Positions 1 to 64,000 of a stretch of 64,000 nucleotides of DNA are shown one piece after another. Source of the stretch: Verrucomicrobium sp. (GTDB lineage: Bacteria > Verrucomicrobiota > Verrucomicrobiia > Methylacidiphilales > UBA1321). The stretch lies in the NCBI GenBank assembly GCA_017849585.1, contig JAFIGT010000022.1, positions 62,001-126,000 of the forward strand. Reading direction: 5' to 3'. Numbering within the stretch: position 1 is the stretch's first letter; the number at the start of each line of letters is the position of its first letter. A program made the position numbers and the translations under genes. The notes under the pieces are model-generated. The model ran no database searches. It worked only from the letters and a program-made list of their open reading frames with translations, and was not told where the DNA came from.

Positions 1-19
1 CCTTCTTGTTGATTGTTCA

Positions 20-34
20 CCCGTAGACTACGGG
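20..34. repeat. Perfect 7-bp inverted repeat upstream of the first operon
   Basis: CCCGTAG and CTACGGG flank a single A, about 45 bases before the GTTAATA box at 79-85. It could be an operator or the end of a hairpin belonging to sequence left of the window; there is no T-run to make it a terminator. Confidence 0.4.
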
Positions 35-72
35 GGCGAAGTTCGCGGCGTTTTCCGACCCGGAACAAAAAA

Positions 73-85
73 CGATGAGTTAATA
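73..85 (+). promoter_or_regulatory. Shared element box (putative extended -10), CGATGAGTTAATA
   Basis: A match to the window-wide consensus CCRTRDGTTAATA. Five bases separate it from the ATG at 91. Read as a -10 box, it would put the transcript start at or next to the start codon. Confidence 0.7.
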
Positions 86-90
86 AGAAG

Positions 91-609
91 ATGATGACTA
101 AGCGTTACATGCTTTCGTGGGCAGACATCAAAAGCCCTACACAAGTGGCTGATTATTACGAAGAAAGATTGGGGAAACGGGGGCAAAACCCGCCCGGTAT
201 CCAATGCAAGCCTCATGCCCTGAAGTCCACGGTCGAACCCGGAGGCGTTCTGGAACTGATGCAGCGGGAACTGCCGGAAGCGTGGGCCGAACTCAAAATC
301 ATCGACGCCCGAGGTTTGAACGGATCGTTGATCGTCTATCTCGACATCGACATTGAAAATCCGGGTGGCCGCGTCATTGAATTCCTCCGGCAACATGCCC
401 GAACCGATTCCGAGTCCCAGCTTTTGAAAGGCCTGATCGAGACTTCCAACTTGTGCAAATCGCTACGTCTCCAAGCAAAATATGCCGGCCTCCCTTCTGC
501 AAAACCCCACACGCTTCCTTCCCCTGCCCAATCGAGTGGTGAGGACGGTCTTTTCGCCCGGCTGAAACGACTCTGGGCCAAGCTGCAATCAGGAGGCGAA
601 TCACTCTAA
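91..609 (+). CDS. Hypothetical soluble protein, first gene of a three-gene operon
   Basis: I do not recognise this 172-residue protein. It has no signal peptide or membrane segment. It is mixed-charge and ends in an amphipathic basic helix (FARLKRLWAKLQ). Two ATGs sit in tandem at 91 and 94. The start lies 5 bases after a GTTAATA box, with only a weak AAGAAG in between. The 777-residue P-loop-like gene and the VWA gene follow on the same strand, so a joint role with them is likely but unproven. Confidence 0.6.
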   Translation: MMTKRYMLSWADIKSPTQVADYYEERLGKRGQNPPGIQCKPHALKSTVEPGGVLELMQRELPEAWAELKIIDARGLNGSLIVYLDIDIENPGGRVIEFLRQHARTDSESQLLKGLIETSNLCKSLRLQAKYAGLPSAKPHTLPSPAQSSGEDGLFARLKRLWAKLQSGGESL

Positions 610-659
610 AGCGGAGAGCATCCGCTCTGTCCAAACGGCGTAGCGTAATAAGGAGTAGC

Positions 660-2993
660 ATGAAATCGACCAAAGAACTGGCTCAACAGTGGGCGGACAC
701 GCATAAGAAAATCATTGCCGACCCCACCTACTCCAATTTCCGTGAGTTGAGCAGTGAACTCCCCGCCTTCTCCACCTCGCCCGTTCGTTCTTTGCCGCGC
801 GCCGTCATCGATGCCCGTCTTGGCGAAAAAGTCAAAGTGGAGAATTCCTTTTTTTATTATGATTCGAGCAATCCGTTTGTGATGAATGCGCTGGTCATCC
901 CTGCCTTCAGCCGGTTGGGTGCGGCCGTTGATAATCAGGCTCCTCCTGGATCGCTGTTACGCGACACCTATGGCGTCGGGAAAACAAGGTTTGTGACCTC
1001 CGCGGCTAAAGGTCTATTCGCCAAACGCGATGATTTCATTTTTGTCACGATCGACCGTGACAACTATCAAGGCGTTTTCCAGAACCGGAAATTGTGGAGC
1101 ACACTCGAACTCATCACCCACCGGTTTCAATGTGCCAATGAACGGGGTGGCCCCCTGCATCCCAAAACATTTGCGTTGCTCAATGAACCCATGCCGGGAT
1201 ATGAGACGACCGGCATTCGCAAGGGCGACATGATCGACCGGTTGCCGCGCAAAGATCTGGAACAACTGGAATTTTCTCTCCGCTTTAACGACGGGCTCTT
1301 CGTCGAACCACTGGCCAGCGCCCAAGCTTCCGACGGAGAGTTTCGCCTTTCGCTCGACCAATGGCACAAGCCACGCACCGCCCTTGCTTTTCCGGAGCCG
1401 ACAGCACTGGGTTACGCTCGATTACATCCTGACGTAATCATGCAGGCGTATGTGAATGAATGGGGCAATTTCCGACCTGACCAGCAAAAAGAGGCCACTC
1501 CAATCATCTCATCACTCTGCTCCAGTTCCGCACGGTCCGGTTCCGTATTTTCGACCGAGATTCAGGGAAGCCATCTCAAGAGCTTGCCTCTCTCGGGCAA
1601 AGCCGCCCTTTTTGTAGATTACAATCCGAACGATTCGCAGCAAATCGGCGGCTCCGGGATGATTCACAGCCGTTTGCGCGGCGAACTCCTCATGCCATTG
1701 CCCAGTTTACCGCTCGGTGTTTATTCGGCATGGATGGAGGGATTGGCCCTATGGAAAGATGTTGATGGTGTCAGCGCCCAGCAAGACCCGAATAAATTCC
1801 TCGCCGATCCCCAAAGCTACCTTCCCTTTCACCAGGTGGCATTGATGGATGCCGAGCGCTATTTGAGCTTAATCACCCTTTCGGTACAGGCGGCCGAAAA
1901 ATCGGGTCGCCATTTGGTCAGTTCGGTTTTTCAAAATGGCCAGGCCACCGATCAAATCGAAAAGTTCTATGGTCCCGAGGCCATGGACGCCGCCGAACGC
2001 GCCTTGTCCCATGAACAGTTTTTTGAAATGAGGCAAATTGCCGATTTCTTGAACGATTTCAAAAGCTTGGTAGCCACGTTCGGAGTGGGTCAAGGAATGG
2101 ACACCACGGATGCCATCATGAGTTCTGCGGTCACACGATTTTCGGGGTCAGCCGCAGTAAAGCATTATTTTCAGAACAACCAGATGGTCACCGCCCCCTA
2201 CAAGGATGTGAAGGGAGCCAACGGCGAAACCTTCCGGGATGTCGTCTCAAAAAGTCTGGAAAGCATCCGGAATAACAGCCAACCCTTAACGCCCCTAAAA
2301 CCACAGAAGCAAAGAAACAAAAGCGGGAAATCGAATTCGCCGACTCCAGTCACCGCCCCTTTACCGCCACCGCCCGGGACAGTCAGTGCCACTACCCAAG
2401 ATCCATCGCAACGACTCGCTGATTGGTGGATGTCCGCCCAAGGAGGCAATCTTCAAGCCACGGAAGTCGACGCCCTGGTCAAGAAAGCGTCGAACTCCAT
2501 TCCCAATCTCGCCACCCTGTTAGCCAACACCCCCGACGCCGAACTTCGCGCCGTTCCGGCAATCAAATTGGGGAATGTCGTGGTCGCTCTTCTTCCCACC
2601 AATAATCCGATCACCAATCAAGTCAAAAACATCGGTGAAAGCGACAAGGTGCTGGGGCGCGTTCTGTCTGATTCGGAACGTCAATTGATCAATGCCTATT
2701 TCGTCAAGGCGGGAGCAGCTCTTTCCGATCTCCGCAATGTCGAAACCACGGTCGGCTCATTCTATGTCAGCTCCAATGACAGCAGCGTGGAGTTCCGGAA
2801 TCTCTGGTACAAATTGCCCAACACGCCCTCCACACCCCAAGTCAGTCAATTACTCGATACCTCCAAGACGATACAGGATCTGGCACAGGATTTTTCCGGT
2901 AATGGCCTCACCGCGCAATTACATCGAGCCAAGACGACGGTCGGTACTCCCAGTAACCGTGGTCCCGATCATCTCCTTGGAATCAAGTTGTGA
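660..2993 (+). CDS. Large protein with a degenerate P-loop, partner of the downstream VWA protein
   Basis: A 777-residue soluble protein. Near residue 103 it has DTYGVGKTR, which resembles a Walker A loop but has D where the family expects A or G; a beta-strand-like FIFVTIDRD follows. This layout recalls the MoxR/CobS-type AAA+ ATPases that work with VWA proteins, but I cannot find a convincing Walker B or sensor, so the ATPase call is tentative. A Lys/Pro-rich linker lies near residues 540-575. Its last four bases overlap the start of the VWA gene, indicating translational coupling. The start is preceded by AGGAG and by a weaker CGTAATA box at 644-650 with a 9-base gap. Function unknown. Confidence 0.7.
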   Translation: MKSTKELAQQWADTHKKIIADPTYSNFRELSSELPAFSTSPVRSLPRAVIDARLGEKVKVENSFFYYDSSNPFVMNALVIPAFSRLGAAVDNQAPPGSLLRDTYGVGKTRFVTSAAKGLFAKRDDFIFVTIDRDNYQGVFQNRKLWSTLELITHRFQCANERGGPLHPKTFALLNEPMPGYETTGIRKGDMIDRLPRKDLEQLEFSLRFNDGLFVEPLASAQASDGEFRLSLDQWHKPRTALAFPEPTALGYARLHPDVIMQAYVNEWGNFRPDQQKEATPIISSLCSSSARSGSVFSTEIQGSHLKSLPLSGKAALFVDYNPNDSQQIGGSGMIHSRLRGELLMPLPSLPLGVYSAWMEGLALWKDVDGVSAQQDPNKFLADPQSYLPFHQVALMDAERYLSLITLSVQAAEKSGRHLVSSVFQNGQATDQIEKFYGPEAMDAAERALSHEQFFEMRQIADFLNDFKSLVATFGVGQGMDTTDAIMSSAVTRFSGSAAVKHYFQNNQMVTAPYKDVKGANGETFRDVVSKSLESIRNNSQPLTPLKPQKQRNKSGKSNSPTPVTAPLPPPPGTVSATTQDPSQRLADWWMSAQGGNLQATEVDALVKKASNSIPNLATLLANTPDAELRAVPAIKLGNVVVALLPTNNPITNQVKNIGESDKVLGRVLSDSERQLINAYFVKAGAALSDLRNVETTVGSFYVSSNDSSVEFRNLWYKLPNTPSTPQVSQLLDTSKTIQDLAQDFSGNGLTAQLHRAKTTVGTPSNRGPDHLLGIKL

Positions 2994-5395
2994 TCTCATC
3001 CAAAGATATTTTTACCGTCGGCTATTGGGCGGCATGCCCCAGTGTTCGTTTCGAGGATTTGCCGATCGCCCCGGACTTGCAGCGCCAAATTCAGAACACC
3101 ACTCGCGAACTTCTCAATACTGTTAGCACGCTCGATAACTTACCCCAAAGCATCGATGGACTTGTCGGTCTTATCAAAGTGACTGAAAGTACCGTCCGCT
3201 GCACTCCACGAGAAGCGGGGCAGATCGTGGCGGCGGCTGGTCGCCTTGCCGGCGCAACGAACAATGAGGTAAAACGATCGATTTTAGCATCACGCGAATT
3301 ATGGAATAGCGCCGCCCAACGTGCCATCGAGAGCCAATATTGGAATAAGGAAAATGATCTGGATGCTTACATGAAAGGGTTGTCCTCGATACTGCCAGTC
3401 ATGCACAACATGAAACTGGAAATTGGCGATTCTGACGGAGAGTATTTCTGCGAATATCTGGAGGACGGAAGCACCTTGGTTCATCTCGATTGCATCGGCG
3501 TCTGGGGATTGGGTGTCGAAGCAGCACGGGCGATAGGCCGCCACGAAACGGCCCACTCCGAACGCGGGGCCATTGCAGACAGGCTGTTTACATTATTCAA
3601 ATGCCAAACCGAAGCCGACAAACAAACCGTGATGGAAGCGTCCAATCTTTGGCTCGATGTGCAAGTCAATACGGTAAGCGTGGCAACGGCCCGATCCACT
3701 CAATCCGGCATTGAAAAACTCTATTGCGATGGCTGGATTCCCCAAGCCCTGATCAACTACAACAAAAAACCGTCCGTTGCGGCCGAGATTGGGATGAGAT
3801 CCATGGCCCGGGCATTGGGATTTGAAGCCGCATTGCCTTTCCCGCCAAGTGCGGAATTTGAAGACTGGTGGAAACAAGGACAGGCCGCCGTCCAAGCTCT
3901 GGCCTCCCATGCCACACTGCCCATCTCGCAGGGGTATTACGATTACGCGGAAGAAGCAAAACGCAAAAATGAATACGTCGAGAAAACCGCCCAGGCGGTG
4001 TACCAGATTCTGGAATCTCTCACACATCTTCCCCCTCCGCCACAACAGCTCGCATCGGGAGGATTAAAACTGGGCAAAGGGATGCCGCAAGAAGGCCAAA
4101 ACAAACAGGCAGAAAGTAAGCCAATGCGGCAGTTGCCCGGAAATACTCCCCAGCAACCAGGCAACTCTCCTGGTAACGATCCAAAGAATAATGGGATCAA
4201 AACTCCACAGGGCCAGCCACAGGCCGGAAATCCACCTGCTACAACGCCGCCGGGACCTTCCAAACCAAAGCCGGTTAAGGCGTCCGATCTGAAGAAAATC
4301 GACATCCTGCAACCAATTGGTTCTTCACTCAAACCGGGGCAGCTCACCCCCGGAGTACAGGCCCAATTACAGGAAGCCGCCAAGCTTGCCAAATCTCGTG
4401 AGAAGGATGCCTCAGGCAACTTAATCCGTCTTGGTGCCGCCTGCCGCACCGGCTACCATATCCGCTATCCACTTGGTCCGCTCAACGAACTGTCCGCACG
4501 CTATCGGTCCCAGGAAAACACCATCCGGCGCAAACTGGAGAAGCTTCGGAAAAATGCGCTGTCCGATTCGGAAGATCATACTCACCTGACGAATGCAGGC
4601 GATTACGTCCACAATCCGCAGTTAGCCAAGGCCCTTTTAGTCGATCCGGAAATCGACAACTACTGGTTGCAAGCACCTCCAGACAAATTGATCAATCACG
4701 CCGCGTTCCTTTTCGTTCTCGATGTCAGTCGTTCGATGGTAGACGTAACTTACCATCCCAGCACCTTATCAGCCATTACTCCCATGTGCATCGCCATGTT
4801 GCAGGCCTTTGAAAAAGCCGGATTTCGCACGGGGCTAGGCTGCTTTTCCAGCACTTCCGCAGTGATTTATTCACCGAACGAATCTCCTCAGATCAAGTTG
4901 GAAAAAATGACAAAAGTTTTATTGAGCGGGCAAGCCACTGACGCCGATGCCATTTTTGAAGCAGCTGCGCCGATTACTGGAGGAACCTTCATCGCACGCG
5001 GTACTGAGGCTCGCAAAGCATTTTCTTCAGTAAGTGCAATGATTGAATCCATGAAGAAAACCACGCCCGGTTCGTTGCATGTTCTCTACTATACCGACGG
5101 TGAATGGCAGGGAACCCAGTTGTTTGACATTAAGAAATTGCCTCATGTGACTCATACCGTTTGTTGTTTTCCACATGTGCGCGCCGATGTAGCCAAATTA
5201 TTCGGACAGGCAAACTGTGTCGCCATTTCCAAGAATACCCAGTTTATGGAAATCGCCTGGAATTGCCTCTACAATGCCATCCTCAGAGAGGGCGGATTGT
5301 TGGATGGCACAACAGCCCGCACAAAGTTCACTCGCGCAACTCGGGCGGCGGTCAAAGAAAAAAGCCAAGTCGATTACCGATGGAGAGGAAGATGA
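2990..5395 (+). CDS. VWA-domain protein with an HEXXH-type motif (CobT/NorD-like organisation)
   Basis: An 801-residue protein. HETAH at residues 185-189 fits the zinc-metallopeptidase signature HEXXH. A Pro/Gln/Gly-rich linker spans about 350-430. A C-terminal VWA domain starts near 572 with a MIDAS motif DVSRS (about 576-580) and a later YYTDGE (about 700). VWA proteins of this type (CobT, NorD) act with AAA+ partners to remodel or metallate targets, and the preceding coupled gene would be the obvious partner. The start is GTG or the overlapping codon at 2990, 4 bases inside the upstream gene. The combination of a HEXXH region and VWA is seen directly; peptidase activity is inference. It could also serve as a structural chaperone. 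Confidence 0.7.
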   Translation: MISSKDIFTVGYWAACPSVRFEDLPIAPDLQRQIQNTTRELLNTVSTLDNLPQSIDGLVGLIKVTESTVRCTPREAGQIVAAAGRLAGATNNEVKRSILASRELWNSAAQRAIESQYWNKENDLDAYMKGLSSILPVMHNMKLEIGDSDGEYFCEYLEDGSTLVHLDCIGVWGLGVEAARAIGRHETAHSERGAIADRLFTLFKCQTEADKQTVMEASNLWLDVQVNTVSVATARSTQSGIEKLYCDGWIPQALINYNKKPSVAAEIGMRSMARALGFEAALPFPPSAEFEDWWKQGQAAVQALASHATLPISQGYYDYAEEAKRKNEYVEKTAQAVYQILESLTHLPPPPQQLASGGLKLGKGMPQEGQNKQAESKPMRQLPGNTPQQPGNSPGNDPKNNGIKTPQGQPQAGNPPATTPPGPSKPKPVKASDLKKIDILQPIGSSLKPGQLTPGVQAQLQEAAKLAKSREKDASGNLIRLGAACRTGYHIRYPLGPLNELSARYRSQENTIRRKLEKLRKNALSDSEDHTHLTNAGDYVHNPQLAKALLVDPEIDNYWLQAPPDKLINHAAFLFVLDVSRSMVDVTYHPSTLSAITPMCIAMLQAFEKAGFRTGLGCFSSTSAVIYSPNESPQIKLEKMTKVLLSGQATDADAIFEAAAPITGGTFIARGTEARKAFSSVSAMIESMKKTTPGSLHVLYYTDGEWQGTQLFDIKKLPHVTHTVCCFPHVRADVAKLFGQANCVAISKNTQFMEIAWNCLYNAILREGGLLDGTTARTKFTRATRAAVKEKSQVDYRWRGR

Positions 5396-5453
5396 ATCAA
5401 AGATGGGGTTCGAGGATCATCGAGCAGGAGCAGAACACCGAATTTCAGAGAGC

Positions 5454-5479
5454 CCCCGCCAACCCATCAGTTGGCGGGG
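5454..5479. repeat. Perfect 10-bp hairpin between the VWA gene and arsC
   Basis: CCCCGCCAAC pairs with GTTGGCGGGG around a 6-base loop. It lies between convergent gene ends (5395 on +, 5507 on -), so it could stop transcription from both sides, but no T-run follows on either strand. It may also mark the left edge of the cargo region. Confidence 0.5.
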
Positions 5480-5506
5480 AGAAAAATATCCCGTGAAAGG
5501 AATTTA

Positions 5507-5983
5507 TTAGCTAATTCCCTGCATCGCCTGCTGTAACTTCAATCGCTCCATCTTTTCAATTGGCAACGAGGTAAAGAGACTCAGGCGTCGCTGAATTTGC
5601 ACGGCCAATTGGCCGACCTTTTTTAACTTTTCGTCCTTGGTCCCGGTAAAGGTGGACGGATCGGGCGAATCCCAATGGACAAGGAGCGGTTGTCCTAGCC
5701 AGACCGGGCAATGCTCCCGCGCCTGGTCGCAAACGGTGATGACAAAATCGAAATTCACCCCTTCGAACGCCTTGTACGATTTGCTGCGGGCGTTCGACGG
5801 GTTGATCCTGAAGGTTTCCTTCAATACCCGCAACACGAGCGGGTTCACTTTACCAGTGGGATGGACTCCGGCGCTATGCGCTTCAAATCGTCCCGGCGCG
5901 ATATACCGGAGGATGTATTCACACAAGATGGATCGGGCGGAATTGCCTGTGCAGAGAAACAATATCTTCGGAACATTGGTCAT
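5507..5983 (-). CDS. arsC: Arsenate reductase, low-molecular-weight phosphatase type
   Basis: A cytoplasmic reductase of As(V) to As(III) in the thioredoxin-coupled ArsC family. The P-loop CTGNSAR (CX5R) lies about residues 12-18, followed by ILCEYILRY, and the later VCDQARE and WDSPDPS segments are typical of the family. Length is 158 residues from the ATG at 5983, which has AGGAAA ten bases upstream; an in-frame extension to 6025 has no support. It lies downstream of the hemerythrin gene on the same strand. No arsenite pump or ArsR is in the window, so resistance would need an efflux gene elsewhere unless the MFS protein at 7866 serves. Confidence 0.88.
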   Translation of the reverse strand: MTNVPKILFLCTGNSARSILCEYILRYIAPGRFEAHSAGVHPTGKVNPLVLRVLKETFRINPSNARSKSYKAFEGVNFDFVITVCDQAREHCPVWLGQPLLVHWDSPDPSTFTGTKDEKLKKVGQLAVQIQRRLSLFTSLPIEKMERLKLQQAMQGIS

Positions 5984-6027
5984 GCGATTATTTTCCTGGG
6001 TAGAGGTTGTTTTTATTTCTGGCAAAA

Positions 6028-6744
6028 TCAGACAGGCGTAAACTGATTCAGGTCGTAAATGCCCAGTTGGTTTTCGATGGAGGCCACCTTGTCAACCATC
6101 TTTTCGAAACCATCTTCCCCAAACAACTGATGCTCCTTTTTCTCGAAATCTTCGCCTAGAGCCCCAAACTCATGCGACGTCACGATCTTCCTCAGCACCG
6201 GAAATAACACCGTGTCTTCGCGGGCTTCGTGAGGTTCGTACATCCGAATGAACTGATGCAGCGACTCACTGAGTCGCCGCCGTTCGGAATTGCTCCTGAA
6301 GGATGCGAGCGTCGCTAGCTGTAGCGTCACGTCGGTAAGCCTACGACCGGCCTGATGTTGCTCCCGCAGAACGCAGGTCAGATCAGTAAGCCGCCCCACT
6401 TTTTCAAAACGTGGAAACAGAAAATCTTCCTCCAGCTTTTCATGATAATCTTCGATGAAATGGCGGATGATGCTCGCCGCTTCCGCCAGTCTTTCCGGCG
6501 CAAACTCCTGCCCGACTCTCAGGTGGCGCAGGCATTCACCGTAAACAAGCAGAATGCGCTTGAGCACGCCATGCTCGCGCATCAAGTCTTCCGCAGGCGC
6601 GATTTCCTCCTCCTCGTGCTCCGGCTTCTTTTTGTCGTCAGCGGCGCGGATGGCAATTCCGCTCAAAATCAACGAAGCTCCTGACAATATTCCGGTTTTC
6701 AAAAAAATCCGGCGACTTTCCCCGGGCTGGCTCTTCATTTTCAT
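6028..6744 (-). CDS. Exported hemerythrin-domain protein with Tat-like leader
   Basis: The N-terminus SRRIFLKTG followed by a hydrophobic stretch and IRAADD looks like a twin-arginine signal. The rest is a helical bundle with hemerythrin-type metal ligands: MREHGVLKR, FIEDYHEKLEEDFLFPRFE, REQHQAGR and MYEPHEAREDTVLFP. Such proteins bind O2, NO or iron at a di-iron centre. About 239 residues from the ATG at 6744; an upstream in-frame Met at 6786 would spoil the signal peptide. It is divergent from the PadR gene across a palindrome, so control by PadR is likely. Confidence 0.82.
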   Translation of the reverse strand: MKMKSQPGESRRIFLKTGILSGASLILSGIAIRAADDKKKPEHEEEEIAPAEDLMREHGVLKRILLVYGECLRHLRVGQEFAPERLAEAASIIRHFIEDYHEKLEEDFLFPRFEKVGRLTDLTCVLREQHQAGRRLTDVTLQLATLASFRSNSERRRLSESLHQFIRMYEPHEAREDTVLFPVLRKIVTSHEFGALGEDFEKKEHQLFGEDGFEKMVDKVASIENQLGIYDLNQFTPV

Positions 6745-6787
6745 GATCGATCCTTTCGGTGAGGGCTTGACATACTCTCGTGGCATG

Positions 6788-6819
6788 TATATCGATTGTC
6801 AATATCGGTAATCGTTATA
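6788..6819. promoter_or_regulatory. Palindromic operator candidate between hemerythrin and padR genes
   Basis: TATATCGATT and AATCGTTATA form arms with one mismatch around a 12-base spacer and end just before the PadR start codon at 6822. PadR proteins bind dyad sites in their own promoters, so this is a plausible autoregulatory operator for both divergent genes. Confidence 0.5.
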
Positions 6820-6821
6820 GT

Positions 6822-7172
6822 ATGAAAGAACTGGAGCGCGAGATTTTGCTGGGGTTTTGGAAAGTCCACATTTTGCATCATGCCGGAGAAGCGCCGCTGC
6901 ACGGTCAATGGATGCTGACTGAGTTGCGGCGGCATGGGTATGAGATCAGCCCGGGCACGCTTTATCCGCTGCTTCACCGGATGGAGAAACTGAGGTGGCT
7001 CAAGTGCAAGGCCGATCCAGCAGGAGGCCGACGCGCGCGGCGGGACTACCGCCTGACACCGGAAGGCCGGAAAGTCTTGGCCTTGATCCGCACCCAGATT
7101 ATCGAACTTTATGAAGAAGTGGCAGCAGAACCGAAAAAGAAGAAGAACTCACGAAGTGGTGTAGATTCCTGA
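6822..7172 (+). CDS. PadR-family transcriptional regulator
   Basis: 116 residues from the ATG at 6822. The winged-helix core reads ILLGFWKVHILHHAGE, then YEISPGTLYPLLHRMEKL, the recognition-helix signature of PadR, then RRDYRLTPEGRKVL for the wing. A short C-terminal helix ends in a Lys-rich tail. PadR proteins dimerise and repress detoxification or efflux genes. One base separates its stop from the methyltransferase ATG, so the two are one transcript. It is divergent from the hemerythrin gene. An earlier in-frame ATG at 6780 would run through the palindrome and is unlikely. Confidence 0.88.
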   Translation: MKELEREILLGFWKVHILHHAGEAPLHGQWMLTELRRHGYEISPGTLYPLLHRMEKLRWLKCKADPAGGRRARRDYRLTPEGRKVLALIRTQIIELYEEVAAEPKKKKNSRSGVDS

Positions 7173-7173
7173 C

Positions 7174-7761
7174 ATGGCTTTCTCAGATCCGACACAACCC
7201 AATTTCTGGAATGAGCGTTACGAGACGGAAAAGACACCGTGGGATTTTCATGGTGTTCCCTCGGCATTGCGTCAATTTATGCAAACCAATCCACGGCCGA
7301 GGCGAGTTCTCGTTCCTGGCTGCGGCACCGGTTATGAAATCAGGGCGTTTCTTGATGCCGGTTGGAATGTTTGCGGGATCGATTTTTCACCTGCTGCAAT
7401 CAAGCACGCTGAAACTTATCTTGGTGAACAAATCCGACATGTAGTACTGGGAAATTTCTTTCACTATCCTTTCGAGGGAAAATTCGATTGCATTTACGAG
7501 CGCACTTTCTTGTGCGCACTCCCTCCAGACCGCTGGATGGCGTACGCACAAAGAGTCAAAGAATTGCTCGCACCCGGAGGACAACTACTCGGATTCTTTT
7601 TCACCGGTCCCGAGGAAGAACCGCCACCCTATCCTTTAGGTCCGATTCAGGCTCAGGAGCTTTTGAGGCCTGAATTAACGCTGGTTGAAGATAATCCGGT
7701 TACAGACTCCCTGCCGTTGTTTGCCGGAAAGGAGCGGTGGCAAATTTGGGAAAAACAATGA
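7174..7761 (+). CDS. TPMT-family SAM-dependent methyltransferase
   Basis: 195 residues. FWNERYETEKTPWD at the N-terminus and VLVPGCGTGYEIRAFLDAGW (motif I) with CGIDFSPAAIKHA (motif II) match the thiopurine S-methyltransferase family. Bacterial members methylate thiols or metalloid oxyanions such as tellurite or selenite; the substrate cannot be read from sequence. It is coupled to padR (1-base gap) and lies near an arsenate reductase, so metalloid or small-molecule detoxification is a reasonable guess. Confidence 0.85.
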   Translation: MAFSDPTQPNFWNERYETEKTPWDFHGVPSALRQFMQTNPRPRRVLVPGCGTGYEIRAFLDAGWNVCGIDFSPAAIKHAETYLGEQIRHVVLGNFFHYPFEGKFDCIYERTFLCALPPDRWMAYAQRVKELLAPGGQLLGFFFTGPEEEPPPYPLGPIQAQELLRPELTLVEDNPVTDSLPLFAGKERWQIWEKQ

Positions 7762-7865
7762 ACATTTTTTGGCGTGGATTTGACTATTCGTGCAGAGTTT
7801 TGGGTTTGGTAAAATGAGTATCCCGTAATCTCTGATCAAAGCAACGGCCACAGAATCGATACCCT

Positions 7866-9053
7866 ATGAAATCAACCTGGCTTAATCGCACAGTGCTCGG
7901 CATTGGGCTAGCCTCGCTCTTTAGCGATTGGTCGCATGAGATTGCCACGACACTCTTGCCCGGTTTTTTGGCAACCATGGGCGTGGCGGCAGCGTGGCTT
8001 GGACTCATTGAAGGAATAGCGGATGGACTGTCGAGTTTTGCGAAGATGGCCTCCGGTTACTACACCGACCAACTCACCCGTCGCAAACCGATTGCCGTTG
8101 GCGGCTATCTCGTGACCGGCTTGGGAACCGCCGCATTCGGCCTTGCCACCAATGCGTGGCACGTTCTGATTGCCCGCTCGTGTGCGTGGTTGGGACGCGG
8201 CGTGCGCACGCCGGTACGCAAAGCTTTGTTGGCAGGCTCCGTCACTCGTGAGACATATGGTCGTGCGTTCGGTTTCGAACGAATGATGGACACAATGGGA
8301 GCGATTGTCGGCCCGGCCACCGCCTTTTTCCTGCTGTCGGCTTTTCATGGCCATTACCCCACGCTATTCGCTCTCACTCTCATACCGGGTTTCATTGCGG
8401 TTTTCTGCATGGCGTTTCTCGTGCAGGAAAAAGAGCGAACGCCCGTTCCTTACATTTCGTTTGGTGAAAGTTTAAGGACGTTGCCACCGCGCTTTCGGAA
8501 ATTTCTCGTGGCGGTCGGATTATTCGGGATGGGCGACTTTTCCCACACGCTTCTCATCCTTCTGGCCACCCAAAAACTGATTCCCATTTACGGCATGACC
8601 AAAGCAGCAGGGATCGCTACCGCTCTTTATGTTTTGCATAACGTTTTGTATGCGAGCTTTTCCATGATTTCCGGATGGCTGGCCGACCGTCTCAACAAAG
8701 GCATGTTACTTGCGGGTGGTTATCTGCTGGCAGCGGTGATGGCGTTACTCATCATTCTGTTGCCGCCCAATCTCTGGATTCTGGCGCTGATCTTTGCGGT
8801 GGGAGGAATTTATGTGGCGATGGAGGAAACGCTGGAAGACTCCTTTTGTGCCGAACTGGTCTCAGAGTCACATCACGGAGTGGCCTTTGGTGCCTTGGCA
8901 ACGGTGAACGGTATTGGCGATTTTGTCTCCAGCCTTATGGTGGGATTCCTGTGGAGTGCCTTCAATACGCAAGTTGCCTTTGCTTACACTCTTGTTTTAT
9001 CTCTCGCAGGGGCTGCACTGATCTGGCGCACAGCCCAAGTCCGGCACGAGTAA
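7866..9053 (+). CDS. MFS transporter
   Basis: 395 residues with about 12 hydrophobic segments. SDWSHEIATTLLP in helix 1 and the loop GRGVRTPVRKALLAG between helices 4 and 5 are characteristic of an MFS subfamily often labelled multidrug or heavy-metal efflux. The ATG at 7866 follows the methyltransferase by 104 bases. Substrate unknown; given the neighbours, export of an arsenic or methylated product is possible but not shown. Confidence 0.85.
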   Translation: MKSTWLNRTVLGIGLASLFSDWSHEIATTLLPGFLATMGVAAAWLGLIEGIADGLSSFAKMASGYYTDQLTRRKPIAVGGYLVTGLGTAAFGLATNAWHVLIARSCAWLGRGVRTPVRKALLAGSVTRETYGRAFGFERMMDTMGAIVGPATAFFLLSAFHGHYPTLFALTLIPGFIAVFCMAFLVQEKERTPVPYISFGESLRTLPPRFRKFLVAVGLFGMGDFSHTLLILLATQKLIPIYGMTKAAGIATALYVLHNVLYASFSMISGWLADRLNKGMLLAGGYLLAAVMALLIILLPPNLWILALIFAVGGIYVAMEETLEDSFCAELVSESHHGVAFGALATVNGIGDFVSSLMVGFLWSAFNTQVAFAYTLVLSLAGAALIWRTAQVRHE

Positions 9054-9352
9054 CCACGCACGATCGCAGCCAAATTGGAACTTCCAAAACCACCCAAAGT
9101 TTTCTCCATTAATACCGATAGCCGCTCGCGCTCGGGCGGTCATCGGGGGCCGCGCGACCGCTAAATCCTTATTCATTTTTGCTGGCTGATGGATGTCGAG
9201 GGTAATGTTGCTCTGGCTTTCAAAATATAGCTCATTCCAGCAACTTCTCTCGGAAGCGGGGTGCACGGCTCATCAGAGAATACCTTCATTTTATCATGTG
9301 CATGCAATTCATCTGCATTGATGAGTATTCGAACTAACCGTGAGAAATCCGG
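9054..9352. other. Intergenic stretch with no gene found
   Basis: Between the convergent MFS and histidine kinase genes. It holds only short palindromes (TTGGAACTTCCAA near 9075) and no supported ORF. An ATTAATA near 9112 is not followed by a gene. Confidence 0.4.
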
Positions 9353-11314
9353 TTATACCTCATATTCTGCGCCATGTGGTAGTGAAGCCGCAACACTTCC
9401 AAGCTTTTGGCCTAATGCCGATTCGAGGGGCAGTGTCGTGGGAATAACGAGCGTGAACCGGGTTCCTTGACCCACTTTGGATTCGACTTCGATCCGTCCC
9501 TTGTGCTTGTTCACGAGAATATCGTGAGAGATGGCCAATCCCTGCCCGGTACCTTTGCCCAATTCCTTGGTGGTAAAGAACGGATCATAGATTTTGTCAA
9601 TCACCTCGGACGGAATACCCATGCCACTGTCCTGAATCAAAATATGGGCTTCATTGTCCACTCTTTTTGTGCCCACGCGAATCGTGCCTTTGGGATAGTG
9701 CCCCGCCCGAATTGCGTCCTGAATGGAGTGGGCGGAGTTGGTGACCATGTTGAGGATCACTTGATTTAATTCATCAATGAGGCACGGTACCGCGGGCAGT
9801 GATGGATCGAAATCCAGTTCCATGTCAGCCACATATTTCCATTCGTTGCGGCAGACATTGACTGTTGCTTCAATACAGTGATTGAGATTATGAAGTTGCA
9901 TCTTCCCTTGGTTAGGATAAGAGAACGTCTTCATTGCTTTCACGAGCTTGGTTACCCGCTCGATCCCCGAAAGCGTCTGGTCGATAGCAGACGGAATCTC
10001 ACGCACAAGATAATCCGCGTCTAACGACTCTTTCGTCTTCTTGATACGACCAAGTGCTTCGGAGAATTGTCCCGCCTGACGGCATTGTGATTCGAGTTGT
10101 TCATAGGATTCCAAAACTTGTGAAAGGTCCTGAAACGACTTGTCCAGAAATCCGGTGTTATCGCCTATGAACTGCATCGGAGTGTTGATCTCGTGTGCCA
10201 CGCCTGCGGCGAGTTGACCGATGGATTGGAGTTTGGAGGAAAGGGCGAGTTGGGATTGCAATTTGAGTTTTTCAGTTTGATCCTGAAAAACCGCGATATG
10301 GCCAATCATGGCACCTTCTTCATTGAGAATGGGGCCGTAACTGCCGTCGATGGCGTATTGTTCCTGTCGACGAGAGACCAGTGTCAGGCTCTGCAGGGAA
10401 CGAATAGTGTAGCCTTCCGGCAGAGCAATGTATTGTTCCGATTGGATATCAGACGGCTTGATTTGCAAAACTGTGTCTAACCTCTGCCCCTTGGCTTCGA
10501 CTCGGACCCAACCCGTCAGGTCTTCGGCGACACGGTTCATCAGAACAATGCGATTGTGGAGATCGGTCGAAATCACGCCCTCCGTAATGCTGGCCATCGT
10601 TACGGCCAATTGGGAATGAGACTTCTGCACCTGCCCGACCAATACGACCACGGGAATTAATAGTCCGGCCACTACCGACAGATAAATTCCCAAAAGGTTA
10701 CGCGTCCACGTCAGCCACTCAATTTGTGAGAAATGGTATTTGTCTTCTTCCACCGCTAATGTCTCAGAGAGTTTAGTAATGGTGGCGCAGTCTTCCTGGG
10801 CCAATTGCAGAGCGTCGGTGACCGCGTGCGAGTCCACCGTGCCCATTTGTACCGCCAGACGGATTTTGCGTTCCACGGGCACCCACAGTTTTTCCAGGGC
10901 TTGGGCGGCCGCAATTCCTTCCGGACTTTTTACCGGTCGCAGATAAACGATCCTTCCGGTCACCGCCTTGATTTGGCCACCGGTAAGATACGAATTGAAT
11001 AAGGTCGTTGCCCGGTCGGTGGTCCTAGACACGTCCTCCAGCAATTCGTTGGCAGACTTGCCATCGCGCCGTCTGAGTTCGATTTGTCCGAGCAGGGCGC
11101 GGATCTTGGATTCGAGAATGCGGACACGGGCGGTGCTGTATACCACTTCACCGTGCGTTTTTTCCTCATCGTTAATCCGGGCACTGAAATGAATGGCTCC
11201 ATAGAGCGCTCCTGCCAGGCTGAAGCCCACCACAATCCAGACGGCAGTTTTAAACCGTCCGATCAGTGACAGTATCTTTCTCGCCAGATTATTTTGCACA
11301 GGCAGGGTATTCAT
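9353..11314 (-). CDS. Membrane sensor histidine kinase with PAS domain
   Basis: 653 residues. Two membrane segments (about 22-43 and 206-228) flank a helical sensory domain. A PAS domain lies at about 236-350. The kinase core has the H-box GVAHEINTPMQF (H374), N-box NQVILNMVTNSAHS, G1 DSGMGIP and G2 GKGTGQGLAIS. This core autophosphorylates His and passes phosphate to a response regulator. No intact regulator is adjacent; the only nearby ones are the broken genes at 11.4-12.9 kb, so its partner is elsewhere, possibly the receiver at 49853. Confidence 0.9.
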   Translation of the reverse strand: MNTLPVQNNLARKILSLIGRFKTAVWIVVGFSLAGALYGAIHFSARINDEEKTHGEVVYSTARVRILESKIRALLGQIELRRRDGKSANELLEDVSRTTDRATTLFNSYLTGGQIKAVTGRIVYLRPVKSPEGIAAAQALEKLWVPVERKIRLAVQMGTVDSHAVTDALQLAQEDCATITKLSETLAVEEDKYHFSQIEWLTWTRNLLGIYLSVVAGLLIPVVVLVGQVQKSHSQLAVTMASITEGVISTDLHNRIVLMNRVAEDLTGWVRVEAKGQRLDTVLQIKPSDIQSEQYIALPEGYTIRSLQSLTLVSRRQEQYAIDGSYGPILNEEGAMIGHIAVFQDQTEKLKLQSQLALSSKLQSIGQLAAGVAHEINTPMQFIGDNTGFLDKSFQDLSQVLESYEQLESQCRQAGQFSEALGRIKKTKESLDADYLVREIPSAIDQTLSGIERVTKLVKAMKTFSYPNQGKMQLHNLNHCIEATVNVCRNEWKYVADMELDFDPSLPAVPCLIDELNQVILNMVTNSAHSIQDAIRAGHYPKGTIRVGTKRVDNEAHILIQDSGMGIPSEVIDKIYDPFFTTKELGKGTGQGLAISHDILVNKHKGRIEVESKVGQGTRFTLVIPTTLPLESALGQKLGSVAASLPHGAEYEV

Positions 11315-11398
11315 CCGGCTCTCGTGGAGCTATCCACGTTCAAGCAATTAAGGGATGTATCGGATTGGAAATTCCAAAGTTAAATGAGGCCTTCTTCA

Positions 11399-11763
11399 TT
11401 TCGCTCAGTTTTTACGAGTACCCTGCTGATAGAGGAAGAGATTATCTCGAGTGTCCTTGAGCAGATGATCCCAATATTTGCAGCCTGCTTCGTTTGCGAT
11501 CGACCAAGTGCGGCCATGTGGTTGACTTAAATTCAGGTGGATTTGGCCATTGTCGATGTTGTAATGCCAGAAATGGACAGGCCGGACGTGTCCAAAGTCG
11601 TTTCCCGAATATGCCAATCGTGGGAATCAGTCCGGGTGAGACCATTATGTCCAAGGAGCATTGCTTGGAGCTTATGCGGAACTTGGGAGCCGTCGAAACC
11701 CTCACCGAATCTTTTAACCTAAATCACTTGGTTCAGACAGTAAATTCCATCTTCCTCAAATAG
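11399..11763 (+). pseudogene. Broken response-regulator receiver domain
   Basis: The reading frame holds LLIEEEIISSVLEQM, then a TAA at 11528-11530, then VDLAIVDVVMPEMD (phosphoacceptor region). The sequence continues one frame over, from about 11597, as PNMPIVGISPGETIMS and a typical receiver C-terminus ending LVQTVNSIFLK. One stop and one frameshift are therefore needed to explain it. No start codon is clear. This is a dead receiver protein next to the histidine kinase at 9353 and may have been its partner. Confidence 0.7.
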
Positions 11764-12104
11764 TCATCACCGCCCGTTTGAAACGCTCCCTGGTCGACAT
11801 TCTTCAATTTCCAATTGAACCGGACATTTGTGCGAATGAAAAAAACTCGTGGATCAACTCAATGACTCGGTGGAGGCAATCGATGGTATCGTCAAAAATC
11901 CTCGAAGGGATTTCAGGTCAAACAAATGTTCTCGTTTCCGATAACCAAACTCTTTCCAAACGGGAAAAGAAAAATCGGCGACGACTTCTCTTTCTCTGAC
12001 CCTTAGTTTATAGTTTACTCCGCAAAGGGGACAGCCGCTACGTGTCCCCCTTCAATCGTGGCGACTGTTTGGCCCGGTTCCCGACCAAGGAGCGGGAGCC
12101 GGGC
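11764..12104. other. Non-coding stretch with two hairpins
   Basis: No supported gene. GGGGACA and TGTCCCC pair at 12027-12049. GCCCGGTTCCCG pairs with CGGGAGCCGGGC (one wobble) at 12072-12104, ending right at the 3' end of the AP2-like remnant. Neither has a T-run. Confidence 0.45.
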
Positions 12105-12461
12105 TCACAACACAGGAGATGATTTTTCAGCGTCGTTACGAATGAGTTTTCGGCACTGATTGATAATCGGCGGTTTTCTTTCCGGGCACTCAATCATCGC
12201 CCAAATGGCGACAATGCATCGTTCGATGAAAACTTCCAATTCCATGCCGAGCCGTTTGGCCAATGGTAGAATCTTGTCATAGACTTCGGAGGAAATTTAG
12301 CAGAACTCTTGGCCGACAGGATAATCGATCAAGGATCGAAGACTGTATCTCACCCAAGACGAGAATGTTTCCGCCTCGCTTTGACCGGTTTGCCATGCCG
12401 CCAGCCGCACCCGCTCGTAGATGAGACGCTCTTCTGGACGCAACCGGACGCGATTTGCGTT
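12105..12461 (-). pseudogene. Remnant of an AP2-like DNA-binding protein
   Basis: The minus strand encodes RVRLRPEERLIYERVRLAAW and later ISSEVYDKILPLAKRL and CIVAIWAMIECPERKPPII. These align along their length with the C-terminal two thirds of the intact protein at 49239-49853 (RIRMFPQEIVAMERRRIQDW, VSPKLYSRIEEFARRI, CIWGIIGLTDCPKPKRPAII). A TAA at 12297-12299 interrupts the frame, and the N-terminal AP2-like domain is missing. It lies after a broken receiver gene in the same order as the intact pair. Confidence 0.75.
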
Positions 12462-12504
12462 GAACTATGTCCCAACGGCGACCGGGATTTCCGAGCGTCA
12501 CTTT

Positions 12505-12902
12505 TCACTGGCATGGCACGGGATCTTGCAAGGCTTCGCCAATCCACGCGCTCAATTCGACTGGATCAAAAGATTTTTCAATGATTCGGGCAATGTGAAG
12601 GTTCGACGGCGGTTCGGCCTTAAATGCGGCAGCATGCCCGTTCATCAGCCAAAATAGTCCCTTCTTCCAGCCATCCCGTCTCAGGGAAAGGGCTAATTCC
12701 ACTCCGTCCATCAATGGCATGTGATAATCCGCCATAACCAGATGCACCGGATGGCGGGTAGTGTAGTCCCGAGCCGCTTGTGCCTCCCAAAACGTGCGAA
12801 CGTCGTACCCTTACGCAACATCCATCCGACAAGATTCAAGATCGGAGGAAAATCGTCCACAACCGCAATCGTATGACAGTCTGCTTCCATTTTATGACTC
12901 AT
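12505..12902 (-). pseudogene. Frameshifted single-domain response regulator
   Basis: From the ATG at 12902 the frame reads IAVVDDFPPILNLVGWMLRK, then breaks near 12808-12812, where one missing base shifts into GYDVRTFWEAQAARDY and VHLVMADYHMPLMDGVELA (phosphoacceptor Asp), ending near EALQDPVPCQ at 12505. It is clearly a relative of the intact receiver at 49853-50260 (VVVDDETTILRILGWVLKEE, LILSDYHMPGIDGLQF). A single sequencing error could also explain the shift, but the neighbouring AP2 remnant is also broken, which favours real decay. Confidence 0.75.
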
Positions 12903-13206
12903 CCTCCGGCTATTCTTAGTGGTTGTACTCTGCCCGCAAGAACAAGTCTCACCCCAAACCATTTTAGAGTGGCTCAGGGTATCACTCACTCGCGGTGACG
13001 CGCAAAAATCAGTCCAGCGAGTGGCCCGCTTCGGTCGGCAGCCATCTGTCAAAATTTTTTTCAGTTTCTGTCAACCGAGACTTGAAGGTGTCTTAGGTTT
13101 TACCGATATGTTTTGACTCGTTGAAGCGGACGCTTGCTTAACTTGCAGACGGCCAACGGCATATTACCTTCCCTGAAGGTTGGCATAAAACATGTAGAAA
13201 GGGAAA
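12903..13206. other. Intergenic stretch before the insertion sequence, no gene found
   Basis: It contains no supported ORF, promoter or repeat beyond the 9-base target duplication at its right end (13198-13206). Confidence 0.4.
13198..13206. repeat. Left target-site duplication, AAAGGGAAA
   Basis: The same nine bases occur immediately right of the element at 14150-14158, as expected for a 9-bp staggered insertion. Confidence 0.75.
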
Positions 13207-14149
13207 TGCTTTGCTGAAACCTTTTTCAGATTTGAGGGTTTAAAGAAAGATGAAGGCTAAGAAGAACCGAGTGGTGGAAATAGCGCGACTGGTGATGAAG
13301 CTTGGGAGCAAGCATCTGAATGATTATGGGGCGGTGACCAGCCGCAAGGATTTCACTCAGCGGCAGTTGATGGCCTGCCTTGTGCTCAAGGCTTATTGGA
13401 AGACGACTTATCGCGGTGTGATTGAGTTTCTGGAAACCAGCGAGATGCTGCGCAAGCAATTGGGCATGGAAGACAAGCTTCCTCACTACAGCACACTGGC
13501 GAAGTTTGCCGAACGTAGCGCGGTTCTGGAGATACTGGGCAAGATGCTCGATAGCCTTGGAGAGGCGGCTTATGCCAAAGAGGAACAACCGGTGGCCATT
13601 GATGCAACCGGACTGGAAACCAGCACGGCCAGCGCCCACTTCGTCAGTCGCAGCGGCAGGCAACGCAAGAAATGGGTAAAAGTATCGGTGGCGGTGTTGT
13701 GCGCGAGCCTGATTCCCTTGGGAGCCGTGATGGCTTGGGGACCGAGTAATGACAAGACTCAAGCTTGGGAACTTTTGGAACGTTCCTTTGCGCAAACCAA
13801 GCCTCCTCTGCTTTACGCCGACGCCGGTTACGATGCCGAATGGATTCACGGCGTCTGCCGCGAAGACCTTGGAATTGGCACAACCATCATTAAACCGGCT
13901 CGATGTGCGGCGGATGGTAGTCGGCGCGGTGAATATAGAACTCAGATGTCCGAGGAATTTCTCAAACAACATCACTACGGCCTTCGCTGGAAGGTCGAAA
14001 CCTACATCAGTGGCCTCAAACGCACCACAGGTTCGACCCTCAACTCTCGAAACCCTCTGGCCCTCCTCAAAGAAGCTGCCCTCAAGGTGCTGGCCTACGC
14101 CTTCAATCGTTAGGGACGTTCTCATTTAGAAAAAAGTTTCAACAGAGCA
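13207..14149 (+). mobile_element. Complete 943-bp insertion sequence with DDE transposase
   Basis: The ends are inverted repeats: TGCTTTGCTGAAACC at the left and, read inward from the right, TGCTCTGTTGAAACT. The first 21 bases differ at only 3 positions. The direct repeat AAAGGGAAA abuts both ends. One full-length transposase gene fills the element. The single ORF, DDE signature and 9-bp duplication fit the IS4/IS5 superfamily (IS903-like groups make 9-bp duplications), but the exact family needs a database match. It landed just upstream of the HDOD gene at 14176. Confidence 0.85.
13250..14113 (+). CDS. IS transposase, DDE type
   Basis: 287 residues, intact. The catalytic triad is visible as D118 (VAIDATGLETS), D191 (LLYADAGYDAEW) and E250 (GLRWKVETYISGLKR, the Y-(2)-R-(3)-E-(6)-K-like region). 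The N-terminal part, TQRQLMACLVLKAYWK and LPHYSTLAKFAER, is typical of the IS5-type helical domain. It catalyses excision and insertion of the element. A long ORF on the opposite strand is only its shadow. Confidence 0.9.
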   Translation: MKAKKNRVVEIARLVMKLGSKHLNDYGAVTSRKDFTQRQLMACLVLKAYWKTTYRGVIEFLETSEMLRKQLGMEDKLPHYSTLAKFAERSAVLEILGKMLDSLGEAAYAKEEQPVAIDATGLETSTASAHFVSRSGRQRKKWVKVSVAVLCASLIPLGAVMAWGPSNDKTQAWELLERSFAQTKPPLLYADAGYDAEWIHGVCREDLGIGTTIIKPARCAADGSRRGEYRTQMSEEFLKQHHYGLRWKVETYISGLKRTTGSTLNSRNPLALLKEAALKVLAYAFNR

Positions 14150-14158
14150 AAAGGGAAA
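14150..14158. repeat. Right target-site duplication, AAAGGGAAA
   Basis: A direct repeat of 13198-13206. It lies 18 bases before the HDOD start codon, so the insertion split the native promoter region of that gene. Confidence 0.75.
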
Positions 14159-14175
14159 CCAAACTCGTTACCCTT

Positions 14176-15114
14176 ATGTATCCGGCAGGTCCTTTCGAAG
14201 ATTGGCTTCCCAACACCAGTGATCCCGTCAAGGCGCAGTTGCGCAGCCGATTGATTTATATCCTCAATTCCCGTAGCGAAATCTTACCGGCAGCTTCCAG
14301 CGCCCAGAAATCTCTCGCCCAACTCCTGAGTTCCAATGAGAGTTCAGTGGAGGAATGCCGCCAAATCATCGAACTTGATCCGGCCCTGGTCTCTCGTATT
14401 TTTCGCGTGGTCAATTCAGCGGCATTTGGCGGCAAGGCGACGACCATTTCGGAAGCCATTCTTCACCTTGGTTTCAAACGGATACGTGAATTAGTCTTTA
14501 GTTCGACAGTCTTCGCCCAATTTTCAACCTTGCAGACACCTCCCGGATGGGATCTTTTTTGGCTGCGTAATCTTTTCGTCGCCCGGTTGACCGAAAAATT
14601 GTCTTCCGCCTATTTTTCCACGGATGGCTCCGAATATCTGGCCGGGCTTCTTCACGATGTCGGCTGGCTTTTCCTGGCGACCCATTTTCGGGAGGAATTT
14701 GATTGGATCATCACATGCAATCAAGCCTTCACCGACGCTGAGAAAGAAGTGCTTCCCTTTGGACATGCGGATATCGCGGCAGCCATTTCGGCGCGATCGC
14801 TGTTGCCCTTGCGAACGGTCAATGCCATTGCGCATCATCACATACTGGTTGCAGCTATTCCCGAGGAACTTATAGTTCCGGGGGAAAGTGCTCGTTTTCT
14901 AAGCGTGATTTTGGCGGTTTGCGACAAAATCGCTGATGGTTGTCAGATGGATCTGCTTGGCCGATCCGCTCCAACGCTGGAACAGCTCAATCAAAGTCCG
15001 GAAGTTCGCTGGCTTAACCGTTTTGGGAAAGGCAGCGACTTGCAAAGTCTGGTGGCGGAAGAACTACCTCAAGTTCAGGCGATCTTTTCCGCCTTTTTTA
15101 CGGAAACCAGATAA
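14176..15114 (+). CDS. HDOD-domain signalling protein
   Basis: 312 residues, cytoplasmic. The HDOD core is recognised from SSVEECRQIIELDPALVSRI, FRVVNSAAFG, ISEAILHLGFKRIRELVF and YLAGLLHDVGWLFLA, with a later FGHADIAAAI. HDOD proteins are non-catalytic relatives of HD phosphohydrolases that relay signals in chemotaxis, motility or stress pathways. It converges with the PAS histidine kinase at 15192 and sits near two chemoreceptors, consistent with a shared signalling role. The insertion sequence directly upstream may have altered its expression. Confidence 0.85.
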   Translation: MYPAGPFEDWLPNTSDPVKAQLRSRLIYILNSRSEILPAASSAQKSLAQLLSSNESSVEECRQIIELDPALVSRIFRVVNSAAFGGKATTISEAILHLGFKRIRELVFSSTVFAQFSTLQTPPGWDLFWLRNLFVARLTEKLSSAYFSTDGSEYLAGLLHDVGWLFLATHFREEFDWIITCNQAFTDAEKEVLPFGHADIAAAISARSLLPLRTVNAIAHHHILVAAIPEELIVPGESARFLSVILAVCDKIADGCQMDLLGRSAPTLEQLNQSPEVRWLNRFGKGSDLQSLVAEELPQVQAIFSAFFTETR

Positions 15115-15191
15115 ATCCAGATTAGGCGTCGGGCCTTTCTGCCCTTTATCACCAAACGCCCATTGATATCGGCGAGAGTTGCGAGACGGCA

Positions 15192-16520
15192 TTACCGCTT
15201 GCCGCCGATCGGCAGCCGGATCAAAAAAGTGGTGCCTTGATTGAGTTCACTTTCGAAGGTCAGTTTCCCGCCATGTTTTTCGACAATGACGGAGCGAGCG
15301 ATGGAGAGTCCTTGTCCAGTACCTTTTCCAACTTCCTTTGTCGTGAAAAACGGATCGAATATCTGCTCCCGGATATTTTCCGGGATTCCCCGACCCGTGT
15401 CTCGAATGCTAATGAGCGCATCATTTTCCTCGCGCCAGGTGCGTATGGTAATCAATCCCTTGCGCTCCGTGCTTTGAATCACCTCTTCAATCGCATGGGC
15501 AGCATTGACGATGATATTAAGGACGACCTGATTAATGTCTCCGGCATGGCAAACCACCAGAGGCAATTCTCCCAAATCGGTTTCAACATCAGCGACCAGC
15601 TTGTATTCGCTTCGGGCGATCGTCAGGGTGCTCTGGATGGCTTGATTGATATCAAGAGAGGTCATTTGGGCGGGGCTTGGATGCGCGAAAGTCTTCATAG
15701 CCTGAACAATCTTGGTCACGCGACCTAATCCATCCAAGGTTTCTCGAATCGCTTTGGGAATATCCTCCAAGAGATAGGAAAGATCAGCTTTTTCCATGGC
15801 ATTGGCCGCAGCTACGGCGGCTTGAAATGAGGGATTTCCCTCCACAACGGAGTGCTGAACTGCCAAAAGTTTCTGGATGAGTTCAGTCATCTCGCTGAAG
15901 GTGTTTTGCAGAAAGAGAGTGTTATCGCTGATATACTGGAGGGGTGTATTGATTTCGTGAGCAACGCCGGCGGCAAGTCGACCGACCGATTCCATTTTTT
16001 GCGCCTGCCGCAACTCACTCTCCAGTTTTTTCTGTTCCCGGATATCGAGAGCGATGCAGACGGCGCTGTGCGCGGTATTGTCCAATTCCTTGGCATTAAG
16101 TATGGTGGCTGAAAAAAGTACCGGTATTTCCCCATCAGTCTTGGTCCGGCAGGCTTTCTCGGTGCGCAAAATTTTATCCTGCACTGAAAACTCCTTGATT
16201 TCGGCGACGCTCGGAGCCTCCTTGGGTTGGAACAAGAGTTCAATAGGTTGGCCGATAAGTTCTTCCAGAGAATAACCGAGCATGGAAGCGGTGGCTTCAT
16301 TCGCCGTGGTGATCGTTCCATTGGGATCAAGCACGATGAGGGCGCCGGGCATCGTCTTGTAGATTTCGCTCAGAAAATCGGCAACCGATTTGAGTTTGGC
16401 TGACTGGCTGGCGGCCACTTCCTCCTCGACTTTGAGAAGTTCTTCGAAATTATGAATGATGGCACGCAGTCGAAGACACTCTTTTTCGGGATCGGGATGT
16501 TTGGACTCAAGGGAGTTCAC
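15192..16520 (-). CDS. Cytoplasmic PAS histidine kinase
   Basis: 442 residues without membrane segments. An N-terminal coiled coil (1-45) leads into a PAS domain (about 47-165) and a kinase core with H-box GVAHEINTPLQYISDN (H188), N-box NQVVLNIIVNAAHA, G1 DTGRGIP and G2 GKGTGQGLSIA. It is a close relative of the kinase at 9353. It overlaps the preceding gene (16517-17236) by 4 bases (ATGA), so that protein is probably its dedicated input module. Confidence 0.9.
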   Translation of the reverse strand: MNSLESKHPDPEKECLRLRAIIHNFEELLKVEEEVAASQSAKLKSVADFLSEIYKTMPGALIVLDPNGTITTANEATASMLGYSLEELIGQPIELLFQPKEAPSVAEIKEFSVQDKILRTEKACRTKTDGEIPVLFSATILNAKELDNTAHSAVCIALDIREQKKLESELRQAQKMESVGRLAAGVAHEINTPLQYISDNTLFLQNTFSEMTELIQKLLAVQHSVVEGNPSFQAAVAAANAMEKADLSYLLEDIPKAIRETLDGLGRVTKIVQAMKTFAHPSPAQMTSLDINQAIQSTLTIARSEYKLVADVETDLGELPLVVCHAGDINQVVLNIIVNAAHAIEEVIQSTERKGLITIRTWREENDALISIRDTGRGIPENIREQIFDPFFTTKEVGKGTGQGLSIARSVIVEKHGGKLTFESELNQGTTFLIRLPIGGKR

Positions 16521-17236
16521 GCAAAAATTCGGTCAGAATGTTCAATGGCAGCAAGCTTGAGACTCAAGGAAACCGGTTTGAACAATTCGGCGATGTCGTG
16601 AGACAGGACGATTCGAGTAAACAGAATCATCGCAAAAATGTCTCCGCTGGGAAGCGGCCCTCCGAATCCAATAACCGATTGAATGTTGTGGGGAACGACA
16701 AAATTTTGCTGTGCGGGGATTAACGGGGAATCAAGCGCCGTGGGAACGTAAAACACGTTGAAGGATCGACCTGCTTGGTCGAGAAAGAAATCGGGAGAGG
16801 GATGAATCAGGTTTTTGCCCTCCAACCCAAATTGATTTGCCAGATTTGAAATCATGGGAAACGATTTCACTGCTTCCTCACTGACGAGCGGAATGGCCTT
16901 GTGGCCATTGGAGTGGGCCCTCGAATTCCACTCCGGAAGGTCTCCGGCGGTGCCGAGAAGAACCAAGCAGCGCATGCCGAGGGATGGCTCCTCCACATCG
17001 TGCAAGGCGGCACGGGCAAAATCCTGAAGATCGAGAGGCAATTGCCCGTAAGGATGGGTGATAAAGAATCGAACTAACGGACATGCCCGTTGATTTTGAT
17101 CGCCTGACAGGTTTCGATATAGGTATTGGCACGCGCCTGTTGCCACATCTTCCAGACAGGTTGTTCCTGTCTTGAGATTGCGCAAGCGAGCCCCGATCTG
17201 AACCATTTCACCCAAAGTCAATGTAGAGAACTTCAT
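16517..17236 (-). CDS. Conserved hypothetical sensor-like partner of the histidine kinase
   Basis: About 239 residues from the ATG at 17236 (MKFSTLTLGEMVQIGAR); an in-frame Met at 17281 is less likely. I do not recognise a named domain. The central alpha/beta region (FNVFYVPTALDSP, IQSVIGFGGPLPSGDIFAM) looks GAF-like. LFTRIVLSHDIAELFKP near the end may be a signalling helix. Its 4-base overlap with the kinase start suggests the two proteins work as a pair, this one sensing a ligand. That role is inferred from position only. Confidence 0.65.
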   Translation of the reverse strand: MKFSTLTLGEMVQIGARLRNLKTGTTCLEDVATGACQYLYRNLSGDQNQRACPLVRFFITHPYGQLPLDLQDFARAALHDVEEPSLGMRCLVLLGTAGDLPEWNSRAHSNGHKAIPLVSEEAVKSFPMISNLANQFGLEGKNLIHPSPDFFLDQAGRSFNVFYVPTALDSPLIPAQQNFVVPHNIQSVIGFGGPLPSGDIFAMILFTRIVLSHDIAELFKPVSLSLKLAAIEHSDRIFA

Positions 17237-17496
17237 GGCAAGGTGGAAGCCCTTCTCCTGTAGGGAAGGAAATCGGCCCAAATCGATCCGAATTTAAGGG
17301 ATTTTTCTTGGTCGATTAAGCGGAGCTTATGAATGATTTGCTGCGGAAATAAGCCATCAAGGATGGCTCGCCCAAAATCTATTTTTCTTTTGAATCTTAT
17401 CCATCTGATAAATTTGAGGTTAAGAAGTTCGCCTATCTGCCGATCTTATAGGCATCATTAGGCGAGCGCATTCGCCTGTTTCTTAAAGGAAAGGTC

Positions 17497-19704
17497 ATGA
17501 AGAATAAGAGCCTCAAATTCAAATTAATCAGCATGGGTCTCGCCATCGCCATTATTCCCCTGGCCTTGGCGGCATTATTCACGTGGAATCAGATGCACCG
17601 GATCAAGGGGAAAGTCGCGGAATCGATCGTCAAACTGAGTCTGGATGACTTTGCGCATCAGGCGCGGGCGATTAATGAACAGGCGCAGATGGCTTACAAA
17701 TTGTTGAGCGACGCCCTGGAGTCGAGTCTCGGTGTATCGGACGAAGAACTTAAGTTAGCGGGGCCGCTGAAAGTCTCGCCGTCTGAAATGGTGAACTGGA
17801 CAGCACTCAATCAATTCGACAAAAGCACGGTTGCAGTGACGTTGCCCAAGGTTTATTTGCACGATCAATGGCTCGGGCAAGTGGAGGATCCTCAAACCAA
17901 AGTTCCCATGGTGGACGATGTTACCCGCATTACGGGAAATCGCTCCACGATTTTTCAGAGGATGAACGATCAGGGCGATATGCTCCGAATCGCCACCAGT
18001 GTCATTGCGGCCAATGGCAAGCGTGGTATCGGAACCTATGTCCCTGCCGTCACCCCGGATGGAAATCCCAATCCGGTGATTACCAGAGTACTGAAAGGCG
18101 AAACTTTTATCGGACGCGCTTTTGTGGTGAATCAATGGTATCTGGCGGCCTATCGGCCAATAATTGATTCTGCGGGAAAAGTAATTGGAATGGTATTGAC
18201 CGGCGTTCCCGAAAGGGCGGCTTTCGCTCAATTACACCGGGCCATTATCGATCAAAAAATCGGAAAAAGCGGCTATATCTTCGTCCTCAATGCCAAGGGG
18301 GAGTCAAAAGGTAAATACGTTATTTCCCGGGAAGGAAAGCGTGATGGAGAAAATATATATAGTGAGAAAGATTCCTTCGGACGCCCGTTCATCCAGGAAA
18401 TGATCGATCAGGCGCTGACGCTCAAACCGGGTGAAATTGGCGTGTCGCATTATTCCTGGCAAAATCCTGGTGAACCAGCTCCCCGGAAAAAGACCACTTG
18501 CTTTACCTATTTTGAACCATGGGACTGGGTGATTGCCGCCAGTGCTTATGAAGACGAATACATGAGCACAGTCGATCAGACAAAAGCCGTGATCCAACAT
18601 TCTCTGGAATTCCTAGGGTTAATTGTGATTATTGCCGCGGGAATCGCGACCATTACATTCTATATGGTCTCGGCACATGTCTCGAAACAGATTTCCACGA
18701 TTTGCGATAACTTGACCGCCTGCAGTAACGAAACTGTATCAGCAGCCAATCAAGTTTCTTCTGCGAGCCAATCCCTGGCGTTAGGTTCCAATGAACAAGC
18801 TGCTTCCCTGGAAGAAACGAGCGCCTCCATGGAAGAAATGACTGCCATGACCGGCCGCAATGCCGAGAGCACCCGAAGTGGGAAAGACCTAGCGGAAAAG
18901 GCGAGAAAATCTGCGGAGAAAGCGGCCCATGACGTGGCGACCATGAAAGAAGCCATGCAAGCCGTAGGACGCTCCTCCGAACAATTGCATGTGGCAATGG
19001 ACAAGATTGATTCCTCCAGCAAGGAAATTACGCATATCATGAAGACAATCGATGATATTGCGTTTCAAACCAATATTCTTTCACTGAACGCGGCGGTTGA
19101 AGCCGCCCGTGCGGGTGAAGCGGGATGTGGGTTTGCCGTCGTGGCAGATGAAGTCAGAGCCCTCGCTCACCGTAGCGCCGAAGCGGCCAAGCAAACGGCC
19201 CAAATGATCAAAGAATCAAGCGAAAGCAGTTGTCAGGGAATGACGGTCACCAGAAAGGTTGCTGCCGATCTTGAAAATATGAGTAAAACGGCACAACAGG
19301 TGGACGCCAGCCTGGTGGAAATTCTGAACAAGGCGCAGGAGGTGGATCAAGTCATTGCCGAAATATCCACCGCTTGCCGCGAACAAAATGAGGGAACATC
19401 CCAAGTAAGCGTCACCCTCAATCAGATGGACAAGATCACACAAAGCAACGCTGCGAGTGCCGAGGAAACGGCCGCCGCTGCCGAAGAGCTGAATGCGCAA
19501 TCCCAGGAACTGAATCGTGCCGTACTGCAACTGCGTGAGCTTATTCATGGCCATAAGGCAGGCCTTGGTTCTGGCGATGCAGGAATTGATTCTTCGCAAA
19601 AAGGAAAAACAGAGCGACTCAAAAATATAAAGGCTAACCGTGCCATCATGCCAAAGAAAAAAGAATCCGCCCCTCTTCTTTATCCCACGGCTGCGAAACA
19701 TTGA
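17497..19704 (+). CDS. Methyl-accepting chemotaxis protein with periplasmic Cache domain
   Basis: 735 residues. Membrane segments at about 8-28 and 367-389 bound a large periplasmic region of Cache_3/Cache_2 type ([50 protein letters not shown]). The cytoplasmic hairpin has the conserved tip [20 protein letters not shown] followed by [18 protein letters not shown]. It senses small ligands and controls CheA, but no che gene is in the window. There is no CheR-binding pentapeptide at the C-terminus. ATG at 17497 with AAAGGA upstream. Confidence 0.9.
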
Positions 19705-20046
19705 GCCAAACGGATCGGAGTAAAGCCATTTAATCTGGATCAATTGGTTGCGACAATAATTCGGTTCCTGTCGAAAAATCGAATTATGAAAACGAGTCCA
19801 CTGCTTTGGAAAGTTTTCGAGAAGAATGAAAAAACGATAGTCGATGATTTGATTTTAATCGGGGCGGAGCTGGCATGCGGAATTTATCTCTTTTTTACGA
19901 TTCCTTCTGATCTTGCTCCTTTTTGGAAAAACTTTTCCCGACTCATTGCCTCAATAAATCGAACCTCTTTGTTTTAAGGCGTGAAAAATAACGAGATAAA
20001 TACTCCTCTTAATTTTGGTATGAAAATCGAATAGGAAAGAGTGAAT
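19705..20046. other. AT-rich intergenic stretch between the two chemoreceptor genes
   Basis: No convincing gene. A 77-codon ORF at 19744-19977 has no ribosome site and no recognisable features. Confidence 0.4.
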
Positions 20047-21693
20047 ATGAAGAATTGGACTATTAGTCAACGCATCATCTTTGGCTTCACGAGCATCATC
20101 GTTATTGCAGTCGCATTGGGATTATTTGCCTATACTCGACTTGCCGAGATCAGCAATTATTCACTTCGAGGTGCTACTCAGACAACACCTATTGCTACCT
20201 TGTGCCTGGAGATTAAAATCAATCTGGGCTTATCCGCACGTGACGTTTATCAGCATATCGGCAGCGCCGATAAAACGGACATGGCCAATTTGGAAAAAGA
20301 GCTTGCGGATATTACCGCTGCCAACACTCAAAAATTCGAAAAAGTGGGTAAATTGATCACCGACCCCAAGGAGCGCGAACTTCTGGAAAAGACCAGTGCG
20401 AGTCGCCTGGCTTATCGCAAGGCATTGGCGGCGCTTTTGGAGATCAGCCGTCTTGGCACAGAAAATGAAAAAGCGTATACCATGGGACGGACCCAATTCG
20501 ATCCGGCGGTAAATCAATACCTTCAAGACTTGAATGCTCTGGTCGAGTTCAGCCAGGCCCAACAAAAGCAGGCGGACGAAGGAACCTTGTCAGCGGTACG
20601 CACGTCGAAGCTGGGCATTATCATAGGACTGATTTTGGCGGTCGTTGTTGGCGTGGCCCTCGCGCTTCTGATCATCAAAACGACCACAAAAGTTCTGACA
20701 TCCGTAGCCCATTCTTTGAGTGAAGGTTCCTCTCAAATCGCCTCGGCGACCACCCAGCTTTCCTCCACCAGTCAGCTCTTGGCTCAAGGTGCGAGTGAAC
20801 AAGCCGCATCTCTGGAGGAAACCTCCTCGTCCATGGAGGAAATGACCAGCATGGTGCAGGCCAACAGCAACAGTGTGCAGGCTTCCAAGAATCTGGCAGT
20901 GGAAACACGTCAAACCACCACGGAAAATACCGAAAAGGTTCACGAGTTAATTGCCTCCGTGAACGACGCAAGTTCCTCCTCCCATCGCCTGACAAAAGCC
21001 ATGGAAGAAATCAAGAGAGCCAGTGGTTCCATTGCCAATATCATCAAGACCATCGACGAAATTGCCTTCCAGACCAATATTCTCGCCCTTAACGCCGCCG
21101 TGGAAGCGGCTCGCGCCGGTGACGCGGGAATGGGCTTCGCTGTGGTTGCCGATGAAGTGCGCAGCTTGGCCAAGCGCAGCGCCGATGCCGCCAAGGAAAC
21201 CGCTGCCATTATTGAGGACTCCATTCGCAAGAGCGAAACCGGTGTGAAAATCAATGACGAGGTCGTGGGCAAACTCACGGACATCGACGCTAAATCCAAA
21301 CAGGTCGATGCGGGCTTGCATGTGATTCTGGAAAAAGTAGGAAAGGTGGACGAAGCCATGTCGCAAATCGCTACTGCCTCCAAGGAACAATCGCAGGGCA
21401 TCAGTCAGGTTAACACGGCCTTGACCCAGATGGATAAGGTGACTCAATCGAGTGCCGCCAGTGCCGAGGAAACTGCCAGTGCAGCCGAGGAATTGAATGC
21501 CCAAGCCACGGAACTTAAGCGATCTGTCAGCGATTTGATGGCTCTGGTGGATCGCAAGGTAGCGAAGGAAGAATCGATTTCCGGTGCAACCACTAACCTA
21601 CAGGCGCTTTCACAATCGAAACGGTCTTCTCAATTACGAACTTCTGTTCCAGCCAGAAAAAAAAGTTTTCACGAAATCTCCTCTCGTAATTAA
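20047..21693 (+). CDS. Methyl-accepting chemotaxis protein with four-helix-bundle sensor
   Basis: 548 residues from the ATG at 20047, which has AGGAAAG at a 7-base spacing; a GTG six bases earlier is less likely. Membrane segments at about 8-28 and 187-207 flank a helical periplasmic domain of 4HB_MCP type ([19 protein letters not shown]). The signalling tip is [20 protein letters not shown] with [18 protein letters not shown]. The hairpin is very similar to that of the receptor at 17497, so the two probably signal to the same array. Confidence 0.9.
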
Positions 21694-21724
21694 GCTGCAA
21701 AACGGCTCCGTAATTCCAACAGTC

Positions 21725-21766
21725 GCCTCCAAGTTCGGTCCAATCTTGGGGGCGGCTTCCGTTTTT
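21725..21766 (+). terminator. Terminator candidate after the second chemoreceptor gene
   Basis: GCCTCCAAG pairs with CTTGGGGGC (one wobble) around an 11-base loop, followed by TTTTT at 21762-21766. It lies 31 bases after the stop codon. Confidence 0.5.
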
Positions 21767-21836
21767 GGAGAGGCCAGCCACCGCAATCATTCGCCAGAGA
21801 CGAAGCGCTTCCAAGAAGCACTTTCATGATATTCCA

Positions 21837-23738
21837 CTACGGGGATGCGGATTTGCCCAAGGCTTTACGTACGGCGGCGGTCAACGCTGCAATGTCGAAT
21901 GGTTTTTGCAGATAGGCGAATCCTGACCGCTCCGGAATGGGCGACCGCGCTATTTTGCTGCTGTAACCACTCATGATCATGAGCGGTAGCGTCGGCTTCA
22001 ATTTCGTGAAGGCCTCGCAGAGGTCCAATCCGTCCATTCCTCCCGGCATGATCATATCAGTCAACACAAGATCGATCTGGTCCAGCCTCCCGCTCCTCGT
22101 TTGGAGGGCTTCAGGGCCATTGCGCGCTTCCCACACGCGGTAGCCGCTCATTTTCAAACTCAAGACCAGGACTTTTCGCATCTCTTCATCGTCTTCCACC
22201 ACGAGTATGGTCTCGATGCCGCCATGGATTTGCGGAGTCCTACTGTCGGCCGCCGCAGAATGCTTGGCCGTACCAAGGGGCAGGAAAACGCGAAATTCAG
22301 TGCCTTTTTTCATCTCACTCGTCACTTCAATCCAGCCGTTGTGCTGTTTGGCAATGCCATACACTGTAGCCAATCCCAATCCGGTACCTTTGCCCACTTT
22401 TTTGGTCGTAAAGAATGGTTCGAAAACACGTCGCCGGGTTTCTTCGTCCATTCCGCAACCGGTATCGGCCACGGAGAGACAGATAAATTGGCCAGACCGC
22501 GCCTCAATGCTGGAAAGCGGTTTTGCCAGATCAAATTCCCGTTTTTCAAGACGAACGGTCAATCTCCCGCCTTTGGGCATGGCGTCACGGGCATTGATGC
22601 AAAGATTCATGACCACCTGTTCGATCATGCCGGAATCCGCCTCAATCCAGAGATCGCCATCTGGAATTTGGAACACCAGATCGATGTTTTCGCCCAATAG
22701 TCGGCGAAGCATCTCCATCTCGCCATTGACCAAAACCCTCAGATCAATTGACCTCACTTGCATGGCTTGCTTGCGGCTAAACGTTAACAGTTGCCGGGTC
22801 AGGCGAGCCGCCCGTTCGGCTCCGTTTTTCAAGCATTGGAGCGACTCCCGCAGATCGGATGTCAACTCCGGTTTACTTAACAAAAAATCCAACAGCAGCA
22901 TGTTCGCCGCCAGGATATTGTTGTAGTCGTGGGCGACTCCACCGGCCAGCCGTCCGACGGCTTCCATCTTCTGTGCTTCGATAAACTGCCGCTCCAATTC
23001 GATCTCGCGGGTAACGTCGCGCTTGACGGCCACAAAGCTGGTAATTTTCCCTTCGTCATTGCGAATGGGTGTGATGCTGGCTTCTTCTTCGTAGAGTGTA
23101 CCGTCTTTGCGTTGATTGGTAAAACGGCCATTCCAAACTTCACCGCGCAAGATTGTCCCCCACATGTTCTTGTAAAACTCAGCCGATTGCTTTCCGCTAT
23201 TTAGAAAGCGGGGATTTAGCCCCAATACTTCCTGACGGGTGTAGCCGGTGACCTTTTCGAAACCTTGATTAACAAAAAATATCGTCCCTTGCGCATCGGT
23301 AAATACGATCGATTCCGCCGACTGATCAATCGCAGCCATGATGTGCTGATTGGCTTCTTCGGCTTGCTTGTGCTCGGTAATATCGCGAGTGATGCCGCAA
23401 ATGCCGGTTATATTTCCGTTAGAATCGCGGAGGGAAACCTTGGTTGTCGATGTCCAGGCGGTTGTACCGTCGGGAAGTGTTTTCTTTCCCACCTTATCCC
23501 GAATGGTTTTGCCGGTGCGAATAATTTCATTTTCGTCCGCGCGGGTGCGGAGCGCATACTCGCGCTGGAAAAGATCGAAATCGGTTTTCCCTACGATCTC
23601 TTCATTGTGAGTCATTCCGACGAGGCTTAACAACGCTTTGTTGGCCAGAATAAAGCGGCCTTCCTGATCCTTAAAATAAATCCGGTCCGGAATAGTATCC
23701 ATCAATGCGGACAATAAATGATGGTGCACGCATTCCAT
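21837..23738 (-). CDS. Hybrid histidine kinase: PAS-PAS-kinase-receiver
   Basis: 633 residues, soluble. The first PAS domain (about 10-125) begins MDTIPDRIYFKDQEGRFILA; the second (about 130-250) has FFVNQGFEKVTGYTRQEVLG. The H-box GVAHDYNNILAANM carries H270; G2 is GKGTGLGLATVYG. A C-terminal receiver (about 510-630) has ILVVEDDEEM, LVLTDMIMPGGMDG and a Lys in FAYLQKPFD. Phosphate would pass from His to its own receiver. There is no output domain, so a further phosphotransfer partner is needed. Convergent with the chemoreceptor gene. Confidence 0.92.
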   Translation of the reverse strand: MECVHHHLLSALMDTIPDRIYFKDQEGRFILANKALLSLVGMTHNEEIVGKTDFDLFQREYALRTRADENEIIRTGKTIRDKVGKKTLPDGTTAWTSTTKVSLRDSNGNITGICGITRDITEHKQAEEANQHIMAAIDQSAESIVFTDAQGTIFFVNQGFEKVTGYTRQEVLGLNPRFLNSGKQSAEFYKNMWGTILRGEVWNGRFTNQRKDGTLYEEEASITPIRNDEGKITSFVAVKRDVTREIELERQFIEAQKMEAVGRLAGGVAHDYNNILAANMLLLDFLLSKPELTSDLRESLQCLKNGAERAARLTRQLLTFSRKQAMQVRSIDLRVLVNGEMEMLRRLLGENIDLVFQIPDGDLWIEADSGMIEQVVMNLCINARDAMPKGGRLTVRLEKREFDLAKPLSSIEARSGQFICLSVADTGCGMDEETRRRVFEPFFTTKKVGKGTGLGLATVYGIAKQHNGWIEVTSEMKKGTEFRVFLPLGTAKHSAAADSRTPQIHGGIETILVVEDDEEMRKVLVLSLKMSGYRVWEARNGPEALQTRSGRLDQIDLVLTDMIMPGGMDGLDLCEAFTKLKPTLPLMIMSGYSSKIARSPIPERSGFAYLQKPFDIAALTAAVRKALGKSASP

Positions 23739-24243
23739 AAGAATTGAGTAATCGGTTTTGCGAAACTACTGGAAAAATTTAGTCTCATTGAAAAACAAAC
23801 CGAGAGGTTCCTTCCTAGCAATAGCAAGACAGAACAATAATCTCTTGTAAAAGAATTTTGAAGAAATTTCAATCATTAAGAGGAACAAATGTGAAACAAA
23901 TTCCGTCTATTGTATTATTGCGAGTGATGGCTATGCTTATCAACAAGTTAGCCCGAAGATCAGTCGCGCGGCATGCGGTTTAGTCCGAGGGGTGTTTTCA
24001 GATCAACCGCTCCGTGAACGGACGTCGCTTCTGCCAGACTGACAGGAAGAACGCGTACGGATTCGATCACGCAAGCACGTCAATAGTTCACGTACCGCTT
24101 CCGGCGTTTCACTAGCCCTGTGCGATACTTTGCAATGATAGGTTCGGTGTCCTATGCCATCTTGTTTTTTCCTTTGCAAACGCTGCAAATCCTCGCTTGC
24201 AGTGTTCATGTCTGTCGCAGGACTTCGGGTAAGTCGCCGAATT
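23739..24243. other. Intergenic stretch of about 500 bases, no gene supported
   Basis: ORFs on both strands between 24003 and 24359 are short, rich in Arg and Ser, and match nothing I recognise. The minus strand around 24150-24230 could be a decayed gene tail but I cannot identify it. Confidence 0.3.
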
Positions 24244-25299
24244 TCATGCGTATCTCGCATTCCTTTTCCGACAGCAGATGGATTCCGTTCCGCATGGTTT
24301 CTCCGCTGGCATTCTACCGAGCCCCACACGATTAGTACCCCACAAGAGATAAAGCCCAAAGCCTCCTACGACGATGAGCCAGAAACTTTTCGGTTCTGGG
24401 ATGGCGGCAATCCCGACGGGTTTGGATAATCCTGTTATCATAGCCGCATTTACTGCGACGCCAGTGTCCAGATTGTAAGCGCCCACGACATCGGGGTTTT
24501 GCTCGATAATGTAGAGAATATTCCCCACGGCGATAATTGCAACGGGCGATCCCGCTCCCGTGATAAAGTTCGCGTTCACCAGCGCGCCACCCAATGTATA
24601 TTCGCTAATAGTTCCGTTCCAGTAGTTGCTGATAAACAGGTTATTCCCATACACCACGATGTCTTGGGGACCATTCAATCCCGTGATGAAGTTTGTCGAC
24701 AGCAACGCTCCCGTAGTTGCATTGTAGGTACTCACCACACCACTGTTAAAATTGGGGGCATAGAGGACATTTTCGGACAACGCAAGTCCCCACGGATTAG
24801 AGAGCCCGGTAATGAAACCCGTTTTGAGTGCAGCTCCCGTCGTCACGTCATAGGTGGCAATCGTTCCATTACGTTCAACTACATAGAGCGTATTTTCCCG
24901 AAGAAGTAACTTTCTGGGGCCAGTGAGTCCAGTGATGAAAGAAGATGCCACGACAGCTCCCGTTTCTGCGCTGTATCTTCCAATGATGCCGGCATCGTAA
25001 TTGGTCACGTAAAGATCGTTTCCGCTAATAAGAATCCCCTCTGGTCCGCTCAGACCAGAGATAAAGGCTGCGTTAATGGCGGCTCCGGTAGTCGAATATT
25101 TCCCCACCGTCCCAGTGGAATAATTCGTGACGTAAATCTGTCCGCTCACCGTACTGACCATTCCGATACCGACTGTCATCATGATGCCCAAGACCATGCA
25201 TACCGGAGCTCGTGGCTGTGACTGAACCCAACTATGTCTATGAGCAACCAGCGTCTTTCCGCCTGGTAGCCAACTCCAGATCCGTGAGAAAAGCATCAT
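24244..25299 (-). CDS. Exported beta-propeller-like protein with PEP-CTERM sorting signal
   Basis: 351 residues. After a hydrophobic leader (about 35-52) there are seven or so repeats of about 43 residues built on ITGLSxPxGI and LYVxNYxxGxIxxY, as in NHL or SMP-30-like propellers. Near the C-terminus, IPEPKSFWLIVVGGFGLYLL is a PEP-CTERM signal, recognised by exosortase in Verrucomicrobiota and others. Normally the protein ends a few basic residues after the membrane helix; here about 30 further residues follow, rich in Cys and Arg, so the natural stop may have been lost. ATG at 25299 overlaps the upstream stop; 25197 is an alternative start giving a cleaner signal peptide. Confidence 0.75.
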   Translation of the reverse strand: MMLFSRIWSWLPGGKTLVAHRHSWVQSQPRAPVCMVLGIMMTVGIGMVSTVSGQIYVTNYSTGTVGKYSTTGAAINAAFISGLSGPEGILISGNDLYVTNYDAGIIGRYSAETGAVVASSFITGLTGPRKLLLRENTLYVVERNGTIATYDVTTGAALKTGFITGLSNPWGLALSENVLYAPNFNSGVVSTYNATTGALLSTNFITGLNGPQDIVVYGNNLFISNYWNGTISEYTLGGALVNANFITGAGSPVAIIAVGNILYIIEQNPDVVGAYNLDTGVAVNAAMITGLSKPVGIAAIPEPKSFWLIVVGGFGLYLLWGTNRVGLGRMPAEKPCGTESICCRKRNARYA

Positions 25300-25805
25300 G
25301 CGCTCGCGCCCATCCTTCTGGTCCGGTGCGCGGCTTTCGTTATCACCGAGACTTTGTGGAGGCAGGTCGAAAAGGGCACAATCCCTGGCCTGATTTGGGA
25401 AACGGAATTCAACCGTGTCGGAAGGAAATCCCGATATAATTCCAGCGGCACGATCAAAACGACCGATTGACTCTCACGCCCCATCCAGTTCGAAACCTGC
25501 CCGAGCCCGTTCACTTCTTTTGGATCTTCGAGCAAACGCAGGAACACATCAGCCCAAATCCAATCCTGCGAGCGAACGTCATGAAGTTCCGAATCCTGCA
25601 TCCATTTGTACGTCGGATGTGTGGTCAAGGATTCCAACGATTTTTCCTGCATCTTCCGAATCAAGGCGAGTTCCGTATCCTTCGCCCAATAAAGGCTTGG
25701 CTTAGAATCGGCCAAAAATTGCTCCAGCCAAATCGCCCACGCTGCCACAAGTGGATTATCGGGAAGAAAAATGGCTTGTTTCTGCTTAGCGCTCGATCTC
25801 GACAT
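25296..25805 (-). CDS. Hypothetical protein, last gene of the T4SS operon
   Basis: 169 residues from the ATG at 25805 (MSRSSAKQKQAIFLPDN), overlapping the end of the lipoprotein gene by 20 bases; the frame is open further upstream but has no better start. Trp- and Leu-rich N-terminal half (WAIWLEQFLADSKPSLYW), no signal peptide. The last 40 residues look unlike the rest (HKVSVITKAAHRTRRM), as if the natural end had been replaced at a junction with the cargo region. Function unknown. Confidence 0.55.
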   Translation of the reverse strand: MSRSSAKQKQAIFLPDNPLVAAWAIWLEQFLADSKPSLYWAKDTELALIRKMQEKSLESLTTHPTYKWMQDSELHDVRSQDWIWADVFLRLLEDPKEVNGLGQVSNWMGRESQSVVLIVPLELYRDFLPTRLNSVSQIRPGIVPFSTCLHKVSVITKAAHRTRRMGASA

Positions 25806-26259
25806 ATTGGTATTCTCCCGGATAAGTGATTCCATTGCTCGTGTAGGATGGTACGTAAATCTGCCGAATTTTGGTCGAAGCTGACGCGGCTTGATTAAGT
25901 GGTGGAGCATTGTAGATCGCCTCACGTTTCCATTGTTCTTCCAGTTGCTCGGCCCGCGCCGCATTTGCACCATCTTCCTGGCCGGTCCGATAGGCCCGTT
26001 GTTTTTGGCTGTCACCCAATTTTTGAATGCCATAGCCAGCAGCCACACCGGTAACAGCACCTACAGCCCCAGTGGTATCGCTGCCACCCAATTCCTTCCC
26101 GGTGAAGTACCCTCCGGCCCCCAATGCTGCAATGGAGCCGTAGCGCACCGTATTATCTCCCATTTGTGTCGTCAGGCTGTCGCGCTGTGAATATTGCGGC
26201 GTACTGCATGCGGTCAACGCAAGGCATACCCCTGTTAAGATCCGTTGGATGTTTTTCAT
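25786..26259 (-). CDS. Small lipoprotein with glycine-zipper segment
   Basis: 157 residues. MKNIQRILTGVCLALTACST has a lipobox (LTAC), so lipid attachment at Cys18 and outer-membrane anchoring are expected. A Gly-rich hydrophobic stretch follows (YGSIAALGAGGYFTG, GAVGAVTGVAAGYGI), then a charged helix (NAARAEQLEEQWKRE) and a C-terminal YVPSYTSNGITYPG. In this operon it could be the T4SS outer-membrane lipoprotein (VirB7/TraV role), but that is inference. Start overlaps the upstream gene by 4 bases. Confidence 0.72.
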   Translation of the reverse strand: MKNIQRILTGVCLALTACSTPQYSQRDSLTTQMGDNTVRYGSIAALGAGGYFTGKELGGSDTTGAVGAVTGVAAGYGIQKLGDSQKQRAYRTGQEDGANAARAEQLEEQWKREAIYNAPPLNQAASASTKIRQIYVPSYTSNGITYPGEYQYVEIER

Positions 26260-28721
26260 AAGGTGATTCCGAAGTTCTTGGCTCTTTCTATTATTAACCC
26301 ACCGTATCCGCCGGTCGGGTCAACGTAGAGTTGCTCAAAGAAAGGCTGGTTGGCGGCATCAGCCTGCATCAGGAATTTCTGCCAAAGACGCACGGTCTCG
26401 GCGTAACGCAGATCACCAGCCCGGCGCCTGGCCAGGCTATCGAGCGCCCTGCGAAGGGCTTCTGGATTTCGCCTGAGTTCCTCCTCCAATTCTTTCGACC
26501 ATGACTCAAAGAGGGATGGACTGGATTCGATCACTCTGGTGACGGCCATGGAATGACCTCCAAAAATGACGGCGCTCAAAAGCGAACTTTTCCATTTCTT
26601 CCAGATTGCGCGGTCGTTGAGCAAGGCAGCGGCGTAAGGCCGCGCTTCCAGTCCATGGTTTGCCAGCAAAATTGAAAACGCCGCACCGCTGTCGTGATAC
26701 CCTGCCGATTGGAGTACACCTTGACATTCTGACGGCAGTCGAATCAACACATCCTGTAAAGCCAAACAGCCGGCCGCATAGATGGGGGATATGACCGGCC
26801 CCGAAGTAAACTGTTTTTGGCATTCCACCGCCAAGGCAGAATCCTCCGGGATCAACATACTTTTCCAGACGGGCTCTACCGCTTCGTCCAAGTCAACGTC
26901 CCCCTCCTTGCATCCCTCCAGATAAGACTGCGAAAATCCCACGGCACGAGTGACCTGAATGGCATCCCCGGCAAGGACGCCCCCGGAACGCGATGGAAGC
27001 GCAGAAGCCATAGCGCGCCAACGCATATAGTCGTCGGTTTGATTGAGCCAGCGATCCATCAGTAATTCCCGGAGAGTCCCCGGAATGCCCCATAGCTCCA
27101 CAGCCAACCTTATCTGGGCCGCTCTCCGCCCCTCCGTCGTTCTCACAAAAGCGGCAAACCAGATCTTGAATCGTCCCACATCCTCACTGATTCCCCCGCG
27201 TGCGGCATCCGCCGCCGCTTGCTGCAACCATTGCCTTGCGGCGGGGTCATCATTCATTTTTCCGGATTGAACCAGCCAGCCGGAGAAAGCATGAAATAAT
27301 GCCGGATCGGTTTTCAGCATACTCTCGATCCAGACACGCGTGGCATCGCCAGAGGAAGGCACGGCCACAGCAAGGGCTTCCGACGCAAACACCGTTCCCG
27401 CCGAACTTTTAGCCGTCAGCATCGTTTTGGCAAAATTCCAATCGAGATTGATCGCAGTCCCCAATACCTCGCCATAGCGTTTCCAATCGTCATTCAGTAA
27501 TTCGCCTGCCGCCCGCCGCTGACGGAATTGAGGTGTATCGGCTCCTGCCGAGACCGCTGGTTTCCTTGCCGCGAGTGGTTCTGCATCCAATGCCTCGGCT
27601 GCTTGCTGAGCCAATGTCGCCTCCTGGGTCAAACTGACCCTGAGTGCTTGCAGGGTTGTCATGCCCACTACCGAAGCAGGACGGGTCAAATGCCAGACAA
27701 GGTAGTTGAACCATTTGTCGTCCCGCAAAATCAGTTCAGACCATTGCGCCAAGGCCCGATCGCTCGCCGAATCCTGTCCCGGATTTCGCCCCGGCTGAAA
27801 CCCATCCCCATAGAGCTGACGGCATACATATTCGTAACGGCTTTCCGGTATGACGCTGGCCTCAGTATAGGCAGCCAATAAGGGCAGGCCTTTGGCAAGC
27901 AACCCTGAGGCCATGTCACGTTGCAGCCTGTCATAAACAGGACTGGCGGCTTTGAGCCGTGTGAAAAGTTCCTTGGTGTAGAGTGGATCTTTCGCTACCG
28001 CTCCGAAAAAAGCCCGCCACACCGATTCATCCAGACTTTGATTGGTTCCCTGATTTCCTTGGGAACGCAACAGCACGCCCAAGGCGCAATTCGACAGACC
28101 CCACCGGGAATTGCTCTCGGCAATCTGGCAGCGCGCCGTAATGTCTCCATCAATAGCAGCCTGCCACAGGGCCTTGGCTGCCCGGCGTGACGCCCTTAAT
28201 CCAACCGCCACGGAGGTCGGGTCCTGTGGATGATCCCAGCACCATTCCAAGCCACGCAGAAACCGGGCCAATCCCGTTGGAGTCTCAAGCACATACTCCA
28301 CCAGAATTTCTTTGCTTGAAGGGTGCGCCATGACCGTTGATATGATTTTGCGGACACGTTCCGTCCCGCTCCCATTCGCCCACGCCGCCAGAATGGTGTC
28401 ACTTTCGTGTGGTGAAATATTGATCAGGGCCAGAGACGATTTGAGGGCTTGCGCCAATAACCAATCCCCCCGCTTCAACGCTTTCCCGATTGCCTCGGTG
28501 GCAGCGGGATCGGACAGCCATTGCTCCACGGCCGATTCGAGCAGCGCCTTGTTGATGACATGCTCCGCCGGCACGGAAGTTTGAACCAAGTATTTGCAGG
28601 CATTGTCCGTTCCCAGAGGGGCGCAAATTTCCTTGGCCTGACAGAAATCAGTAAGCGCGGCGGAATCCGCAGCCAATGCCAAGGACGGCACCGCGAAAAA
28701 CAGGAGCATCCATTGTGTCAT
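26256..28721 (-). CDS. Large exported protein of the T4SS operon, function unknown
   Basis: 821 residues from the ATG at 28721, eight bases after the VirB4 stop. MTQWMLLFFAVPSLALA is a signal peptide; a Cys-containing segment follows (DFCQAKEICAPLGTDNACKY). The remainder is helical and repetitive in feel (LLxxYVLETPTGLARF, VWIESMLKTDPALFHAFSGW), with no membrane segment and no recognised domain. By position it is a periplasmic or surface component of the conjugation machine, in the place where F-like systems carry TraW/TrbC/TraN-type proteins. The open frame upstream of 28721 overlaps virB4 and is not used. Confidence 0.65.
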   Translation of the reverse strand: MTQWMLLFFAVPSLALAADSAALTDFCQAKEICAPLGTDNACKYLVQTSVPAEHVINKALLESAVEQWLSDPAATEAIGKALKRGDWLLAQALKSSLALINISPHESDTILAAWANGSGTERVRKIISTVMAHPSSKEILVEYVLETPTGLARFLRGLEWCWDHPQDPTSVAVGLRASRRAAKALWQAAIDGDITARCQIAESNSRWGLSNCALGVLLRSQGNQGTNQSLDESVWRAFFGAVAKDPLYTKELFTRLKAASPVYDRLQRDMASGLLAKGLPLLAAYTEASVIPESRYEYVCRQLYGDGFQPGRNPGQDSASDRALAQWSELILRDDKWFNYLVWHLTRPASVVGMTTLQALRVSLTQEATLAQQAAEALDAEPLAARKPAVSAGADTPQFRQRRAAGELLNDDWKRYGEVLGTAINLDWNFAKTMLTAKSSAGTVFASEALAVAVPSSGDATRVWIESMLKTDPALFHAFSGWLVQSGKMNDDPAARQWLQQAAADAARGGISEDVGRFKIWFAAFVRTTEGRRAAQIRLAVELWGIPGTLRELLMDRWLNQTDDYMRWRAMASALPSRSGGVLAGDAIQVTRAVGFSQSYLEGCKEGDVDLDEAVEPVWKSMLIPEDSALAVECQKQFTSGPVISPIYAAGCLALQDVLIRLPSECQGVLQSAGYHDSGAAFSILLANHGLEARPYAAALLNDRAIWKKWKSSLLSAVIFGGHSMAVTRVIESSPSLFESWSKELEEELRRNPEALRRALDSLARRRAGDLRYAETVRLWQKFLMQADAANQPFFEQLYVDPTGGYGGLIIERAKNFGITL
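26292..26304 (-). promoter_or_regulatory. Shared element box inside a gene, CGGTGGGTTAATA
   Basis: A strong consensus match on the minus strand, 32 bases before the lipoprotein start, but inside the coding end of the upstream gene (codons for GGLII). The gap is longer than in other sites, so it may be an internal promoter or chance. Confidence 0.4.
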
Positions 28722-28728
28722 GAGCGCC

Positions 28729-31323
28729 TCATCTTTTCTCCGGAATTCCGACGGGGTATTCCCGCGCCAGGGTGCGAAGCGCCAGCCACAGGTCCCCGTT
28801 GGCGGCCTCAACGCCCTGGCTGCGCAGGACACTTTCGTTCGGCTTTGTCGAGAACAACCAATATTCCTCGGGCATGAGATTGATCCGAAGCCGTCCACTT
28901 TCCCGTTGAGTTCCTTTGCCGCGTACCATCAAACACTCCCGAAAAAGTTCCGGGTGTCCCGATTCATTGACCCGTTTGGAGGATCTCAGGTCATTCAAAA
29001 TATTCACCTGTCCCGAGGTCAACCCCAACAGTTTTTGGACAGACTCGACATGCGAGTCATCCCCTTGAGTAAACAGGAACCATGTCTGTACGCATTGCTC
29101 AATGGCCTCGGCGACTCGCGAATTAAAGTTAAGGTCGGCGATAGACTGCGAACTGCCGATTACCGCTGTGTTTTCTTTCCGGTATCGCTTGAAGGCCCCG
29201 ATGATCCGGTCGGCCAACAAGGGATGCCGGATGTATTCGAAGATTTCGTCACAAACAAAAATCTTCCGGACGTCCCTCGAATTGAGGATCAAATCCTGAA
29301 TGAGATCGACGCATAACGGAATCAAGGGGCGAGCCAGATCCGGGTAATCCTTGAACCCCTGCAGGTCCATCACCAATGCTTCTCCATCCGGCCGCCATTC
29401 GGTGGCTCCGTCGAACCACTCGCCCCAGGTGCCACCCCGAACATACGGGCGTAGACGTTCCACCAGCTCTTGCGCTCCGTTGGTTTTGAGCGCGTCCGAA
29501 AAGTCGCTCAACGTGACCATCGTTTTCTTGCGATTGATCGCCTTGGCAAAAGCGTGCGTGATCGAAACGACCACCACGTTTTTCATTTCCGCCGATAACC
29601 CCGCCTCCTCCTTCGGACTCGCTAAAAAAGCTTCAAGCGCTTTGGCGTACCGGGCGATCTCGGCCTCACCGGGTTCATGCAAACCATCCCCAAGGGAAAG
29701 CACCTGAAAAAGATTAAAGCAGACCGGCTTTTTTGGATTAAAGGTGAAGACACGAATCCCGAGCAAATCAGCCAATTGGTTGTAACTGCCACCCACATCG
29801 AGAATCAAAATCCGGACTCCACGCAACGCATGCGAACACAATAAAGCGAGGGCCAGCACCGATTTCCCTGAACCCGTCGCCCCGGAGATAAATGCCATCG
29901 GTGCGGTCGCGGTGGTCGAATCGAAAAGATCGATCGGCACCAAACCGTTGGTGGCATTGCGAAATAACGCCACCGGCTTGTCGGAGGTTTCGAATCCCCG
30001 GTTGAGAAGGCACATATCAGCAATCATGCGGCTCCGGTACTTTTTCGGCTCCAGCATCGGTCCTCCCGCTGCGGGCATGCTCTGCAACAAAATCGGTAGG
30101 ACAGCGTGTCGTTCTGCATACCCACGCGCCGATCCCATGTCTCCCAATCGCGTTAAGAGAATGTCCCGGCGTCGGATCAATTCAACGGGGTCGCGATGCC
30201 AGAAATGCCAGGTTTGCTGGGCCAGCATGAGGCTTTCACGCCCACCGCGCAGATCGGCAATGAGCGCATTGGCTTCCCGAACCATCTCGTTGGCTTCTTC
30301 GTTGGAACTCTGGCCATCCTGCGTTCTTCCAGTTGTTTTCAACGGGTCTTGAACCAGTTCCAGCCAGTTGGAGGAAACATCCTTTGCCGCCTCAGCTTCC
30401 ACCCGCTTGGCCCGCAACCTCGCCCGCTCCTCGATCTGGTCGAGCCGCCGGATACGCAATAATGTCCTAAACTGCCGGAAAGGGATTCCCGCCGATACGG
30501 TGTCGGAAATGCGCGGCCAAGTTTCCAGCGGTTTTCCCATCAAGGAAACCACCGTGTGATAAGTTTCGTCCCAACGGATTAGTCCTGATCCTGGGGCGAT
30601 CCGCCCATCGGTTTTCCACGGAACTGTATCCACGTCCCCTAGAAGCCATGAATCGAGAAACTGCGTTTCTTCCTCCCGGTAACGCACTGGTATTCCCAAT
30701 TCCACGGCGGCCCAATGGTTCAGAACCCGGTAAAAATAGTCAGCCACCCGATCTCCTCCGAGAATGGTGATTTTGGCACCCACGCGATGCGCCCAATCCT
30801 GCGCCACTTCAACGGCGTTCTGCAGGACCGGCTCCATTTTACAGAACTCCATGTCCGTCACTGGTTGACGCAAAAACTTCTCATTTTTCCGAAGGACGGG
30901 AACACTGCCCAAGGTGATATGCGTGGCAGCGGGAATCAGGATTCCTTCCCGAATTTCCTGAGCGGCCAAATCTCCTTTGAGCTGACGCATTTTCCGCAAC
31001 ACCTCTCGGTCATGTTCAAAACCTGTGTACTCGCCAAGCATGGGGCCATAATCCCCGGTGGCCGTGAACATGAATTCCACTTCGCCGATGGATTCAGGAA
31101 GACGGGACAAGAGCGCCACGAGTTGGTCTTGAACCGCGGTCAAACGGTCTACCGAAAAAACATCCATCGTCGGTGCTTGCAGTTCGGCCATCTGGTGGAC
31201 GCCTCCCCATGCGTCCAGAATATACGAACCTTTCAAATCGACCGGGCTGGCAAATTCCGCCGGATCGGGATAACGATGGCCCGATACCCAGCCAAGCCGA
31301 GGAATGCCTTTGGTGGAAAACAT
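28729..31323 (-). CDS. virB4: Type IV secretion ATPase, VirB4/TraC family
   Basis: 864 residues from the ATG at 31323 (MFSTKGIPRLGWVSG), 5 bases after the TraL-like stop; a TTG at 31407 would overlap that gene by 79 bases. Walker A FISGATGSGKS lies near residue 481, followed by ILILDVGGSYNQLADLLG, and Walker B IFVCDEIFEYI near 688, with a Gln-containing AVIGSSQSIADL motif after it. The N-terminal part (GEVEFMFTATGDYGPML) fits the VirB4 barrel domain. It powers pilus assembly and substrate transfer at the inner membrane. It is the clearest marker that this operon is a conjugation system. Confidence 0.92.
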   Translation of the reverse strand: MFSTKGIPRLGWVSGHRYPDPAEFASPVDLKGSYILDAWGGVHQMAELQAPTMDVFSVDRLTAVQDQLVALLSRLPESIGEVEFMFTATGDYGPMLGEYTGFEHDREVLRKMRQLKGDLAAQEIREGILIPAATHITLGSVPVLRKNEKFLRQPVTDMEFCKMEPVLQNAVEVAQDWAHRVGAKITILGGDRVADYFYRVLNHWAAVELGIPVRYREEETQFLDSWLLGDVDTVPWKTDGRIAPGSGLIRWDETYHTVVSLMGKPLETWPRISDTVSAGIPFRQFRTLLRIRRLDQIEERARLRAKRVEAEAAKDVSSNWLELVQDPLKTTGRTQDGQSSNEEANEMVREANALIADLRGGRESLMLAQQTWHFWHRDPVELIRRRDILLTRLGDMGSARGYAERHAVLPILLQSMPAAGGPMLEPKKYRSRMIADMCLLNRGFETSDKPVALFRNATNGLVPIDLFDSTTATAPMAFISGATGSGKSVLALALLCSHALRGVRILILDVGGSYNQLADLLGIRVFTFNPKKPVCFNLFQVLSLGDGLHEPGEAEIARYAKALEAFLASPKEEAGLSAEMKNVVVVSITHAFAKAINRKKTMVTLSDFSDALKTNGAQELVERLRPYVRGGTWGEWFDGATEWRPDGEALVMDLQGFKDYPDLARPLIPLCVDLIQDLILNSRDVRKIFVCDEIFEYIRHPLLADRIIGAFKRYRKENTAVIGSSQSIADLNFNSRVAEAIEQCVQTWFLFTQGDDSHVESVQKLLGLTSGQVNILNDLRSSKRVNESGHPELFRECLMVRGKGTQRESGRLRINLMPEEYWLFSTKPNESVLRSQGVEAANGDLWLALRTLAREYPVGIPEKR

Positions 31324-31328
31324 AAAAT

Positions 31329-31637
31329 CTAGCCATGCTGGCCGCGTGACGATCCTCGGTCCAATTGATGACGAAAGCGCTTCGGCGCATAAAACTCCCA
31401 ACGCCAATATTCCAGAAAATGTCCCGGCTTTCCCCGAAAGTAGAATTTCAAAATACCGTAGGAAATAAACCCAGCCAGCAACGCCAGGAGAAAACTCCTT
31501 GGGGGAATGTTCATCAAAAAAATCCCCACAAAGAATGGGAGCATGAAGAGACGCCCGGGAAGTCCCAATACCTCCCCCCGGTCTTCCGTAATGATGGATG
31601 AGCGCGTCTTGGGCAATTGCCCCTGTTCCGAATTCAT
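31329..31637 (-). CDS. T4SS inner-membrane protein, VirB3/TraL-like
   Basis: 102 residues with two close hydrophobic segments (MLPFFVGIFLMNIP and FLLALLAGFISYGILK) and a basic cytoplasmic tail (FRGKPGHFLEYWRWEFY). Size, topology and position directly before virB4 match VirB3/TraL, which links the pilus-assembly ATPase to the membrane. It overlaps the upstream pilin-like gene by 4 bases. Sequence similarity is too low by eye to choose between the VirB3 and TraL names. Confidence 0.75.
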   Translation of the reverse strand: MNSEQGQLPKTRSSIITEDRGEVLGLPGRLFMLPFFVGIFLMNIPPRSFLLALLAGFISYGILKFYFRGKPGHFLEYWRWEFYAPKRFRHQLDRGSSRGQHG

Positions 31638-31930
31638 GAACCCGCCCCTGATGAGAGAATCAAAGAGGTAATCCCACCTGAGACAACAATCATGACGAAT
31701 CCGATCGCGAACGAAATGATCCGGTCGGTTTTTCCTCCCACCAAGGCTTGATCGACCCAGAGCAGAACTCCGTAAACGGAAGCCAGTCCAAGGGCAATGC
31801 CCCCCACGTAATTGTTGGCGGCGGAAAGGGAATTCTGGATGACGCTACTCAAGTCACCACTCCCGCTGGATTGAGCCGAAGCGGATAAGGTTCCCCATAA
31901 CAAGAATAAAACGGATGCTTTCCAGTTCAT
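31634..31930 (-). CDS. Pilin-like protein, VirB2/TrbC type (copy 2)
   Basis: 98 residues. A signal peptide (MNWKASVLFLLWGTLSASAQ) precedes a mature part with two hydrophobic helices (YVGGIALGLASVYGVLLWVD and IISFAIGFVMIVVSGGITSL) separated by a short charged loop (GGKTDR). This is the layout of conjugative pilins. Its start overlaps the stop of the other pilin-like gene by one base (TAATG-type junction). One of the two may form the pilus and the other a minor or variant subunit. Confidence 0.78.
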   Translation of the reverse strand: MNWKASVLFLLWGTLSASAQSSGSGDLSSVIQNSLSAANNYVGGIALGLASVYGVLLWVDQALVGGKTDRIISFAIGFVMIVVSGGITSLILSSGAGS

Positions 31931-32250
31931 CAGCTTGCTCCCGTCGCCGCTTTCGTGAATTCGATGAACGCACCAACGATGCCCAGCCCGATCGCTGACA
32001 CTAACGCGCCAATGGCAACGGTTTTATTCACCGCCCACATCATGAATCCAACTACGCCCAATAGCCCGATCACGACCCAGGCCACGGCGCGAAAATTGAG
32101 ATAAAGATTGAAGACAGTGCTGATGAGGTCTCCACCCATGGTCGGGCTGGAACTCAATGTCCCGGCCAGCACACCTTCCGGCCAAACAACCATCGTCCAT
32201 ATAGCGATAAGGAAAATTCGATAATACTCGCGGCGGACATCCACGTTCAT
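31930..32250 (-). CDS. Pilin-like protein, VirB2 type (copy 1)
   Basis: 106 residues. A leader (YYRIFLIAIWTMVVWPEGVLAG) is followed by two membrane helices (FRAVAWVVIGLLGVVGFMMW and IGALVSAIGLGIVGAFIEF) around a short NKTV loop, as in VirB2. The ATG lies 8 bases after a shared GTTAATA box, so transcription can restart here inside the operon, which would give extra pilin mRNA. AAGGG immediately upstream could also serve as a ribosome site. Confidence 0.78.
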   Translation of the reverse strand: MNVDVRREYYRIFLIAIWTMVVWPEGVLAGTLSSSPTMGGDLISTVFNLYLNFRAVAWVVIGLLGVVGFMMWAVNKTVAIGALVSAIGLGIVGAFIEFTKAATGAS

Positions 32251-32258
32251 ACCCTTGT

Positions 32259-32271
32259 TATTAACTCATGG
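32259..32271 (-). promoter_or_regulatory. Shared element box, CCATGAGTTAATA
   Basis: It fills the 15-base gap between the exported-protein stop (32266) and the pilin start (32250), with 8 bases from box to ATG. An internal promoter for the pilin genes fits their need for high expression. Confidence 0.7.
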
Positions 32272-33051
32272 CTTTTGGGCAATCCGGAACACGACCTCTC
32301 CACACGTTTTTAGGGTTAGGCGCAATTGCTCATCGTTGACGAACTCACCAAGCCTTGACCGGGCCGCGTCAAGAGCGGTGGCCGTCCACCCGGCAATGAG
32401 CAACCCCTTCGTGTCTAAGCGAGCCCGCCATCTTCCTTTCTGTGAAGACGGGGAAACGAGTTCCTCCGTTTTTCCATTGTCGGCCACATACCGGACCGCC
32501 ATCGGACTGCTGTAGATGAACCAGCCTTCAGCCACCCTCTGAATGACAATGGCTTGAAAGATCTGCAGACTGCCTCCACTCAAACGGATGGCCCCTTTGA
32601 GAAGTGCGCCGTTTTCCCCATTCGGTAGCACCCGCCATGCGATGGGTTGCTCGCCTTCAGGATTGAGATTCGGCTGACGCGCAAACCGGATTTTGAGTTG
32701 CCCGGTTTCCCACCACTGCTTGGAGAGATCAACTGGAACCGGAAAGGCGCTTAAGGTGAATGGAATTTTCTCGGAGACAGAAAGACTCTCGATCCAGCTC
32801 CTCTGATCAATAACGTTGGCAACTGCTTTGGGAGTTTGTGAAATGGTGGATGTGGCCGGAACCGCTGCGGGAGGGATTGATGGGGTTGGTGCTGATGGTG
32901 GTGCCGGATTAACGGCTGCCGCCGGGTCCATATCCGGAAGCAAACCAGTTGGTGCTGAATCCGCCGCATGGATCATTCCGGTCTGCAAAAAGAGAATGCA
33001 GAAAAAGCTACCGGCTCTTTTCCAGAAATTTGATTTGCTGCAAAAGCGCAT
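32266..33051 (-). CDS. Exported T4SS-operon protein with proline-rich linker
   Basis: 261 residues. A signal peptide (AGSFFCILFLQTGMIHAADS) is followed by a Pro/Ala-rich linker (about 35-80) and a beta-rich C-terminal half (PVPVDLSKQWWETGQLKIRF, EGWFIYSSPMAVRYVADNG). In conjugation operons this place is often held by VirB9/TraK-type secretin-like or periplasmic proteins. I see no definite signature, so the role is by position only. The start overlaps the upstream gene by 44 bases. Confidence 0.65.
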   Translation of the reverse strand: MRFCSKSNFWKRAGSFFCILFLQTGMIHAADSAPTGLLPDMDPAAAVNPAPPSAPTPSIPPAAVPATSTISQTPKAVANVIDQRSWIESLSVSEKIPFTLSAFPVPVDLSKQWWETGQLKIRFARQPNLNPEGEQPIAWRVLPNGENGALLKGAIRLSGGSLQIFQAIVIQRVAEGWFIYSSPMAVRYVADNGKTEELVSPSSQKGRWRARLDTKGLLIAGWTATALDAARSRLGEFVNDEQLRLTLKTCGEVVFRIAQKP

Positions 33052-33556
33052 TTCTTCGAGCCGTTAGACGGTTGATTTCATCTTGAAGGGGATTTTCCGC
33101 GGAGTCCTCGGCCGAGGAGACAACATAGGTATCGCCCTCCTTTTTGATCACCACATCCGTCAACTGAGTCAACGGGACGATCAAATCATCGACTGTAATT
33201 CCGCCGCCGGTTTGAATGGCGATAGTCAGCGTTCCCCCCGCTTGCTTCGCCGCACGCTGAAGCGCCCACAGTTCGCGCAGGTCCAGTCTTAACTTCGAAA
33301 ATGTCGGTTGTAGAGGCTGCGGTAATTGCCCGTTCTGGGCGGCAGAAATGGAAGAGGTGGCTACCGGAGAAACCGCGACAGTTGGTCGGGACGGACCGAT
33401 GTCAACAGGAGTAGAAGCCGTAGCCAAGCTCACTGCCTCCACTTTCAACAGCTCGGCTTTTTCTTCTTTTTGGGGTGGCTGTTTAGGTCCGGCAAGAAGT
33501 CCCGTGCCAGCTAAAACCAGTATCACGGCACTCATCAAAATCGTATGCGTTCTCAC
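33008..33556 (-). CDS. Exported coiled-coil protein, first gene of the T4SS operon
   Basis: 182 residues, GTG start. A signal peptide (TILMSAVILVLAGTGLLAG) leads to a low-complexity Pro/Ser/Thr region, a compact middle domain (LTIAIQTGGGITVDDLIVPL) and a C-terminal coiled coil (LQDEINRLTARRNALLQQIK). The GTG follows a GTTAATG box by 7 bases with no ribosome site, so it would be read from a leaderless mRNA if the box is a promoter. Role unknown; a periplasmic scaffold is plausible. Confidence 0.65.
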   Translation of the reverse strand: MRTHTILMSAVILVLAGTGLLAGPKQPPQKEEKAELLKVEAVSLATASTPVDIGPSRPTVAVSPVATSSISAAQNGQLPQPLQPTFSKLRLDLRELWALQRAAKQAGGTLTIAIQTGGGITVDDLIVPLTQLTDVVIKKEGDTYVVSSAEDSAENPLQDEINRLTARRNALLQQIKFLEKSR

Positions 33557-33563
33557 AAGGAAT

Positions 33564-33576
33564 CATTAACACACGC
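33564..33576 (-). promoter_or_regulatory. Shared element box, GCGTGTGTTAATG
   Basis: Seven bases before the GTG of the first T4SS gene. It differs from the core only at the last base. It is divergent from the box for the sigma gene at 33680-33692. Confidence 0.6.
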
Positions 33577-33679
33577 CAAATACGCATTTTGAAGAATCTA
33601 GGAGAAATTTATCTAATTTTTATAAGTATTTTATTACAAATATCTTAACAAAATATTCAGCATAAATCGCTCTAAAAAC

Positions 33680-33692
33680 GGATGTGTTAATA
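33680..33692 (+). promoter_or_regulatory. Shared element box before the sigma factor, GGATGTGTTAATA
   Basis: The core lies 43 bases before the GTG start at 33736, a longer gap than elsewhere. An ATG at 33702 lies 9 bases after the box and would open a 37-codon upstream ORF. Presence of the box implies the sigma factor may control its own gene. Confidence 0.6.
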
Positions 33693-33701
33693 ATATACCT
33701 A

Positions 33702-33815
33702 ATGGTAAGATCAAACGTGAAACACAGGAGGAGTTGTGGGAGTCAACATGGCTACATGTGGCAGTGGGACAAAACGAACGGATTCCGAATGGGTAGAACT
33801 CGCGCGACAGCATGA
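33702..33815 (+). CDS. Possible upstream ORF overlapping the sigma factor start
   Basis: 37 codons in a different frame from the sigma gene, beginning 9 bases after the shared box (the normal spacing) and ending inside the sigma coding region. The product (MVRSNVKHRRSCG...) is basic and has no recognised feature. It could be a leaderless regulatory ORF that tunes sigma translation, or chance. Confidence 0.25.
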   Translation: MVRSNVKHRRSCGSQHGYMWQWDKTNGFRMGRTRATA

Positions 33816-34590
33816 CAGCACCGCGATCCAATGGGCGCTTGACCAAACGAAACGTTCACGCTCATTGGAGGCACGCAAATGGTTCCGAGGGGAAGCCGAT
33901 ATTTGCGATGCCGAACAGCAAGGCGTATTGGGTGTTTTTGATGCGATTGAGAAATTTGACACCAAGCTATCAAGCTCCTTCGCGGTTTATGCCGGCTGGC
34001 GTATCAAGCGCCGGATTCAAGGTTACTTTCATAACACCGTCTTCCCTGTCCGGCTTCCTTCCTGGCTTCATGAAAAGCGGATCAAATTTCTTCGCCACGC
34101 CCAATCCGCCACCGAACTGTATGATTTGATGGTCAAAAATAGCGTCCAACCTGACATCGCCCGAGTTGCCGCGTTTGTCACCGCCAGCCCTTCGATGGAC
34201 GGGCTCACCGAACACGAGGAAAATCCTCACATGTTCGTGGTTCTCAAGGATCGGGAAGTTCCGATTTCAGCCCCATCTGACGCTGGAGAATTCGACGGGG
34301 AAACCAGCCTTCTGAACGAACTTCTGGATTCCCTGCCACGCCAACAGGCTACGCTCTTGCGTCAACTGTGGAGAATAGAACACCACGATAAAGACATCGC
34401 CGATGTCCTGCGCGAGATGAACCTTACCATCGAGGAAGGAAATGAAATCCAGAAAAAAGCCATCATGCGTCTTCGCCGCCATCCCAAATTGAAGCAGTTC
34501 GCGCGACGGCTCAAATTCAAAACCGTGGATGAACTTCCCGATTTCGTCCTGATCTCAAAATCATCGACAAAAAAGCGTTCGACATTCTGA
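33736..34590 (+). CDS. Element-encoded RNA polymerase sigma-70-family factor
   Basis: 284 residues. Region 2 is clear: ADICDAEQQGVLGVFDAIEK then FDTKLSSSFAVYAGWRIKRR, followed by VFPVRLPSWLHE, like the start of region 3. A region 4-like helix-turn-helix occurs at about 195-250 (LPRQQATLLRQLWRIEHHDK, IQKKAIMRLRRHP). GGAGG sits 4 bases before the GTG; an ATG at 33748 is an alternative. It lacks the long region 1 of housekeeping factors. Preceded by the shared box and divergent from the T4SS operon, it is the best candidate to read the GTTAATA promoters. Confidence 0.82.
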   Translation: MGVNMATCGSGTKRTDSEWVELARQHDSTAIQWALDQTKRSRSLEARKWFRGEADICDAEQQGVLGVFDAIEKFDTKLSSSFAVYAGWRIKRRIQGYFHNTVFPVRLPSWLHEKRIKFLRHAQSATELYDLMVKNSVQPDIARVAAFVTASPSMDGLTEHEENPHMFVVLKDREVPISAPSDAGEFDGETSLLNELLDSLPRQQATLLRQLWRIEHHDKDIADVLREMNLTIEEGNEIQKKAIMRLRRHPKLKQFARRLKFKTVDELPDFVLISKSSTKKRSTF

Positions 34591-34631
34591 ACAAAAACGC
34601 AGTCCGGTAGCTTTCTCTTAGTAGACTAATC

Positions 34632-35072
34632 TCAATAGTGGGTATGGATATTCAGGAGCTTGGATAGCAATTCGAGAATCTCTTGGTTTTTCTGTGCCAA
34701 TACCAAGCGAGTCTTTTCGTCATGCACTTCGAGAAGATGCGCCGAAAGCAAATTCAGTTGGCGACAAGCCGCTAGAATATTGCGCTGGGACGGAATCGAA
34801 AAAATACGAACAGCCGACCAAACCCGATAGAAAAGCACCTCGGCAGAAGTGGCTCGTAAAAGGGCTCCCAGCCGTTTAAGCTCCAAGGCCAATTCCTTAT
34901 CATCGCCTCCATTGGTAATGGTCGCTTGCCTAAATAGGATGGCACTCGAAATATCCGCAAGCACTCGCCGAACACGCCCGATCGGTTGCAAGACCAAAAC
35001 CAACAGATATTGACCGATTATAAAAACTGCCACACCGATAATGATTGGCCCAAAAGTCTGATAAAAATTCAT
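34632..35072 (-). CDS. Single-pass membrane protein, unknown
   Basis: 146 residues from the ATG at 35072, which has AGGAG nine bases upstream. One membrane segment near the N-terminus (FGPIIIGVAVFIIGQYLLVLVL) is followed by helical cytoplasmic sequence (SAEVLFYRVWSAVRIF, TRLVLAQKNQEILELLSKLL). No shared box precedes it. It converges with the sigma gene and diverges from the 35207 operon. Not recognised; an anti-sigma or membrane tether role is possible by position but there is no sequence support. Confidence 0.55.
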   Translation of the reverse strand: MNFYQTFGPIIIGVAVFIIGQYLLVLVLQPIGRVRRVLADISSAILFRQATITNGGDDKELALELKRLGALLRATSAEVLFYRVWSAVRIFSIPSQRNILAACRQLNLLSAHLLEVHDEKTRLVLAQKNQEILELLSKLLNIHTHY

Positions 35073-35186
35073 TGAATTCATCTCCTGTTCCCAGAATTTG
35101 ATATATTCCATCCAGCCAAATTTGCTGAGACAGGAACGACTCGTCCACATCCAATTTGCAGATTCATAGAAATCAACAGCCTATCT

Positions 35187-35199
35187 TGGCGTGTTAATA
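35187..35199 (+). promoter_or_regulatory. Shared element box, TGGCGTGTTAATA
   Basis: Seven bases (GTACTTC) separate it from the ATG at 35207. No ribosome-binding sequence exists in that gap, which is one of the strongest cases for leaderless translation. Confidence 0.7.
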
Positions 35200-35206
35200 G
35201 TACTTC

Positions 35207-35527
35207 ATGGGCACATCCACCTACCTGCTTCCCCAGACGCGCTGCACCCAAAAATTGGAGACTCTGATGTCGAATGAGCTGGGGGTCACTGCATTGGAAG
35301 GGTTGGAGGCTGTCCTTGTCACCACACCCGCCAATCGTGAAATCATCATTATCTGCTTATCGGGTCGCTGGCATACGGGCCGTCTCATTTATGGAGTAGG
35401 CGATGCCTATGCCACCATCAATTGCCCCGTTCACGCGCAACATATTCCCGCCATCCATCCGCTGTTCCGAACCGTTGTCGTCTGCGCCGCATTGATCAAA
35501 AGGCTGCACAATGTACGGAGAAATTAA
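35207..35527 (+). CDS. Hypothetical protein, first of a three-gene operon
   Basis: 106 residues, no signal peptide. The second half is hydrophobic-to-mixed (REIIIICLSGRWHTGRLIYG, FRTVVVCAALIKRL). Not recognised. It overlaps the next gene by 17 bases and starts directly after the shared box. The two genes that follow encode membrane proteins, so the operon probably builds one membrane complex. Confidence 0.6.
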   Translation: MGTSTYLLPQTRCTQKLETLMSNELGVTALEGLEAVLVTTPANREIIIICLSGRWHTGRLIYGVGDAYATINCPVHAQHIPAIHPLFRTVVVCAALIKRLHNVRRN

Positions 35528-36329
35528 TGGGATGCTCCTGCCGCTTTCCATTGTCACCATCGGCACGGGCATCATTCTTTTTTGGGAACTGGACCGGTAC
35601 ATCCCCTCATGGATAGGCACCCAGGAACGGAGCGCGTGGTTGATCCCTGTGTGTTCTATCTTGGGAATATTTTTTCTCACCCTGCAGCTTGTGGGAACAT
35701 GGAGACCGGCATGCGCGGGGATGTCTGTAAGTTTTTTACTCCTCAGTTGCCTCCTTCGGATCAGGCAGATTCGTGGCCAGGGAATTCAAAAGGAAATCGT
35801 CTTTCACAAATTGCTCTCCAGCCCCGGCACCAGTTTCAGGCGTGAAAATATCAATGCCCGGTGGGAAGAAATACGGGATCGCCTCGTGTTTTTTATCCAA
35901 GAAGAAGACTGGCAACAATTACCCGCATCGGCACTCGAAGTGCGCGGCTGGTTTGAACGCTTCCAGATCGCACCGGGCCTTTACTCCACTTCATCTGACA
36001 ATGATACCCTGCTCTTGGTAGATTCCCTCCAGCTTTATAAATTTCTGCTCTCTTCCGATCATGCCTCGGCTGTTGCAAAATTTGCCGAACTACTACAATC
36101 CCCCTCAGAGCCCTCCACCACTGAACCCCATCCGCCCAGTACTTCTTCTCCCCAGCTTCCACTCTCCGAAACTCCAGCGGCACCATCGGTTGACTTGATT
36201 TCGACCAACGCTTCGCCACGATCGGTCAAACGACACGCACGGCGAAAGCCAGTCCGAAAGCCACCTACGGAAGGGGGGCCACAACAATTGGTTCTCAAAG
36301 CTCGCCCGCCCGTCGAAAAAACAAAATGA
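35511..36329 (+). CDS. Multi-pass membrane protein with basic proline-rich tail
   Basis: 272 residues. Three hydrophobic segments lie in the first 80 residues (LLPLSIVTIGTGIILFW, AWLIPVCSILGIFFLTLQ, SVSFLLLSCLLRI). A soluble middle domain follows (EEIRDRLVFFIQEEDWQQLP), then a Pro/Ser-rich and strongly basic tail (SVKRHARRKPVRKPP). ATG at 35511 has AAAGG eight bases upstream. Not recognised. Its stop overlaps the next ATG by 4 bases. Confidence 0.6.
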   Translation: MYGEINGMLLPLSIVTIGTGIILFWELDRYIPSWIGTQERSAWLIPVCSILGIFFLTLQLVGTWRPACAGMSVSFLLLSCLLRIRQIRGQGIQKEIVFHKLLSSPGTSFRRENINARWEEIRDRLVFFIQEEDWQQLPASALEVRGWFERFQIAPGLYSTSSDNDTLLLVDSLQLYKFLLSSDHASAVAKFAELLQSPSEPSTTEPHPPSTSSPQLPLSETPAAPSVDLISTNASPRSVKRHARRKPVRKPPTEGGPQQLVLKARPPVEKTK

Positions 36330-37111
36330 TTACGGCTCTATTTTTGCTTCTGTGCTACGGCGTCGCATTCCGGCAGCTGGAATCTCATCCGCAGCCGCTT
36401 CCTTTTACGCCCCATCACGCCATGCAATTGCATGACGGCCTGAGAAAATGGATCTGGATCGGATGGATCAGTCTCATCCTGATTTCTCTGGCCTTATGCC
36501 TGGGCGATGTCACCGCCGATTTCGGGAAAGCCATGTTTGTCGTCGTATCGGCCTCGCTGTTTCTGACGGGTGGCTATGATCTCCTCTCGCTGACCCAAAC
36601 GTCCCGACCGGTCCAAAAGACAACCATCCAATGGGGCCGAGATCTTTTCGATACGCCACTCAAACCCACCGGCACGGTCAAACTGGCAAAAGATCTTTAC
36701 GCTTCCTCCCAAGCCGTGGAGAAAACCGACCTCACTCCCTGGTTGCCCGAAGAATTGGTGCGGCGCATTCTTTCCAGTTCGCAACTGGCAGATCAAAAAA
36801 CAGCCGATCTGGCCGCACAAAATTTGAAACTGAATGCGGCTTACAGCGAATGGCGTGAAAAAGCCACGCAGGCGCTGGCTGACCTGACCTCTGAAACAAA
36901 CGCCAAAAATCAATTATTACAGACCAATGCCACGCTCCGGGCCAAAGTTGCGACCGGCGAACCGCCTTTTGTTCAAATGACAGTTGAGGAACTGGACAGG
37001 GCCCGTAAACGACGGATGCAAGAGATTGCCGTGATTGACGATCTTCAAACGAAACGAAACCTCAAAAAAAGCAACAAACCTGACAACACCTTGCCTCTTA
37101 CTTTTCAGTAA
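36326..37111 (+). CDS. Membrane protein with coiled coil, unknown
   Basis: 261 residues. Hydrophobic segments occur at about 2-15, 41-60 and 70-87 (WIWIGWISLILISLALCLG, AMFVVVSASLFLTGGYD). A helical, probably coiled-coil region spans about 160-215 (NLKLNAAYSEWREKATQAL) before a Lys-rich tail. Topology resembles that of the preceding gene, with which it overlaps, so both likely sit in the same membrane assembly. No family recognised. Confidence 0.6.
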   Translation: MITALFLLLCYGVAFRQLESHPQPLPFTPHHAMQLHDGLRKWIWIGWISLILISLALCLGDVTADFGKAMFVVVSASLFLTGGYDLLSLTQTSRPVQKTTIQWGRDLFDTPLKPTGTVKLAKDLYASSQAVEKTDLTPWLPEELVRRILSSSQLADQKTADLAAQNLKLNAAYSEWREKATQALADLTSETNAKNQLLQTNATLRAKVATGEPPFVQMTVEELDRARKRRMQEIAVIDDLQTKRNLKKSNKPDNTLPLTFQ

Positions 37112-37144
37112 ATGCACGGATCTACTATAACTTGAGGGACAGGT

Positions 37145-38194
37145 TCAGTGGCCGCCTCGTTCTTGAACCACCTCGCGTTGCCGTGACGGTACTTCTTTTG
37201 TGGCGGATGGACGCGTGAGGTTCACACCCTCCAGTTCCCCCGGTTTAAGCCAGCGGTTTCTGCCCTGATAACCCAAATAAGTATCGGTTGCTCCCCGCCC
37301 AGCCACATTGAAAGGCGAAGCAAAAATGTCGACCGTCGTCATAACGGAATCACCAATTAACCGGAGTGTTGCCACCGCCTTGCCATTCGTTTTGACGCGG
37401 CTTTCAAACGCTTCGCGGTCTTTCGCCAACTTTTGCCGGATACTCGTGAGATTACCGTCCCATCCTGCCGAAAAACCTGCTGCCATCCGATGGCCGAATT
37501 CCTGCAAACCGGATTCCTGCTTACGGCTGATCTCCGATTGCCCAGAAGACTGCCCCAGTTTCTGCTGCTCATATACTCCTTCACCCACCGACAAGGCGAC
37601 CCCAACAATACCGGCAACCTTTCCGCCTACCTTCACCACTTTGCCCAGTTTAGAGGCTCCCTGTGCTATCTCAGCAACGCTTCCGGCACCTTTTACCAAA
37701 GCCGATGCCTCCTCAGTGAGCCCCGCCACACGGCCAACCGCTTTTACTTCCTGAGCCGCGCCCTGAATACGTCCTGCCTTGGCTGAAACCTGAGCCAACT
37801 CCTTGGCCGCATCACTGACAGCACTTTTCGCACGCGAAAGCGCCTTCGCTTTGGAAGCCGGTTCATGGGCACTCAATGCCACACGTTCCGGGTTCAATCT
37901 CCTGGTTCCTGCCTCCAACACAGAATCGGCCTTTCGGGAAAACCGTTCAAATAAGGGTTTGGCGCGGGCCGATAGTTTGCCCCAAGTCTCTTTTCCCAAA
38001 ACCCTGACTCCTTTCGTCGCACCCCTGCCCATCTTTTTGACTACAACACCAACCTTGCGGGCAGCGCGTGATTCCAGTGCAGACTGGGCCACATCCGTAG
38101 CGAAACCGCCGGCTTCCTGGACAGCCCCGTTCAGAGCTTCGTGTGTTTTGGCATTAATGCCTTGAAGTTGCGGGTCCCAATAGATCGGCTCCAT
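37145..38194 (-). CDS. Ala/Lys-rich protein with glycine-zipper hydrophobic centre
   Basis: 349 residues, no signal peptide. The N-terminal half is Ala-, Lys- and Arg-rich helix (AARKVGVVVKKMGRGATKG). Near residue 195 is a Gly-zipper hydrophobic segment (GGKVAGIVGVALSVGEGVYE) of the kind seen in pore-forming or secreted effectors. It lies 3 bases after the preceding gene with GGAGG before its ATG. A protein exported by the T4SS is conceivable; no toxin or enzyme domain is visible, so this is speculation. Confidence 0.6.
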   Translation of the reverse strand: MEPIYWDPQLQGINAKTHEALNGAVQEAGGFATDVAQSALESRAARKVGVVVKKMGRGATKGVRVLGKETWGKLSARAKPLFERFSRKADSVLEAGTRRLNPERVALSAHEPASKAKALSRAKSAVSDAAKELAQVSAKAGRIQGAAQEVKAVGRVAGLTEEASALVKGAGSVAEIAQGASKLGKVVKVGGKVAGIVGVALSVGEGVYEQQKLGQSSGQSEISRKQESGLQEFGHRMAAGFSAGWDGNLTSIRQKLAKDREAFESRVKTNGKAVATLRLIGDSVMTTVDIFASPFNVAGRGATDTYLGYQGRNRWLKPGELEGVNLTRPSATKEVPSRQREVVQERGGH

Positions 38195-38197
38195 AAT

Positions 38198-38512
38198 TTA
38201 CCTCCCCGACGAATGCTGGACGGCGTTAATGATCTCCTGAAGTGGCCCCACGCCCTCGTTGCCACGCTTAAGGGAAAGCTTCGCCACTGCGGAGGTAATG
38301 GGCGAGATGGCATCTGCAATACCTCCATGGGTCTGGGCCAGATTGTTGGCAAAATAAGCCATAAAATTATTGTGCTGCGCAACCGAAGCATCGAGCTGCG
38401 CTTCAAGCCAGGAAAAGGCTCCCGAGGCCGTCTTGCCGGCCATGGTCTTCACCCGATGAAACTTGTTCGTGTTAGTGACCGGGATGGTTCTGGCGATTTT
38501 GGCGGAGTTCAT
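38198..38512 (-). CDS. Small hypothetical protein, first of a two-gene operon
   Basis: 104 residues, soluble and helical, with a basic N-terminus (AKIARTIPVTNTNKFHRVKT) and no recognised domain. The ATG at 38512 lies 10 bases after the shared box. It is paired with the glycine-zipper protein and could act as its chaperone or immunity partner, a guess from size and order only. Confidence 0.55.
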   Translation of the reverse strand: MNSAKIARTIPVTNTNKFHRVKTMAGKTASGAFSWLEAQLDASVAQHNNFMAYFANNLAQTHGGIADAISPITSAVAKLSLKRGNEGVGPLQEIINAVQHSSGR

Positions 38513-38522
38513 TCATCTCTAT

Positions 38523-38535
38523 TATTAACCCATGG
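38523..38535 (-). promoter_or_regulatory. Shared element box, CCATGGGTTAATA
   Basis: Ten bases from box to the ATG at 38512. Upstream it shares GCCCAA with the box at 32259 (both read GCCCAA before the CCATG). Confidence 0.7.
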
Positions 38536-38656
38536 CCTTGGGCCAGAAACCATATCCCTGCCCAGAGTTCTGCCTTCCAGCAGAGGCTCTTCGGTTGGGT
38601 AACAGCAATCGACTTTCAGCGCATGAAATTTTTGTCCAGTGAAACTAATAGAGATG

Positions 38657-38697
38657 ATATGACTCATAATGAAGCGAAATAGAGTCATATTGACTCA
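38657..38697. promoter_or_regulatory. Operator candidate upstream of CBASS: TGACTC repeats
   Basis: ATATGACTC at 38657-38665 pairs with GAGTCATAT at 38682-38690 as a perfect 9-base inverted repeat. A third TGACTCA follows at once (38691-38697). The site lies about 155 bases before the CD-NTase gene. It could bind a repressor, but no regulator gene is in the CBASS operon. Confidence 0.4.
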
Positions 38698-38852
38698 CGT
38701 TTATATCTCGTTTGAACAGGATTGGGGTAAATTGAAGAACTAGATTGAAAATCGAAGGCAATAAACCACAATATCTTGTGGTGTGAATAACTATTATATC
38801 CATATATTGGCCTGCAGAGTGCTTTGAGAAGGAGCGCTCACTTTGCAATGCT

Positions 38853-39812
38853 ATGAACTTAACTGACGCTCAACTCAATACCTTCGTTTCAAAAGTCCTT
38901 CATTTAGGACGAGGCAAACGAAAGGAATATCTTGACCAAGTTGATTTTCTGATTGGGGGCTTGAACAAAAAGATCAAGGAAGATGATTCATTTAAGGTTA
39001 CTGATTTTAAAAAAACCGGCTCCATCATGAAAGGAACCGTTCTCAAACCGCGGGGAGATTTTGGCGTCGATGCTGATATAGCTGTATTCTTGGATATTTC
39101 GGAAAGCGAAAAAGACGATGTCGACAACCTGCACAAGATTATCCGCGATCTCCTCGTTGCCGTATATCCGACCAAAAAGCCCGATGACTTTAAAGTCCAA
39201 CCTCGTACACTCGGCATTCATTTTCGTACTTCGGGACTCGATGTGGATCTTGTTCCGGTGATCCCAATCTCCCAACAACCTGGATATGGATGGCAACCAT
39301 CCTCTCAACGGGGGCATCCTGTAAAAACATCTATTCAAGGACAGTTGGATTTTATTAAAAAACGAAGAGATTCTGATCCGAGGTTCAAAACATTAGTCCG
39401 CTTGCTTAAAAATTGGCGAAATGAGAAAGAACTTGATCGGCTTCGATCTTTTTCCATCGAACTTATCGTAGCGCATTTGTACGATCAAAATGGTGCCGCG
39501 TCTTCGTTAGAATCAGGACTTCAGCGCTTCTTTCTGTATGTCGCTCAGTCCCAACTTAAAAAACGAATTGTTTTCCCGGAGCTTGGCAATGTAACAACTT
39601 TTCCCAACGACCCAGTGGTAATTCTTGATCCTGTAAATAAAGATAACAATGTTGCCGCTCGACTAACAGCAACCGAAAGAGATGAGATCGTAGTTGCCGC
39701 CGAAAGCGCATGGTCCACTATCGAGGCGGCAAGTTGGAAAGCAGGAAAAGGCGATACTCTCGATCTTTGGAAGGATGTTATGGGACGGTCGTTTGTAATC
39801 GAAGAGGAATAA
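38853..39812 (+). CDS. CBASS cyclic-oligonucleotide synthase (CD-NTase)
   Basis: 319 residues. The nucleotidyltransferase core shows the G-S motif TGSIMKGT (G56-S57), the metal-binding pair in GVDADIAVFLD (D73, D75) and a third acid in SGLDVDLVPVIP (about D130/D132). A helical C-terminal domain follows (FSIELIVAHLY). Proteins of this family sense phage infection and make cyclic di- or trinucleotides that switch on a cell-killing effector. The HORMA and TRIP13-like genes downstream place it in type III CBASS, where the synthase is usually clade C or D; I cannot fix the clade by eye. Confidence 0.9.
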   Translation: MNLTDAQLNTFVSKVLHLGRGKRKEYLDQVDFLIGGLNKKIKEDDSFKVTDFKKTGSIMKGTVLKPRGDFGVDADIAVFLDISESEKDDVDNLHKIIRDLLVAVYPTKKPDDFKVQPRTLGIHFRTSGLDVDLVPVIPISQQPGYGWQPSSQRGHPVKTSIQGQLDFIKKRRDSDPRFKTLVRLLKNWRNEKELDRLRSFSIELIVAHLYDQNGAASSLESGLQRFFLYVAQSQLKKRIVFPELGNVTTFPNDPVVILDPVNKDNNVAARLTATERDEIVVAAESAWSTIEAASWKAGKGDTLDLWKDVMGRSFVIEEE

Positions 39813-39816
39813 ACCT

Positions 39817-40335
39817 ATGAGTCTAACTGGAACACGAACTACGACGTATACAGTCGCAGATATTCGAAAAGTTGTGGAGAATTTCGCAGCTGACTTTTCG
39901 ATGATGGCGCAAGCAACAGGGTTGAGAACTAGGGAAAATGTTGCTCAGGTTGTTTCCGATCTCAATATTTTCGCTGAATATGCATACCTAAAGAAAGTGT
40001 CGCTATTTCTCAGAGATAAGGATGGCAATAAGCTCCGAATTGCCGTCTATGACATTTCTGATTCTGCGGCAGGTTGGAAATCGGAAGCCCCCGGCAACAA
40101 TCTCTGGCCATCAACACCCGGAGGATCGTTATCCGTGGTAGCCGACTTAAACCAATCTTGGTGGAATAAAGCGGATACAGACAAGGCCGCATTCATCAAA
40201 AAGCACGGATTGCACTTTGGCTGGGAAGCAACCACTCAGGATACTTCCGCGACTGGACTTAACCCCAGTACTGGACAAAAATATGCCAGCAATGGGTATG
40301 GCTGGGCTCGGACCAATTACAGTAGGGAATCATGA
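39817..40335 (+). CDS. cap7: Bacterial HORMA-domain protein, CBASS type III regulator
   Basis: 172 residues, starting 5 bases after the synthase. The N-terminus TYTVADIRKVVENFAADFSM and the middle YLKKVSLFLRDKDGNKLRI fit bacterial HORMA proteins, and the C-terminus (NGYGWARTNYSRES) could be the mobile safety-belt segment. In type III systems, HORMA binds a peptide from the phage, closes and activates the CD-NTase. The identification rests on weak similarity plus the adjacent TRIP13-like gene. Its stop overlaps the ATPase start by 4 bases. Confidence 0.8.
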   Translation: MSLTGTRTTTYTVADIRKVVENFAADFSMMAQATGLRTRENVAQVVSDLNIFAEYAYLKKVSLFLRDKDGNKLRIAVYDISDSAAGWKSEAPGNNLWPSTPGGSLSVVADLNQSWWNKADTDKAAFIKKHGLHFGWEATTQDTSATGLNPSTGQKYASNGYGWARTNYSRES

Positions 40336-41246
40336 TGAAAGAAGGAAACTCGGCGCTATTTGAATTGGAGGTACAACTTCCTGATGCTCGGCTGACAGCA
40401 CAAGCAGAAAGGTTAATTGGATTTAAAACACGCTTCGAACGTATCCATCAAGATTTACTTCTCCTCATTGATAAGGAAGGATTGGAGCGATGGAGTAAGC
40501 AGCATTATCATTCGCGTCTTCCATTATTGGATTCGTTGCTCGACCGCTATCCTCTCGTCGTTTTTCACGGTGATGTAGGAACTGGAAAAACAGCGACAGC
40601 CGAGGCTGTTTCCAATGCCATTGCGAAGGAACTAGGGAAAGAAGCCATGCTTTTCAAACTGAGCACGCGCGTGCGTGGGAGCGGTAATGTTGGGGAGATG
40701 AGTACGCTTATCAATCAGGCATTTGATCTCGTATGCAAGGAGGCTGGAAAAGCGAAGCTATCCTTTTTGATTATTGATGAAGCAGACTCTTTAGCTGCCA
40801 GCCGCTCAGGACACCAAAGTCATCATGAAGATAAAGTAGCTGTAAATACCTTGATTCAAAAAATAGATGATATCAGACGTTTTAATGGCCGTATTTTGGT
40901 AATCTTCTGTACTAATCGTTACGAGGCGATTGATCCTGCAATTTTGCGCCGAGCCGCTTATGTGGAAAAATTTAGTAGGCCTGATGATAGAGAGAGGCGC
41001 GAAATCTTTAATATGGATTGCGCCGGAATGGGCATGACCGCAGTGATGATTGATGAATTGGTAAAGCTGGCTGGCCCTCAAGGCCCACATAAACTCAGCT
41101 ATACATTTTCAGACATTCGCACTCGCCTTCTTCCTGAAGCGTTGGGATTAGCCTATCCATCCCGGAAAATTAGTCAGAACGATTTGGTGGAGGCCATTTC
41201 CAGAGTTCATCCGTCACCAACTATCGAAGAATCTGGAAAACGCTAA
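40332..41246 (+). CDS. cap6: TRIP13/Pch2-like AAA+ ATPase of CBASS
   Basis: 304 residues. Walker A FHGDVGTGKTA (80-88), Walker B LSFLIIDEADSLAASRSG (about 144-160), sensor-1-like ILVIFCTNRYEAIDP and an arginine-containing ILRRAAYVEKF match the TRIP13 class. It dismantles the active HORMA-synthase complex, keeping the system off without infection. The start ATG at 40332 overlaps the HORMA stop. Its last base overlaps the first base of the effector start codon, so the four genes are tightly coupled. Confidence 0.9.
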   Translation: MMKEGNSALFELEVQLPDARLTAQAERLIGFKTRFERIHQDLLLLIDKEGLERWSKQHYHSRLPLLDSLLDRYPLVVFHGDVGTGKTATAEAVSNAIAKELGKEAMLFKLSTRVRGSGNVGEMSTLINQAFDLVCKEAGKAKLSFLIIDEADSLAASRSGHQSHHEDKVAVNTLIQKIDDIRRFNGRILVIFCTNRYEAIDPAILRRAAYVEKFSRPDDRERREIFNMDCAGMGMTAVMIDELVKLAGPQGPHKLSYTFSDIRTRLLPEALGLAYPSRKISQNDLVEAISRVHPSPTIEESGKR

Positions 41247-42412
41247 TGAATCTGAATGGTCGCCGCATTCATATTGTTGGTAGTGCAGATCCTGAATCCG
41301 ATCCGGTTAAGTTGCAGTATGCCCACTCACTTCTTTCAAAATTAACATTTGCCTTGGCGAAAGAAGGAGCAACTTTTGTTATTCCCATTGCAAGTGAACC
41401 TTTATTAAAAGATCGTACCGACGGTCCATCAATTATTTTTGATTGGACGATCGTGGAAACAATTCATCGCGCATTAAATGAAGAAGGCGTAAGTCCCACA
41501 GGTTCCAATGGCCGTCTCATAGCAACCTTAGTAACTTCCAAGACAGACGGACAAATTCCATCAACTCGTCGCGAAATTTACGATGATCTTAGGGATAGGG
41601 AGGCTATCTATATGGATTTTTTGCCTCCGGGATGGACGGCGGGAGCCCTACGAAGACAAAGACTCGCTCAGCTTGGAGATATTTTAATTGGCGTAAGTGG
41701 TGGGCAAGGGGTTGAACAACTGGCGATTGAATACTCTACCAAGGGTAAACCAGTTATCCCCCTTGACCTGGCAATGGGAGCTTCACAACGGGATGGATCT
41801 GGAGGAGCAGCACGCCTTTTTGATCGAGCTCTCGCAACACCGGCAGATTTTTTCGGCGTTGTAGAAGGAGGGTCTCCGGCTGAATTGCTGGAACGAACTC
41901 GGACACGAAATGGAGAAACCGACGCAGATAAGGTTGTTCAGTCGATAATGAATCTTCTGCATAAGTTGCTTCCGCCCCGCGTTTTTTATGTGCGTCTACT
42001 GAATGACGACTTACCGGAATATCCATCGGTTGAAAGCTTTTTTAGAAATACGGTGGATCCATTTGTTAAGCAATTAGGCTACGAACCATTGCAAATGGGG
42101 GTCGGTCAGAATACATTCGCCTGGATGAATCAAGCCATTTTTGATTCTTTACACCATAGCTCGGTTGCGCTGGTTGATCTTACGGGAGTGCGTCCCAATT
42201 GTTTTATGGAACTTGGATATGCCTTGGGTAATAGACAAAAGGTGATAGTAACGGCACGGAACGATACCCGCCTGCCATTTGATGCGTTTGCATTCGAAAC
42301 ATTTTTATGGAATGAATCCGAAGAGGATACTAACCGATTTGAACGATTACGTACCCATTGGGAGCGGAATATAAATATGCCTACTCTCGTGCGTCCGAAC
42401 GAGGCCATATGA
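41246..42412 (+). CDS. Two-domain CBASS effector candidate: SLOG-like plus TIR/NDT-like
   Basis: 388 residues. The N-terminal half starts with RIHIVGSADPESDPVKLQYA and has LAQLGDILIGVSGGQGVEQL, both like Rossmann-type SLOG or TIR-related nucleotide-binding domains. The C-terminal part has DSLHHSSVALVDLTGVRPNC followed by FMELGYALGNRQKVIV, the hallmark of nucleoside deoxyribosyltransferase-like or TIR-like NAD-cleaving domains. The obvious reading is a sensor domain for the cyclic nucleotide plus an NAD+ or nucleotide hydrolase. It sits where CBASS effectors normally lie. No nuclease or membrane segment is present. Confidence 0.72.
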   Translation: MNLNGRRIHIVGSADPESDPVKLQYAHSLLSKLTFALAKEGATFVIPIASEPLLKDRTDGPSIIFDWTIVETIHRALNEEGVSPTGSNGRLIATLVTSKTDGQIPSTRREIYDDLRDREAIYMDFLPPGWTAGALRRQRLAQLGDILIGVSGGQGVEQLAIEYSTKGKPVIPLDLAMGASQRDGSGGAARLFDRALATPADFFGVVEGGSPAELLERTRTRNGETDADKVVQSIMNLLHKLLPPRVFYVRLLNDDLPEYPSVESFFRNTVDPFVKQLGYEPLQMGVGQNTFAWMNQAIFDSLHHSSVALVDLTGVRPNCFMELGYALGNRQKVIVTARNDTRLPFDAFAFETFLWNESEEDTNRFERLRTHWERNINMPTLVRPNEAI

Positions 42413-42951
42413 AACCGGAACTTTATTTTTCAGTGGATATCGAGTCTTCCGGTCCGATCCCAGGCAAATACAGCATGCTTTCGCTCGGTGCATGCGTGGT
42501 TGGAAATAGAGATGCGTCGTTCTACGTTGAGCTAAAGCCTATTTCAAAAGAGTTTGTTCCTGAAGCTCTGAACGTGTCCGGTTTTGATCTCGACCGTTTG
42601 GAGAGAGAAGGGATATCACCAAAAAAAGCGATGACGAATTTCCGTAATTGGGTTGAAAAAACGGCAGGAGAATCCAAGGCTGTTTTTGTGGGTTTCAACG
42701 CTTGTTACGATTGGCAATTTGTGAATTGGTATTTGGAATCGTTTGCTGCCGGAAATCCATTTGGTTTTGGTGGAATTGATATCAAATCGTACTTTATGGG
42801 TTTGAGCGGCGAAACGTGGTCGAAGACGACATCGAGCCAGCTCCCGGAAGAATTTCAGCCAGACGAGCGACAGACTCATAATGCGCTAGACGATGCGCGC
42901 GCCCAAGCATCAATTTTCTTCAAACTCTTAAGAAAAGCCAATCGCATATGA
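42409..42951 (+). CDS. DEDDh-family 3'-5' exonuclease, CBASS accessory
   Basis: 180 residues. FSVDIESSGPIPG carries D10 and E12; FNACYDWQFVNWYLE gives the second Asp; HNALDDARAQA gives the His and last Asp of the DEDDh set. The fold is that of RNase T and DNA polymerase epsilon-type exonucleases. Such exonucleases are recurrent accessory genes in CBASS operons. ATG at 42409 overlaps the effector stop by 4 bases. Its direct role in defence is not known from sequence. Confidence 0.87.
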   Translation: MKPELYFSVDIESSGPIPGKYSMLSLGACVVGNRDASFYVELKPISKEFVPEALNVSGFDLDRLEREGISPKKAMTNFRNWVEKTAGESKAVFVGFNACYDWQFVNWYLESFAAGNPFGFGGIDIKSYFMGLSGETWSKTTSSQLPEEFQPDERQTHNALDDARAQASIFFKLLRKANRI

Positions 42952-42990
42952 ACTGATAACTATAGCTAACACCAACTCGTCACAAAGCAT

Positions 42991-43479
42991 TCAATAATCC
43001 GCATAGCGCGACGCATTGAGTCCAATATGTTCAAGCATCTCGCATAAGACCGGATCTCCGAGCACCGTTTTCAAAAGCTTCCCGATTTCATTTTGAATGT
43101 CCTGCTTCATTTGAACAGGGTTCCTCCCATAAATAACCCGCAACACCTCACTGGAAATGGGTTCCTGGCCATTGCGTAAAGTCACCTCGCAACAGAGGCC
43201 CGCGGCGTACTCGTTACAGAGTGGATATTCCGTTCCTTTTCTTTTTCTTTTGCACTGGCAATGCAGGCACAAGGCTACCTCGCCTTCGCGGTACACCGGC
43301 TTGGAGCTATCCCTTGGATTCAAACAACGGCGAATGTGATGACCGTAAAGTTTCAGTAACTCTTCCGGCCATTCGCCCAATTTACGTCGAATCACCAGCC
43401 ACGCTCTCCCTACTGGTACGGAGGCACCTTGAGGCTTATCCCGAAAAACAGAGAAGTATACGTCAGCGTTGGTGGCCAC
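42991..43479 (-). CDS. Hypothetical protein with Cys-rich segment
   Basis: 162 residues. CLHCQCKRKRKGTEYPLCNE and later LCC suggest a possible metal-binding knob; the C-terminus (KQDIQNEIGKLLKTVL) is helical. Not recognised. It is the third gene of an operon led by the shared box at 44491 and overlaps the second by 17 bases. It converges with the CBASS operon. Confidence 0.6.
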   Translation of the reverse strand: MATNADVYFSVFRDKPQGASVPVGRAWLVIRRKLGEWPEELLKLYGHHIRRCLNPRDSSKPVYREGEVALCLHCQCKRKRKGTEYPLCNEYAAGLCCEVTLRNGQEPISSEVLRVIYGRNPVQMKQDIQNEIGKLLKTVLGDPVLCEMLEHIGLNASRYADY

Positions 43480-43879
43480 GGTCTCCTTCCCTGTTGCGAG
43501 CTTGAATAGTTCTGGCCCGGGTCAGTCCGATCCCAGGCATTCCTTCCTCTCGATTGGAAAAGGCTTGGGATACTTTGCGGAGCAATTGGCGCATAATTCC
43601 CTGGCGGGCTTCCATCCGGCTTTGACGAATGCGCAACCGGATCTGAGCCACCTTTCCCAGCCCGATGGATTCCGCCTGAAATTTGTCCCAATTCTGGGTC
43701 GCTTCGGATTCGGCGCGATCGGCAGCGCGGCCCGCTACTTGGCTCAGTGTCTTGATGCCCTTGATTAAATTTGGACGTTCTGCACACACATGCTGGGCAG
43801 CGCGCTCGAATTCTTCTGGATGACTCTCGGCAAATTGAGTCAGGAGCATAAGCGATTGAACAGGAGCAGTAGGCTTCAT
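43463..43879 (-). CDS. Hypothetical basic helical protein
   Basis: 138 residues, rich in Arg, Gln and Ala (RIRQSRMEARQGIMRQLLRK), probably helical and nucleic-acid-binding or a structural subunit. It overlaps both neighbours (4 bases upstream, 17 downstream). Function unknown. Confidence 0.6.
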   Translation of the reverse strand: MKPTAPVQSLMLLTQFAESHPEEFERAAQHVCAERPNLIKGIKTLSQVAGRAADRAESEATQNWDKFQAESIGLGKVAQIRLRIRQSRMEARQGIMRQLLRKVSQAFSNREEGMPGIGLTRARTIQARNREGDRGHQR

Positions 43880-44481
43880 TTTTGAAGGGCCGGTTGGGGA
43901 GTTTCTTGAGATGCGGCGGGGGCGGCAGCCCGCGTCAGCGCCGGATTGGCCGCCGGAGTTGTAGGAACGGTTGCCGCTTGAACCGCGCCATTCTGTTTGC
44001 TGAGTTCCTTGTCTTCCGCAATTTGGAGCGCCCGCGTCTGTGGTTTCTGGGCCAGATGCGGGTGAAGTCGCTGTTTCAAGTCCTCATGGGATTTCACCAA
44101 GGATAACGCTTTGTCTTCAGCATTTTGAGCCACCAGTTCCTTGATATTGAAACTAATGCATTTCACCAACCGCTCCTTGGGAATATAGCTCTTAATCAAG
44201 TCGTAACTTTCGGCCATCCCATCCGGTCGAATTTCCCATTCGCCCTGGCGATTTTCCCAAAAGGCGCGCTGAATCGGCGCCTGATTGTCCAAGGCACTTT
44301 TCAAGACTCCCTTAAATTCTTTGACCTGTTTTTCGGCTTCCACCACCACTGGAAGGGAAGCATCAATGGCAGCGGCCGCCCCTTCCAGATCACCGGCATC
44401 CAGCATCTGCTTGATCGGCTCCAAGGCGGGCAAGGTCACCGGGGGCTTACCAACCGAGACGTCCTTTTTTTTAGTGCTCAT
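43876..44481 (-). CDS. Hypothetical helical protein with Ala/Pro-rich tail
   Basis: 201 residues. A Lys-rich start (MSTKKKDVSVGKPPVTLP) and helical body (VEAEKQVKEFKGVLKSALDN, DKALSLVKSHEDLKQRL) precede a low-complexity Ala/Thr/Pro tail from about residue 160. Not recognised. The ATG at 44481 is 9 bases after the shared box. First gene of the three-gene operon 44481-42991. Confidence 0.62.
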   Translation of the reverse strand: MSTKKKDVSVGKPPVTLPALEPIKQMLDAGDLEGAAAAIDASLPVVVEAEKQVKEFKGVLKSALDNQAPIQRAFWENRQGEWEIRPDGMAESYDLIKSYIPKERLVKCISFNIKELVAQNAEDKALSLVKSHEDLKQRLHPHLAQKPQTRALQIAEDKELSKQNGAVQAATVPTTPAANPALTRAAAPAASQETPQPALQK

Positions 44482-44490
44482 GCCACTTAC

Positions 44491-44503
44491 TATTAACTTA
44501 TCG
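44491..44503 (-). promoter_or_regulatory. Shared element box, CGATAAGTTAATA
   Basis: Nine bases to the ATG at 44481. It is divergent from the box at 44539-44551, so about 50 bases between the two boxes hold both promoters. Confidence 0.7.
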
Positions 44504-44538
44504 CCTCGGCACAGGGCCTACTCGGCTCCATCCAATAA

Positions 44539-44551
44539 TCGTGGGTTAATA
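44539..44551 (+). promoter_or_regulatory. Shared element box, TCGTGGGTTAATA
   Basis: Seven bases (AGAAAGT) to the ATG at 44559. The spacing matches the putative -10 reading. Confidence 0.7.
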
Positions 44552-44558
44552 AGAAAGT

Positions 44559-45170
44559 ATGGCTCCCACTCCATCCGCCCCGCTTGAAGCCCCGCTGGTT
44601 ATCGTCCAATTGCCGTGGTTTGAAAATCCGTCCTACACTTTCTTCTACGAGGAGAATGAAGACAAGGTACGCGTCCACATGCCATGCTCTCCCGAGGCAC
44701 GGCGGTCCATCCTGCTTCTCTGCCAACATTTTTTGGCATCGGCCGATATTTTTGGGATCTGGCAGCCGGTCGACCAACAAGCCGACCGCCTTCTGCGCCT
44801 GATGCCTCAAGGAACCTTGTCTTCCTGCTGGCTCCGGGCCTTGGTGTCTTTCCGGTACATCAAACAAGTGGTCGAACAATTTGCTTCCACGACACTTTTT
44901 AACCGTTCACCGGACGAAGAAGATGGGATTGATCTCGCGCCCCACGAGCAGTGGGCTCTGCGGGAAGCTGCTATGTGTTGGCGGGATGTCCTGTACCCTG
45001 CCTTTGCCAAAGACAATGCCTACCCTTTTGGAGAAGATGTTCTTTCGGCATTCGATCCCACCATCGAACTCATTGATTCCTGGACATGGATCGACCCGTT
45101 GAAAGGTTATCTGAGAATCCGCCCCTTGGCCGAAACGGATGAATCTCCAGAGGAACCTCCAACGTCGTGA
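44559..45170 (+). CDS. Hypothetical protein, first gene of a + strand operon
   Basis: 203 residues, soluble, aromatic-rich (LVIVQLPWFENPSYTFFYEE, LIDSWTWIDPLKGYLRI). Not recognised. It begins directly after the shared box and its stop overlaps the GTG of the next gene by 4 bases, so the three genes 44559-46766 are coupled. No membrane segment. Confidence 0.6.
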   Translation: MAPTPSAPLEAPLVIVQLPWFENPSYTFFYEENEDKVRVHMPCSPEARRSILLLCQHFLASADIFGIWQPVDQQADRLLRLMPQGTLSSCWLRALVSFRYIKQVVEQFASTTLFNRSPDEEDGIDLAPHEQWALREAAMCWRDVLYPAFAKDNAYPFGEDVLSAFDPTIELIDSWTWIDPLKGYLRIRPLAETDESPEEPPTS

Positions 45171-45757
45171 TCGCAGTCCCTATGACCATAAAGATTGTGG
45201 ATGTACGGTGTACCTCGCGTGTCCCAAGTAATTCCGTCGCTGCCGTCACGCAGGCCGTCCGATCGGGATTTCATGAAGTGTTGGTCGAGCCGCTCTTTTC
45301 ACTTAGCGAAAATGACGGGGTCGACGCTTTCCTTGGTGACTACCCTGTCGGAGTACGCCATGCGCTCTACCAGTATAATGCCTCGGACTATTTCGCCCAA
45401 AACCGCCTCTTGGAAACACCAGAACCTTTGAGCAGTGTCCTTTATATTCCGGGGATGACTTGGCTCTGGTGCTGGTTTCAAGGCCCATCAAAGCACATTG
45501 CCGCGGTCGCCCGATGCCTGAATGACCTTCGTCAGTTGATGCCCGACCTTCAGGTAGGAATGATTCTCCGGACAGCCTCCGAAATAAAAAAGTTCCCGGG
45601 GTTGTCTGTTGCCAGTTCCAGTCCAGACAGCGATTTCGTACTTCTAACCGGCATCGCTCAACCTCGGCTGATGTTTTCTTCGTTTCGGAAAAAATCCATC
45701 TCCTTGCTGCCTTGGCCTCTTGGCGCTGGTAAGCATGTCGTAAACGCCAATTTTTGA
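45167..45757 (+). CDS. Hypothetical protein, second gene of the operon
   Basis: 196 residues from the GTG at 45167 (GTGA overlap). Mixed alpha/beta character (TIKIVDVRCTSRVPSNSVAA, EPLSSVLYIPGMTWLWCWF, GKHVVNANF). Not recognised. An ATG six codons in (45182) is an alternative start. It lies between two other unrecognised genes. Confidence 0.58.
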   Translation: MIAVPMTIKIVDVRCTSRVPSNSVAAVTQAVRSGFHEVLVEPLFSLSENDGVDAFLGDYPVGVRHALYQYNASDYFAQNRLLETPEPLSSVLYIPGMTWLWCWFQGPSKHIAAVARCLNDLRQLMPDLQVGMILRTASEIKKFPGLSVASSSPDSDFVLLTGIAQPRLMFSSFRKKSISLLPWPLGAGKHVVNANF

Positions 45758-45770
45758 TGAGGCAATCTCT

Positions 45771-46766
45771 ATGCTGCCACAACCCCTCATCCAGAATCAG
45801 GCATTCGATGACGCCTATACTGAATTTGTCGAGAAGCCATGGCAAGCAGTGGCAGATCTTCTCCCGTGGAATGCTCCCACGGAACTCCGTCAGGAATGGG
45901 AGCACTCTATCACTCACACATCAGATCCCTTGAAGCGCCTTGTATCCGCCATCGGGCTATCGAGGTCTGCCGGATTGACCTTGCATGAAGTGGAGACGAT
46001 CGACGCTTATATCAGCCAGCACGTAGAAGACTTTGACAACGTAAACGTCGATGTCGTGGCCTTATTGCTATGCACTGGTGCCACCCCCCCGCCCATTCTC
46101 TTTCCTGCTTATTTTGAACCTTGCTTGAAAGCTTCAGCGCCTCATCCTCCACCCATTTTGTGGTTATGTCTGTCGTGGTATTTACGAGCTCCCGGCAACA
46201 TCGAAGTGGCCTCCGCTTTTCTGCGACACAAGGATCACTGGTGGCCCTCACCATATGGTCGGTTCCTCATTGCCCAGTCGCTGCTCAATCCGTTATTGGC
46301 TCCCCCGGACGAACTATTCCATGAATGGTTGCAAGCGGAAGCTACTTTCCATCCCAGAAAAATGCACCCCACCATGAATTTAAACGCAGACCTGCTTTTT
46401 TTCGCGTGGGCAATGCGCTGGGACACCACCAAAATTCCCACCGTGCTGCGCCCGGCATTCCAATGGCTCATCGCACAGAAAAGCGTCCTGCGTCCCCACG
46501 ATCTCCCGGTGGAAGAACTGACATGCCCAACCCAAACCACTATCCAGTCGTTTGCCTCCAACACGGAATTAAACGAAGTCTATAAATACTATCTTCCCCT
46601 TTTGCGTTACCCATGGGAATCGCCCAGTCTTCCAGCCTTTGCCGCAGAAGGCTCCGTTGTTGCGCTGGCCTTGGCCGGCCATCCGCCTTTTCTCGAATGG
46701 TGCAAACAACGTGCACCGCGATCTCTGGAGATGCTTGAAGCCCATCCGTGCTGGGGGTTGTTCTAA
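45771..46766 (+). CDS. Hypothetical Trp/Pro-rich protein
   Basis: 331 residues, soluble, with helical segments rich in Trp and Pro (PILWLCLSWYLRAPGNIEVA, FLEWCKQRAPRSLEMLEAHP). No domain recognised. GAGG lies 7-11 bases before the ATG. Third gene of the boxed operon; probably functions with the two preceding proteins. Confidence 0.62.
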   Translation: MLPQPLIQNQAFDDAYTEFVEKPWQAVADLLPWNAPTELRQEWEHSITHTSDPLKRLVSAIGLSRSAGLTLHEVETIDAYISQHVEDFDNVNVDVVALLLCTGATPPPILFPAYFEPCLKASAPHPPPILWLCLSWYLRAPGNIEVASAFLRHKDHWWPSPYGRFLIAQSLLNPLLAPPDELFHEWLQAEATFHPRKMHPTMNLNADLLFFAWAMRWDTTKIPTVLRPAFQWLIAQKSVLRPHDLPVEELTCPTQTTIQSFASNTELNEVYKYYLPLLRYPWESPSLPAFAAEGSVVALALAGHPPFLEWCKQRAPRSLEMLEAHPCWGLF

Positions 46767-46777
46767 AAAGAAGAATT

Positions 46778-47098
46778 ATGAAAACACGAAAAGTTATGAT
46801 CCTATGCAAAAGTAACAAAATCGAAATAAATCCATTCCCTGATACGGTCATTACCCCTACCACCGCCAATCGGCTGCCGCAGGTGCGAACATATAATCTG
46901 CTTATCAAGCGGCTGCTGGAACTTAATGTCAACGCCACTGCCTTCCTTGTCCCCGAAGACATGCTGTCCAAGCTCTCCCGATCCAATAATACCCACATCG
47001 CTCTGGACGATTTGGTGAGCCAGATTCCAACCAAAGCCCTCTTCGCGCTTATTTTTGCTCCAGAATATCAACCGCAAATAGCAATTGGCAAAAACTGA
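46778..47098 (+). CDS. Small hypothetical protein
   Basis: 106 residues from the ATG at 46778, 11 bases after the previous stop, with AAGAAG upstream. Helical middle (VRTYNLLIKRLLELNVNATA) and a hydrophobic C-terminus (KALFALIFAPEYQPQ). No recognised feature. It may be a fourth gene of the operon. Confidence 0.5.
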   Translation: MKTRKVMILCKSNKIEINPFPDTVITPTTANRLPQVRTYNLLIKRLLELNVNATAFLVPEDMLSKLSRSNNTHIALDDLVSQIPTKALFALIFAPEYQPQIAIGKN

Positions 47099-47159
47099 AA
47101 TTTGCCGAATTCAGCGGAACAAAAAATTTTCACATCAAAAGCCACCGGGAGCTTTAAAA

Positions 47160-47822
47160 CTAAGTGAGGTTCTCTATCGCCTCAATGGCACTGATCCTGC
47201 GGAGACCCTCGCTTGGCAATACCTTGAACCATTCTTCCAATAAAAGCTTGGAAGCCACTTTGACGTATACTGGTTTTGAAATATGCTCTGGAAATCGTTC
47301 ACGCAAGAGCGGGAAAATTCCATTGGCCGTATCCTCGGGATCTTCATCTGCCAGACAATCCACACTGACACAGGGCACCAAGTCATACTTTGTCGTTTTC
47401 ATCAAACGGATCTCCCCTTTGGTAGGAAGCGAGTCATAGAGATCGCTACCCTCCAGAAGTTCATTATCCGTTTCGATTTGCACAACATCGCCAACAACCG
47501 AACATCGGCGAACCGTAACGGTAGCGAGCCGTTCCAGAACGCCTTTCCAACAAAGACTTTTCCCCATGTATTCTTGGAGTTTATCGCCCCGCACGGCATC
47601 GGGAAGCTCCGCCAGCGTGAGGGCCGCCAGAGGACCTGCAGGCCCCAAACCAACAATTGAACTGAGTAGAAAAATCCGGAGGTCTGAAGCTTGTCGGTAA
47701 TCCGTCAGGACATCGTAAGGGCACCAATCACGAATGGGTTTGGCAAGTATCCGTGACCATTGGCATACAGCTTTGGATAGGCAGCTAATTACCACAAAAT
47801 CAGTTTGGTTGAGAACATCCAT
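47160..47822 (-). CDS. Hypothetical protein
   Basis: 220 residues, soluble, mixed alpha/beta (DFVVISCLSKAVCQWSRILA, VYVKVASKLLLEEWFKVLP). Not recognised. A variant box ATTAATA lies at 47875-47881, 52 bases before the ATG. It converges with the gene at 46778. Confidence 0.58.
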   Translation of the reverse strand: MDVLNQTDFVVISCLSKAVCQWSRILAKPIRDWCPYDVLTDYRQASDLRIFLLSSIVGLGPAGPLAALTLAELPDAVRGDKLQEYMGKSLCWKGVLERLATVTVRRCSVVGDVVQIETDNELLEGSDLYDSLPTKGEIRLMKTTKYDLVPCVSVDCLADEDPEDTANGIFPLLRERFPEHISKPVYVKVASKLLLEEWFKVLPSEGLRRISAIEAIENLT

Positions 47823-47874
47823 CCGTTTTCTTTAATCGGAGCTTCGTTCCCATTTCTTAGAACGGCATGCTCTC

Positions 47875-47881
47875 TATTAAT
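47875..47881 (-). promoter_or_regulatory. Weak shared-box variant, ATTAATA
   Basis: On the minus strand, 52 bases before the ATG at 47822. It lacks the G before TTAATA and the usual short gap, so it may be chance. Confidence 0.25.
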
Positions 47882-48027
47882 CCCCTGTGAAATATACTCC
47901 TTTTTGCGTTCGGGAGCCCCAAACCTTTTCAAAAAAAAGGAGTTCTATCAAACTTCAATTTTAAAATTTATTCCTACAGATACTTAATTATGCACACGCT
48001 TTGAGAACGTATCATGCTGTCGGCAGC

Positions 48028-48040
48028 CCAAAGGCTAATA
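48028..48040 (+). promoter_or_regulatory. Shared-box variant before the primase gene, core GCTAATA
   Basis: Core GCTAATA at 48034-48040 with 8 bases to the ATG at 48049. One base differs from GTTAATA; spacing is typical. GAGGG in the gap could act as a ribosome site. Confidence 0.4.
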
Positions 48041-48048
48041 CGTGAGGG

Positions 48049-49233
48049 ATGCGAGACCTAAGTGACGCCCTTCAAAAAATCAGCATCCACGACTTGTTCA
48101 TCCATTTTGGATTCCCTCTCCCCAAGAGCATTCATCCCGACAAACCGTTTCTCACTCATAGCCCTTTTCGTCCGGATGAACATCCTTCGTTCAGCGTTTT
48201 TAAACGGGACGAGAGTTGGTTGTTCAAGGACATGAGCCCGGCCTATTGTCAATACAAGGGAAACGCGCTGACTTTCTTTCGGTTGGCCTCCGGCATTACC
48301 GACAAGAAATTATCTGTCCGTGAATTTTGTAAATTAGCGCAAAGCAAACCTGGCGTCATGAATCGCGCTCCGTGTAGTAATGCCATCCGACACGATTTAA
48401 ATCGTACTAGCAATTCACCATCCACAACTCATCATTCCAAACCGCAACTTGCAATGCGGCTTCCGACAAGCGTTGAATTGATGGCCATTAGCCGACAACG
48501 CGGCGACCTCCGCATTACCGCACTTCAAGAAGCGGTTAAGCGTGGACATCTTCGGATCGGCACCCTCTATGGATTTAAATCATGGTTGCTTACCGATGCG
48601 AGCGGCAAAGTCATCCAGGGGCGTCGGATTGACCGTAACACTCCCAGTCGTTATCCGTTTGCAAGACTCAAGTACCCCAAGGCAATGAACGCGAAACATT
48701 CCGATCCGAACTGGCCCCTCGGCATTCTGGAAACCGAAAACTATCCTAATGTGATTCTGGTCGAGGGAGGCCCCGACTTCCTGTCTGCATTCCATTGGCT
48801 GGAACGCGAGGGTATTCTCGATCAAACACAGCCGATCGCTTTTTTAGGCGGCGAAAATAGTTTCACCCCGGAGACATCGGCCCGACTGGTAAACAAAAGG
48901 GTCATGATGTTTCCCCATGCCGATCCGGCAGGCTCCCATTCGGAGGCGGTTTGGAAACAGGCCCTTGATTCGGCAGGCGTTTGTGACCTTAAAATCATGG
49001 ATTTCAGGCGCATTGCCTCACTCAGTCAAATCGGAGGCCCGGTCAAAGATCTCAATGACCTGGTCGCCTACGAAAAACACATCGGGAAAGGAAGGCTGTT
49101 CGCCTTTTTTGGTGCACCCCAATTTCCCAACAGAACGTTCTCTACTCGTGCTTCCCAATCTCACTATTACTCACGAGGAATTCAGGCAGCCGAAACCGAT
49201 CCGAGACCAAATACCGGCAATACCTTAGGGTAA
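48049..49233 (+). CDS. Plasmid/phage-type TOPRIM primase-like protein
   Basis: 394 residues. The N-terminal part (residues about 25-90: SPFRPDEHPSFSVFKRDESW then FKDMSPAYCQYKGNALTFF) resembles the CHC2 region of DnaG-like primases without its full set of Cys ligands. The TOPRIM domain has NVILVEGGPDFLSAFHW near residue 227 and MMFPHADPAGSHS near 285, supplying the conserved Glu and an Asp. Probably primes element replication or transfer. No helicase domain follows. Confidence 0.78.
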   Translation: MRDLSDALQKISIHDLFIHFGFPLPKSIHPDKPFLTHSPFRPDEHPSFSVFKRDESWLFKDMSPAYCQYKGNALTFFRLASGITDKKLSVREFCKLAQSKPGVMNRAPCSNAIRHDLNRTSNSPSTTHHSKPQLAMRLPTSVELMAISRQRGDLRITALQEAVKRGHLRIGTLYGFKSWLLTDASGKVIQGRRIDRNTPSRYPFARLKYPKAMNAKHSDPNWPLGILETENYPNVILVEGGPDFLSAFHWLEREGILDQTQPIAFLGGENSFTPETSARLVNKRVMMFPHADPAGSHSEAVWKQALDSAGVCDLKIMDFRRIASLSQIGGPVKDLNDLVAYEKHIGKGRLFAFFGAPQFPNRTFSTRASQSHYYSRGIQAAETDPRPNTGNTLG

Positions 49234-49238
49234 CTATC

Positions 49239-49853
49239 TCATCTCGCCGCTGTGAAGCTGGCCGAATGCCTGTAACGCCGCCAAGTCGTGATGATCGCTG
49301 GACGCTTCGGCTTGGGGCAATCCGTTAGCCCTATAATGCCCCATATGCATTCCTCAATAATTTGCTCGGGCTGTTTATTGATACGGCGCGCGAATTCTTC
49401 GATCCTTGAATATAGTTTGGGCGAAACAAAGCACGGTTCTTTGCCCGGGGAGCTTAAAAGCAACGGCTGGATCTGATGACGCAACCAACCTGAAAGGTTT
49501 TCAGCGTAGGGATGCCCCGCATGCCAGTCCTGGATTCGCCGTCTCTCCATCGCTACAATTTCCTGGGGAAACATTCGAATGCGAAGTTGCATGGAGCGGC
49601 TGTCAGATGGCATTCTTTTTTTCTTCGTTCCATGACTCATCTGGTACTGAAGCCATGTTTGGTCCCGGTAAAGCGTGGCAGCCTCAAGCGCCTGTTCTGT
49701 ACCGCCATATTCACAGTCCCGGAAACATCGATAATGGCGGGCTGGCCCCGAACCGATGATTACCACCCAATGCAGCTCGTTTTTTCTGGTGATGCGATGG
49801 ATATGCGGCCGTTTTGCAGTGGTTTTCAACGCCGTTGTTTTGTCCGGGATCAT
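49239..49853 (-). CDS. AP2/ERF-like DNA-binding protein
   Basis: 204 residues. Residues about 20-70 (RKNELHWVVIIGSGPARHYR then FRDCEYGGTEQALEAATLYR) have the YGG...AL..A...RD pattern of bacterial AP2-like domains, known DNA binders related to plant AP2. The rest has VSPKLYSRIEEFARRI and a conserved CPKPKRPAII. It starts at the last base of the receiver stop codon (TAATG), so the two are translationally coupled. A decayed copy with the same partner lies at 12105-12902. DNA target unknown. Confidence 0.68.
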   Translation of the reverse strand: MIPDKTTALKTTAKRPHIHRITRKNELHWVVIIGSGPARHYRCFRDCEYGGTEQALEAATLYRDQTWLQYQMSHGTKKKRMPSDSRSMQLRIRMFPQEIVAMERRRIQDWHAGHPYAENLSGWLRHQIQPLLLSSPGKEPCFVSPKLYSRIEEFARRINKQPEQIIEECIWGIIGLTDCPKPKRPAIITTWRRYRHSASFTAAR

Positions 49854-50260
49854 TATAAGCTCCGCAACGCCTCTCGAATGGACTCCGTCAGCTCAATCAG
49901 GTCAAAGGGCTTCGGAATAATCCTGAAAATTCCTTTTTCCTCCCGATGGGCGCACTTTAATAGCTCGGCATGGCCACTCAGAAAAATAAAAGCGCCCTTC
50001 CATTCGGCTTCGCGCAATGTGTGAATAAACTGCAGCCCATCAATGCCCGGCATGTGGTAATCGGAGAGGATGAGGTGAACCGGATTTTCTTGAATAAATT
50101 CGAGCGCTCCCGCAGCCCGGTTGAAGGTATGCACTTGATACCCCTCTTCCTTGAGTACCCATCCCAGTATCCTCAAAATTGTCGTCTCGTCGTCCACGAC
50201 AACCAGGGAATATGTTTTCTTAGTTGCTCTTTCTAAAGCCGCTTCCATAAGCCCCGTCAC
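49853..50260 (-). CDS. Single-domain response regulator
   Basis: 135 residues, a complete receiver. LVVVDDETTILRILGWVL gives the acidic pocket, LILSDYHMPGIDGLQF the phosphoacceptor Asp, FIFLSGHAE the Ser/Thr position, and IIPKPFD the Lys. There is no output domain. It probably works through its coupled AP2-like partner at 49239 and may take phosphate from one of the kinases in the cargo region. Confidence 0.88.
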   Translation of the reverse strand: MTGLMEAALERATKKTYSLVVVDDETTILRILGWVLKEEGYQVHTFNRAAGALEFIQENPVHLILSDYHMPGIDGLQFIHTLREAEWKGAFIFLSGHAELLKCAHREEKGIFRIIPKPFDLIELTESIREALRSL

Positions 50261-50353
50261 GTATTAGGCCACAGTCAACCGAATTCGGTCATAACAACCT
50301 ATAGAGCACTTCTGCGGTGTTAAGCAAGGAGTAAATATGCTCCATAATAGGCA

Positions 50354-50665
50354 GTGAATTCCCGGCAAATCTTAAAACGTATCGGACTCAACCTCAGAAA
50401 AGCCCGCGAACAATCCAACCTCACGCAGGAAGGATTGGCCGAACTGGCCGGCATCCATTGGAAAACGGTGGGTTATATCGAGGGAGGAAAAAGGGATTTC
50501 GGTTCGGCCACTTTGGCGCGCATTGTCCTCATCCTTAAAATGCCATTCAGCCAGGTATTGGAAGGGATCGAGTTGGAGCGGAGCCACCCCGTTGAAATTA
50601 TCGCTAAAGCGACAGCACGAAAACGCGTTCCTCGCGGCAAGAAACCAACCACAAAAGCGCGTTGA
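50354..50665 (+). CDS. XRE-family helix-turn-helix regulator
   Basis: 103 residues, GTG start. LRKAREQSNLTQEGLAELAG and WKTVGYIEGGKRDFGSATLA form the Cro/CI helix-turn-helix, followed by LKMPFSQVLEGIEL and a basic tail (KATARKRVPRGKKPTT). A CATAATA at 50343-50349 resembles the shared box but is only 4 bases from the GTG. A regulator of element maintenance or transfer is likely. No toxin partner is adjacent. Confidence 0.85.
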   Translation: MNSRQILKRIGLNLRKAREQSNLTQEGLAELAGIHWKTVGYIEGGKRDFGSATLARIVLILKMPFSQVLEGIELERSHPVEIIAKATARKRVPRGKKPTTKAR

Positions 50666-50787
50666 CAGGTCCTGGCGCTGTATCAATTGGTGAATAGGAT
50701 GCTTCCTGCCAAGTCAGCGTAAGTCCCATTCCTCTCCCAAGTCTTGCATCGAATCACATTTTGTGGCATCCACAGGGCAATTAAATC

Positions 50788-51150
50788 ATGAGCTACCTAT
50801 CCACTCTTAAGTCTTCGGATTTAAAACAAATCACCAAACTGCTCGCAAAAAAGGAATCTCTTCTTCGCAAGCTCCAAGTCATCGACACCGCATTGGACAA
50901 CCTGAGCGGTGAAGTTAAGCCAGAAAAATCGGCTTCTATTGCAGGCACTCCCAAAAAGCGCGCACGGCGCGGAAAGCTGAAGACCAAGATATTGGCTGCA
51001 CTCAAAGCCGCAGGTGAAAAGGGGCATACCGTCGCTGAGCTAGCAAAGATATTAAATACCAAACCCAACAATCTTTACGCCTGGTTTTATACTACAGGCA
51101 AGAAAACCCCAGGTCTAAAAAAGTCAAAAGACGGACGCTACAGCCTGTAG
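50788..51150 (+). CDS. Small winged-helix-like DNA-binding protein
   Basis: 120 residues. An N-terminal coiled coil (LKQITKLLAKKESLLRKLQ) leads to a basic linker (KKRARRGKLKTK) and a helix-turn-helix (GHTVAELAKILNTKPNNLYA) with a Gly/Lys-rich wing ending DGRYSL. Proteins of this shape are common nucleoid or silencing proteins in Verrucomicrobiota. It precedes the IHF/HU-like gene by 20 bases, so the pair may organise element DNA. Confidence 0.75.
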   Translation: MSYLSTLKSSDLKQITKLLAKKESLLRKLQVIDTALDNLSGEVKPEKSASIAGTPKKRARRGKLKTKILAALKAAGEKGHTVAELAKILNTKPNNLYAWFYTTGKKTPGLKKSKDGRYSL

Positions 51151-51170
51151 TATCCTAGCGAGAAAGCCAG

Positions 51171-51488
51171 ATGTCCAACTTGACCAAACGAGACATCGTT
51201 GTCCATCTCAGCAATGAGACAGGTATGACCCAACAGGAAATTCTGAATATCGTTCAGAGATTGTTGAATCATATCATGGAAAATCTTTCAAAGGGCCAAA
51301 ATGTCGAACTTCGAAATTTTGGCGTATTCGAAGTAAAACTGCGCAAAGCTCGCGTGGGACGTAATCCTAACCGCCCCGAATCGGACGTCCCCATCCCTCC
51401 TCGCGCTGTGGTAAAGTTTAAAGCTGGAAAAGAAATGAAAGCCAAGGTTATAGCTCTTTCCGAAAATCTGGCAGCGTCTCGCCAATAG
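51171..51488 (+). CDS. HU/IHF-family DNA-bending protein
   Basis: 105 residues. LTKRDIVVHLSNETGMTQQE and VELRNFGVFEVKLRKARVGR followed by NPNRPES match the HU/IHF arm with its conserved proline; FKAGKEMKAKV is the C-terminal strand-helix. Normal length for the family. It bends DNA and could assist replication, relaxation at the transfer origin or promoter activity in the element. Confidence 0.92.
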   Translation: MSNLTKRDIVVHLSNETGMTQQEILNIVQRLLNHIMENLSKGQNVELRNFGVFEVKLRKARVGRNPNRPESDVPIPPRAVVKFKAGKEMKAKVIALSENLAASRQ

Positions 51489-51563
51489 GCTGGCTCAAAA
51501 TTCCACCCTTTTCCCTTGGCCAGCGACTCAAAAAAAACACTGTCACATCGCAATTTCCTCAAT

Positions 51564-52301
51564 CTACCAGATCGACCAGTTAAGGGTTTCTGCTCCAGAA
51601 GGAGAAGGTTTTATAAGGGGAGACGAGATTGTAAGGGAGCCATTTGGAATAACAGGCGTCGGATCTTGATAGGAGCCTTTATAAAGCCGATACCCCCATC
51701 CATCGGACGAATTCGGCTGCTGCCAACCCAAATGAATAAATGCCACCTTTCCTGACCAATTGGCTGGTGGAGTGATCGTCCAGTAGAGGGAATTGTTTAA
51801 GTAAACATTCACCACATTCTGACCCGGATCATACTTCATGATTGCGGTGATATTTCCCGTACTGATCGCATAAGGCGCACCGGGACAAAGAGGCCCACTA
51901 TAGTGATAATAAACCCCAGCCCCGGTCTGATTGGCCGCAAAACTTCCGTTGATGGTGTAGGTATAGCTTGTCTTGTAGGTGGAGTAACTTCTCCGTTGGG
52001 TAAGTTGTGTGCTGTACCCAGAATATAAAACCGTTCCAGAGGCCAGTTCGGATGTGGTTACCAACCTCAATGCAAAATAGGCCCGCTCGTTCCACCCGTT
52101 GCTGTAGAGCGCCGAATGATCCGGGTCGGTCCGAATATCATAGCTGCCAATATAGCCGAAGATGCGGATTAGCGACATGAAATCACAGTCATCGTCCCCA
52201 CCATCGCCGTATAACGTGGATTCTGTCGTCCAAACAAGATCGGCCATCGCCCCCTGACAAAAAAGAAGGATTGAACAGATCAGCCAAAAGAAATGTCTCA
52301 T
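51564..52301 (-). CDS. Exported surface protein with shared C-terminal tail (1)
   Basis: 245 residues. Signal peptide MRHFFWLICSILLFCQGAMA; the mature part is Tyr/Ser/Thr/Gly-rich (TYKTSYTYTINGSFAANQTG). It ends NGSLTISSPLIKPSPSGAET plus LNWSIW, almost the same tail as the next gene. Probably beta-rich and surface-exposed, perhaps a pilus-associated adhesin. No enzyme domain. Confidence 0.7.
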   Translation of the reverse strand: MRHFFWLICSILLFCQGAMADLVWTTESTLYGDGGDDDCDFMSLIRIFGYIGSYDIRTDPDHSALYSNGWNERAYFALRLVTTSELASGTVLYSGYSTQLTQRRSYSTYKTSYTYTINGSFAANQTGAGVYYHYSGPLCPGAPYAISTGNITAIMKYDPGQNVVNVYLNNSLYWTITPPANWSGKVAFIHLGWQQPNSSDGWGYRLYKGSYQDPTPVIPNGSLTISSPLIKPSPSGAETLNWSIW

Positions 52302-52313
52302 TCATTCCTCCTG

Positions 52314-53027
52314 TCACCAAAGTGCCCAGGTCAATAGTGCCGCACCCGACGGCGACGGTTTTACCAAGGTCGAACTTGTTGAAAGCGTCCCGTTAGGTGG
52401 CTGGGGTGCCAGTTGTGGACTCGTCGCCATCATGAAGAACTCCGGCTGCGCGGCCTCACCGGAAGTTCCACCCGACCATGTGTCGGAAAGAGTAATTTTG
52501 GTTGCTTGCACATCCGTGATTTGAAAGAAACCGGTTGAATTGGATACAGAGTGACCATCCGGATAGGTCAGAACACCGCGAGCATCTCCCGCAAAAACCA
52601 GGGTATTGGAGAACGGCAGAAAAATTCCAAATAGCGGATTCCCCACACCCTGACTATTGCCATAGTAAGTATTCGTGACAGTTCGGCGGTAGGTGTAGGT
52701 TCCAGACAGCGTTTCCACCATGATGGAGTTTACGATCGCCCTTCCCTTGAAATCCTCGTTGTGTGCCGTGGATGAATAGGTATAGCCGACAAGGGTTTGA
52801 CCGTCGTAATTGTAGCCAGGGGTAATCGTCTGGTATGTCGTGGAGTTTGGGTATAAAGCCGCCCGAGATCCTTGCGTAGCATACAAATCGATCGACTGCC
52901 CCTGCCCATTCGAGAAAACGAGATGCGTTCCCGGAGCGATCCCGGGATTATAAATGTTCGGATCGGTGAAGTCGTTGGCCATAGCTGACGCGACCACCCA
53001 AAAGATAAACAAAAAAATCCGTTTCAT
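52314..53027 (-). CDS. Exported surface protein with shared C-terminal tail (2)
   Basis: 237 residues from the ATG at 53027; upstream open frame overlaps the previous gene and is unlikely. Signal peptide MKRIFLFIFWVVASAMANDF; beta-rich body (GTYTYRRTVTNTYYGNSQGV). It ends NGTLSTSSTLVKPSPSGAAL plus LTWALW, matching the tail of the neighbouring protein. Third-gene position in the boxed operon 54231-51564. Confidence 0.7.
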   Translation of the reverse strand: MKRIFLFIFWVVASAMANDFTDPNIYNPGIAPGTHLVFSNGQGQSIDLYATQGSRAALYPNSTTYQTITPGYNYDGQTLVGYTYSSTAHNEDFKGRAIVNSIMVETLSGTYTYRRTVTNTYYGNSQGVGNPLFGIFLPFSNTLVFAGDARGVLTYPDGHSVSNSTGFFQITDVQATKITLSDTWSGGTSGEAAQPEFFMMATSPQLAPQPPNGTLSTSSTLVKPSPSGAALLTWALW

Positions 53028-53040
53028 AGGTGCAGTTGGA

Positions 53041-54231
53041 TCAGGGCGTGATGATCGCCCCCTGAACACGCTGTTGATTGACGTAGGTGAAGGTCGCTCC
53101 TGAGGCATAGATCACATCTGTCCCGAATCCTCCTCCCGTTGCCAATGCATTGGAGGACCGCGTCAGGATACGAAACGAATAGTCTCCGGCAGGTAACGGG
53201 TTCCCGACCGCAATAGCCTGCCGCAGGTGCTCGAAATTCAGCGAGAAAACCAAACTGCGCGCCGACGCCGAAGAATTGGAAGTAGCGACAGCAGGATTTC
53301 CGGAGGGAGGCGTCGTGGAGAAACTTCCAGCTCCGGTCGTTGCCAGCGAACTCGCCGCACCCGAGACAAAGAGATAGTACAGACCCGCTGGAGTTGTAAT
53401 CTCCAGCCAGGTCCAGTTGATGGGATAAAGAAAATTGCAGGAAAAAGTGGCCGTGGTGATGAGTGGATCAAAATAGACCGTACCGGAAGGAAGCCCGTTT
53501 ACCGTGACAGTGGGATTTCCGAAAAGTGTCACGTCATGGGAATCGTACCGGGTTCCATTCAGGTTAATGTAGAGACGGTCGGACGAGCCGTCGGTCAAAG
53601 AGGTGCCAATGGTCAAAGGCGAAACAGCATCCCATACATGGATCGGGGAGCAGTTTTGTCCGGTAACCACATTGAGCAGGGTTCCGCCATCCATCACATT
53701 CAACAGGCGAACATCACGAGGCGGCTGTTCCGTGCCAGCCACCACATTGCGACCTTCCACTGAAAGGCTCGCCGCCGGAGCGTAACGGTCTGCCGACGTG
53801 TATTTGCTTCCGGGATCGGAGTAAGTTTCCACCAATTCGATGAGACCGTAGGAAAGCCCGATCCGTGCGTAACTGGACGGAAAGAGAGCATCGCCTGTAT
53901 CAATGGTCAAAGAGGGAGAAGGAACCGAACCTACCGTCCAGCCAGCCGTAGGTGTCCCATTGGCAAAAGCGCTGGTAACCGCACCGGTCGTGCCGGACTT
54001 CCAATACAACGTGGAGCTATACGCACCCGTTGCCGTGTTGGAGACCGCATAAGTCCCGGAGGTAAGAGCACCGCTACCGGCTGCGGTTCCAACCGTCGTC
54101 TGTGACTGAACCAGGACACCTGCACGATAGACGTTAATCGACACAGGCTGCCCGGCCCCATCGTGAGCGGCTTGGCCCACTACGCTGGCCAGTACAAGGA
54201 ATAGTAAAGTGAGGATAAAAGGTGTGCGCAT
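53041..54231 (-). CDS. Exported beta-rich protein, first of a surface-protein operon
   Basis: 396 residues. Signal peptide FILTLLFLVLASVVGQAAHD, then Thr/Ser/Gly/Ala-rich sequence with Ig-like strands (SGTYAVSNTATGAYSSTLYW, YYLFVSGAASSLATTGAG). No recognised enzyme domain. The ATG at 54231 is 11 bases after the shared box; AAGGA in that gap could act as ribosome site. Likely a surface or pilus-tip component. Confidence 0.7.
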   Translation of the reverse strand: MRTPFILTLLFLVLASVVGQAAHDGAGQPVSINVYRAGVLVQSQTTVGTAAGSGALTSGTYAVSNTATGAYSSTLYWKSGTTGAVTSAFANGTPTAGWTVGSVPSPSLTIDTGDALFPSSYARIGLSYGLIELVETYSDPGSKYTSADRYAPAASLSVEGRNVVAGTEQPPRDVRLLNVMDGGTLLNVVTGQNCSPIHVWDAVSPLTIGTSLTDGSSDRLYINLNGTRYDSHDVTLFGNPTVTVNGLPSGTVYFDPLITTATFSCNFLYPINWTWLEITTPAGLYYLFVSGAASSLATTGAGSFSTTPPSGNPAVATSNSSASARSLVFSLNFEHLRQAIAVGNPLPAGDYSFRILTRSSNALATGGGFGTDVIYASGATFTYVNQQRVQGAIITP

Positions 54232-54242
54232 TCTATCCTTAT

Positions 54243-54255
54243 TATTAACCTACGG
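54243..54255 (-). promoter_or_regulatory. Shared element box, CCGTAGGTTAATA
   Basis: Starts at the stop codon of the preceding gene (54250) and lies 11 bases before the ATG at 54231. A GGGAGG occurs 17 bases upstream of TTAATA, as also (18 bases) at the 59405 site. Confidence 0.7.
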
Positions 54256-54804
54256 TTTTTGCACACCTCCCAAAGCGTCATGAGTGACAGGATCAACAAT
54301 GACTCCAATACGAGGAGGATCGTATAGAGAAAGATCATCGATTTGTTTGGAATCAACTGTGGGCACGACAAACCCCCGGCTGTCCTTTTTATAAGTGGCG
54401 GGGATCAGGACGATCGCCTCCGACAATCGCCCGGAAATACGGGCGAAAGATACGGGGGAGCCAGAGGCTGCGGTTGGCAGATAGATCTTCCATTTCGTCC
54501 GTGCCGCCTCGTCCAGAATCAAGGCCGTTGCCGGAATACGGGCGTATTCTCTGTTGCGAGGATCAAAAAGAATAGCCGCTCCCCGGTTTGGATCGTTGTC
54601 CGCCGTTTGATAGTGATCCAAATTCGCCAGAAGGGTTTCAAGCTGCTTAACCAACGGCTCGTTGCGAGAGTTCTGGGCCAACTCAATCTGCTTTTGAATG
54701 CCCCTGCGGTTCTGCTCCATCGCAGCTCCAAAGGAATTCGTTTCGGCTGATTGCCCCCATTGGCAGGCCAGTGCCAACAAAAGCCAATACCTGAGGATTT
54801 TCAT
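54250..54804 (-). CDS. Periplasmic hypothetical protein of the pilus operon
   Basis: 184 residues from the ATG at 54804 (MKILRYWLLLALACQWGQSA, a signal peptide). The mature protein is helical then mixed (IQKQIELAQNSRNEPLVKQL, SPVSFARISGRLSEAIVLIP). No family recognised. It follows the PilX-like gene after 2 bases. Perhaps a pilus assembly or processing factor. Confidence 0.62.
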   Translation of the reverse strand: MKILRYWLLLALACQWGQSAETNSFGAAMEQNRRGIQKQIELAQNSRNEPLVKQLETLLANLDHYQTADNDPNRGAAILFDPRNREYARIPATALILDEAARTKWKIYLPTAASGSPVSFARISGRLSEAIVLIPATYKKDSRGFVVPTVDSKQIDDLSLYDPPRIGVIVDPVTHDALGGVQKP

Positions 54805-54806
54805 AA

Positions 54807-56420
54807 TCATTGCGGGGCACCCAGAACAATGAGCCAATTTTTCAACGTGACCGGTGGCAGATTAGCTGGATTGATTCCATTAATATCCGCAAGCGTAATG
54901 GAGTAGGCGGCAATCGTCGTGTTTCCGGCCTGAACCGAGAAAGGGTCCATCGGAACATTTCGGCGAATACTCGATCTCAACCCGGTGAAGATCACCTGGG
55001 GACTGACCGGACTCAAGGAGTGGAGAACTGCCGGGGCAATAATCGAAGCCGGCATTCCTGTCGAATTGAAGTTGCCGAGGAATACGACCGGATTGGCGCT
55101 GACGAGGGAAAAAGGCGACGTGAGAAGATCCGCATTTTTCAATCCCACAAGAACGCTTTTGCGCGGTGAAGCCGCGTAATCGCTCACTAAATCAACGAAA
55201 AGAGTGCGCGTACCGGAAACGACCGGGAGATTTGAAACATCCACAATGACCATAATGGCAACACCCGATGCGGGCAGATAACCATTGGACACAGTCATGA
55301 TCTCTCCAAATGCCGGAGAGGACATGAGCTCCCCTCGACGCTGGTCCGCCGATCCGTCACCAACTGAAATATAACACGGAAGCGTAGAAAATAACGGGGG
55401 CGAACTCCGCGAAATCGGAGCGGTCGATCGAATTCGAACCGATGTGGAAAAGTAGGGATGCGTGTAAACATCCCAATCTGTCGAAGTCGCAGGCGTCCTG
55501 CAGATCATTGGGATTCCTTCCGAATCAAGTGAACGGTCTCCGAGCGGAATCCACTGCACGGAACTTTGCGCTTCCAGAAGCGTCACTTGCTTTTTGAAAT
55601 TTAATCCCGCGCGATGATTCAAAGCCTCGATGAAGCCGGTGCCATTTCCCGTCTTGGCGGGCAATGACACCCCATCAACGGAAATTCCAACATTCCAATC
55701 CACACTTTTCTCCGCTGCCACTGTCCCACCCACGTTGGCCCGTAAAGCAATGTTTCGAGCCAAGACGGAACCATTCACGGCTTTGGTGATCGTGACATCG
55801 CCTCCATCGACGGCAAACTGGGTCGGAACCTCGTAGAGGGTCAACGACTGCGTGCTTTCGGTCGTTTCCCGACTGGTGATGGGACTGGCCGAAATATTGT
55901 CATTCTGCGAGTAGGAAGTCACCACACCGTAATCAAACCGCTTGGCGATAAAGGCCACGCCTGTCGGCTTGGGAGAGAAACGAATATCGGGGAAAGGTAG
56001 CGAAGCGTAGGGCATCGCCAACGCAGCCAACAAGTCACCGGAAGGATCGGCGGGGTTTCCGGAGGAAGTCGTGAAAGAGACACTCCCCGCGCCGCCGCTC
56101 GCATAATCGGCGTCGATGGCCTCCGTAACAGAGGCTTGGTGGTTAAGATTAAGCCGGTTGTTGCCCTGAATTCCTGCCGACACTACCGAAAAGAGGATGC
56201 GGCTTAACGATTGCCGCGACAAACCCTGCGCGGCGGCATGAGCGGCATCCGTCTGACGTTGATAGGTTTCAGCCCGCACGGAATTGGCCGCCGTCACTCG
56301 TTTTGAATTCACCGTGAGATACAGGATCATCGCCGCCAGGCTGAACAAGGCCACGCTAAAGGGGATGACAATGGCAAGAACTGAACCTTTCCGGCTGGAG
56401 TAATCAATATCGTTCCACAT
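54807..56420 (-). CDS. PilX-like large pilin-operon protein
   Basis: 537 residues from the ATG at 56420 (MWNDIDYSSRKGS). A hydrophobic helix starts right after KGS (VLAIVIPFSVALFSLAAMIL), as in PilX N-terminal regions, but lacks a Glu at position 5 of the mature chain. A long beta-rich C-terminal part follows, with phrases like GTGFIEALNHRAGLNFKKQV. Length is unusual for a minor pilin, so it may be a tip or adhesin subunit. Start codons further upstream overlap the previous gene. Confidence 0.65.
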   Translation of the reverse strand: MWNDIDYSSRKGSVLAIVIPFSVALFSLAAMILYLTVNSKRVTAANSVRAETYQRQTDAAHAAAQGLSRQSLSRILFSVVSAGIQGNNRLNLNHQASVTEAIDADYASGGAGSVSFTTSSGNPADPSGDLLAALAMPYASLPFPDIRFSPKPTGVAFIAKRFDYGVVTSYSQNDNISASPITSRETTESTQSLTLYEVPTQFAVDGGDVTITKAVNGSVLARNIALRANVGGTVAAEKSVDWNVGISVDGVSLPAKTGNGTGFIEALNHRAGLNFKKQVTLLEAQSSVQWIPLGDRSLDSEGIPMICRTPATSTDWDVYTHPYFSTSVRIRSTAPISRSSPPLFSTLPCYISVGDGSADQRRGELMSSPAFGEIMTVSNGYLPASGVAIMVIVDVSNLPVVSGTRTLFVDLVSDYAASPRKSVLVGLKNADLLTSPFSLVSANPVVFLGNFNSTGMPASIIAPAVLHSLSPVSPQVIFTGLRSSIRRNVPMDPFSVQAGNTTIAAYSITLADINGINPANLPPVTLKNWLIVLGAPQ

Positions 56421-56889
56421 AGCAAGAAATTCTCCTTCCGCCTTTATCGAGGGTAACCACAATCAGGCCGGTGACTTGTGGATCTTGCGGATCGTTCAGG
56501 TGAAAGCTTACGTTTTCAAAACCGGCATCAATGATCCATTGGGAATTTGTTGGAGTGATATTTTGGAAGTAGAGCCGTTTTGTTGCCGCATCAAAATAGA
56601 TGACAACCACGCGGCCATCGGCAAAGACAAGGCGCACCGCCGCCGCATTCTCCGTCACCAATGCTGCCGTATTGTTATTGCGAGCATCATCCGGTGTGGC
56701 GTAGAGAGTGAAGTGGGTGCTGTCGCCCATCAGCTTTTGAAGGGCAAAATTCACTCCAGAAGCTTCCTGGGTCAGAAAACTGATTTGAGCCGCCGCGTTA
56801 ATCATCTCCACACCGGCGGTCAGTGATTTAATGGAACAAACACCAGCCAGCAAGGCCAGCACAAGGGTGACAAGGAGTTCGTAAAGCAT
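56404..56889 (-). CDS. PilW-like minor pilin without a leader
   Basis: 161 residues. The hydrophobic N-terminus begins directly at the start Met (MLYELLVTLVLALLAGVCS), with Glu at position 4, as if the prepilin leader were already removed. The globular part includes AAAVRLVFADGRVVVIYFDA. Position among pilin-like genes supports a minor pseudopilin. It overlaps the PilX-like gene by 17 bases. Either it enters the membrane unprocessed or the true start is missed. Confidence 0.65.
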   Translation of the reverse strand: MLYELLVTLVLALLAGVCSIKSLTAGVEMINAAAQISFLTQEASGVNFALQKLMGDSTHFTLYATPDDARNNNTAALVTENAAAVRLVFADGRVVVIYFDAATKRLYFQNITPTNSQWIIDAGFENVSFHLNDPQDPQVTGLIVVTLDKGGRRISCYVERY

Positions 56890-56892
56890 GGT

Positions 56893-57339
56893 TTAATCCG
56901 TGGAAAAATTTCGGGTAACAGTCCGGGTTTTGTCATAGATCCTCGGAGTTGTCCCTTTGGTCCTGAAAATCAATTCCACCTTGAAAACAAAAGACCCCTG
57001 ACCGAGATCCGTCGTGCTCCGCATGACTTGATCCGCCACATAACTGTCGGGAACGAAAATGCCGTTCGCTTTTTTATAGCATAGCGGTACATCCGAACGG
57101 CTGGAGGCAACCCCGGCATTGTAGCCCCGGGTCTGCAATTCTGCCGGAGAAAGACGACGCAATAACGATGCTTCCCGGTCAAGATAGGCATCGGCCAGCG
57201 AAGTCATGGAGTTCCACGATAACTCGCAACACGCCGCCGTGATGGCATAGAGTGCTCCTGTCACGGTAACCATCAGGATCGCCATGGCCACGACGGCATC
57301 CAAAAGAATCTGACCGTTTCTACTGCGCGTCATGGTCAT
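56893..57339 (-). CDS. PilV-like minor pilin
   Basis: 148 residues from the ATG at 57339. Prepilin signal MTMTRSRNG with cleavage after Gly and a hydrophobic helix QILLDAVVAMAILMVTVTGA; the usual Glu at +5 is Asp. The globular part is small with several Cys. A 4-base overlap with the upstream pseudopilin shows operon structure. Acts as a minor subunit of the pilus or pseudopilus. Confidence 0.72.
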   Translation of the reverse strand: MTMTRSRNGQILLDAVVAMAILMVTVTGALYAITAACCELSWNSMTSLADAYLDREASLLRRLSPAELQTRGYNAGVASSRSDVPLCYKKANGIFVPDSYVADQVMRSTTDLGQGSFVFKVELIFRTKGTTPRIYDKTRTVTRNFSTD

Positions 57340-57782
57340 GGCCCCGCATCCCAAAGATAATCACCCGCGGGTGTCGGATCGAACGGAACGCCGCCAACTT
57401 CCGCACAGGGCGGCGAAACGTGGTAATTCAATGTCGCAGGTATGCCGTTGTGGAGTGGAAGCGAGGGAAGCTGGTTTCCCGGGCAATAGGCGGCAATTTC
57501 ACTTGGCGTGATCGATTCGACCGTGCGGTCCCGATGATCGGTCAGGAAACCCACCTGCGCCTGACGGACGATTTGCAGGACTGCACCGGCCCGCCGGGCA
57601 TCGCTCTGCTCCATCAAGTACCGGGTGCCCGTCACGCCCATTACCATCAGGAAACTGAGCAAAGCCAGGGCAATGGAAATTTCAAGCAGGGTAAAAGCCC
57701 GCCTACGGAATGGTGAGGAGGCGAAGACACAACCGCCGCAAAAAAGAAGCGCCGGAATAAATCGGGCTGAAGATCGAAACAC
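57336..57782 (-). CDS. Major-type pseudopilin (FTLLE motif)
   Basis: The prepilin signature RRRA-FTLLEISIALALLSF is clear, with Glu at +5 and a hydrophobic helix, then QSDARRAGAVLQIVRQAQ. Residue -1 is Ala, tolerated by some prepilin peptidases. No ATG lies upstream in frame; the only good candidate is a GTG at 57782, 28 residues before the cleavage site, overlapping the previous gene by 80 bases. About 148 residues. It converts into the filament subunit after processing. Confidence 0.75.
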   Translation of the reverse strand: MFRSSARFIPALLFCGGCVFASSPFRRRAFTLLEISIALALLSFLMVMGVTGTRYLMEQSDARRAGAVLQIVRQAQVGFLTDHRDRTVESITPSEIAAYCPGNQLPSLPLHNGIPATLNYHVSPPCAEVGGVPFDPTPAGDYLWDAGP

Positions 57783-58104
57783 CCGCCAGAAATGCCAGTT
57801 GCAGGAAGCGCCAAAACCAGACGGAAGTGATCGAGTCCGACTCCCGTGGTTCCACCCATTTGACCCACCAGTCATCGCGCCTTTCGATCGACGGAAAATA
57901 GTCGAAATTTTCCATGCGCAACCGCCTGATGAAAGAGTCGTAGGACGACTTACCGGAGAAGATGATCTCGTGGCGGTAGACGTAAGGCGCCCGGGCTTCC
58001 CGACACACCGCGTCAAGAGGCAGGTAGGGATAATGGTTGCAGCGGACGATATAGCGCAAAAGCAACCTTTCGCGGATGGCATGATCCCAACTGTTTTTTT
58101 GCAT
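57703..58104 (-). CDS. Hypothetical membrane-anchored protein of the pilus operon
   Basis: 133 residues. A basic, helical N-terminal two thirds (AIRERLLLRYIVRCNHYPYL) is followed by a C-terminal hydrophobic segment (WFWRFLQLAFLAGVSIF). The ATG at 58104 follows the platform protein by 12 bases. Not recognised; a small inner-membrane partner of the platform protein is a reasonable guess. Confidence 0.58.
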   Translation of the reverse strand: MQKNSWDHAIRERLLLRYIVRCNHYPYLPLDAVCREARAPYVYRHEIIFSGKSSYDSFIRRLRMENFDYFPSIERRDDWWVKWVEPRESDSITSVWFWRFLQLAFLAGVSIFSPIYSGASFLRRLCLRLLTIP

Positions 58105-58116
58105 AGCATAAATTTG

Positions 58117-59337
58117 TTAGCGGAGGCCTCCTGAAGAAACAGTGATCCCGGTTGCCAGGGAAAGGAAGAAGGCATAGACGGCAATGAAAAGAGTTCCGAG
58201 GATCAGTCCCGCTATCGAAACAAAAAGGACATTCAATAAGATCGAAAGCCCTTCAAGCCTGTCCTCGCTTTCTTCTCGGTAAATGTCGGTGATGTATCCG
58301 AGTTGTTCTGTCAGATTGGAGTCCTGGGTCGCCCCCACCATTCGCACGATCCGGGTATCGAGGCTCGTGTGATTATGCAACGCCACGCTGAGCGAAACTC
58401 CATCATCCAAAGATTTGGCGGCCAATTGCATTTCCTTTTCCATCCCAGTGCCTGCCACCACATTTCCCGCTTCCCGCAAGCATTCCGCCAAATCCACGTC
58501 GGATCTTTTCAGGGCCCAAAGAGTCGAAATCACGTCGAGTTGGCGCACCGACATCACCGCGTTACGGATGAACCGGAAGCGCCCCATCAGGAGGTAAATC
58601 ATGGCGTGACGAAAGGCCGCATTGAAAATCAGCATCCACACCACTCCAGCCAAACCCAACGCACCGATCCACCACGTTGCCTGGAAAAAATGGGCAAAGA
58701 TTAAAAAGGCGCGGCTGAACGCATTCGGTGTCGTCCCCATGTCACGACTCATTTTTTCCAGCATCGGTACAAAAACGCAAAAAAAGACCACGGCAATAGT
58801 AAACGTAATGCCTAAAACAATCAGGGGAACGGTGGCCGATTTGATAATCTTGCGTTGAAACACGAGCTTCGTTTTGTATCGCTCTGCCAGTGCCGCCAGG
58901 GCACTCCCGTAGCCCACTTTTTGCGCGGACTTCACGGCATTGCAGAAAGCGCGAGTGAACAATCCCGTTTCCATCAACGCCGCATCAGGCTCCTCCCCAT
59001 CAAGAATACGGTTGGCAGCCCGCTTGAGCGCCACCCCTTCGGGAGCGGTTTCTCCCAGAACCCCCACATAGTCCATCAAACAATCCGAAAAGCTGTTACC
59101 ACCCGCCTTGAGCGATATAGACATCGTCCGGCAGAAGGAGACCAGTTCCTTCATGCTCAGCAGCTTGGCTCGGCATTCCCGGGTTGCGACTTTACTTAGA
59201 CCGACTTCACCGATTTTCAGAGGGGTCAACCCTTGGGCACGGGCCTGTTCACCGGCGGCTTCGGCAGTCATGGCGGAAACTTCTATGACACGCAACGTGC
59301 CGGAGGTGGAGACCGCCTCAACCTCAAACACGTTCAT
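58117..59337 (-). CDS. GspF/PilC-type inner-membrane platform protein
   Basis: 406 residues. The N-terminal cytoplasmic domain has TAEAAGEQARAQGLTPLKIG, typical of the family; two GspF domains follow (MSISLKAGGNSFSDCLMDYV and VISTLWALKRSDVDLAECLR) with three membrane segments (PLIVLGITFTIAVVFFCVFV, WWIGALGLAGVVWMLIF, and a C-terminal SIAGLILGTLFIAVYAFFLS). It holds the assembly ATPase and extracts pilins from the membrane. Its ATG overlaps the stop of a 20-codon ORF by 4 bases. Confidence 0.9.
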   Translation of the reverse strand: MNVFEVEAVSTSGTLRVIEVSAMTAEAAGEQARAQGLTPLKIGEVGLSKVATRECRAKLLSMKELVSFCRTMSISLKAGGNSFSDCLMDYVGVLGETAPEGVALKRAANRILDGEEPDAALMETGLFTRAFCNAVKSAQKVGYGSALAALAERYKTKLVFQRKIIKSATVPLIVLGITFTIAVVFFCVFVPMLEKMSRDMGTTPNAFSRAFLIFAHFFQATWWIGALGLAGVVWMLIFNAAFRHAMIYLLMGRFRFIRNAVMSVRQLDVISTLWALKRSDVDLAECLREAGNVVAGTGMEKEMQLAAKSLDDGVSLSVALHNHTSLDTRIVRMVGATQDSNLTEQLGYITDIYREESEDRLEGLSILLNVLFVSIAGLILGTLFIAVYAFFLSLATGITVSSGGLR

Positions 59338-59396
59338 CGGAAAAACCCTCCGGTCGCGTTGTAGCCATACCCAATGGAATACGTTCTTGCCCTCAT
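59334..59396 (-). CDS. Possible 20-residue micropeptide gene, leader of the pilus operon
   Basis: ATG at 59396 lies 8 bases after a shared box, and its TGA overlaps the platform-protein ATG by 4 bases. The product is MRARTYSIGYGYNATGGFFR. Without it, the box would be 67 bases from the first gene, unlike other sites. It may be a translational coupling leader or a real small protein. Confidence 0.5.
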   Translation of the reverse strand: MRARTYSIGYGYNATGGFFR

Positions 59397-59404
59397 CTCC
59401 TTCC

Positions 59405-59417
59405 TATTAACATACGG
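59405..59417 (-). promoter_or_regulatory. Shared element box, CCGTATGTTAATA
   Basis: Eight bases before the micropeptide ATG at 59396. GGGAGG lies 18 bases upstream of TTAATA. It is divergent from the box at 59447, about 30 bases away. Confidence 0.7.
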
Positions 59418-59446
59418 AGTTTGGCGGGCCTCCCGTTGCCATCCAG

Positions 59447-59459
59447 CCAATGCTTAATA
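59447..59459 (+). promoter_or_regulatory. Shared element box, CCAATGCTTAATA
   Basis: Nine bases before a GTG at 59469 that opens a 58-residue ORF. The core has C instead of G before TTAATA. Confidence 0.55.
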
Positions 59460-59468
59460 GGAGAGGAC

Positions 59469-59645
59469 GTGAATCCCCTGAAACAAAAAATTCCGGTTCA
59501 ATCCTCTATTGTAGAGAAACCTCAGAACATCGTAGTCCCCAAAACAAACCCGCCTTGGCCTCCATGCCTGAGCCCGGAAAAACTCCAAGGCATCGGCGTA
59601 CCAGGGAGTGCCCTCGACCAATTGATTCAGCGTTTATGCAAATAG
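59469..59645 (+). CDS. Small hypothetical protein predicted from the shared box
   Basis: 58 residues, GTG start, with AGGAGAGG just upstream. Sequence is Pro/Lys-rich then helical (NPPWPPCLSPEKLQGIGVP, ALDQLIQRLCK). Not recognised. The box, ribosome site and spacing together support that it is expressed, divergently from the pilus operon. Confidence 0.5.
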   Translation: MNPLKQKIPVQSSIVEKPQNIVVPKTNPPWPPCLSPEKLQGIGVPGSALDQLIQRLCK

Positions 59646-59815
59646 CATGAAGCTAATATCTTATGTTTTCGCCCAAAATGATCGTTCCTTTTCTGTCCAT
59701 TTTTCGCTGAATATTTCAGGAACTGGATCAACCTAATCGAGTAACAGCCGATAAAATAAAGGGTCAAGAATGCCTTTTTCCCCTTTCGAAGGTGGTTCTC
59801 TAGGCAGTGACTTAA

Positions 59816-59828
59816 GGCTAGGTTAATA
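59816..59828 (+). promoter_or_regulatory. Shared element box, GGCTAGGTTAATA
   Basis: Ten bases before the ATG at 59839 of the small ASCH/DUF3850-like gene. No ribosome site lies in the gap (GTTGTGTGTT). Confidence 0.65.
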
Positions 59829-59838
59829 GTTGTGTGTT

Positions 59839-60111
59839 ATGTATGGCGTGCTTCATTTTCGACAGACGGTAATCGACTTTACTCCCATCAGGCGACAACG
59901 AGTTTCGTTCCTTGTGACTTCTCACATTTCGGTGAGAAACGGTCAATTGCTGTGCATCCATGAAGAGGAGGATGGAAAGTTGACGGGACGATGGATCATC
60001 GCCGTCGTAACGCACATCCTTCGGGAGCATCCGGCCCTGCAATCGTCCCATTTAATCATCAGCTTCCGCCTGAAGCGTATCGCCAAGACGACGATTACGT
60101 CCCCGACTTGA
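59839..60111 (+). CDS. Small ASCH/DUF3850-like protein
   Basis: 90 residues from the ATG at 59839. LLCIHEEEDGKLTGRWIIAV and ILREHPALQSSHLIISFRL follow the pattern of DUF3850, a small PUA/ASCH-like RNA-binding fold (GDILxLxEx, TGRxxxxxVTYIL, YVILSI). N-terminal part matches less. Its 3' end overlaps the ATPase gene's 3' end by 17 bases on the opposite strand. An RNA-binding or modified-base role is possible. Confidence 0.55.
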   Translation: MYGVLHFRQTVIDFTPIRRQRVSFLVTSHISVRNGQLLCIHEEEDGKLTGRWIIAVVTHILREHPALQSSHLIISFRLKRIAKTTITSPT

Positions 60112-61831
60112 TTTGCGAAGCCGAAAGAGTCAGGTCGATGGAACCACTGACTGCTTCCAAATCAGTGATCCCCTCCTCCACTAAATCCAGCCCTAACGAC
60201 CGCAGATTGGGCAGACCCATTTCTTCGTATGCAATTCGGGAGATTAACGGGCTGGAGCCCGGCTGGGCAGCGATGACGCTTCGAATCTTTTCAGTGACCG
60301 GAATCACTTCGAGGCAAGCCCGGCGGCCTTTGTAACCGCGCCCGTCACATTGGATACAGCCCTCTGGATTGCGCCGGGAAATGGTCCGGTCTTTCCAAAC
60401 AGAATCCAGGCCATACAACTCCATCTCCTGCGGCGTAATAGGTTGATCCTTGATCGCGCAGGCCGGGCAAAGGCATTTGACCAACCGTTGTCCCAGAGCG
60501 CCGATCAAGTTGTCCGCCACGCGCCATCGCTCCAACTTCAAATCCATAAATCGGTCTGCCACCATCGCCGGAGTCCGCGTGTGCATGGTTCCAAAAACCA
60601 AATGCCCGGTATTGGCCGCCTCAGCCGCCAGATCGGCCGAATCCGGATCGCGTATCTCGCCGATCACCAGAATATCGGGGTCGCTGCGCATATAGCTCTG
60701 CAAATAGAGATTGAATTCCGATCGGTCGGAAATATTGACATGCTTGATTCCGGGAATGACATATTCTACCGGATTTTCTGCCGTGATGATGCAATATTCA
60801 CTCCGGTTGATTCCCCGCAACATCGCTTGTTGCGTGGTACTTTTCCCGGAGCCAGTGGGTCCCGTGATGATAATCATGCCTTCGGGTGCCGAGAGCAATT
60901 TATCGATCCAAAGCTGCGTCACGGGCGGAAAGACAAGCCCTCCCTCCCCGATTTTAACTGGCGCAATACTGGTATCGAGATTGCGGACAGTCGCATGATA
61001 GCCATAGCGAAGGCCATGCATGGGGTGGCGCTCATAACGCATCCGTATCTGGCGTGAATTCACCACGCAAGTGAACTCACCGCTAATTGGAGTCTTGCGG
61101 TTTTCCAACCTTCCTCCGGCCATCGGCACCAGAATGCCGTCGATCTTTCGGTAGAGACGAAAATCAAGCGGCTGATCCGGGATCAAATCCCCGTCGATAC
61201 GCATTTCAAAATAGAAACGCTCCCGCTCCACCGCGAGATGGAGATCGCTCGCATGCTTGGTCACGAGCTGGCGCAACAACGAGACCAGAACTCCTTTGGC
61301 CTCGCTATCGGTCGGCTGATCACAATAAATGATCCCTTTCGTGTCGGAAGGAGTTTCCGATTCGGCATCTTCCTCCCCCGTCTCAATGTCAGCCTCCCTG
61401 TCTTTGGGGGCCTCGATGGAAAGTTCACCCGAACGCAATCCGATCCACCGCGAGAATTGGTCAAATGGCAACAGAACAACCTGCACCATAACGTCGGGAA
61501 ACTCCTGCTTGCATCGGTCAAGCAACTGGAACTTGCATGGGTTTACTACGGCCCATGTCACATAGCCTAGGGGACTCTTGATGGGGACACCTTCCATTTC
61601 CCGCAAAAAGGTCAGTCCGAACCGGTCTACCAAGGTTTCTTCGATCTCCGGTATGGAGGAGAGCACCGGATAGTTTTTCCACCGGGAAAACGCCGCCGCA
61701 ATGTCCAGGGGCGTGGCTTGTCGGAGAATATCTTCCTGCGTGGCATGACCGCCGCCATTTAATTCCAGCAGCCCTTTGGCCACCGTGGCGCTGACTCCTG
61801 GAGATAAATTCAACCCAAATGAAAACTGCAT
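60095..61831 (-). CDS. Type IV pilus/type II secretion assembly ATPase (GspE/PilB family)
   Basis: 578 residues. Walker A GPTGSGKST lies near residue 325, then the Asp box (ITAENPVEYVIPGIKHVNIS), Walker B ILVIGEIRDPDSADLAAEA, His box GHLVFGTMHTRTP, and a four-Cys zinc site (CLCPAC and CIQC). An N-terminal GspE-like domain (ATPLDIAAAFSRWKNYPVLS) precedes. It powers pilin polymerisation at the platform protein. Third gene of the secretin operon. Confidence 0.93.
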   Translation of the reverse strand: MQFSFGLNLSPGVSATVAKGLLELNGGGHATQEDILRQATPLDIAAAFSRWKNYPVLSSIPEIEETLVDRFGLTFLREMEGVPIKSPLGYVTWAVVNPCKFQLLDRCKQEFPDVMVQVVLLPFDQFSRWIGLRSGELSIEAPKDREADIETGEEDAESETPSDTKGIIYCDQPTDSEAKGVLVSLLRQLVTKHASDLHLAVERERFYFEMRIDGDLIPDQPLDFRLYRKIDGILVPMAGGRLENRKTPISGEFTCVVNSRQIRMRYERHPMHGLRYGYHATVRNLDTSIAPVKIGEGGLVFPPVTQLWIDKLLSAPEGMIIITGPTGSGKSTTQQAMLRGINRSEYCIITAENPVEYVIPGIKHVNISDRSEFNLYLQSYMRSDPDILVIGEIRDPDSADLAAEAANTGHLVFGTMHTRTPAMVADRFMDLKLERWRVADNLIGALGQRLVKCLCPACAIKDQPITPQEMELYGLDSVWKDRTISRRNPEGCIQCDGRGYKGRRACLEVIPVTEKIRSVIAAQPGSSPLISRIAYEEMGLPNLRSLGLDLVEEGITDLEAVSGSIDLTLSASQIKSGT

Positions 61832-61835
61832 AAAT

Positions 61836-62390
61836 TCAGGAAACGCACCAGACCGCGCCTTGCCCCACCCGCTCTGCCCCTCCCATGCTCCTTAGGAGGG
61901 AACGCACGGCTTTCATGCTGCTTGCAGTCAGGAAGGGATCGCTGTGCAGGATCGTGTAGGTACGAGAAGTCGGATAAGCCATCAGGCTGGCTCCGATTTG
62001 GACAAGCAGTGGTTCGACCCGATCGAACGGCGGCGGTAAAGGCCCTTTCATTGCTTGGGCAACGGATAAGACAACACTGCGGGTCTCCTCCACAGCTCGT
62101 GCAAATGCCGCCTGCGGCAAAATTTGTTCACGCATTGCCTGACGCAGTAAACTGTAGGAGGCGGGTGTCTCATCAATCGCCATTGCCTCTACAAGCTGAG
62201 CCCATTCCTCCTCTCCCCGTGGATAGTGGCCGTTCGCCCACTGGAGGGTGGCTTGCCACGCTTCGATGACTTCTGGCCGCTCCCCCGCAACGCGACGCAT
62301 ATCCGATGCCGGAACGATTTCAACAGGCGACGATTCAGGATCGCAAACGGCGCCCAAAGTCGGCCTCGGAGCAAAGACAAGCTTTTCCAT
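61836..62390 (-). CDS. Hypothetical cytoplasmic protein between secretin and ATPase genes
   Basis: 184 residues, no signal peptide. Helical (AQLVEAMAIDETPASYSLLR) with a C-terminal segment MKAVRSLLRSMGGAERVG. Not recognised. It lies 6 bases after the secretin and 4 before the ATPase, so it is part of the pilus machine, perhaps an alignment factor in the role of PilN/PilO or GspL/M, though it lacks their membrane helix. Confidence 0.62.
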   Translation of the reverse strand: MEKLVFAPRPTLGAVCDPESSPVEIVPASDMRRVAGERPEVIEAWQATLQWANGHYPRGEEEWAQLVEAMAIDETPASYSLLRQAMREQILPQAAFARAVEETRSVVLSVAQAMKGPLPPPFDRVEPLLVQIGASLMAYPTSRTYTILHSDPFLTASSMKAVRSLLRSMGGAERVGQGAVWCVS

Positions 62391-62396
62391 AATTTC

Positions 62397-63977
62397 TTAT
62401 TGCCTCGCCTCCTTCGCGTTTTCCAAAGCTCCCACCTTCTTTTGTTTGCGCACTGACTCCCGTTCCTTGAAATTCGGCTCCGCGTTGCGAATGGATTCGC
62501 TGGCTTTTTGCGCTTCTGCCTCCAATGCGGGGTCATAGCAGGTCGCGGTGATGGCAAATATGATCCGTGTCCGACTGTTGGTGTCGTTCGTGGTTTTGAA
62601 AAGAAATCCAATGCCGGGAATATCCCCCAAGACAGGCAGCTTTTGTTCGATATGACGTTTGGAAACGGTGTAGTAGCCGGCCAGTAAAACCGTCATTCCA
62701 TTCGGAACCGATACCGTGGAAGTAGTGGAAGATTCCGAGACGCGTGGCACTTGGTTGTCGGGGGTGTCTGTGCCCGTGGGTACATTGATAAACTCCGTGA
62801 TTGACGCGGTGCGTGGAGTGATTTTGAGGCGATTGATCCCATCCGGCAATGAGGTGGGAGTGACGTACAAACTAACACCCAACTCCCGCCCCGGTTCCGT
62901 GGTCGTGGGTGTCGGATCGCTGGAATCAATCTTATAGCGGACAGTTGAAGACAACGAGATGAAGTTGGCTCCCGTGGCCTGGCTCGTAGCTGGCTGAAAT
63001 TCAATAATCGGGTAGCGATCGACAAAGGCCACTTTGCCGGGCTCGTTATCCTCGATCTGCAAATTGGGCGAATCAATTTCGTCCACCGTCGTAATGCCTT
63101 TCAAGGCCCTGACCACAATGTTGATTGCCCCGGGACGAAGAATGGCCGCGGTTGGGCCGGTGAAGAGGGCCGTGGTTTCGCCCGTGCCGTTGAGGTTAAA
63201 AAGCATGTCCAGGCTATTGGAAGTCCCCAACGAAATGGGAAAGCCGCTGTCGCCAAATGTTTGGCTCCAGTCCACTCCCGCATTGAGATTGTCCACATCC
63301 CCGATCCGGAAAATTCGGACCTGCACGTTGAAAACTTTGCCCCGTTTGTCCACCTCCCCAAGGGTTCGCAGGATATTGGTCAGGGCAACATCGTTATCCT
63401 GCAGGATGAGTGTATTGGTCTTCGCATCGAATTTCACCGAACCCGCGTTATTGCCTTTGGTGAGGAGAGGACTGACCAATTCCTCGATTTTTTCCGGTCG
63501 CAGGTAATGCAGTTTATATGTTTTCACCAAGGGCGGCAGCGCTTCCATATCCTTGGCGGTGCGAACGAAAAGGGTTCGTCCGTTGTCGTAGGCCACCATT
63601 CCGTAGGAAGCCGCCAGTTCATCAATCGCCTTCCGTGCATCGGATACGTCCAGCCGCCCTTTCACGATCAATTCATCCAGCGAGTGGTTATAGAAATATT
63701 GAAGGTTGCAACGCTTGGCCAACCCTTTGAACAAGCTGTTGATCTCGGCGCCTCCCGCACCAATGGACATCATTGTTTGGGCTTCAGGAAGCGCCGCAAG
63801 AGAACCCAACGCAATCGCGTTGCCGTTGGTCGGAGGTGGGGACACCAGCGGGACCGGTTCCGAAACACCGATCGGGCTGGGGTCAACGGCAGGATCAACG
63901 ACAACATGAAGTTGCGAGGGGGCTTCCTGCGCCAGGCACGTTCCCACCATCCAAAACAATAGAATCCATGATTTCAT
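62397..63977 (-). CDS. Outer-membrane secretin (PilQ/GspD family)
   Basis: 526 residues from the ATG at 63977. Signal peptide MKSWILLFWMVGTCLA; Pro-rich linker; N-domains (AINSLFKGLAKRCNLQYFYN, KAIDELAASYGMVAYDNGRT then YKLHYLRPEKIEELVSPLL); secretin core ending in VPNGMTVLLAGYYTVSKRHI and LPVLGDIPGIGFLFKTTND, the conserved C-terminal signature. It forms the gated ring through which the pilus passes. A GTG six codons earlier lies inside the shared box and is not the likely start. Confidence 0.93.
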   Translation of the reverse strand: MKSWILLFWMVGTCLAQEAPSQLHVVVDPAVDPSPIGVSEPVPLVSPPPTNGNAIALGSLAALPEAQTMMSIGAGGAEINSLFKGLAKRCNLQYFYNHSLDELIVKGRLDVSDARKAIDELAASYGMVAYDNGRTLFVRTAKDMEALPPLVKTYKLHYLRPEKIEELVSPLLTKGNNAGSVKFDAKTNTLILQDNDVALTNILRTLGEVDKRGKVFNVQVRIFRIGDVDNLNAGVDWSQTFGDSGFPISLGTSNSLDMLFNLNGTGETTALFTGPTAAILRPGAINIVVRALKGITTVDEIDSPNLQIEDNEPGKVAFVDRYPIIEFQPATSQATGANFISLSSTVRYKIDSSDPTPTTTEPGRELGVSLYVTPTSLPDGINRLKITPRTASITEFINVPTGTDTPDNQVPRVSESSTTSTVSVPNGMTVLLAGYYTVSKRHIEQKLPVLGDIPGIGFLFKTTNDTNSRTRIIFAITATCYDPALEAEAQKASESIRNAEPNFKERESVRKQKKVGALENAKEARQ

Positions 63978-63986
63978 GCAATTACC

Positions 63987-63999
63987 TATTAACACGCGG
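63987..63999 (-). promoter_or_regulatory. Shared element box, CCGCGTGTTAATA
   Basis: Nine bases before the secretin ATG at 63977, at the very end of the window. The gap GGTAATTGC has no ribosome-binding sequence. Confidence 0.7.
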
Positions 64000-64000
64000 T

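Follow-up and report, generated by a model that had tools for sequence, protein, structure and literature searches.

Genes of type IV secretion systems (T4SS) and of conjugation are usually described under the control of activators and repressors acting on housekeeping promoters. The late sigma factor gp55 of phage T4 uses TATAAATA late promoters, which consist of a single -10-type element without a -35 element. This architecture is shared with the system described here, which differs in showing no sign of a sliding-clamp activator and in the presence of sigma regions 3 and 4. In the SXT/R391 mobile elements, the transcriptional activator SetCD is the master regulator of conjugation genes (PMC4344509). 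A master regulator turning on such genes would be common to both systems; the present candidate is a sigma factor, and it comes without evidence of mobility. The closest working analogue appears to be ComX/SigX, which acts with the CIN-box TACGAATA in late competence of streptococci (PMC6224593). Both systems would employ a dedicated sigma factor of the sigma-70 family and a short -10-type word near start codons, and in both the regulon would comprise a DNA-transport machine with pilus-like parts. The system described here differs in its hexamer, in carrying TGn and an A-tract, in the predicted control of T4SS plus type IV pilus genes, in a sigma gene that is itself boxed and in belonging to a Gram-negative order; the likeness is one of analogy. 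The ComX/SigX class is defined by the CIN-box and a competence regulon, and the box found here, TGnGTTAATA, places the system outside it. The open-access literature yielded no paper on a T4SS-dedicated sigma factor or on leaderless transcription in the phylum, which does not prove their absence.

The analysis started from a 64,000-nucleotide stretch of DNA (the window) and was extended to its genome and to related genomes. The sigma gene and its surroundings (Table 1) quite probably represent a system in which a dedicated alternative sigma factor serves a T4SS/type IV pilus machine by reading an extended -10 promoter without a -35 element.

Table 1. Coordinates of the sigma gene, the GTTAATA boxes and associated genes in the window.
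Feature	Coordinates	Strand	Evidence or remarks
Box before ORF 91-609	79..85	+	
Box upstream of 25786-26259	26292..26298	-	Within end of preceding gene
VirB4/TraG-type T4SS ATPase	28729..31407	-	Pfam P-loop_TraG, 3e-23
Box before small T4SS genes 31930-32250, 31634-31930, 31329-31637	32259..32265	-	
First gene of divergent T4SS operon	33008..33556	-	Homologues adjoin sigma gene in relatives
Weak variant box GTTAATG	33564..33570	-	9.6 bits (near shuffle level); 7 nt before GTG of T4SS operon
Box GTTAATA before sigma gene	33686..33692	+	CTAAAAACGGATGT upstream; 27 bits
Sigma-70-family factor, regions 2-4	33736..34590	+	Pfam r2, PHROG 351, PDB profile match, AlphaFold2
Box before 35207-35527	35193..35199	+	
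Box before 38198-38512	38523..38529	-	
Box before 43876-44481	44491..44497	-	Divergent pair with box 44545
Box before 44559-45170	44545..44551	+	
Box before 53041-54231	54243..54249	-	Pilus block
Box at start of pilus operon with T2SSF protein 58117-59337	59405..59411	-	
Weaker box	59822..59828	+	16.5 bits; without clear target gene
Box before secretin gene 62397-63995	63987..63993	-	

The original prediction described a sigma-70-like protein with region 2 but without region 1, encoded divergently from a T4SS operon and preceded by the box. This description was borne out in each part by Pfam, PHROG 351 and PDB profile matches, by the start of the operon at 33556 (-), opposite the sigma gene (+), and by the GTTAATA ahead of that gene. 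The sigma reading frame comprises 284 aa if it starts at GTG 33736, or 280 aa if it starts at ATG 33748, which has a GGAG 5 nt upstream. The distance from the box is 43 nt to the GTG and 55 nt to the in-frame ATG. Pfam Sigma70_r2 matched with 27.8 bits (gathering score 24), and PHROG 351 ('RNA polymerase sigma factor') matched residues 45-249 (3e-16); the RpoD_Cterm and PHROG 351 alignments spanned residues ~45-253. Because a profile of the window sigma and its homologues aligned to solved RpoS/SigA over positions ~22-258 (about 240 positions, 5e-26), regions 3 and 4 were taken to be present besides region 2. PHROG 351, RpoD_Cterm, the Pfam r4 and r3 matches of a homologue and a predicted helix-turn-helix (HTH) indicated the same. 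In the AlphaFold2 model, confident helices (regions 2-3) were predicted at residues ~13-150, followed by a disordered linker (154-188); region 4, with the HTH at residues 221-247, was modelled less confidently. Region 1.1 was absent. Nearest by profile were the group 2/3 sigma-70 factors (RpoS, SigA-like, FliA/WhiG), with which regions 2-4 are common. The window sigma differs from these in altered 2.4 and 4.2 contact residues, and it scored far below all NCBIfam equivalog cut-offs (RpoD, RpoS, FliA-WhiG, RpoH), the best being TIGR02393 with 49.7 bits against a cut-off of 354.

Genes of the machine were found on two contigs. Contig C24 encodes a VirD4-type coupling protein, a VirB11-like ATPase and a ParA-like protein; contig C3 encodes VirB4/TraG plus a pilus block with T2SSE, T2SSF and secretin. 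Since T4SS genes of the C24 and C3 types form a single cluster in relatives, and since T4SS and pilus blocks share one contig in G023, the boxed regions were regarded as one conserved system. The sigma gene had also been predicted to be encoded by a mobile element. This part was not supported: synteny of the T4SS/sigma locus extends across an order, ordinary chromosomal genes (MFS, histidine kinases, chemotaxis receptors) occupy the left part of the window, and the genes of the regulon are divided between two contigs. Among the proteins scanned, none was recognised as a relaxase or integrase. Between the T4SS and pilus blocks, a SMODS-like nucleotidyltransferase (just below the Pfam cut-off) and a Cap17-like N-terminal ATP-nucleosidase domain are encoded at 38853-39812 and 41246-42412; together they resemble a CBASS-like defence cassette.

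The window contained 12 copies of GTTAATA where 2.9 were expected, and 0 of 100 shuffles reached 12. A motif model was built from 20 exact sites on the two system-bearing contigs (C3 and C24) and gave a ~20-bp motif, (C/A)AAAAnC(G/C)(A/G)TGnGTTAATA(A/G)nA. At the TGn positions, T was present in 17 of 20 sites and G in 15, with A in the remaining five, as in an extended -10 element. Column information was close to zero 13 to 35 bp upstream of the box and was concentrated in the A-tract, C-S-R-T-G-n and GTTAATA; the motif was therefore read as an extended -10 without -35. With TGn put in the extended -10 register, the hexamer is GTTAAT, which departs from TATAAT at -12 and -11 only. In most cases 8-10 nt separate the end of the hexamer from the start codon, whereas a few boxes are 16-33 nt away, which speaks against the extended -10 reading.

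The box was restricted to genes of the machine almost throughout. Across the 4.79 Mb of the genome, the pattern T(A/G)nGTTAATA-N4-11-ATG had 15 distinct sites: 14 fell within the T4SS/pilus regions of C3 and C24, and the fifteenth was on contig C39. The reversed pattern had 2 sites genome-wide, and six relatives without the machine had 0-3 sites each. Matrix scanning added the variant GTTAATT ahead of a C24 operon, whose third gene is a homologue of VirB10/TrbI-type proteins, and the variant GTGAATA (19.3 bits, C3 56349 (-)). The latter precedes a PilB-like ATPase gene (54341-56341) left of the window, so the regulon reaches past the window. Ahead of the divergent T4SS operon itself, the scan gave the weak GTTAATG (9.6 bits), which likewise counts against the proposed reading. 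Given its box, the secretin gene would start at the ATG just downstream of that box. On C24, two divergent boxes stand 29 bp apart (44031/44061; L019 4031/4061), each ahead of a gene start, and competition between them would be expected if both were full promoters.

With ~20 bp including an A-tract, the motif exceeds a -10 element, and it could instead be the operator of a DNA-binding activator or repressor, with the promoters located elsewhere. Activators do serve other conjugation systems, e.g. SetCD (PMC4344509). The box is, however, directional, stands at a short and almost constant distance from the start codon and has the extended -10 register, and the divergent C24 boxes leave little room for separate promoters; an operator is considered improbable. 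A translation-initiation or mRNA element of the 5' leader would likewise account for a box just upstream of start codons, with purine-rich words sometimes in between. Such an element is very improbable, as the A-tract and TGn keep a fixed register further upstream and the box of the sigma gene itself is 43-55 nt from its start. In addition, a properly spaced Shine-Dalgarno sequence was present at just 2 of 17 boxed starts (15 of 72 controls); the two proportions do not differ, and the test does not separate leaderless from led mRNAs.

Direct searches with the window sigma found no close relative in the genome and viral contigs, plasmids, phages and 387 genomes of the phylum; with this sequence alone, nothing was obtained above RpoD-level matches. 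The family was reached only via the neighbouring VirB4-like gene, whose protein retrieved 18 genomes in the order. In these relatives, a sigma gene of about 270-410 codons divergently adjoins a homologue of the 33008-33556 gene or lies close by, and the window sigma has the same divergent position beside the T4SS operon. A search with one family member separated 13 genomes, every one VirB4-positive and with E 1e-17 or better, by a clear gap from the remaining matches. The latter (1e-12 and weaker) were sized like general sigmas of the order; the ones examined (L062, L063, L094, L095) grouped with RpoD. Counting the window genome, the linked sigma was present in 14 of 18 VirB4-positive genomes and in 0 of 42 negative ones (Fisher, 2e-10, ignoring relatedness among genomes). 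Against the profile of the relatives, the window sigma scored 46.8 bits versus 49 for the best RpoD, and it is very divergent. In the tree it fell on the T4SS-sigma side (100/99), but on a very long branch. Synteny, an N-terminal match and this long-branched tree would place the window sigma in the T4SS-linked family. In f9 relatives, a ParB gene (ParB_N + HTH_ParB; L050 6441-8036) comes after the sigma gene; none was seen adjoining the window sigma.

Three genomes (G013, G021, G026) carry the VirB4-like gene without a linked sigma. In G019 (L087 9147-11400), ParB and two orthologous boxes are kept and the sigma gene is missing from its expected place, where the contig is continuous; this genome possesses RpoD and a 283-aa sigma. 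G019 therefore favours a reading in which the box is a -10 element used by RpoD or by a second ~300-aa sigma (contig C4 in the window genome), the linked sigma serving some other function. Retention of TAAT in the box, as in TATAAT, points the same way. Still, this reading is unlikely: relatives with RpoD and mostly such a ~300-aa sigma have almost no boxes, and a general sigma leaves unexplained both the restriction to one machine and the variation of the box between lineages together with the linked sigma. The original prediction had made the linked sigma the reader of the GTTAATA boxes and had counted genomes with the motif and without the sigma against it. One such genome, G019, was found, which weakens the prediction in part; the sigma does co-occur with the machine. 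On the comparative evidence, the linked sigma is a likely reader of the boxes, and its predicted control of both T4SS and pilus genes is supported.

GTTAATA itself was sought in the relatives and gave nothing convincing, and a clear box was not found in G023, the closest machine relative. A de novo search in three AT-rich genomes (G035, G032, G043) yielded CCTATTT(A) at cluster starts. CTATT was the most enriched of 1024 5-mers, present at 20 of 63 cluster starts versus 1 of 49 starts outside (2e-5, uncorrected for 1024 words), and CCTATT was counted 13 times at cluster starts versus 0 outside. At orthologous starts in GC-rich genomes, TGTCCTATT stands about 9 nt ahead of the ATG; in orthologous genes of G041, G038 and G045, sequences such as CTGTCCTATTAGATCCCCCATG and GGTGTCCTATTACTCAAACCATG have the hexamer about 9 nt before ATG. 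The strongest evidence on the box of the relatives comes from a cross-lineage test, for which a 6-bp matrix was trained solely on the bases upstream of GTTAATA in the window genome. This matrix told start-proximal CCTAT(T/G) from other copies in GC-rich genomes (p 8e-7; most control copies lie inside coding sequence), and its mean score in the relatives peaked at zero shift. TGn was present at 8 of 14 start-proximal CCTAT(T/G) in GC-rich relatives versus 5 of 55 other copies (p 3e-4). The same genes in relatives thus appear to carry CCTATT at the same position and with the same upstream TGn as GTTAAT.

As a search pattern, CCTATTWAWA-N-ATG was unspecific in AT-rich genomes. TGTTACA repeats were set aside as a candidate for the box of the relatives; they were seen upstream of sigma only, beside an ordinary TTGCCG/TACAAT promoter. 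The repeats were seen upstream of the sigma genes in L051, L050, L053 and L054, with a conserved TTGCCG-N16-TACAAT promoter in AT-rich relatives, and GTAACAT occupies their position in GC-rich relatives. Possibly these words are the operator of a regulator that starts the cascade. In G043, a composite region (15882-21117) contains three tandem paralogous genes with the identical word CCTATTTAAAG upstream.

In sigma70, Q437 and T440 read -12, H455 and E458 read the -14 G, and the -35 element is read by R584, E585 and R588 (PMC2613000). The window sigma was aligned to the RpoD of its own genome, which carries Q437, T440 and E458. Here, R437 and Q440 were found and E458 was retained; sigmas of the CCTATT lineage have N437, R440 and R458. 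Both the hexamer (GTTAAT versus CCTATT) and the residues 437/440 expected to read it vary between lineages. The CCTATT lineage must read TGn otherwise, because E458 is replaced by R. By reading of the alignment, the window sigma also appears to depart from RpoD in region 4.2 at the residues that contact the -35, in keeping with the lack of a -35 motif.

In the proposed mechanism, the sigma factor with core RNA polymerase would recognise TGn and then GTTAAT, in a promoter that lacks a recognisable -35 element but has a tract rich in A some 10 bp further upstream. A sigma reading TGn and an altered hexamer near ATG would explain position, directionality, the missing -35 and the parallel differences in hexamer and sigma, and we infer that this sigma binds the box. 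Since about 9 nt lie between the end of the hexamer and most start codons, transcription would start within about 0-4 nt of the ATG at most boxed genes, and the T4SS/pilus mRNAs would be leaderless or nearly so. At the sigma gene, the box would be followed by a ~40-50-nt leader with a Shine-Dalgarno sequence; judging from this strong box (27 bits), the sigma probably amplifies its own synthesis, as the original prediction had proposed with its self-amplifying switch.

The comparisons lean towards an order-wide chromosomal sigma family for one T4SS/pilus machine, in which the hexamer has been rewritten (GTTAAT versus CCTATT) along with region 2.4, position and TGn staying fixed; these would be co-evolving sigma-promoter pairs with leaderless transcripts. 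If a dedicated sigma is true, the whole machine would be switchable by one protein, and unannotated genes could be assigned to it by the box. The hexamers of the different lineages would then be natural sigma/promoter pairs in which the reading of -12/-11 by region 2.4 may be probed.

Follow-up and report, generated by a model that had tools for sequence, protein, structure and literature searches.

The locus and its gene content

The stretch of DNA analysed here, called the window, comprises 64,000 nucleotides (G000:C3:62001-126000) of a 4.8 Mb verrucomicrobial genome (G000) that is assembled in 43 contigs. Up to its end, contig C3 carries genes for VirB2, VirB4, a sigma factor, CBASS and T2SS/T4P-like proteins, and a second contig (C24) carries VirB6-, VirB10- and VirB11-like genes, a coupling protein and a tyrosine integrase. 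A T4SS ATPase, a coupling protein and an integrase, which are among the components by which an integrative conjugative element (ICE) is recognised, are all present, with the conjugation genes on two contigs (the right end of C3, and C24:26-60 kb), which represent either one element split by assembly or by rearrangement, or two islands. The hexamer TTAATA recurs in this region upstream of start codons, and the features relevant to its interpretation are as follows (positions in the window).

80-85, plus strand: box, 5 nt before the ATG of 91-609
26292-26297, minus strand: box, 32 nt before the ATG of the lipoprotein-like gene 25786-26259
28729-31407, minus strand: VirB4/TraG-like conjugation ATPase
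32259-32264, minus strand: box, 8 nt before the ATG of the VirB2-like pilin gene 31930-32250, head of the virB2/virB4 operon
33564-33569, minus strand: variant box TTAATG, 7 nt before the GTG of 33008-33556, divergent from the sigma gene; matrix score 12.3
33687-33692, plus strand: box, 43 nt 5' of the sigma GTG; matrix score 21.8
33736-34590, plus strand: sigma-70-family factor P0001 (region 2 by Pfam), GTG start preceded by AGGAGG-N4
35194-35199, plus strand: TTAATA box (CGTGTTAATA), 7 nt before the ATG of 35207-35527; matrix score 18.6
35207-35527, plus strand: 106-aa ORF with no Pfam match, heading three co-directional genes (35207-37111)
38523-38528, minus strand: box, 10 nt before the ATG of 38198-38512
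44491-44496, minus strand: box, 9 nt before the ATG of 43876-44481; divergent pair with the box at 44546
44546-44551, plus strand: box, 7 nt before the ATG of 44559-45170
54243-54248, minus strand: box, 11 nt before the ATG of 53041-54231, at which a signal-peptide-like N-terminus starts
59405-59410, minus strand: box, 8 nt before the ATG of a 20-codon ORF preceding the T2SSF gene 58117-59337
59823-59828, plus strand: box, 10 nt before the ATG of a 90-aa ORF
63987-63992, minus strand: box, 9 nt before the ATG of the secretin gene 62397-63977, at which a signal-peptide-like N-terminus starts

A first-pass annotation of this DNA had given twelve distances from TTAATA to a start codon (5, 7, 7, 7, 8, 8, 9, 9, 9, 10, 10 and 11 nt), which were reproduced exactly, and had seen no ribosome site in three of the gaps (GTACTTC, GGTAATTGC, GTTGTGTGTT), where indeed no Shine-Dalgarno (SD) sequence was found. 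As distances to gene starts, the values need correction at the boxes 49957, 33687 and 59410. The first of these lies 7 nt from an ATG whose ORF overlaps a response-regulator gene on the opposite strand, is preceded by T and not G, and falls below the matrix threshold. The ATG 9 nt past box 33687 is out of frame with the sigma gene and opens a short ORF, and the 20-codon ORF behind box 59410 (59337-59410, minus strand) has a stop that overlaps the start of the T2SSF gene (ATGA), which suggests that the two are translationally coupled. In total, the strong boxes at a distance of 5-11 nt from a start codon number about 15, and five more are found at 16-43 nt (26297 and C24 19030, 31850 and 17327 at 16-32 nt, and that of the sigma gene at 43 nt); these five, as well as the TTAATG before the GTG of 33008-33556, had been missed. 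Because in-frame stops lie 0-36 nt upstream of the start codon at most short-gap box genes, these start codons are pinned; at the box 35194, which is followed by the gap GTACTTC, the stop ends 6 nt 5' of the ATG.

Not every part of the region carries the box. The CBASS operon at 38853-42412 (CD-NTase-like, HORMA, AAA and Cap17-like genes) has none and is cargo that is probably regulated separately, and no boxes were found in C24:1-25 kb. One strong box on the minus strand of C24 (L035:8959, C24:53.9 kb) is followed by an 8-codon ORF and then by a terminator made up of a hairpin and a T run (about 86 nt, z -3.3); its transcript is possibly a small RNA or a leader transcript.

Enrichment of the box before start codons

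The number of TTAATA copies in the window (23 against 13.3 expected, with 1 of 100 shuffles reaching as many) is by itself a modest excess, and it is the position relative to the ATG that counts. On both element contigs, 16 of 43 copies lie 5-11 nt before ATG-initiated ORFs, where 1.15 are expected (P=1.5e-13), and when all 4096 hexamers are ranked by their occurrence before ATGs that open ORFs of at least 70 codons, TTAATA comes first in the element, above any SD hexamer. For the heptamer GTTAATA, the count is 14 of 24 copies (P=1e-14). A -10-like motif is, in other words, enriched about 6-9 nt before start codons in the element. The same test on 400 kb of host chromosome places 2 of 46 TTAATA copies before ATGs (1.5 expected), which is background.

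Genome-wide, GTTAATA-N5..11-ATG occurs 35 times, as opposed to 19 for the reversed pattern, and 13 of these matches (12 distinct boxes) fall in C3:62-131 kb and another five in C24:38-54 kb. With a weight matrix built from the boxes, 21 sites in the element regions score at least 14, which is high by construction since the matrix was trained on element sites, and the independent rate in 1.6 Mb-strand of host is 0.6 per Mb-strand at this score, with none reaching 15.

Box architecture

In an alignment of 24 sites, TTAATA is preceded by TGnG and, about 10-12 nt upstream, by a tract rich in A; there is no conservation or information content at the -35 distance. Aligned on the TGn, the box can be written as TGn-GTTAAT-A here and TGn-CCTATT in relatives (see below), and neither form matches the TANNNT of primary sigma factors. 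The hexamer ends 6-12 nt before the ATG here (GTTAAT) and 8-10 nt before it in the relatives (CCTATT). Transcription by sigma70 normally starts 7-9 nt past the hexamer; with these distances, leaders of 0 to about 6 nt would be expected.

Two other functions of the box were considered. A role as a signal for translation initiation or at the RNA level inside longer leaders, for example as an SD substitute or as the binding site of an element protein, would fit the short, fixed distance to the ATG, and several boxes (32264, 54248) do directly follow the stop codon of a co-directional upstream gene. The same box is nevertheless found 16-43 nt from start codons, which is hard to explain for a translation signal, and it points both ways in short divergent intergenic regions (44496/44546, C24 44025/44061 and a 20-bp pair in the relative G041). 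Moreover, the box with the terminator hairpin leads to no gene, and the conserved TGn and A-tract would fall outside the mRNA, so that this reading is very unlikely. Alternatively, a DNA-binding regulator could have its operators at the boxes, overlapping the start codons, with promoters elsewhere. Some divergent pairs do form inverted repeats (C24 44025/44061), but most boxes are single, directional and point at a gene, and neither the alignment nor the hexamer ranking yielded another common promoter motif in the short upstream regions; an operator is hardly credible.

Among motif classes with a known function, an SD variant was rejected on distance and content, and also because an SD at proper spacing precedes 1 of 15 box-proximal genes versus 8 of 24 other element genes (small numbers). 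Integron-type cassette junctions (GTTRRRY) were rejected by reasoning, given that GTTAATA has a T at an R position; they are also disfavoured by genes that run in both directions in operons.

The sigma factor of the element

P0001 matches Sigma70_r2 (E=2e-6), and its residues 46-248 align to RpoS and SigA. Pfam did not recognise region 4 in P0001; regions 3 and 4 were each found in 6 of the 8 family members scanned, and regions 2, 3 and 4 of sigma-70 are in this sense all represented. An AlphaFold2 model of the factor alone is poor (pLDDT 45). In E. coli sigma70, the residues that read the -35 element are R584, R588 and Q589. Their equivalents, compared by eye, are not conserved in P0001, which would fit the missing -35. 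Region 2.4 reads YAGWRIKRRIQ in P0001 versus YAVHHIGNRVR in the sigma factors of elements that use CCTATT, a change that may parallel the change in the box.

Putative promoters of the same type are spread over the element and include one at the sigma gene itself, as is found for sigma factors of mobile elements. The box at 33687 is a putative autoregulatory promoter giving a leadered mRNA, and this leader should contain the AGGAGG. The C24 half of the conjugation genes has the same boxes, and no sigma ortholog of its own was found there, as expected for a factor acting in trans. A search for a close homolog of P0001 in the same genus found none, and no relatives of the element sigma or of VirB4 were found in IMG/VR.

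Related elements

The same VirB4 is found in Methylacidiphilum sp. Yel, Verrucomicrobia bacterium LP2A and Methylacidimicrobium cyclopophantes, so that the organism probably belongs to the Methylacidiphilum order of the Verrucomicrobiota. In elements of Methylacidiphilum, Methylacidimicrobium and further families of this order (genomes G023, G024, G029, G030, G032, G035, G038, G041, G043, G045 and G051), the sigma gene has an ortholog a few kb or less from VirB4, and in relatives the VirB4, VirB10-region and sigma genes lie together. Since greedy ORF calls are unreliable in the high-GC relatives, the starts of orthologous pilin genes, which head the virB operon, were used for comparison. These are preceded by CCTATT-N8-ATG in G032, G035, G024 and G043, and by CCTAT[T/A]-N9-ATG in G041, G045, G038 and G051 (CCTATA in G051). 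The orthologous VirB2 promoter, which is TTAATA-N8-ATG here, thus has its box 8-9 nt before the ATG in eight elements of two genera. In three of four Methylacidimicrobium-type elements the pilin gap is C-rich (AGATCCCCC, CAATCCCCC, CCCACCTCC), so no SD is possible there.

A genome of another family, G030, has the element sigma (E=2.5e-52; it was left out of the sigma alignment), and CCTATT is its top hexamer 8-10 nt before ATGs (6 of 9, expected 0.13, P=6e-9), with sites of the TGACCTATT-N8-ATG type at about nine genes in 20 kb. The longer pattern TGTCCTA-N11-ATG occurs seven times in three Methylacidimicrobium-type genomes, each time within or beside the element, although these counts stem in part from genomes that are closely related to each other. 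Across the whole genome of the AT-rich Methylacidiphilum, CCTATT was discarded as a signal because it is uninformative among abundant chance matches. Two start codons that diverge at a distance of 20 bp (G041:C1:365812-365824, L097, and the equivalent in G045, L099) each have a CCTA box 9 nt upstream.

The association has exceptions. G023, the closest relative by VirB4, has the sigma factor and no recognisable box, and in G019 a single CCTATT-N9-ATG stands at the pilin gene of a genome with no detectable element sigma. VirB4 is present, and no element sigma was found, in the genomes of G085, G021, G013 and G026; box enrichment is absent in the first three. Because of these genomes, the link between sigma factor and box stays at a strong correlation, that is, co-occurrence.

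Host promoters and the choice of sigma factor

The anti-SD of the host is canonical, and an SD core precedes 18% of 65 unambiguous host starts versus 6% in a control stretch. In 800 kb of host DNA, TTGnnn-N16-18-TAnnnT lies 5-9 nt before ATG-initiated ORFs 34 times, compared with 19-20 times at 10-19 nt and 3-10 times beyond 20 nt, and each sigma70 box alone gives a matching peak, with TANNNT at 6-9 nt before host genes. Judged by these patterns, this verrucomicrobial lineage has many sigma70 promoters of the leaderless type, and its SD use is weak. As the host has such promoters of its own, this mode of expression is not foreign to the cell; the element joins a private promoter to a mode that already exists, and this makes the first-pass claim less surprising. 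That claim, namely that a leaderless regulon would be unusual, carries over to the dedicated sigma factor with promoters at start codons and not to leaderless-type promoters as such.

These host promoters also raise the question of which sigma factor reads the box, as a -10 element giving near-leaderless mRNAs might be served by the primary or an alternative sigma of the host. The genome has a second conserved alternative sigma, found order-wide (G000:C4:37010), which could be the reader, and G019 has a CCTATT box with no element sigma detected. Arguing in the other direction, TTAATA shows no enrichment before host ATGs, the box has neither a -35 nor the -11A found in TATAAT, its matches cluster in the element regions, and the sigma gene is syntenic with the boxes across elements and has a box of its own. 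Reading by a host sigma is therefore unlikely, and we consider it probable that the element's own sigma uses extended -10 promoters that abut start codons, so that most of the mRNAs are leaderless or nearly so.

A dedicated sigma factor, the TGn extension, the occurrence in both divergent directions and the conserved distance to the ATG all indicate that the boxes act as -10 elements, which for most units would place +1 at the start codon or up to 6 nt before it. The following mechanism would connect the boxes, their enrichment and element-specificity, the forced start codons, the sigma gene with its conserved linkage, and the spacing in relatives. An integrative conjugative element of the order of Methylacidiphilum appears to encode its own sigma-70-family factor, which would recognise an extended -10 (TGn-GTTAAT-A here, TGn-CCTATT in several relatives) with no need of a -35. 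With the box 5-11 nt before the start codon at most transcription units, transcription would begin at the ATG or GTG, or at most about 6 nt before it, and the resulting leaderless or near-leaderless mRNAs would presumably be translated as such; a few units, that of the sigma factor included, would have leadered mRNAs from boxes 16-43 nt upstream. The earlier proposal that TTAATA is a -10 box with transcription starting at the codon is accordingly retained as probable for most units, and its extension to the whole regulon is not, given the boxes at 16-43 nt and the leader predicted for the sigma mRNA.

Comparison with known systems

Late promoters of phage T4, read by the sigma factor gp55, consist of a single -10-like block (TATAAATA) with no -35, and they are not fixed at start codons. 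The element resembles this system in its mobile-element sigma, its single -10-like block and the missing -35, and differs from it in that the sigma orthologs have a recognisable region 4 and the boxes stand at start codons. With VirB/Trb-type ICEs it shares VirB4, a VirB2-like pilin, TrbL/VirB6, TrbI/VirB10, a VirB11-like ATPase, a coupling protein and a tyrosine integrase, and unlike these it has a resident sigma factor, start-codon promoters, T2SS/T4P-like genes, CBASS and a location on two contigs.

A close parallel for the factor is SigN of the Bacillus subtilis plasmid pBS32 (PMC6751061), which is likewise encoded by a mobile element, has its regulon on that element and is positively autoregulated; the likeness meant here is one of features. 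SigN promoters have both -35 and -10, unlike the boxes described here, and leaderless mRNAs are not mentioned for them in that paper. For the promoters, a close parallel is found in the leaderless genes with a -10 motif adjoining the ORF in Deinococcus-Thermus (PMC12340547) and in bacteria generally (PMC3160421), in which, as in the element, a -10-like box lies about 6-9 nt before the start, often with no -35, and no SD is needed. In those cases the box is TANNNT, read genome-wide by the primary sigma, whereas the box described here is a different one, confined to a conjugative element with a sigma of its own.

Searches of the open-access literature turned up no description of a conjugative element that combines a sigma factor of its own with leaderless genes. 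The unusual part is that a whole family of conjugative elements would have a dedicated sigma with its promoters at start codons. Leaderless mRNAs are usually treated as a trait that a lineage shows throughout its genome under the primary sigma. In the present case, start-codon promoters appear to be tied to the private sigma of a mobile element, and the box sequence changes from element to element and keeps its distance to the start codon. This provides a natural system for studying selection on promoter-to-start-codon distance and the translation of leaderless messages, bears on the activation of conjugation in Methylacidiphilum-type bacteria, and makes the elements and their gene starts recognisable from sequence alone via the box. 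It is possible, as a more tentative idea, that an order-wide family of conjugative elements evolved a dedicated sigma with promoters fixed at start codons, and that switching on transfer would shift the regulon to leaderless mRNAs whose translation is independent of SD pairing (e.g. under stress or in a new host).

Defence-like cargo and a second box

The region C24:25-38 kb (L034) holds defence-like cargo (ThiF with Prok-E2, AbiEii, an N6 methylase, DpdA and a WGR-ligase). At least seven genes have a different box, CCCCGTAG[TC]CT, 6-8 nt ahead of their ATG, and an eighth has it at 10 nt (G000:C24:26442-42888, L034). Eight of the 14 genome-wide matches to CCCGTAGNNT-N4..10-ATG fall in this interval, the reversed control giving 5, and CCCGTAGTC is absent from 800 kb of host. 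Its -10 element would be TAGYCT, exactly at the leaderless distance. The palindrome CCCGTAGACTACGGG at 20-34 in the window, just upstream of the box at 80, holds this second box in both directions.
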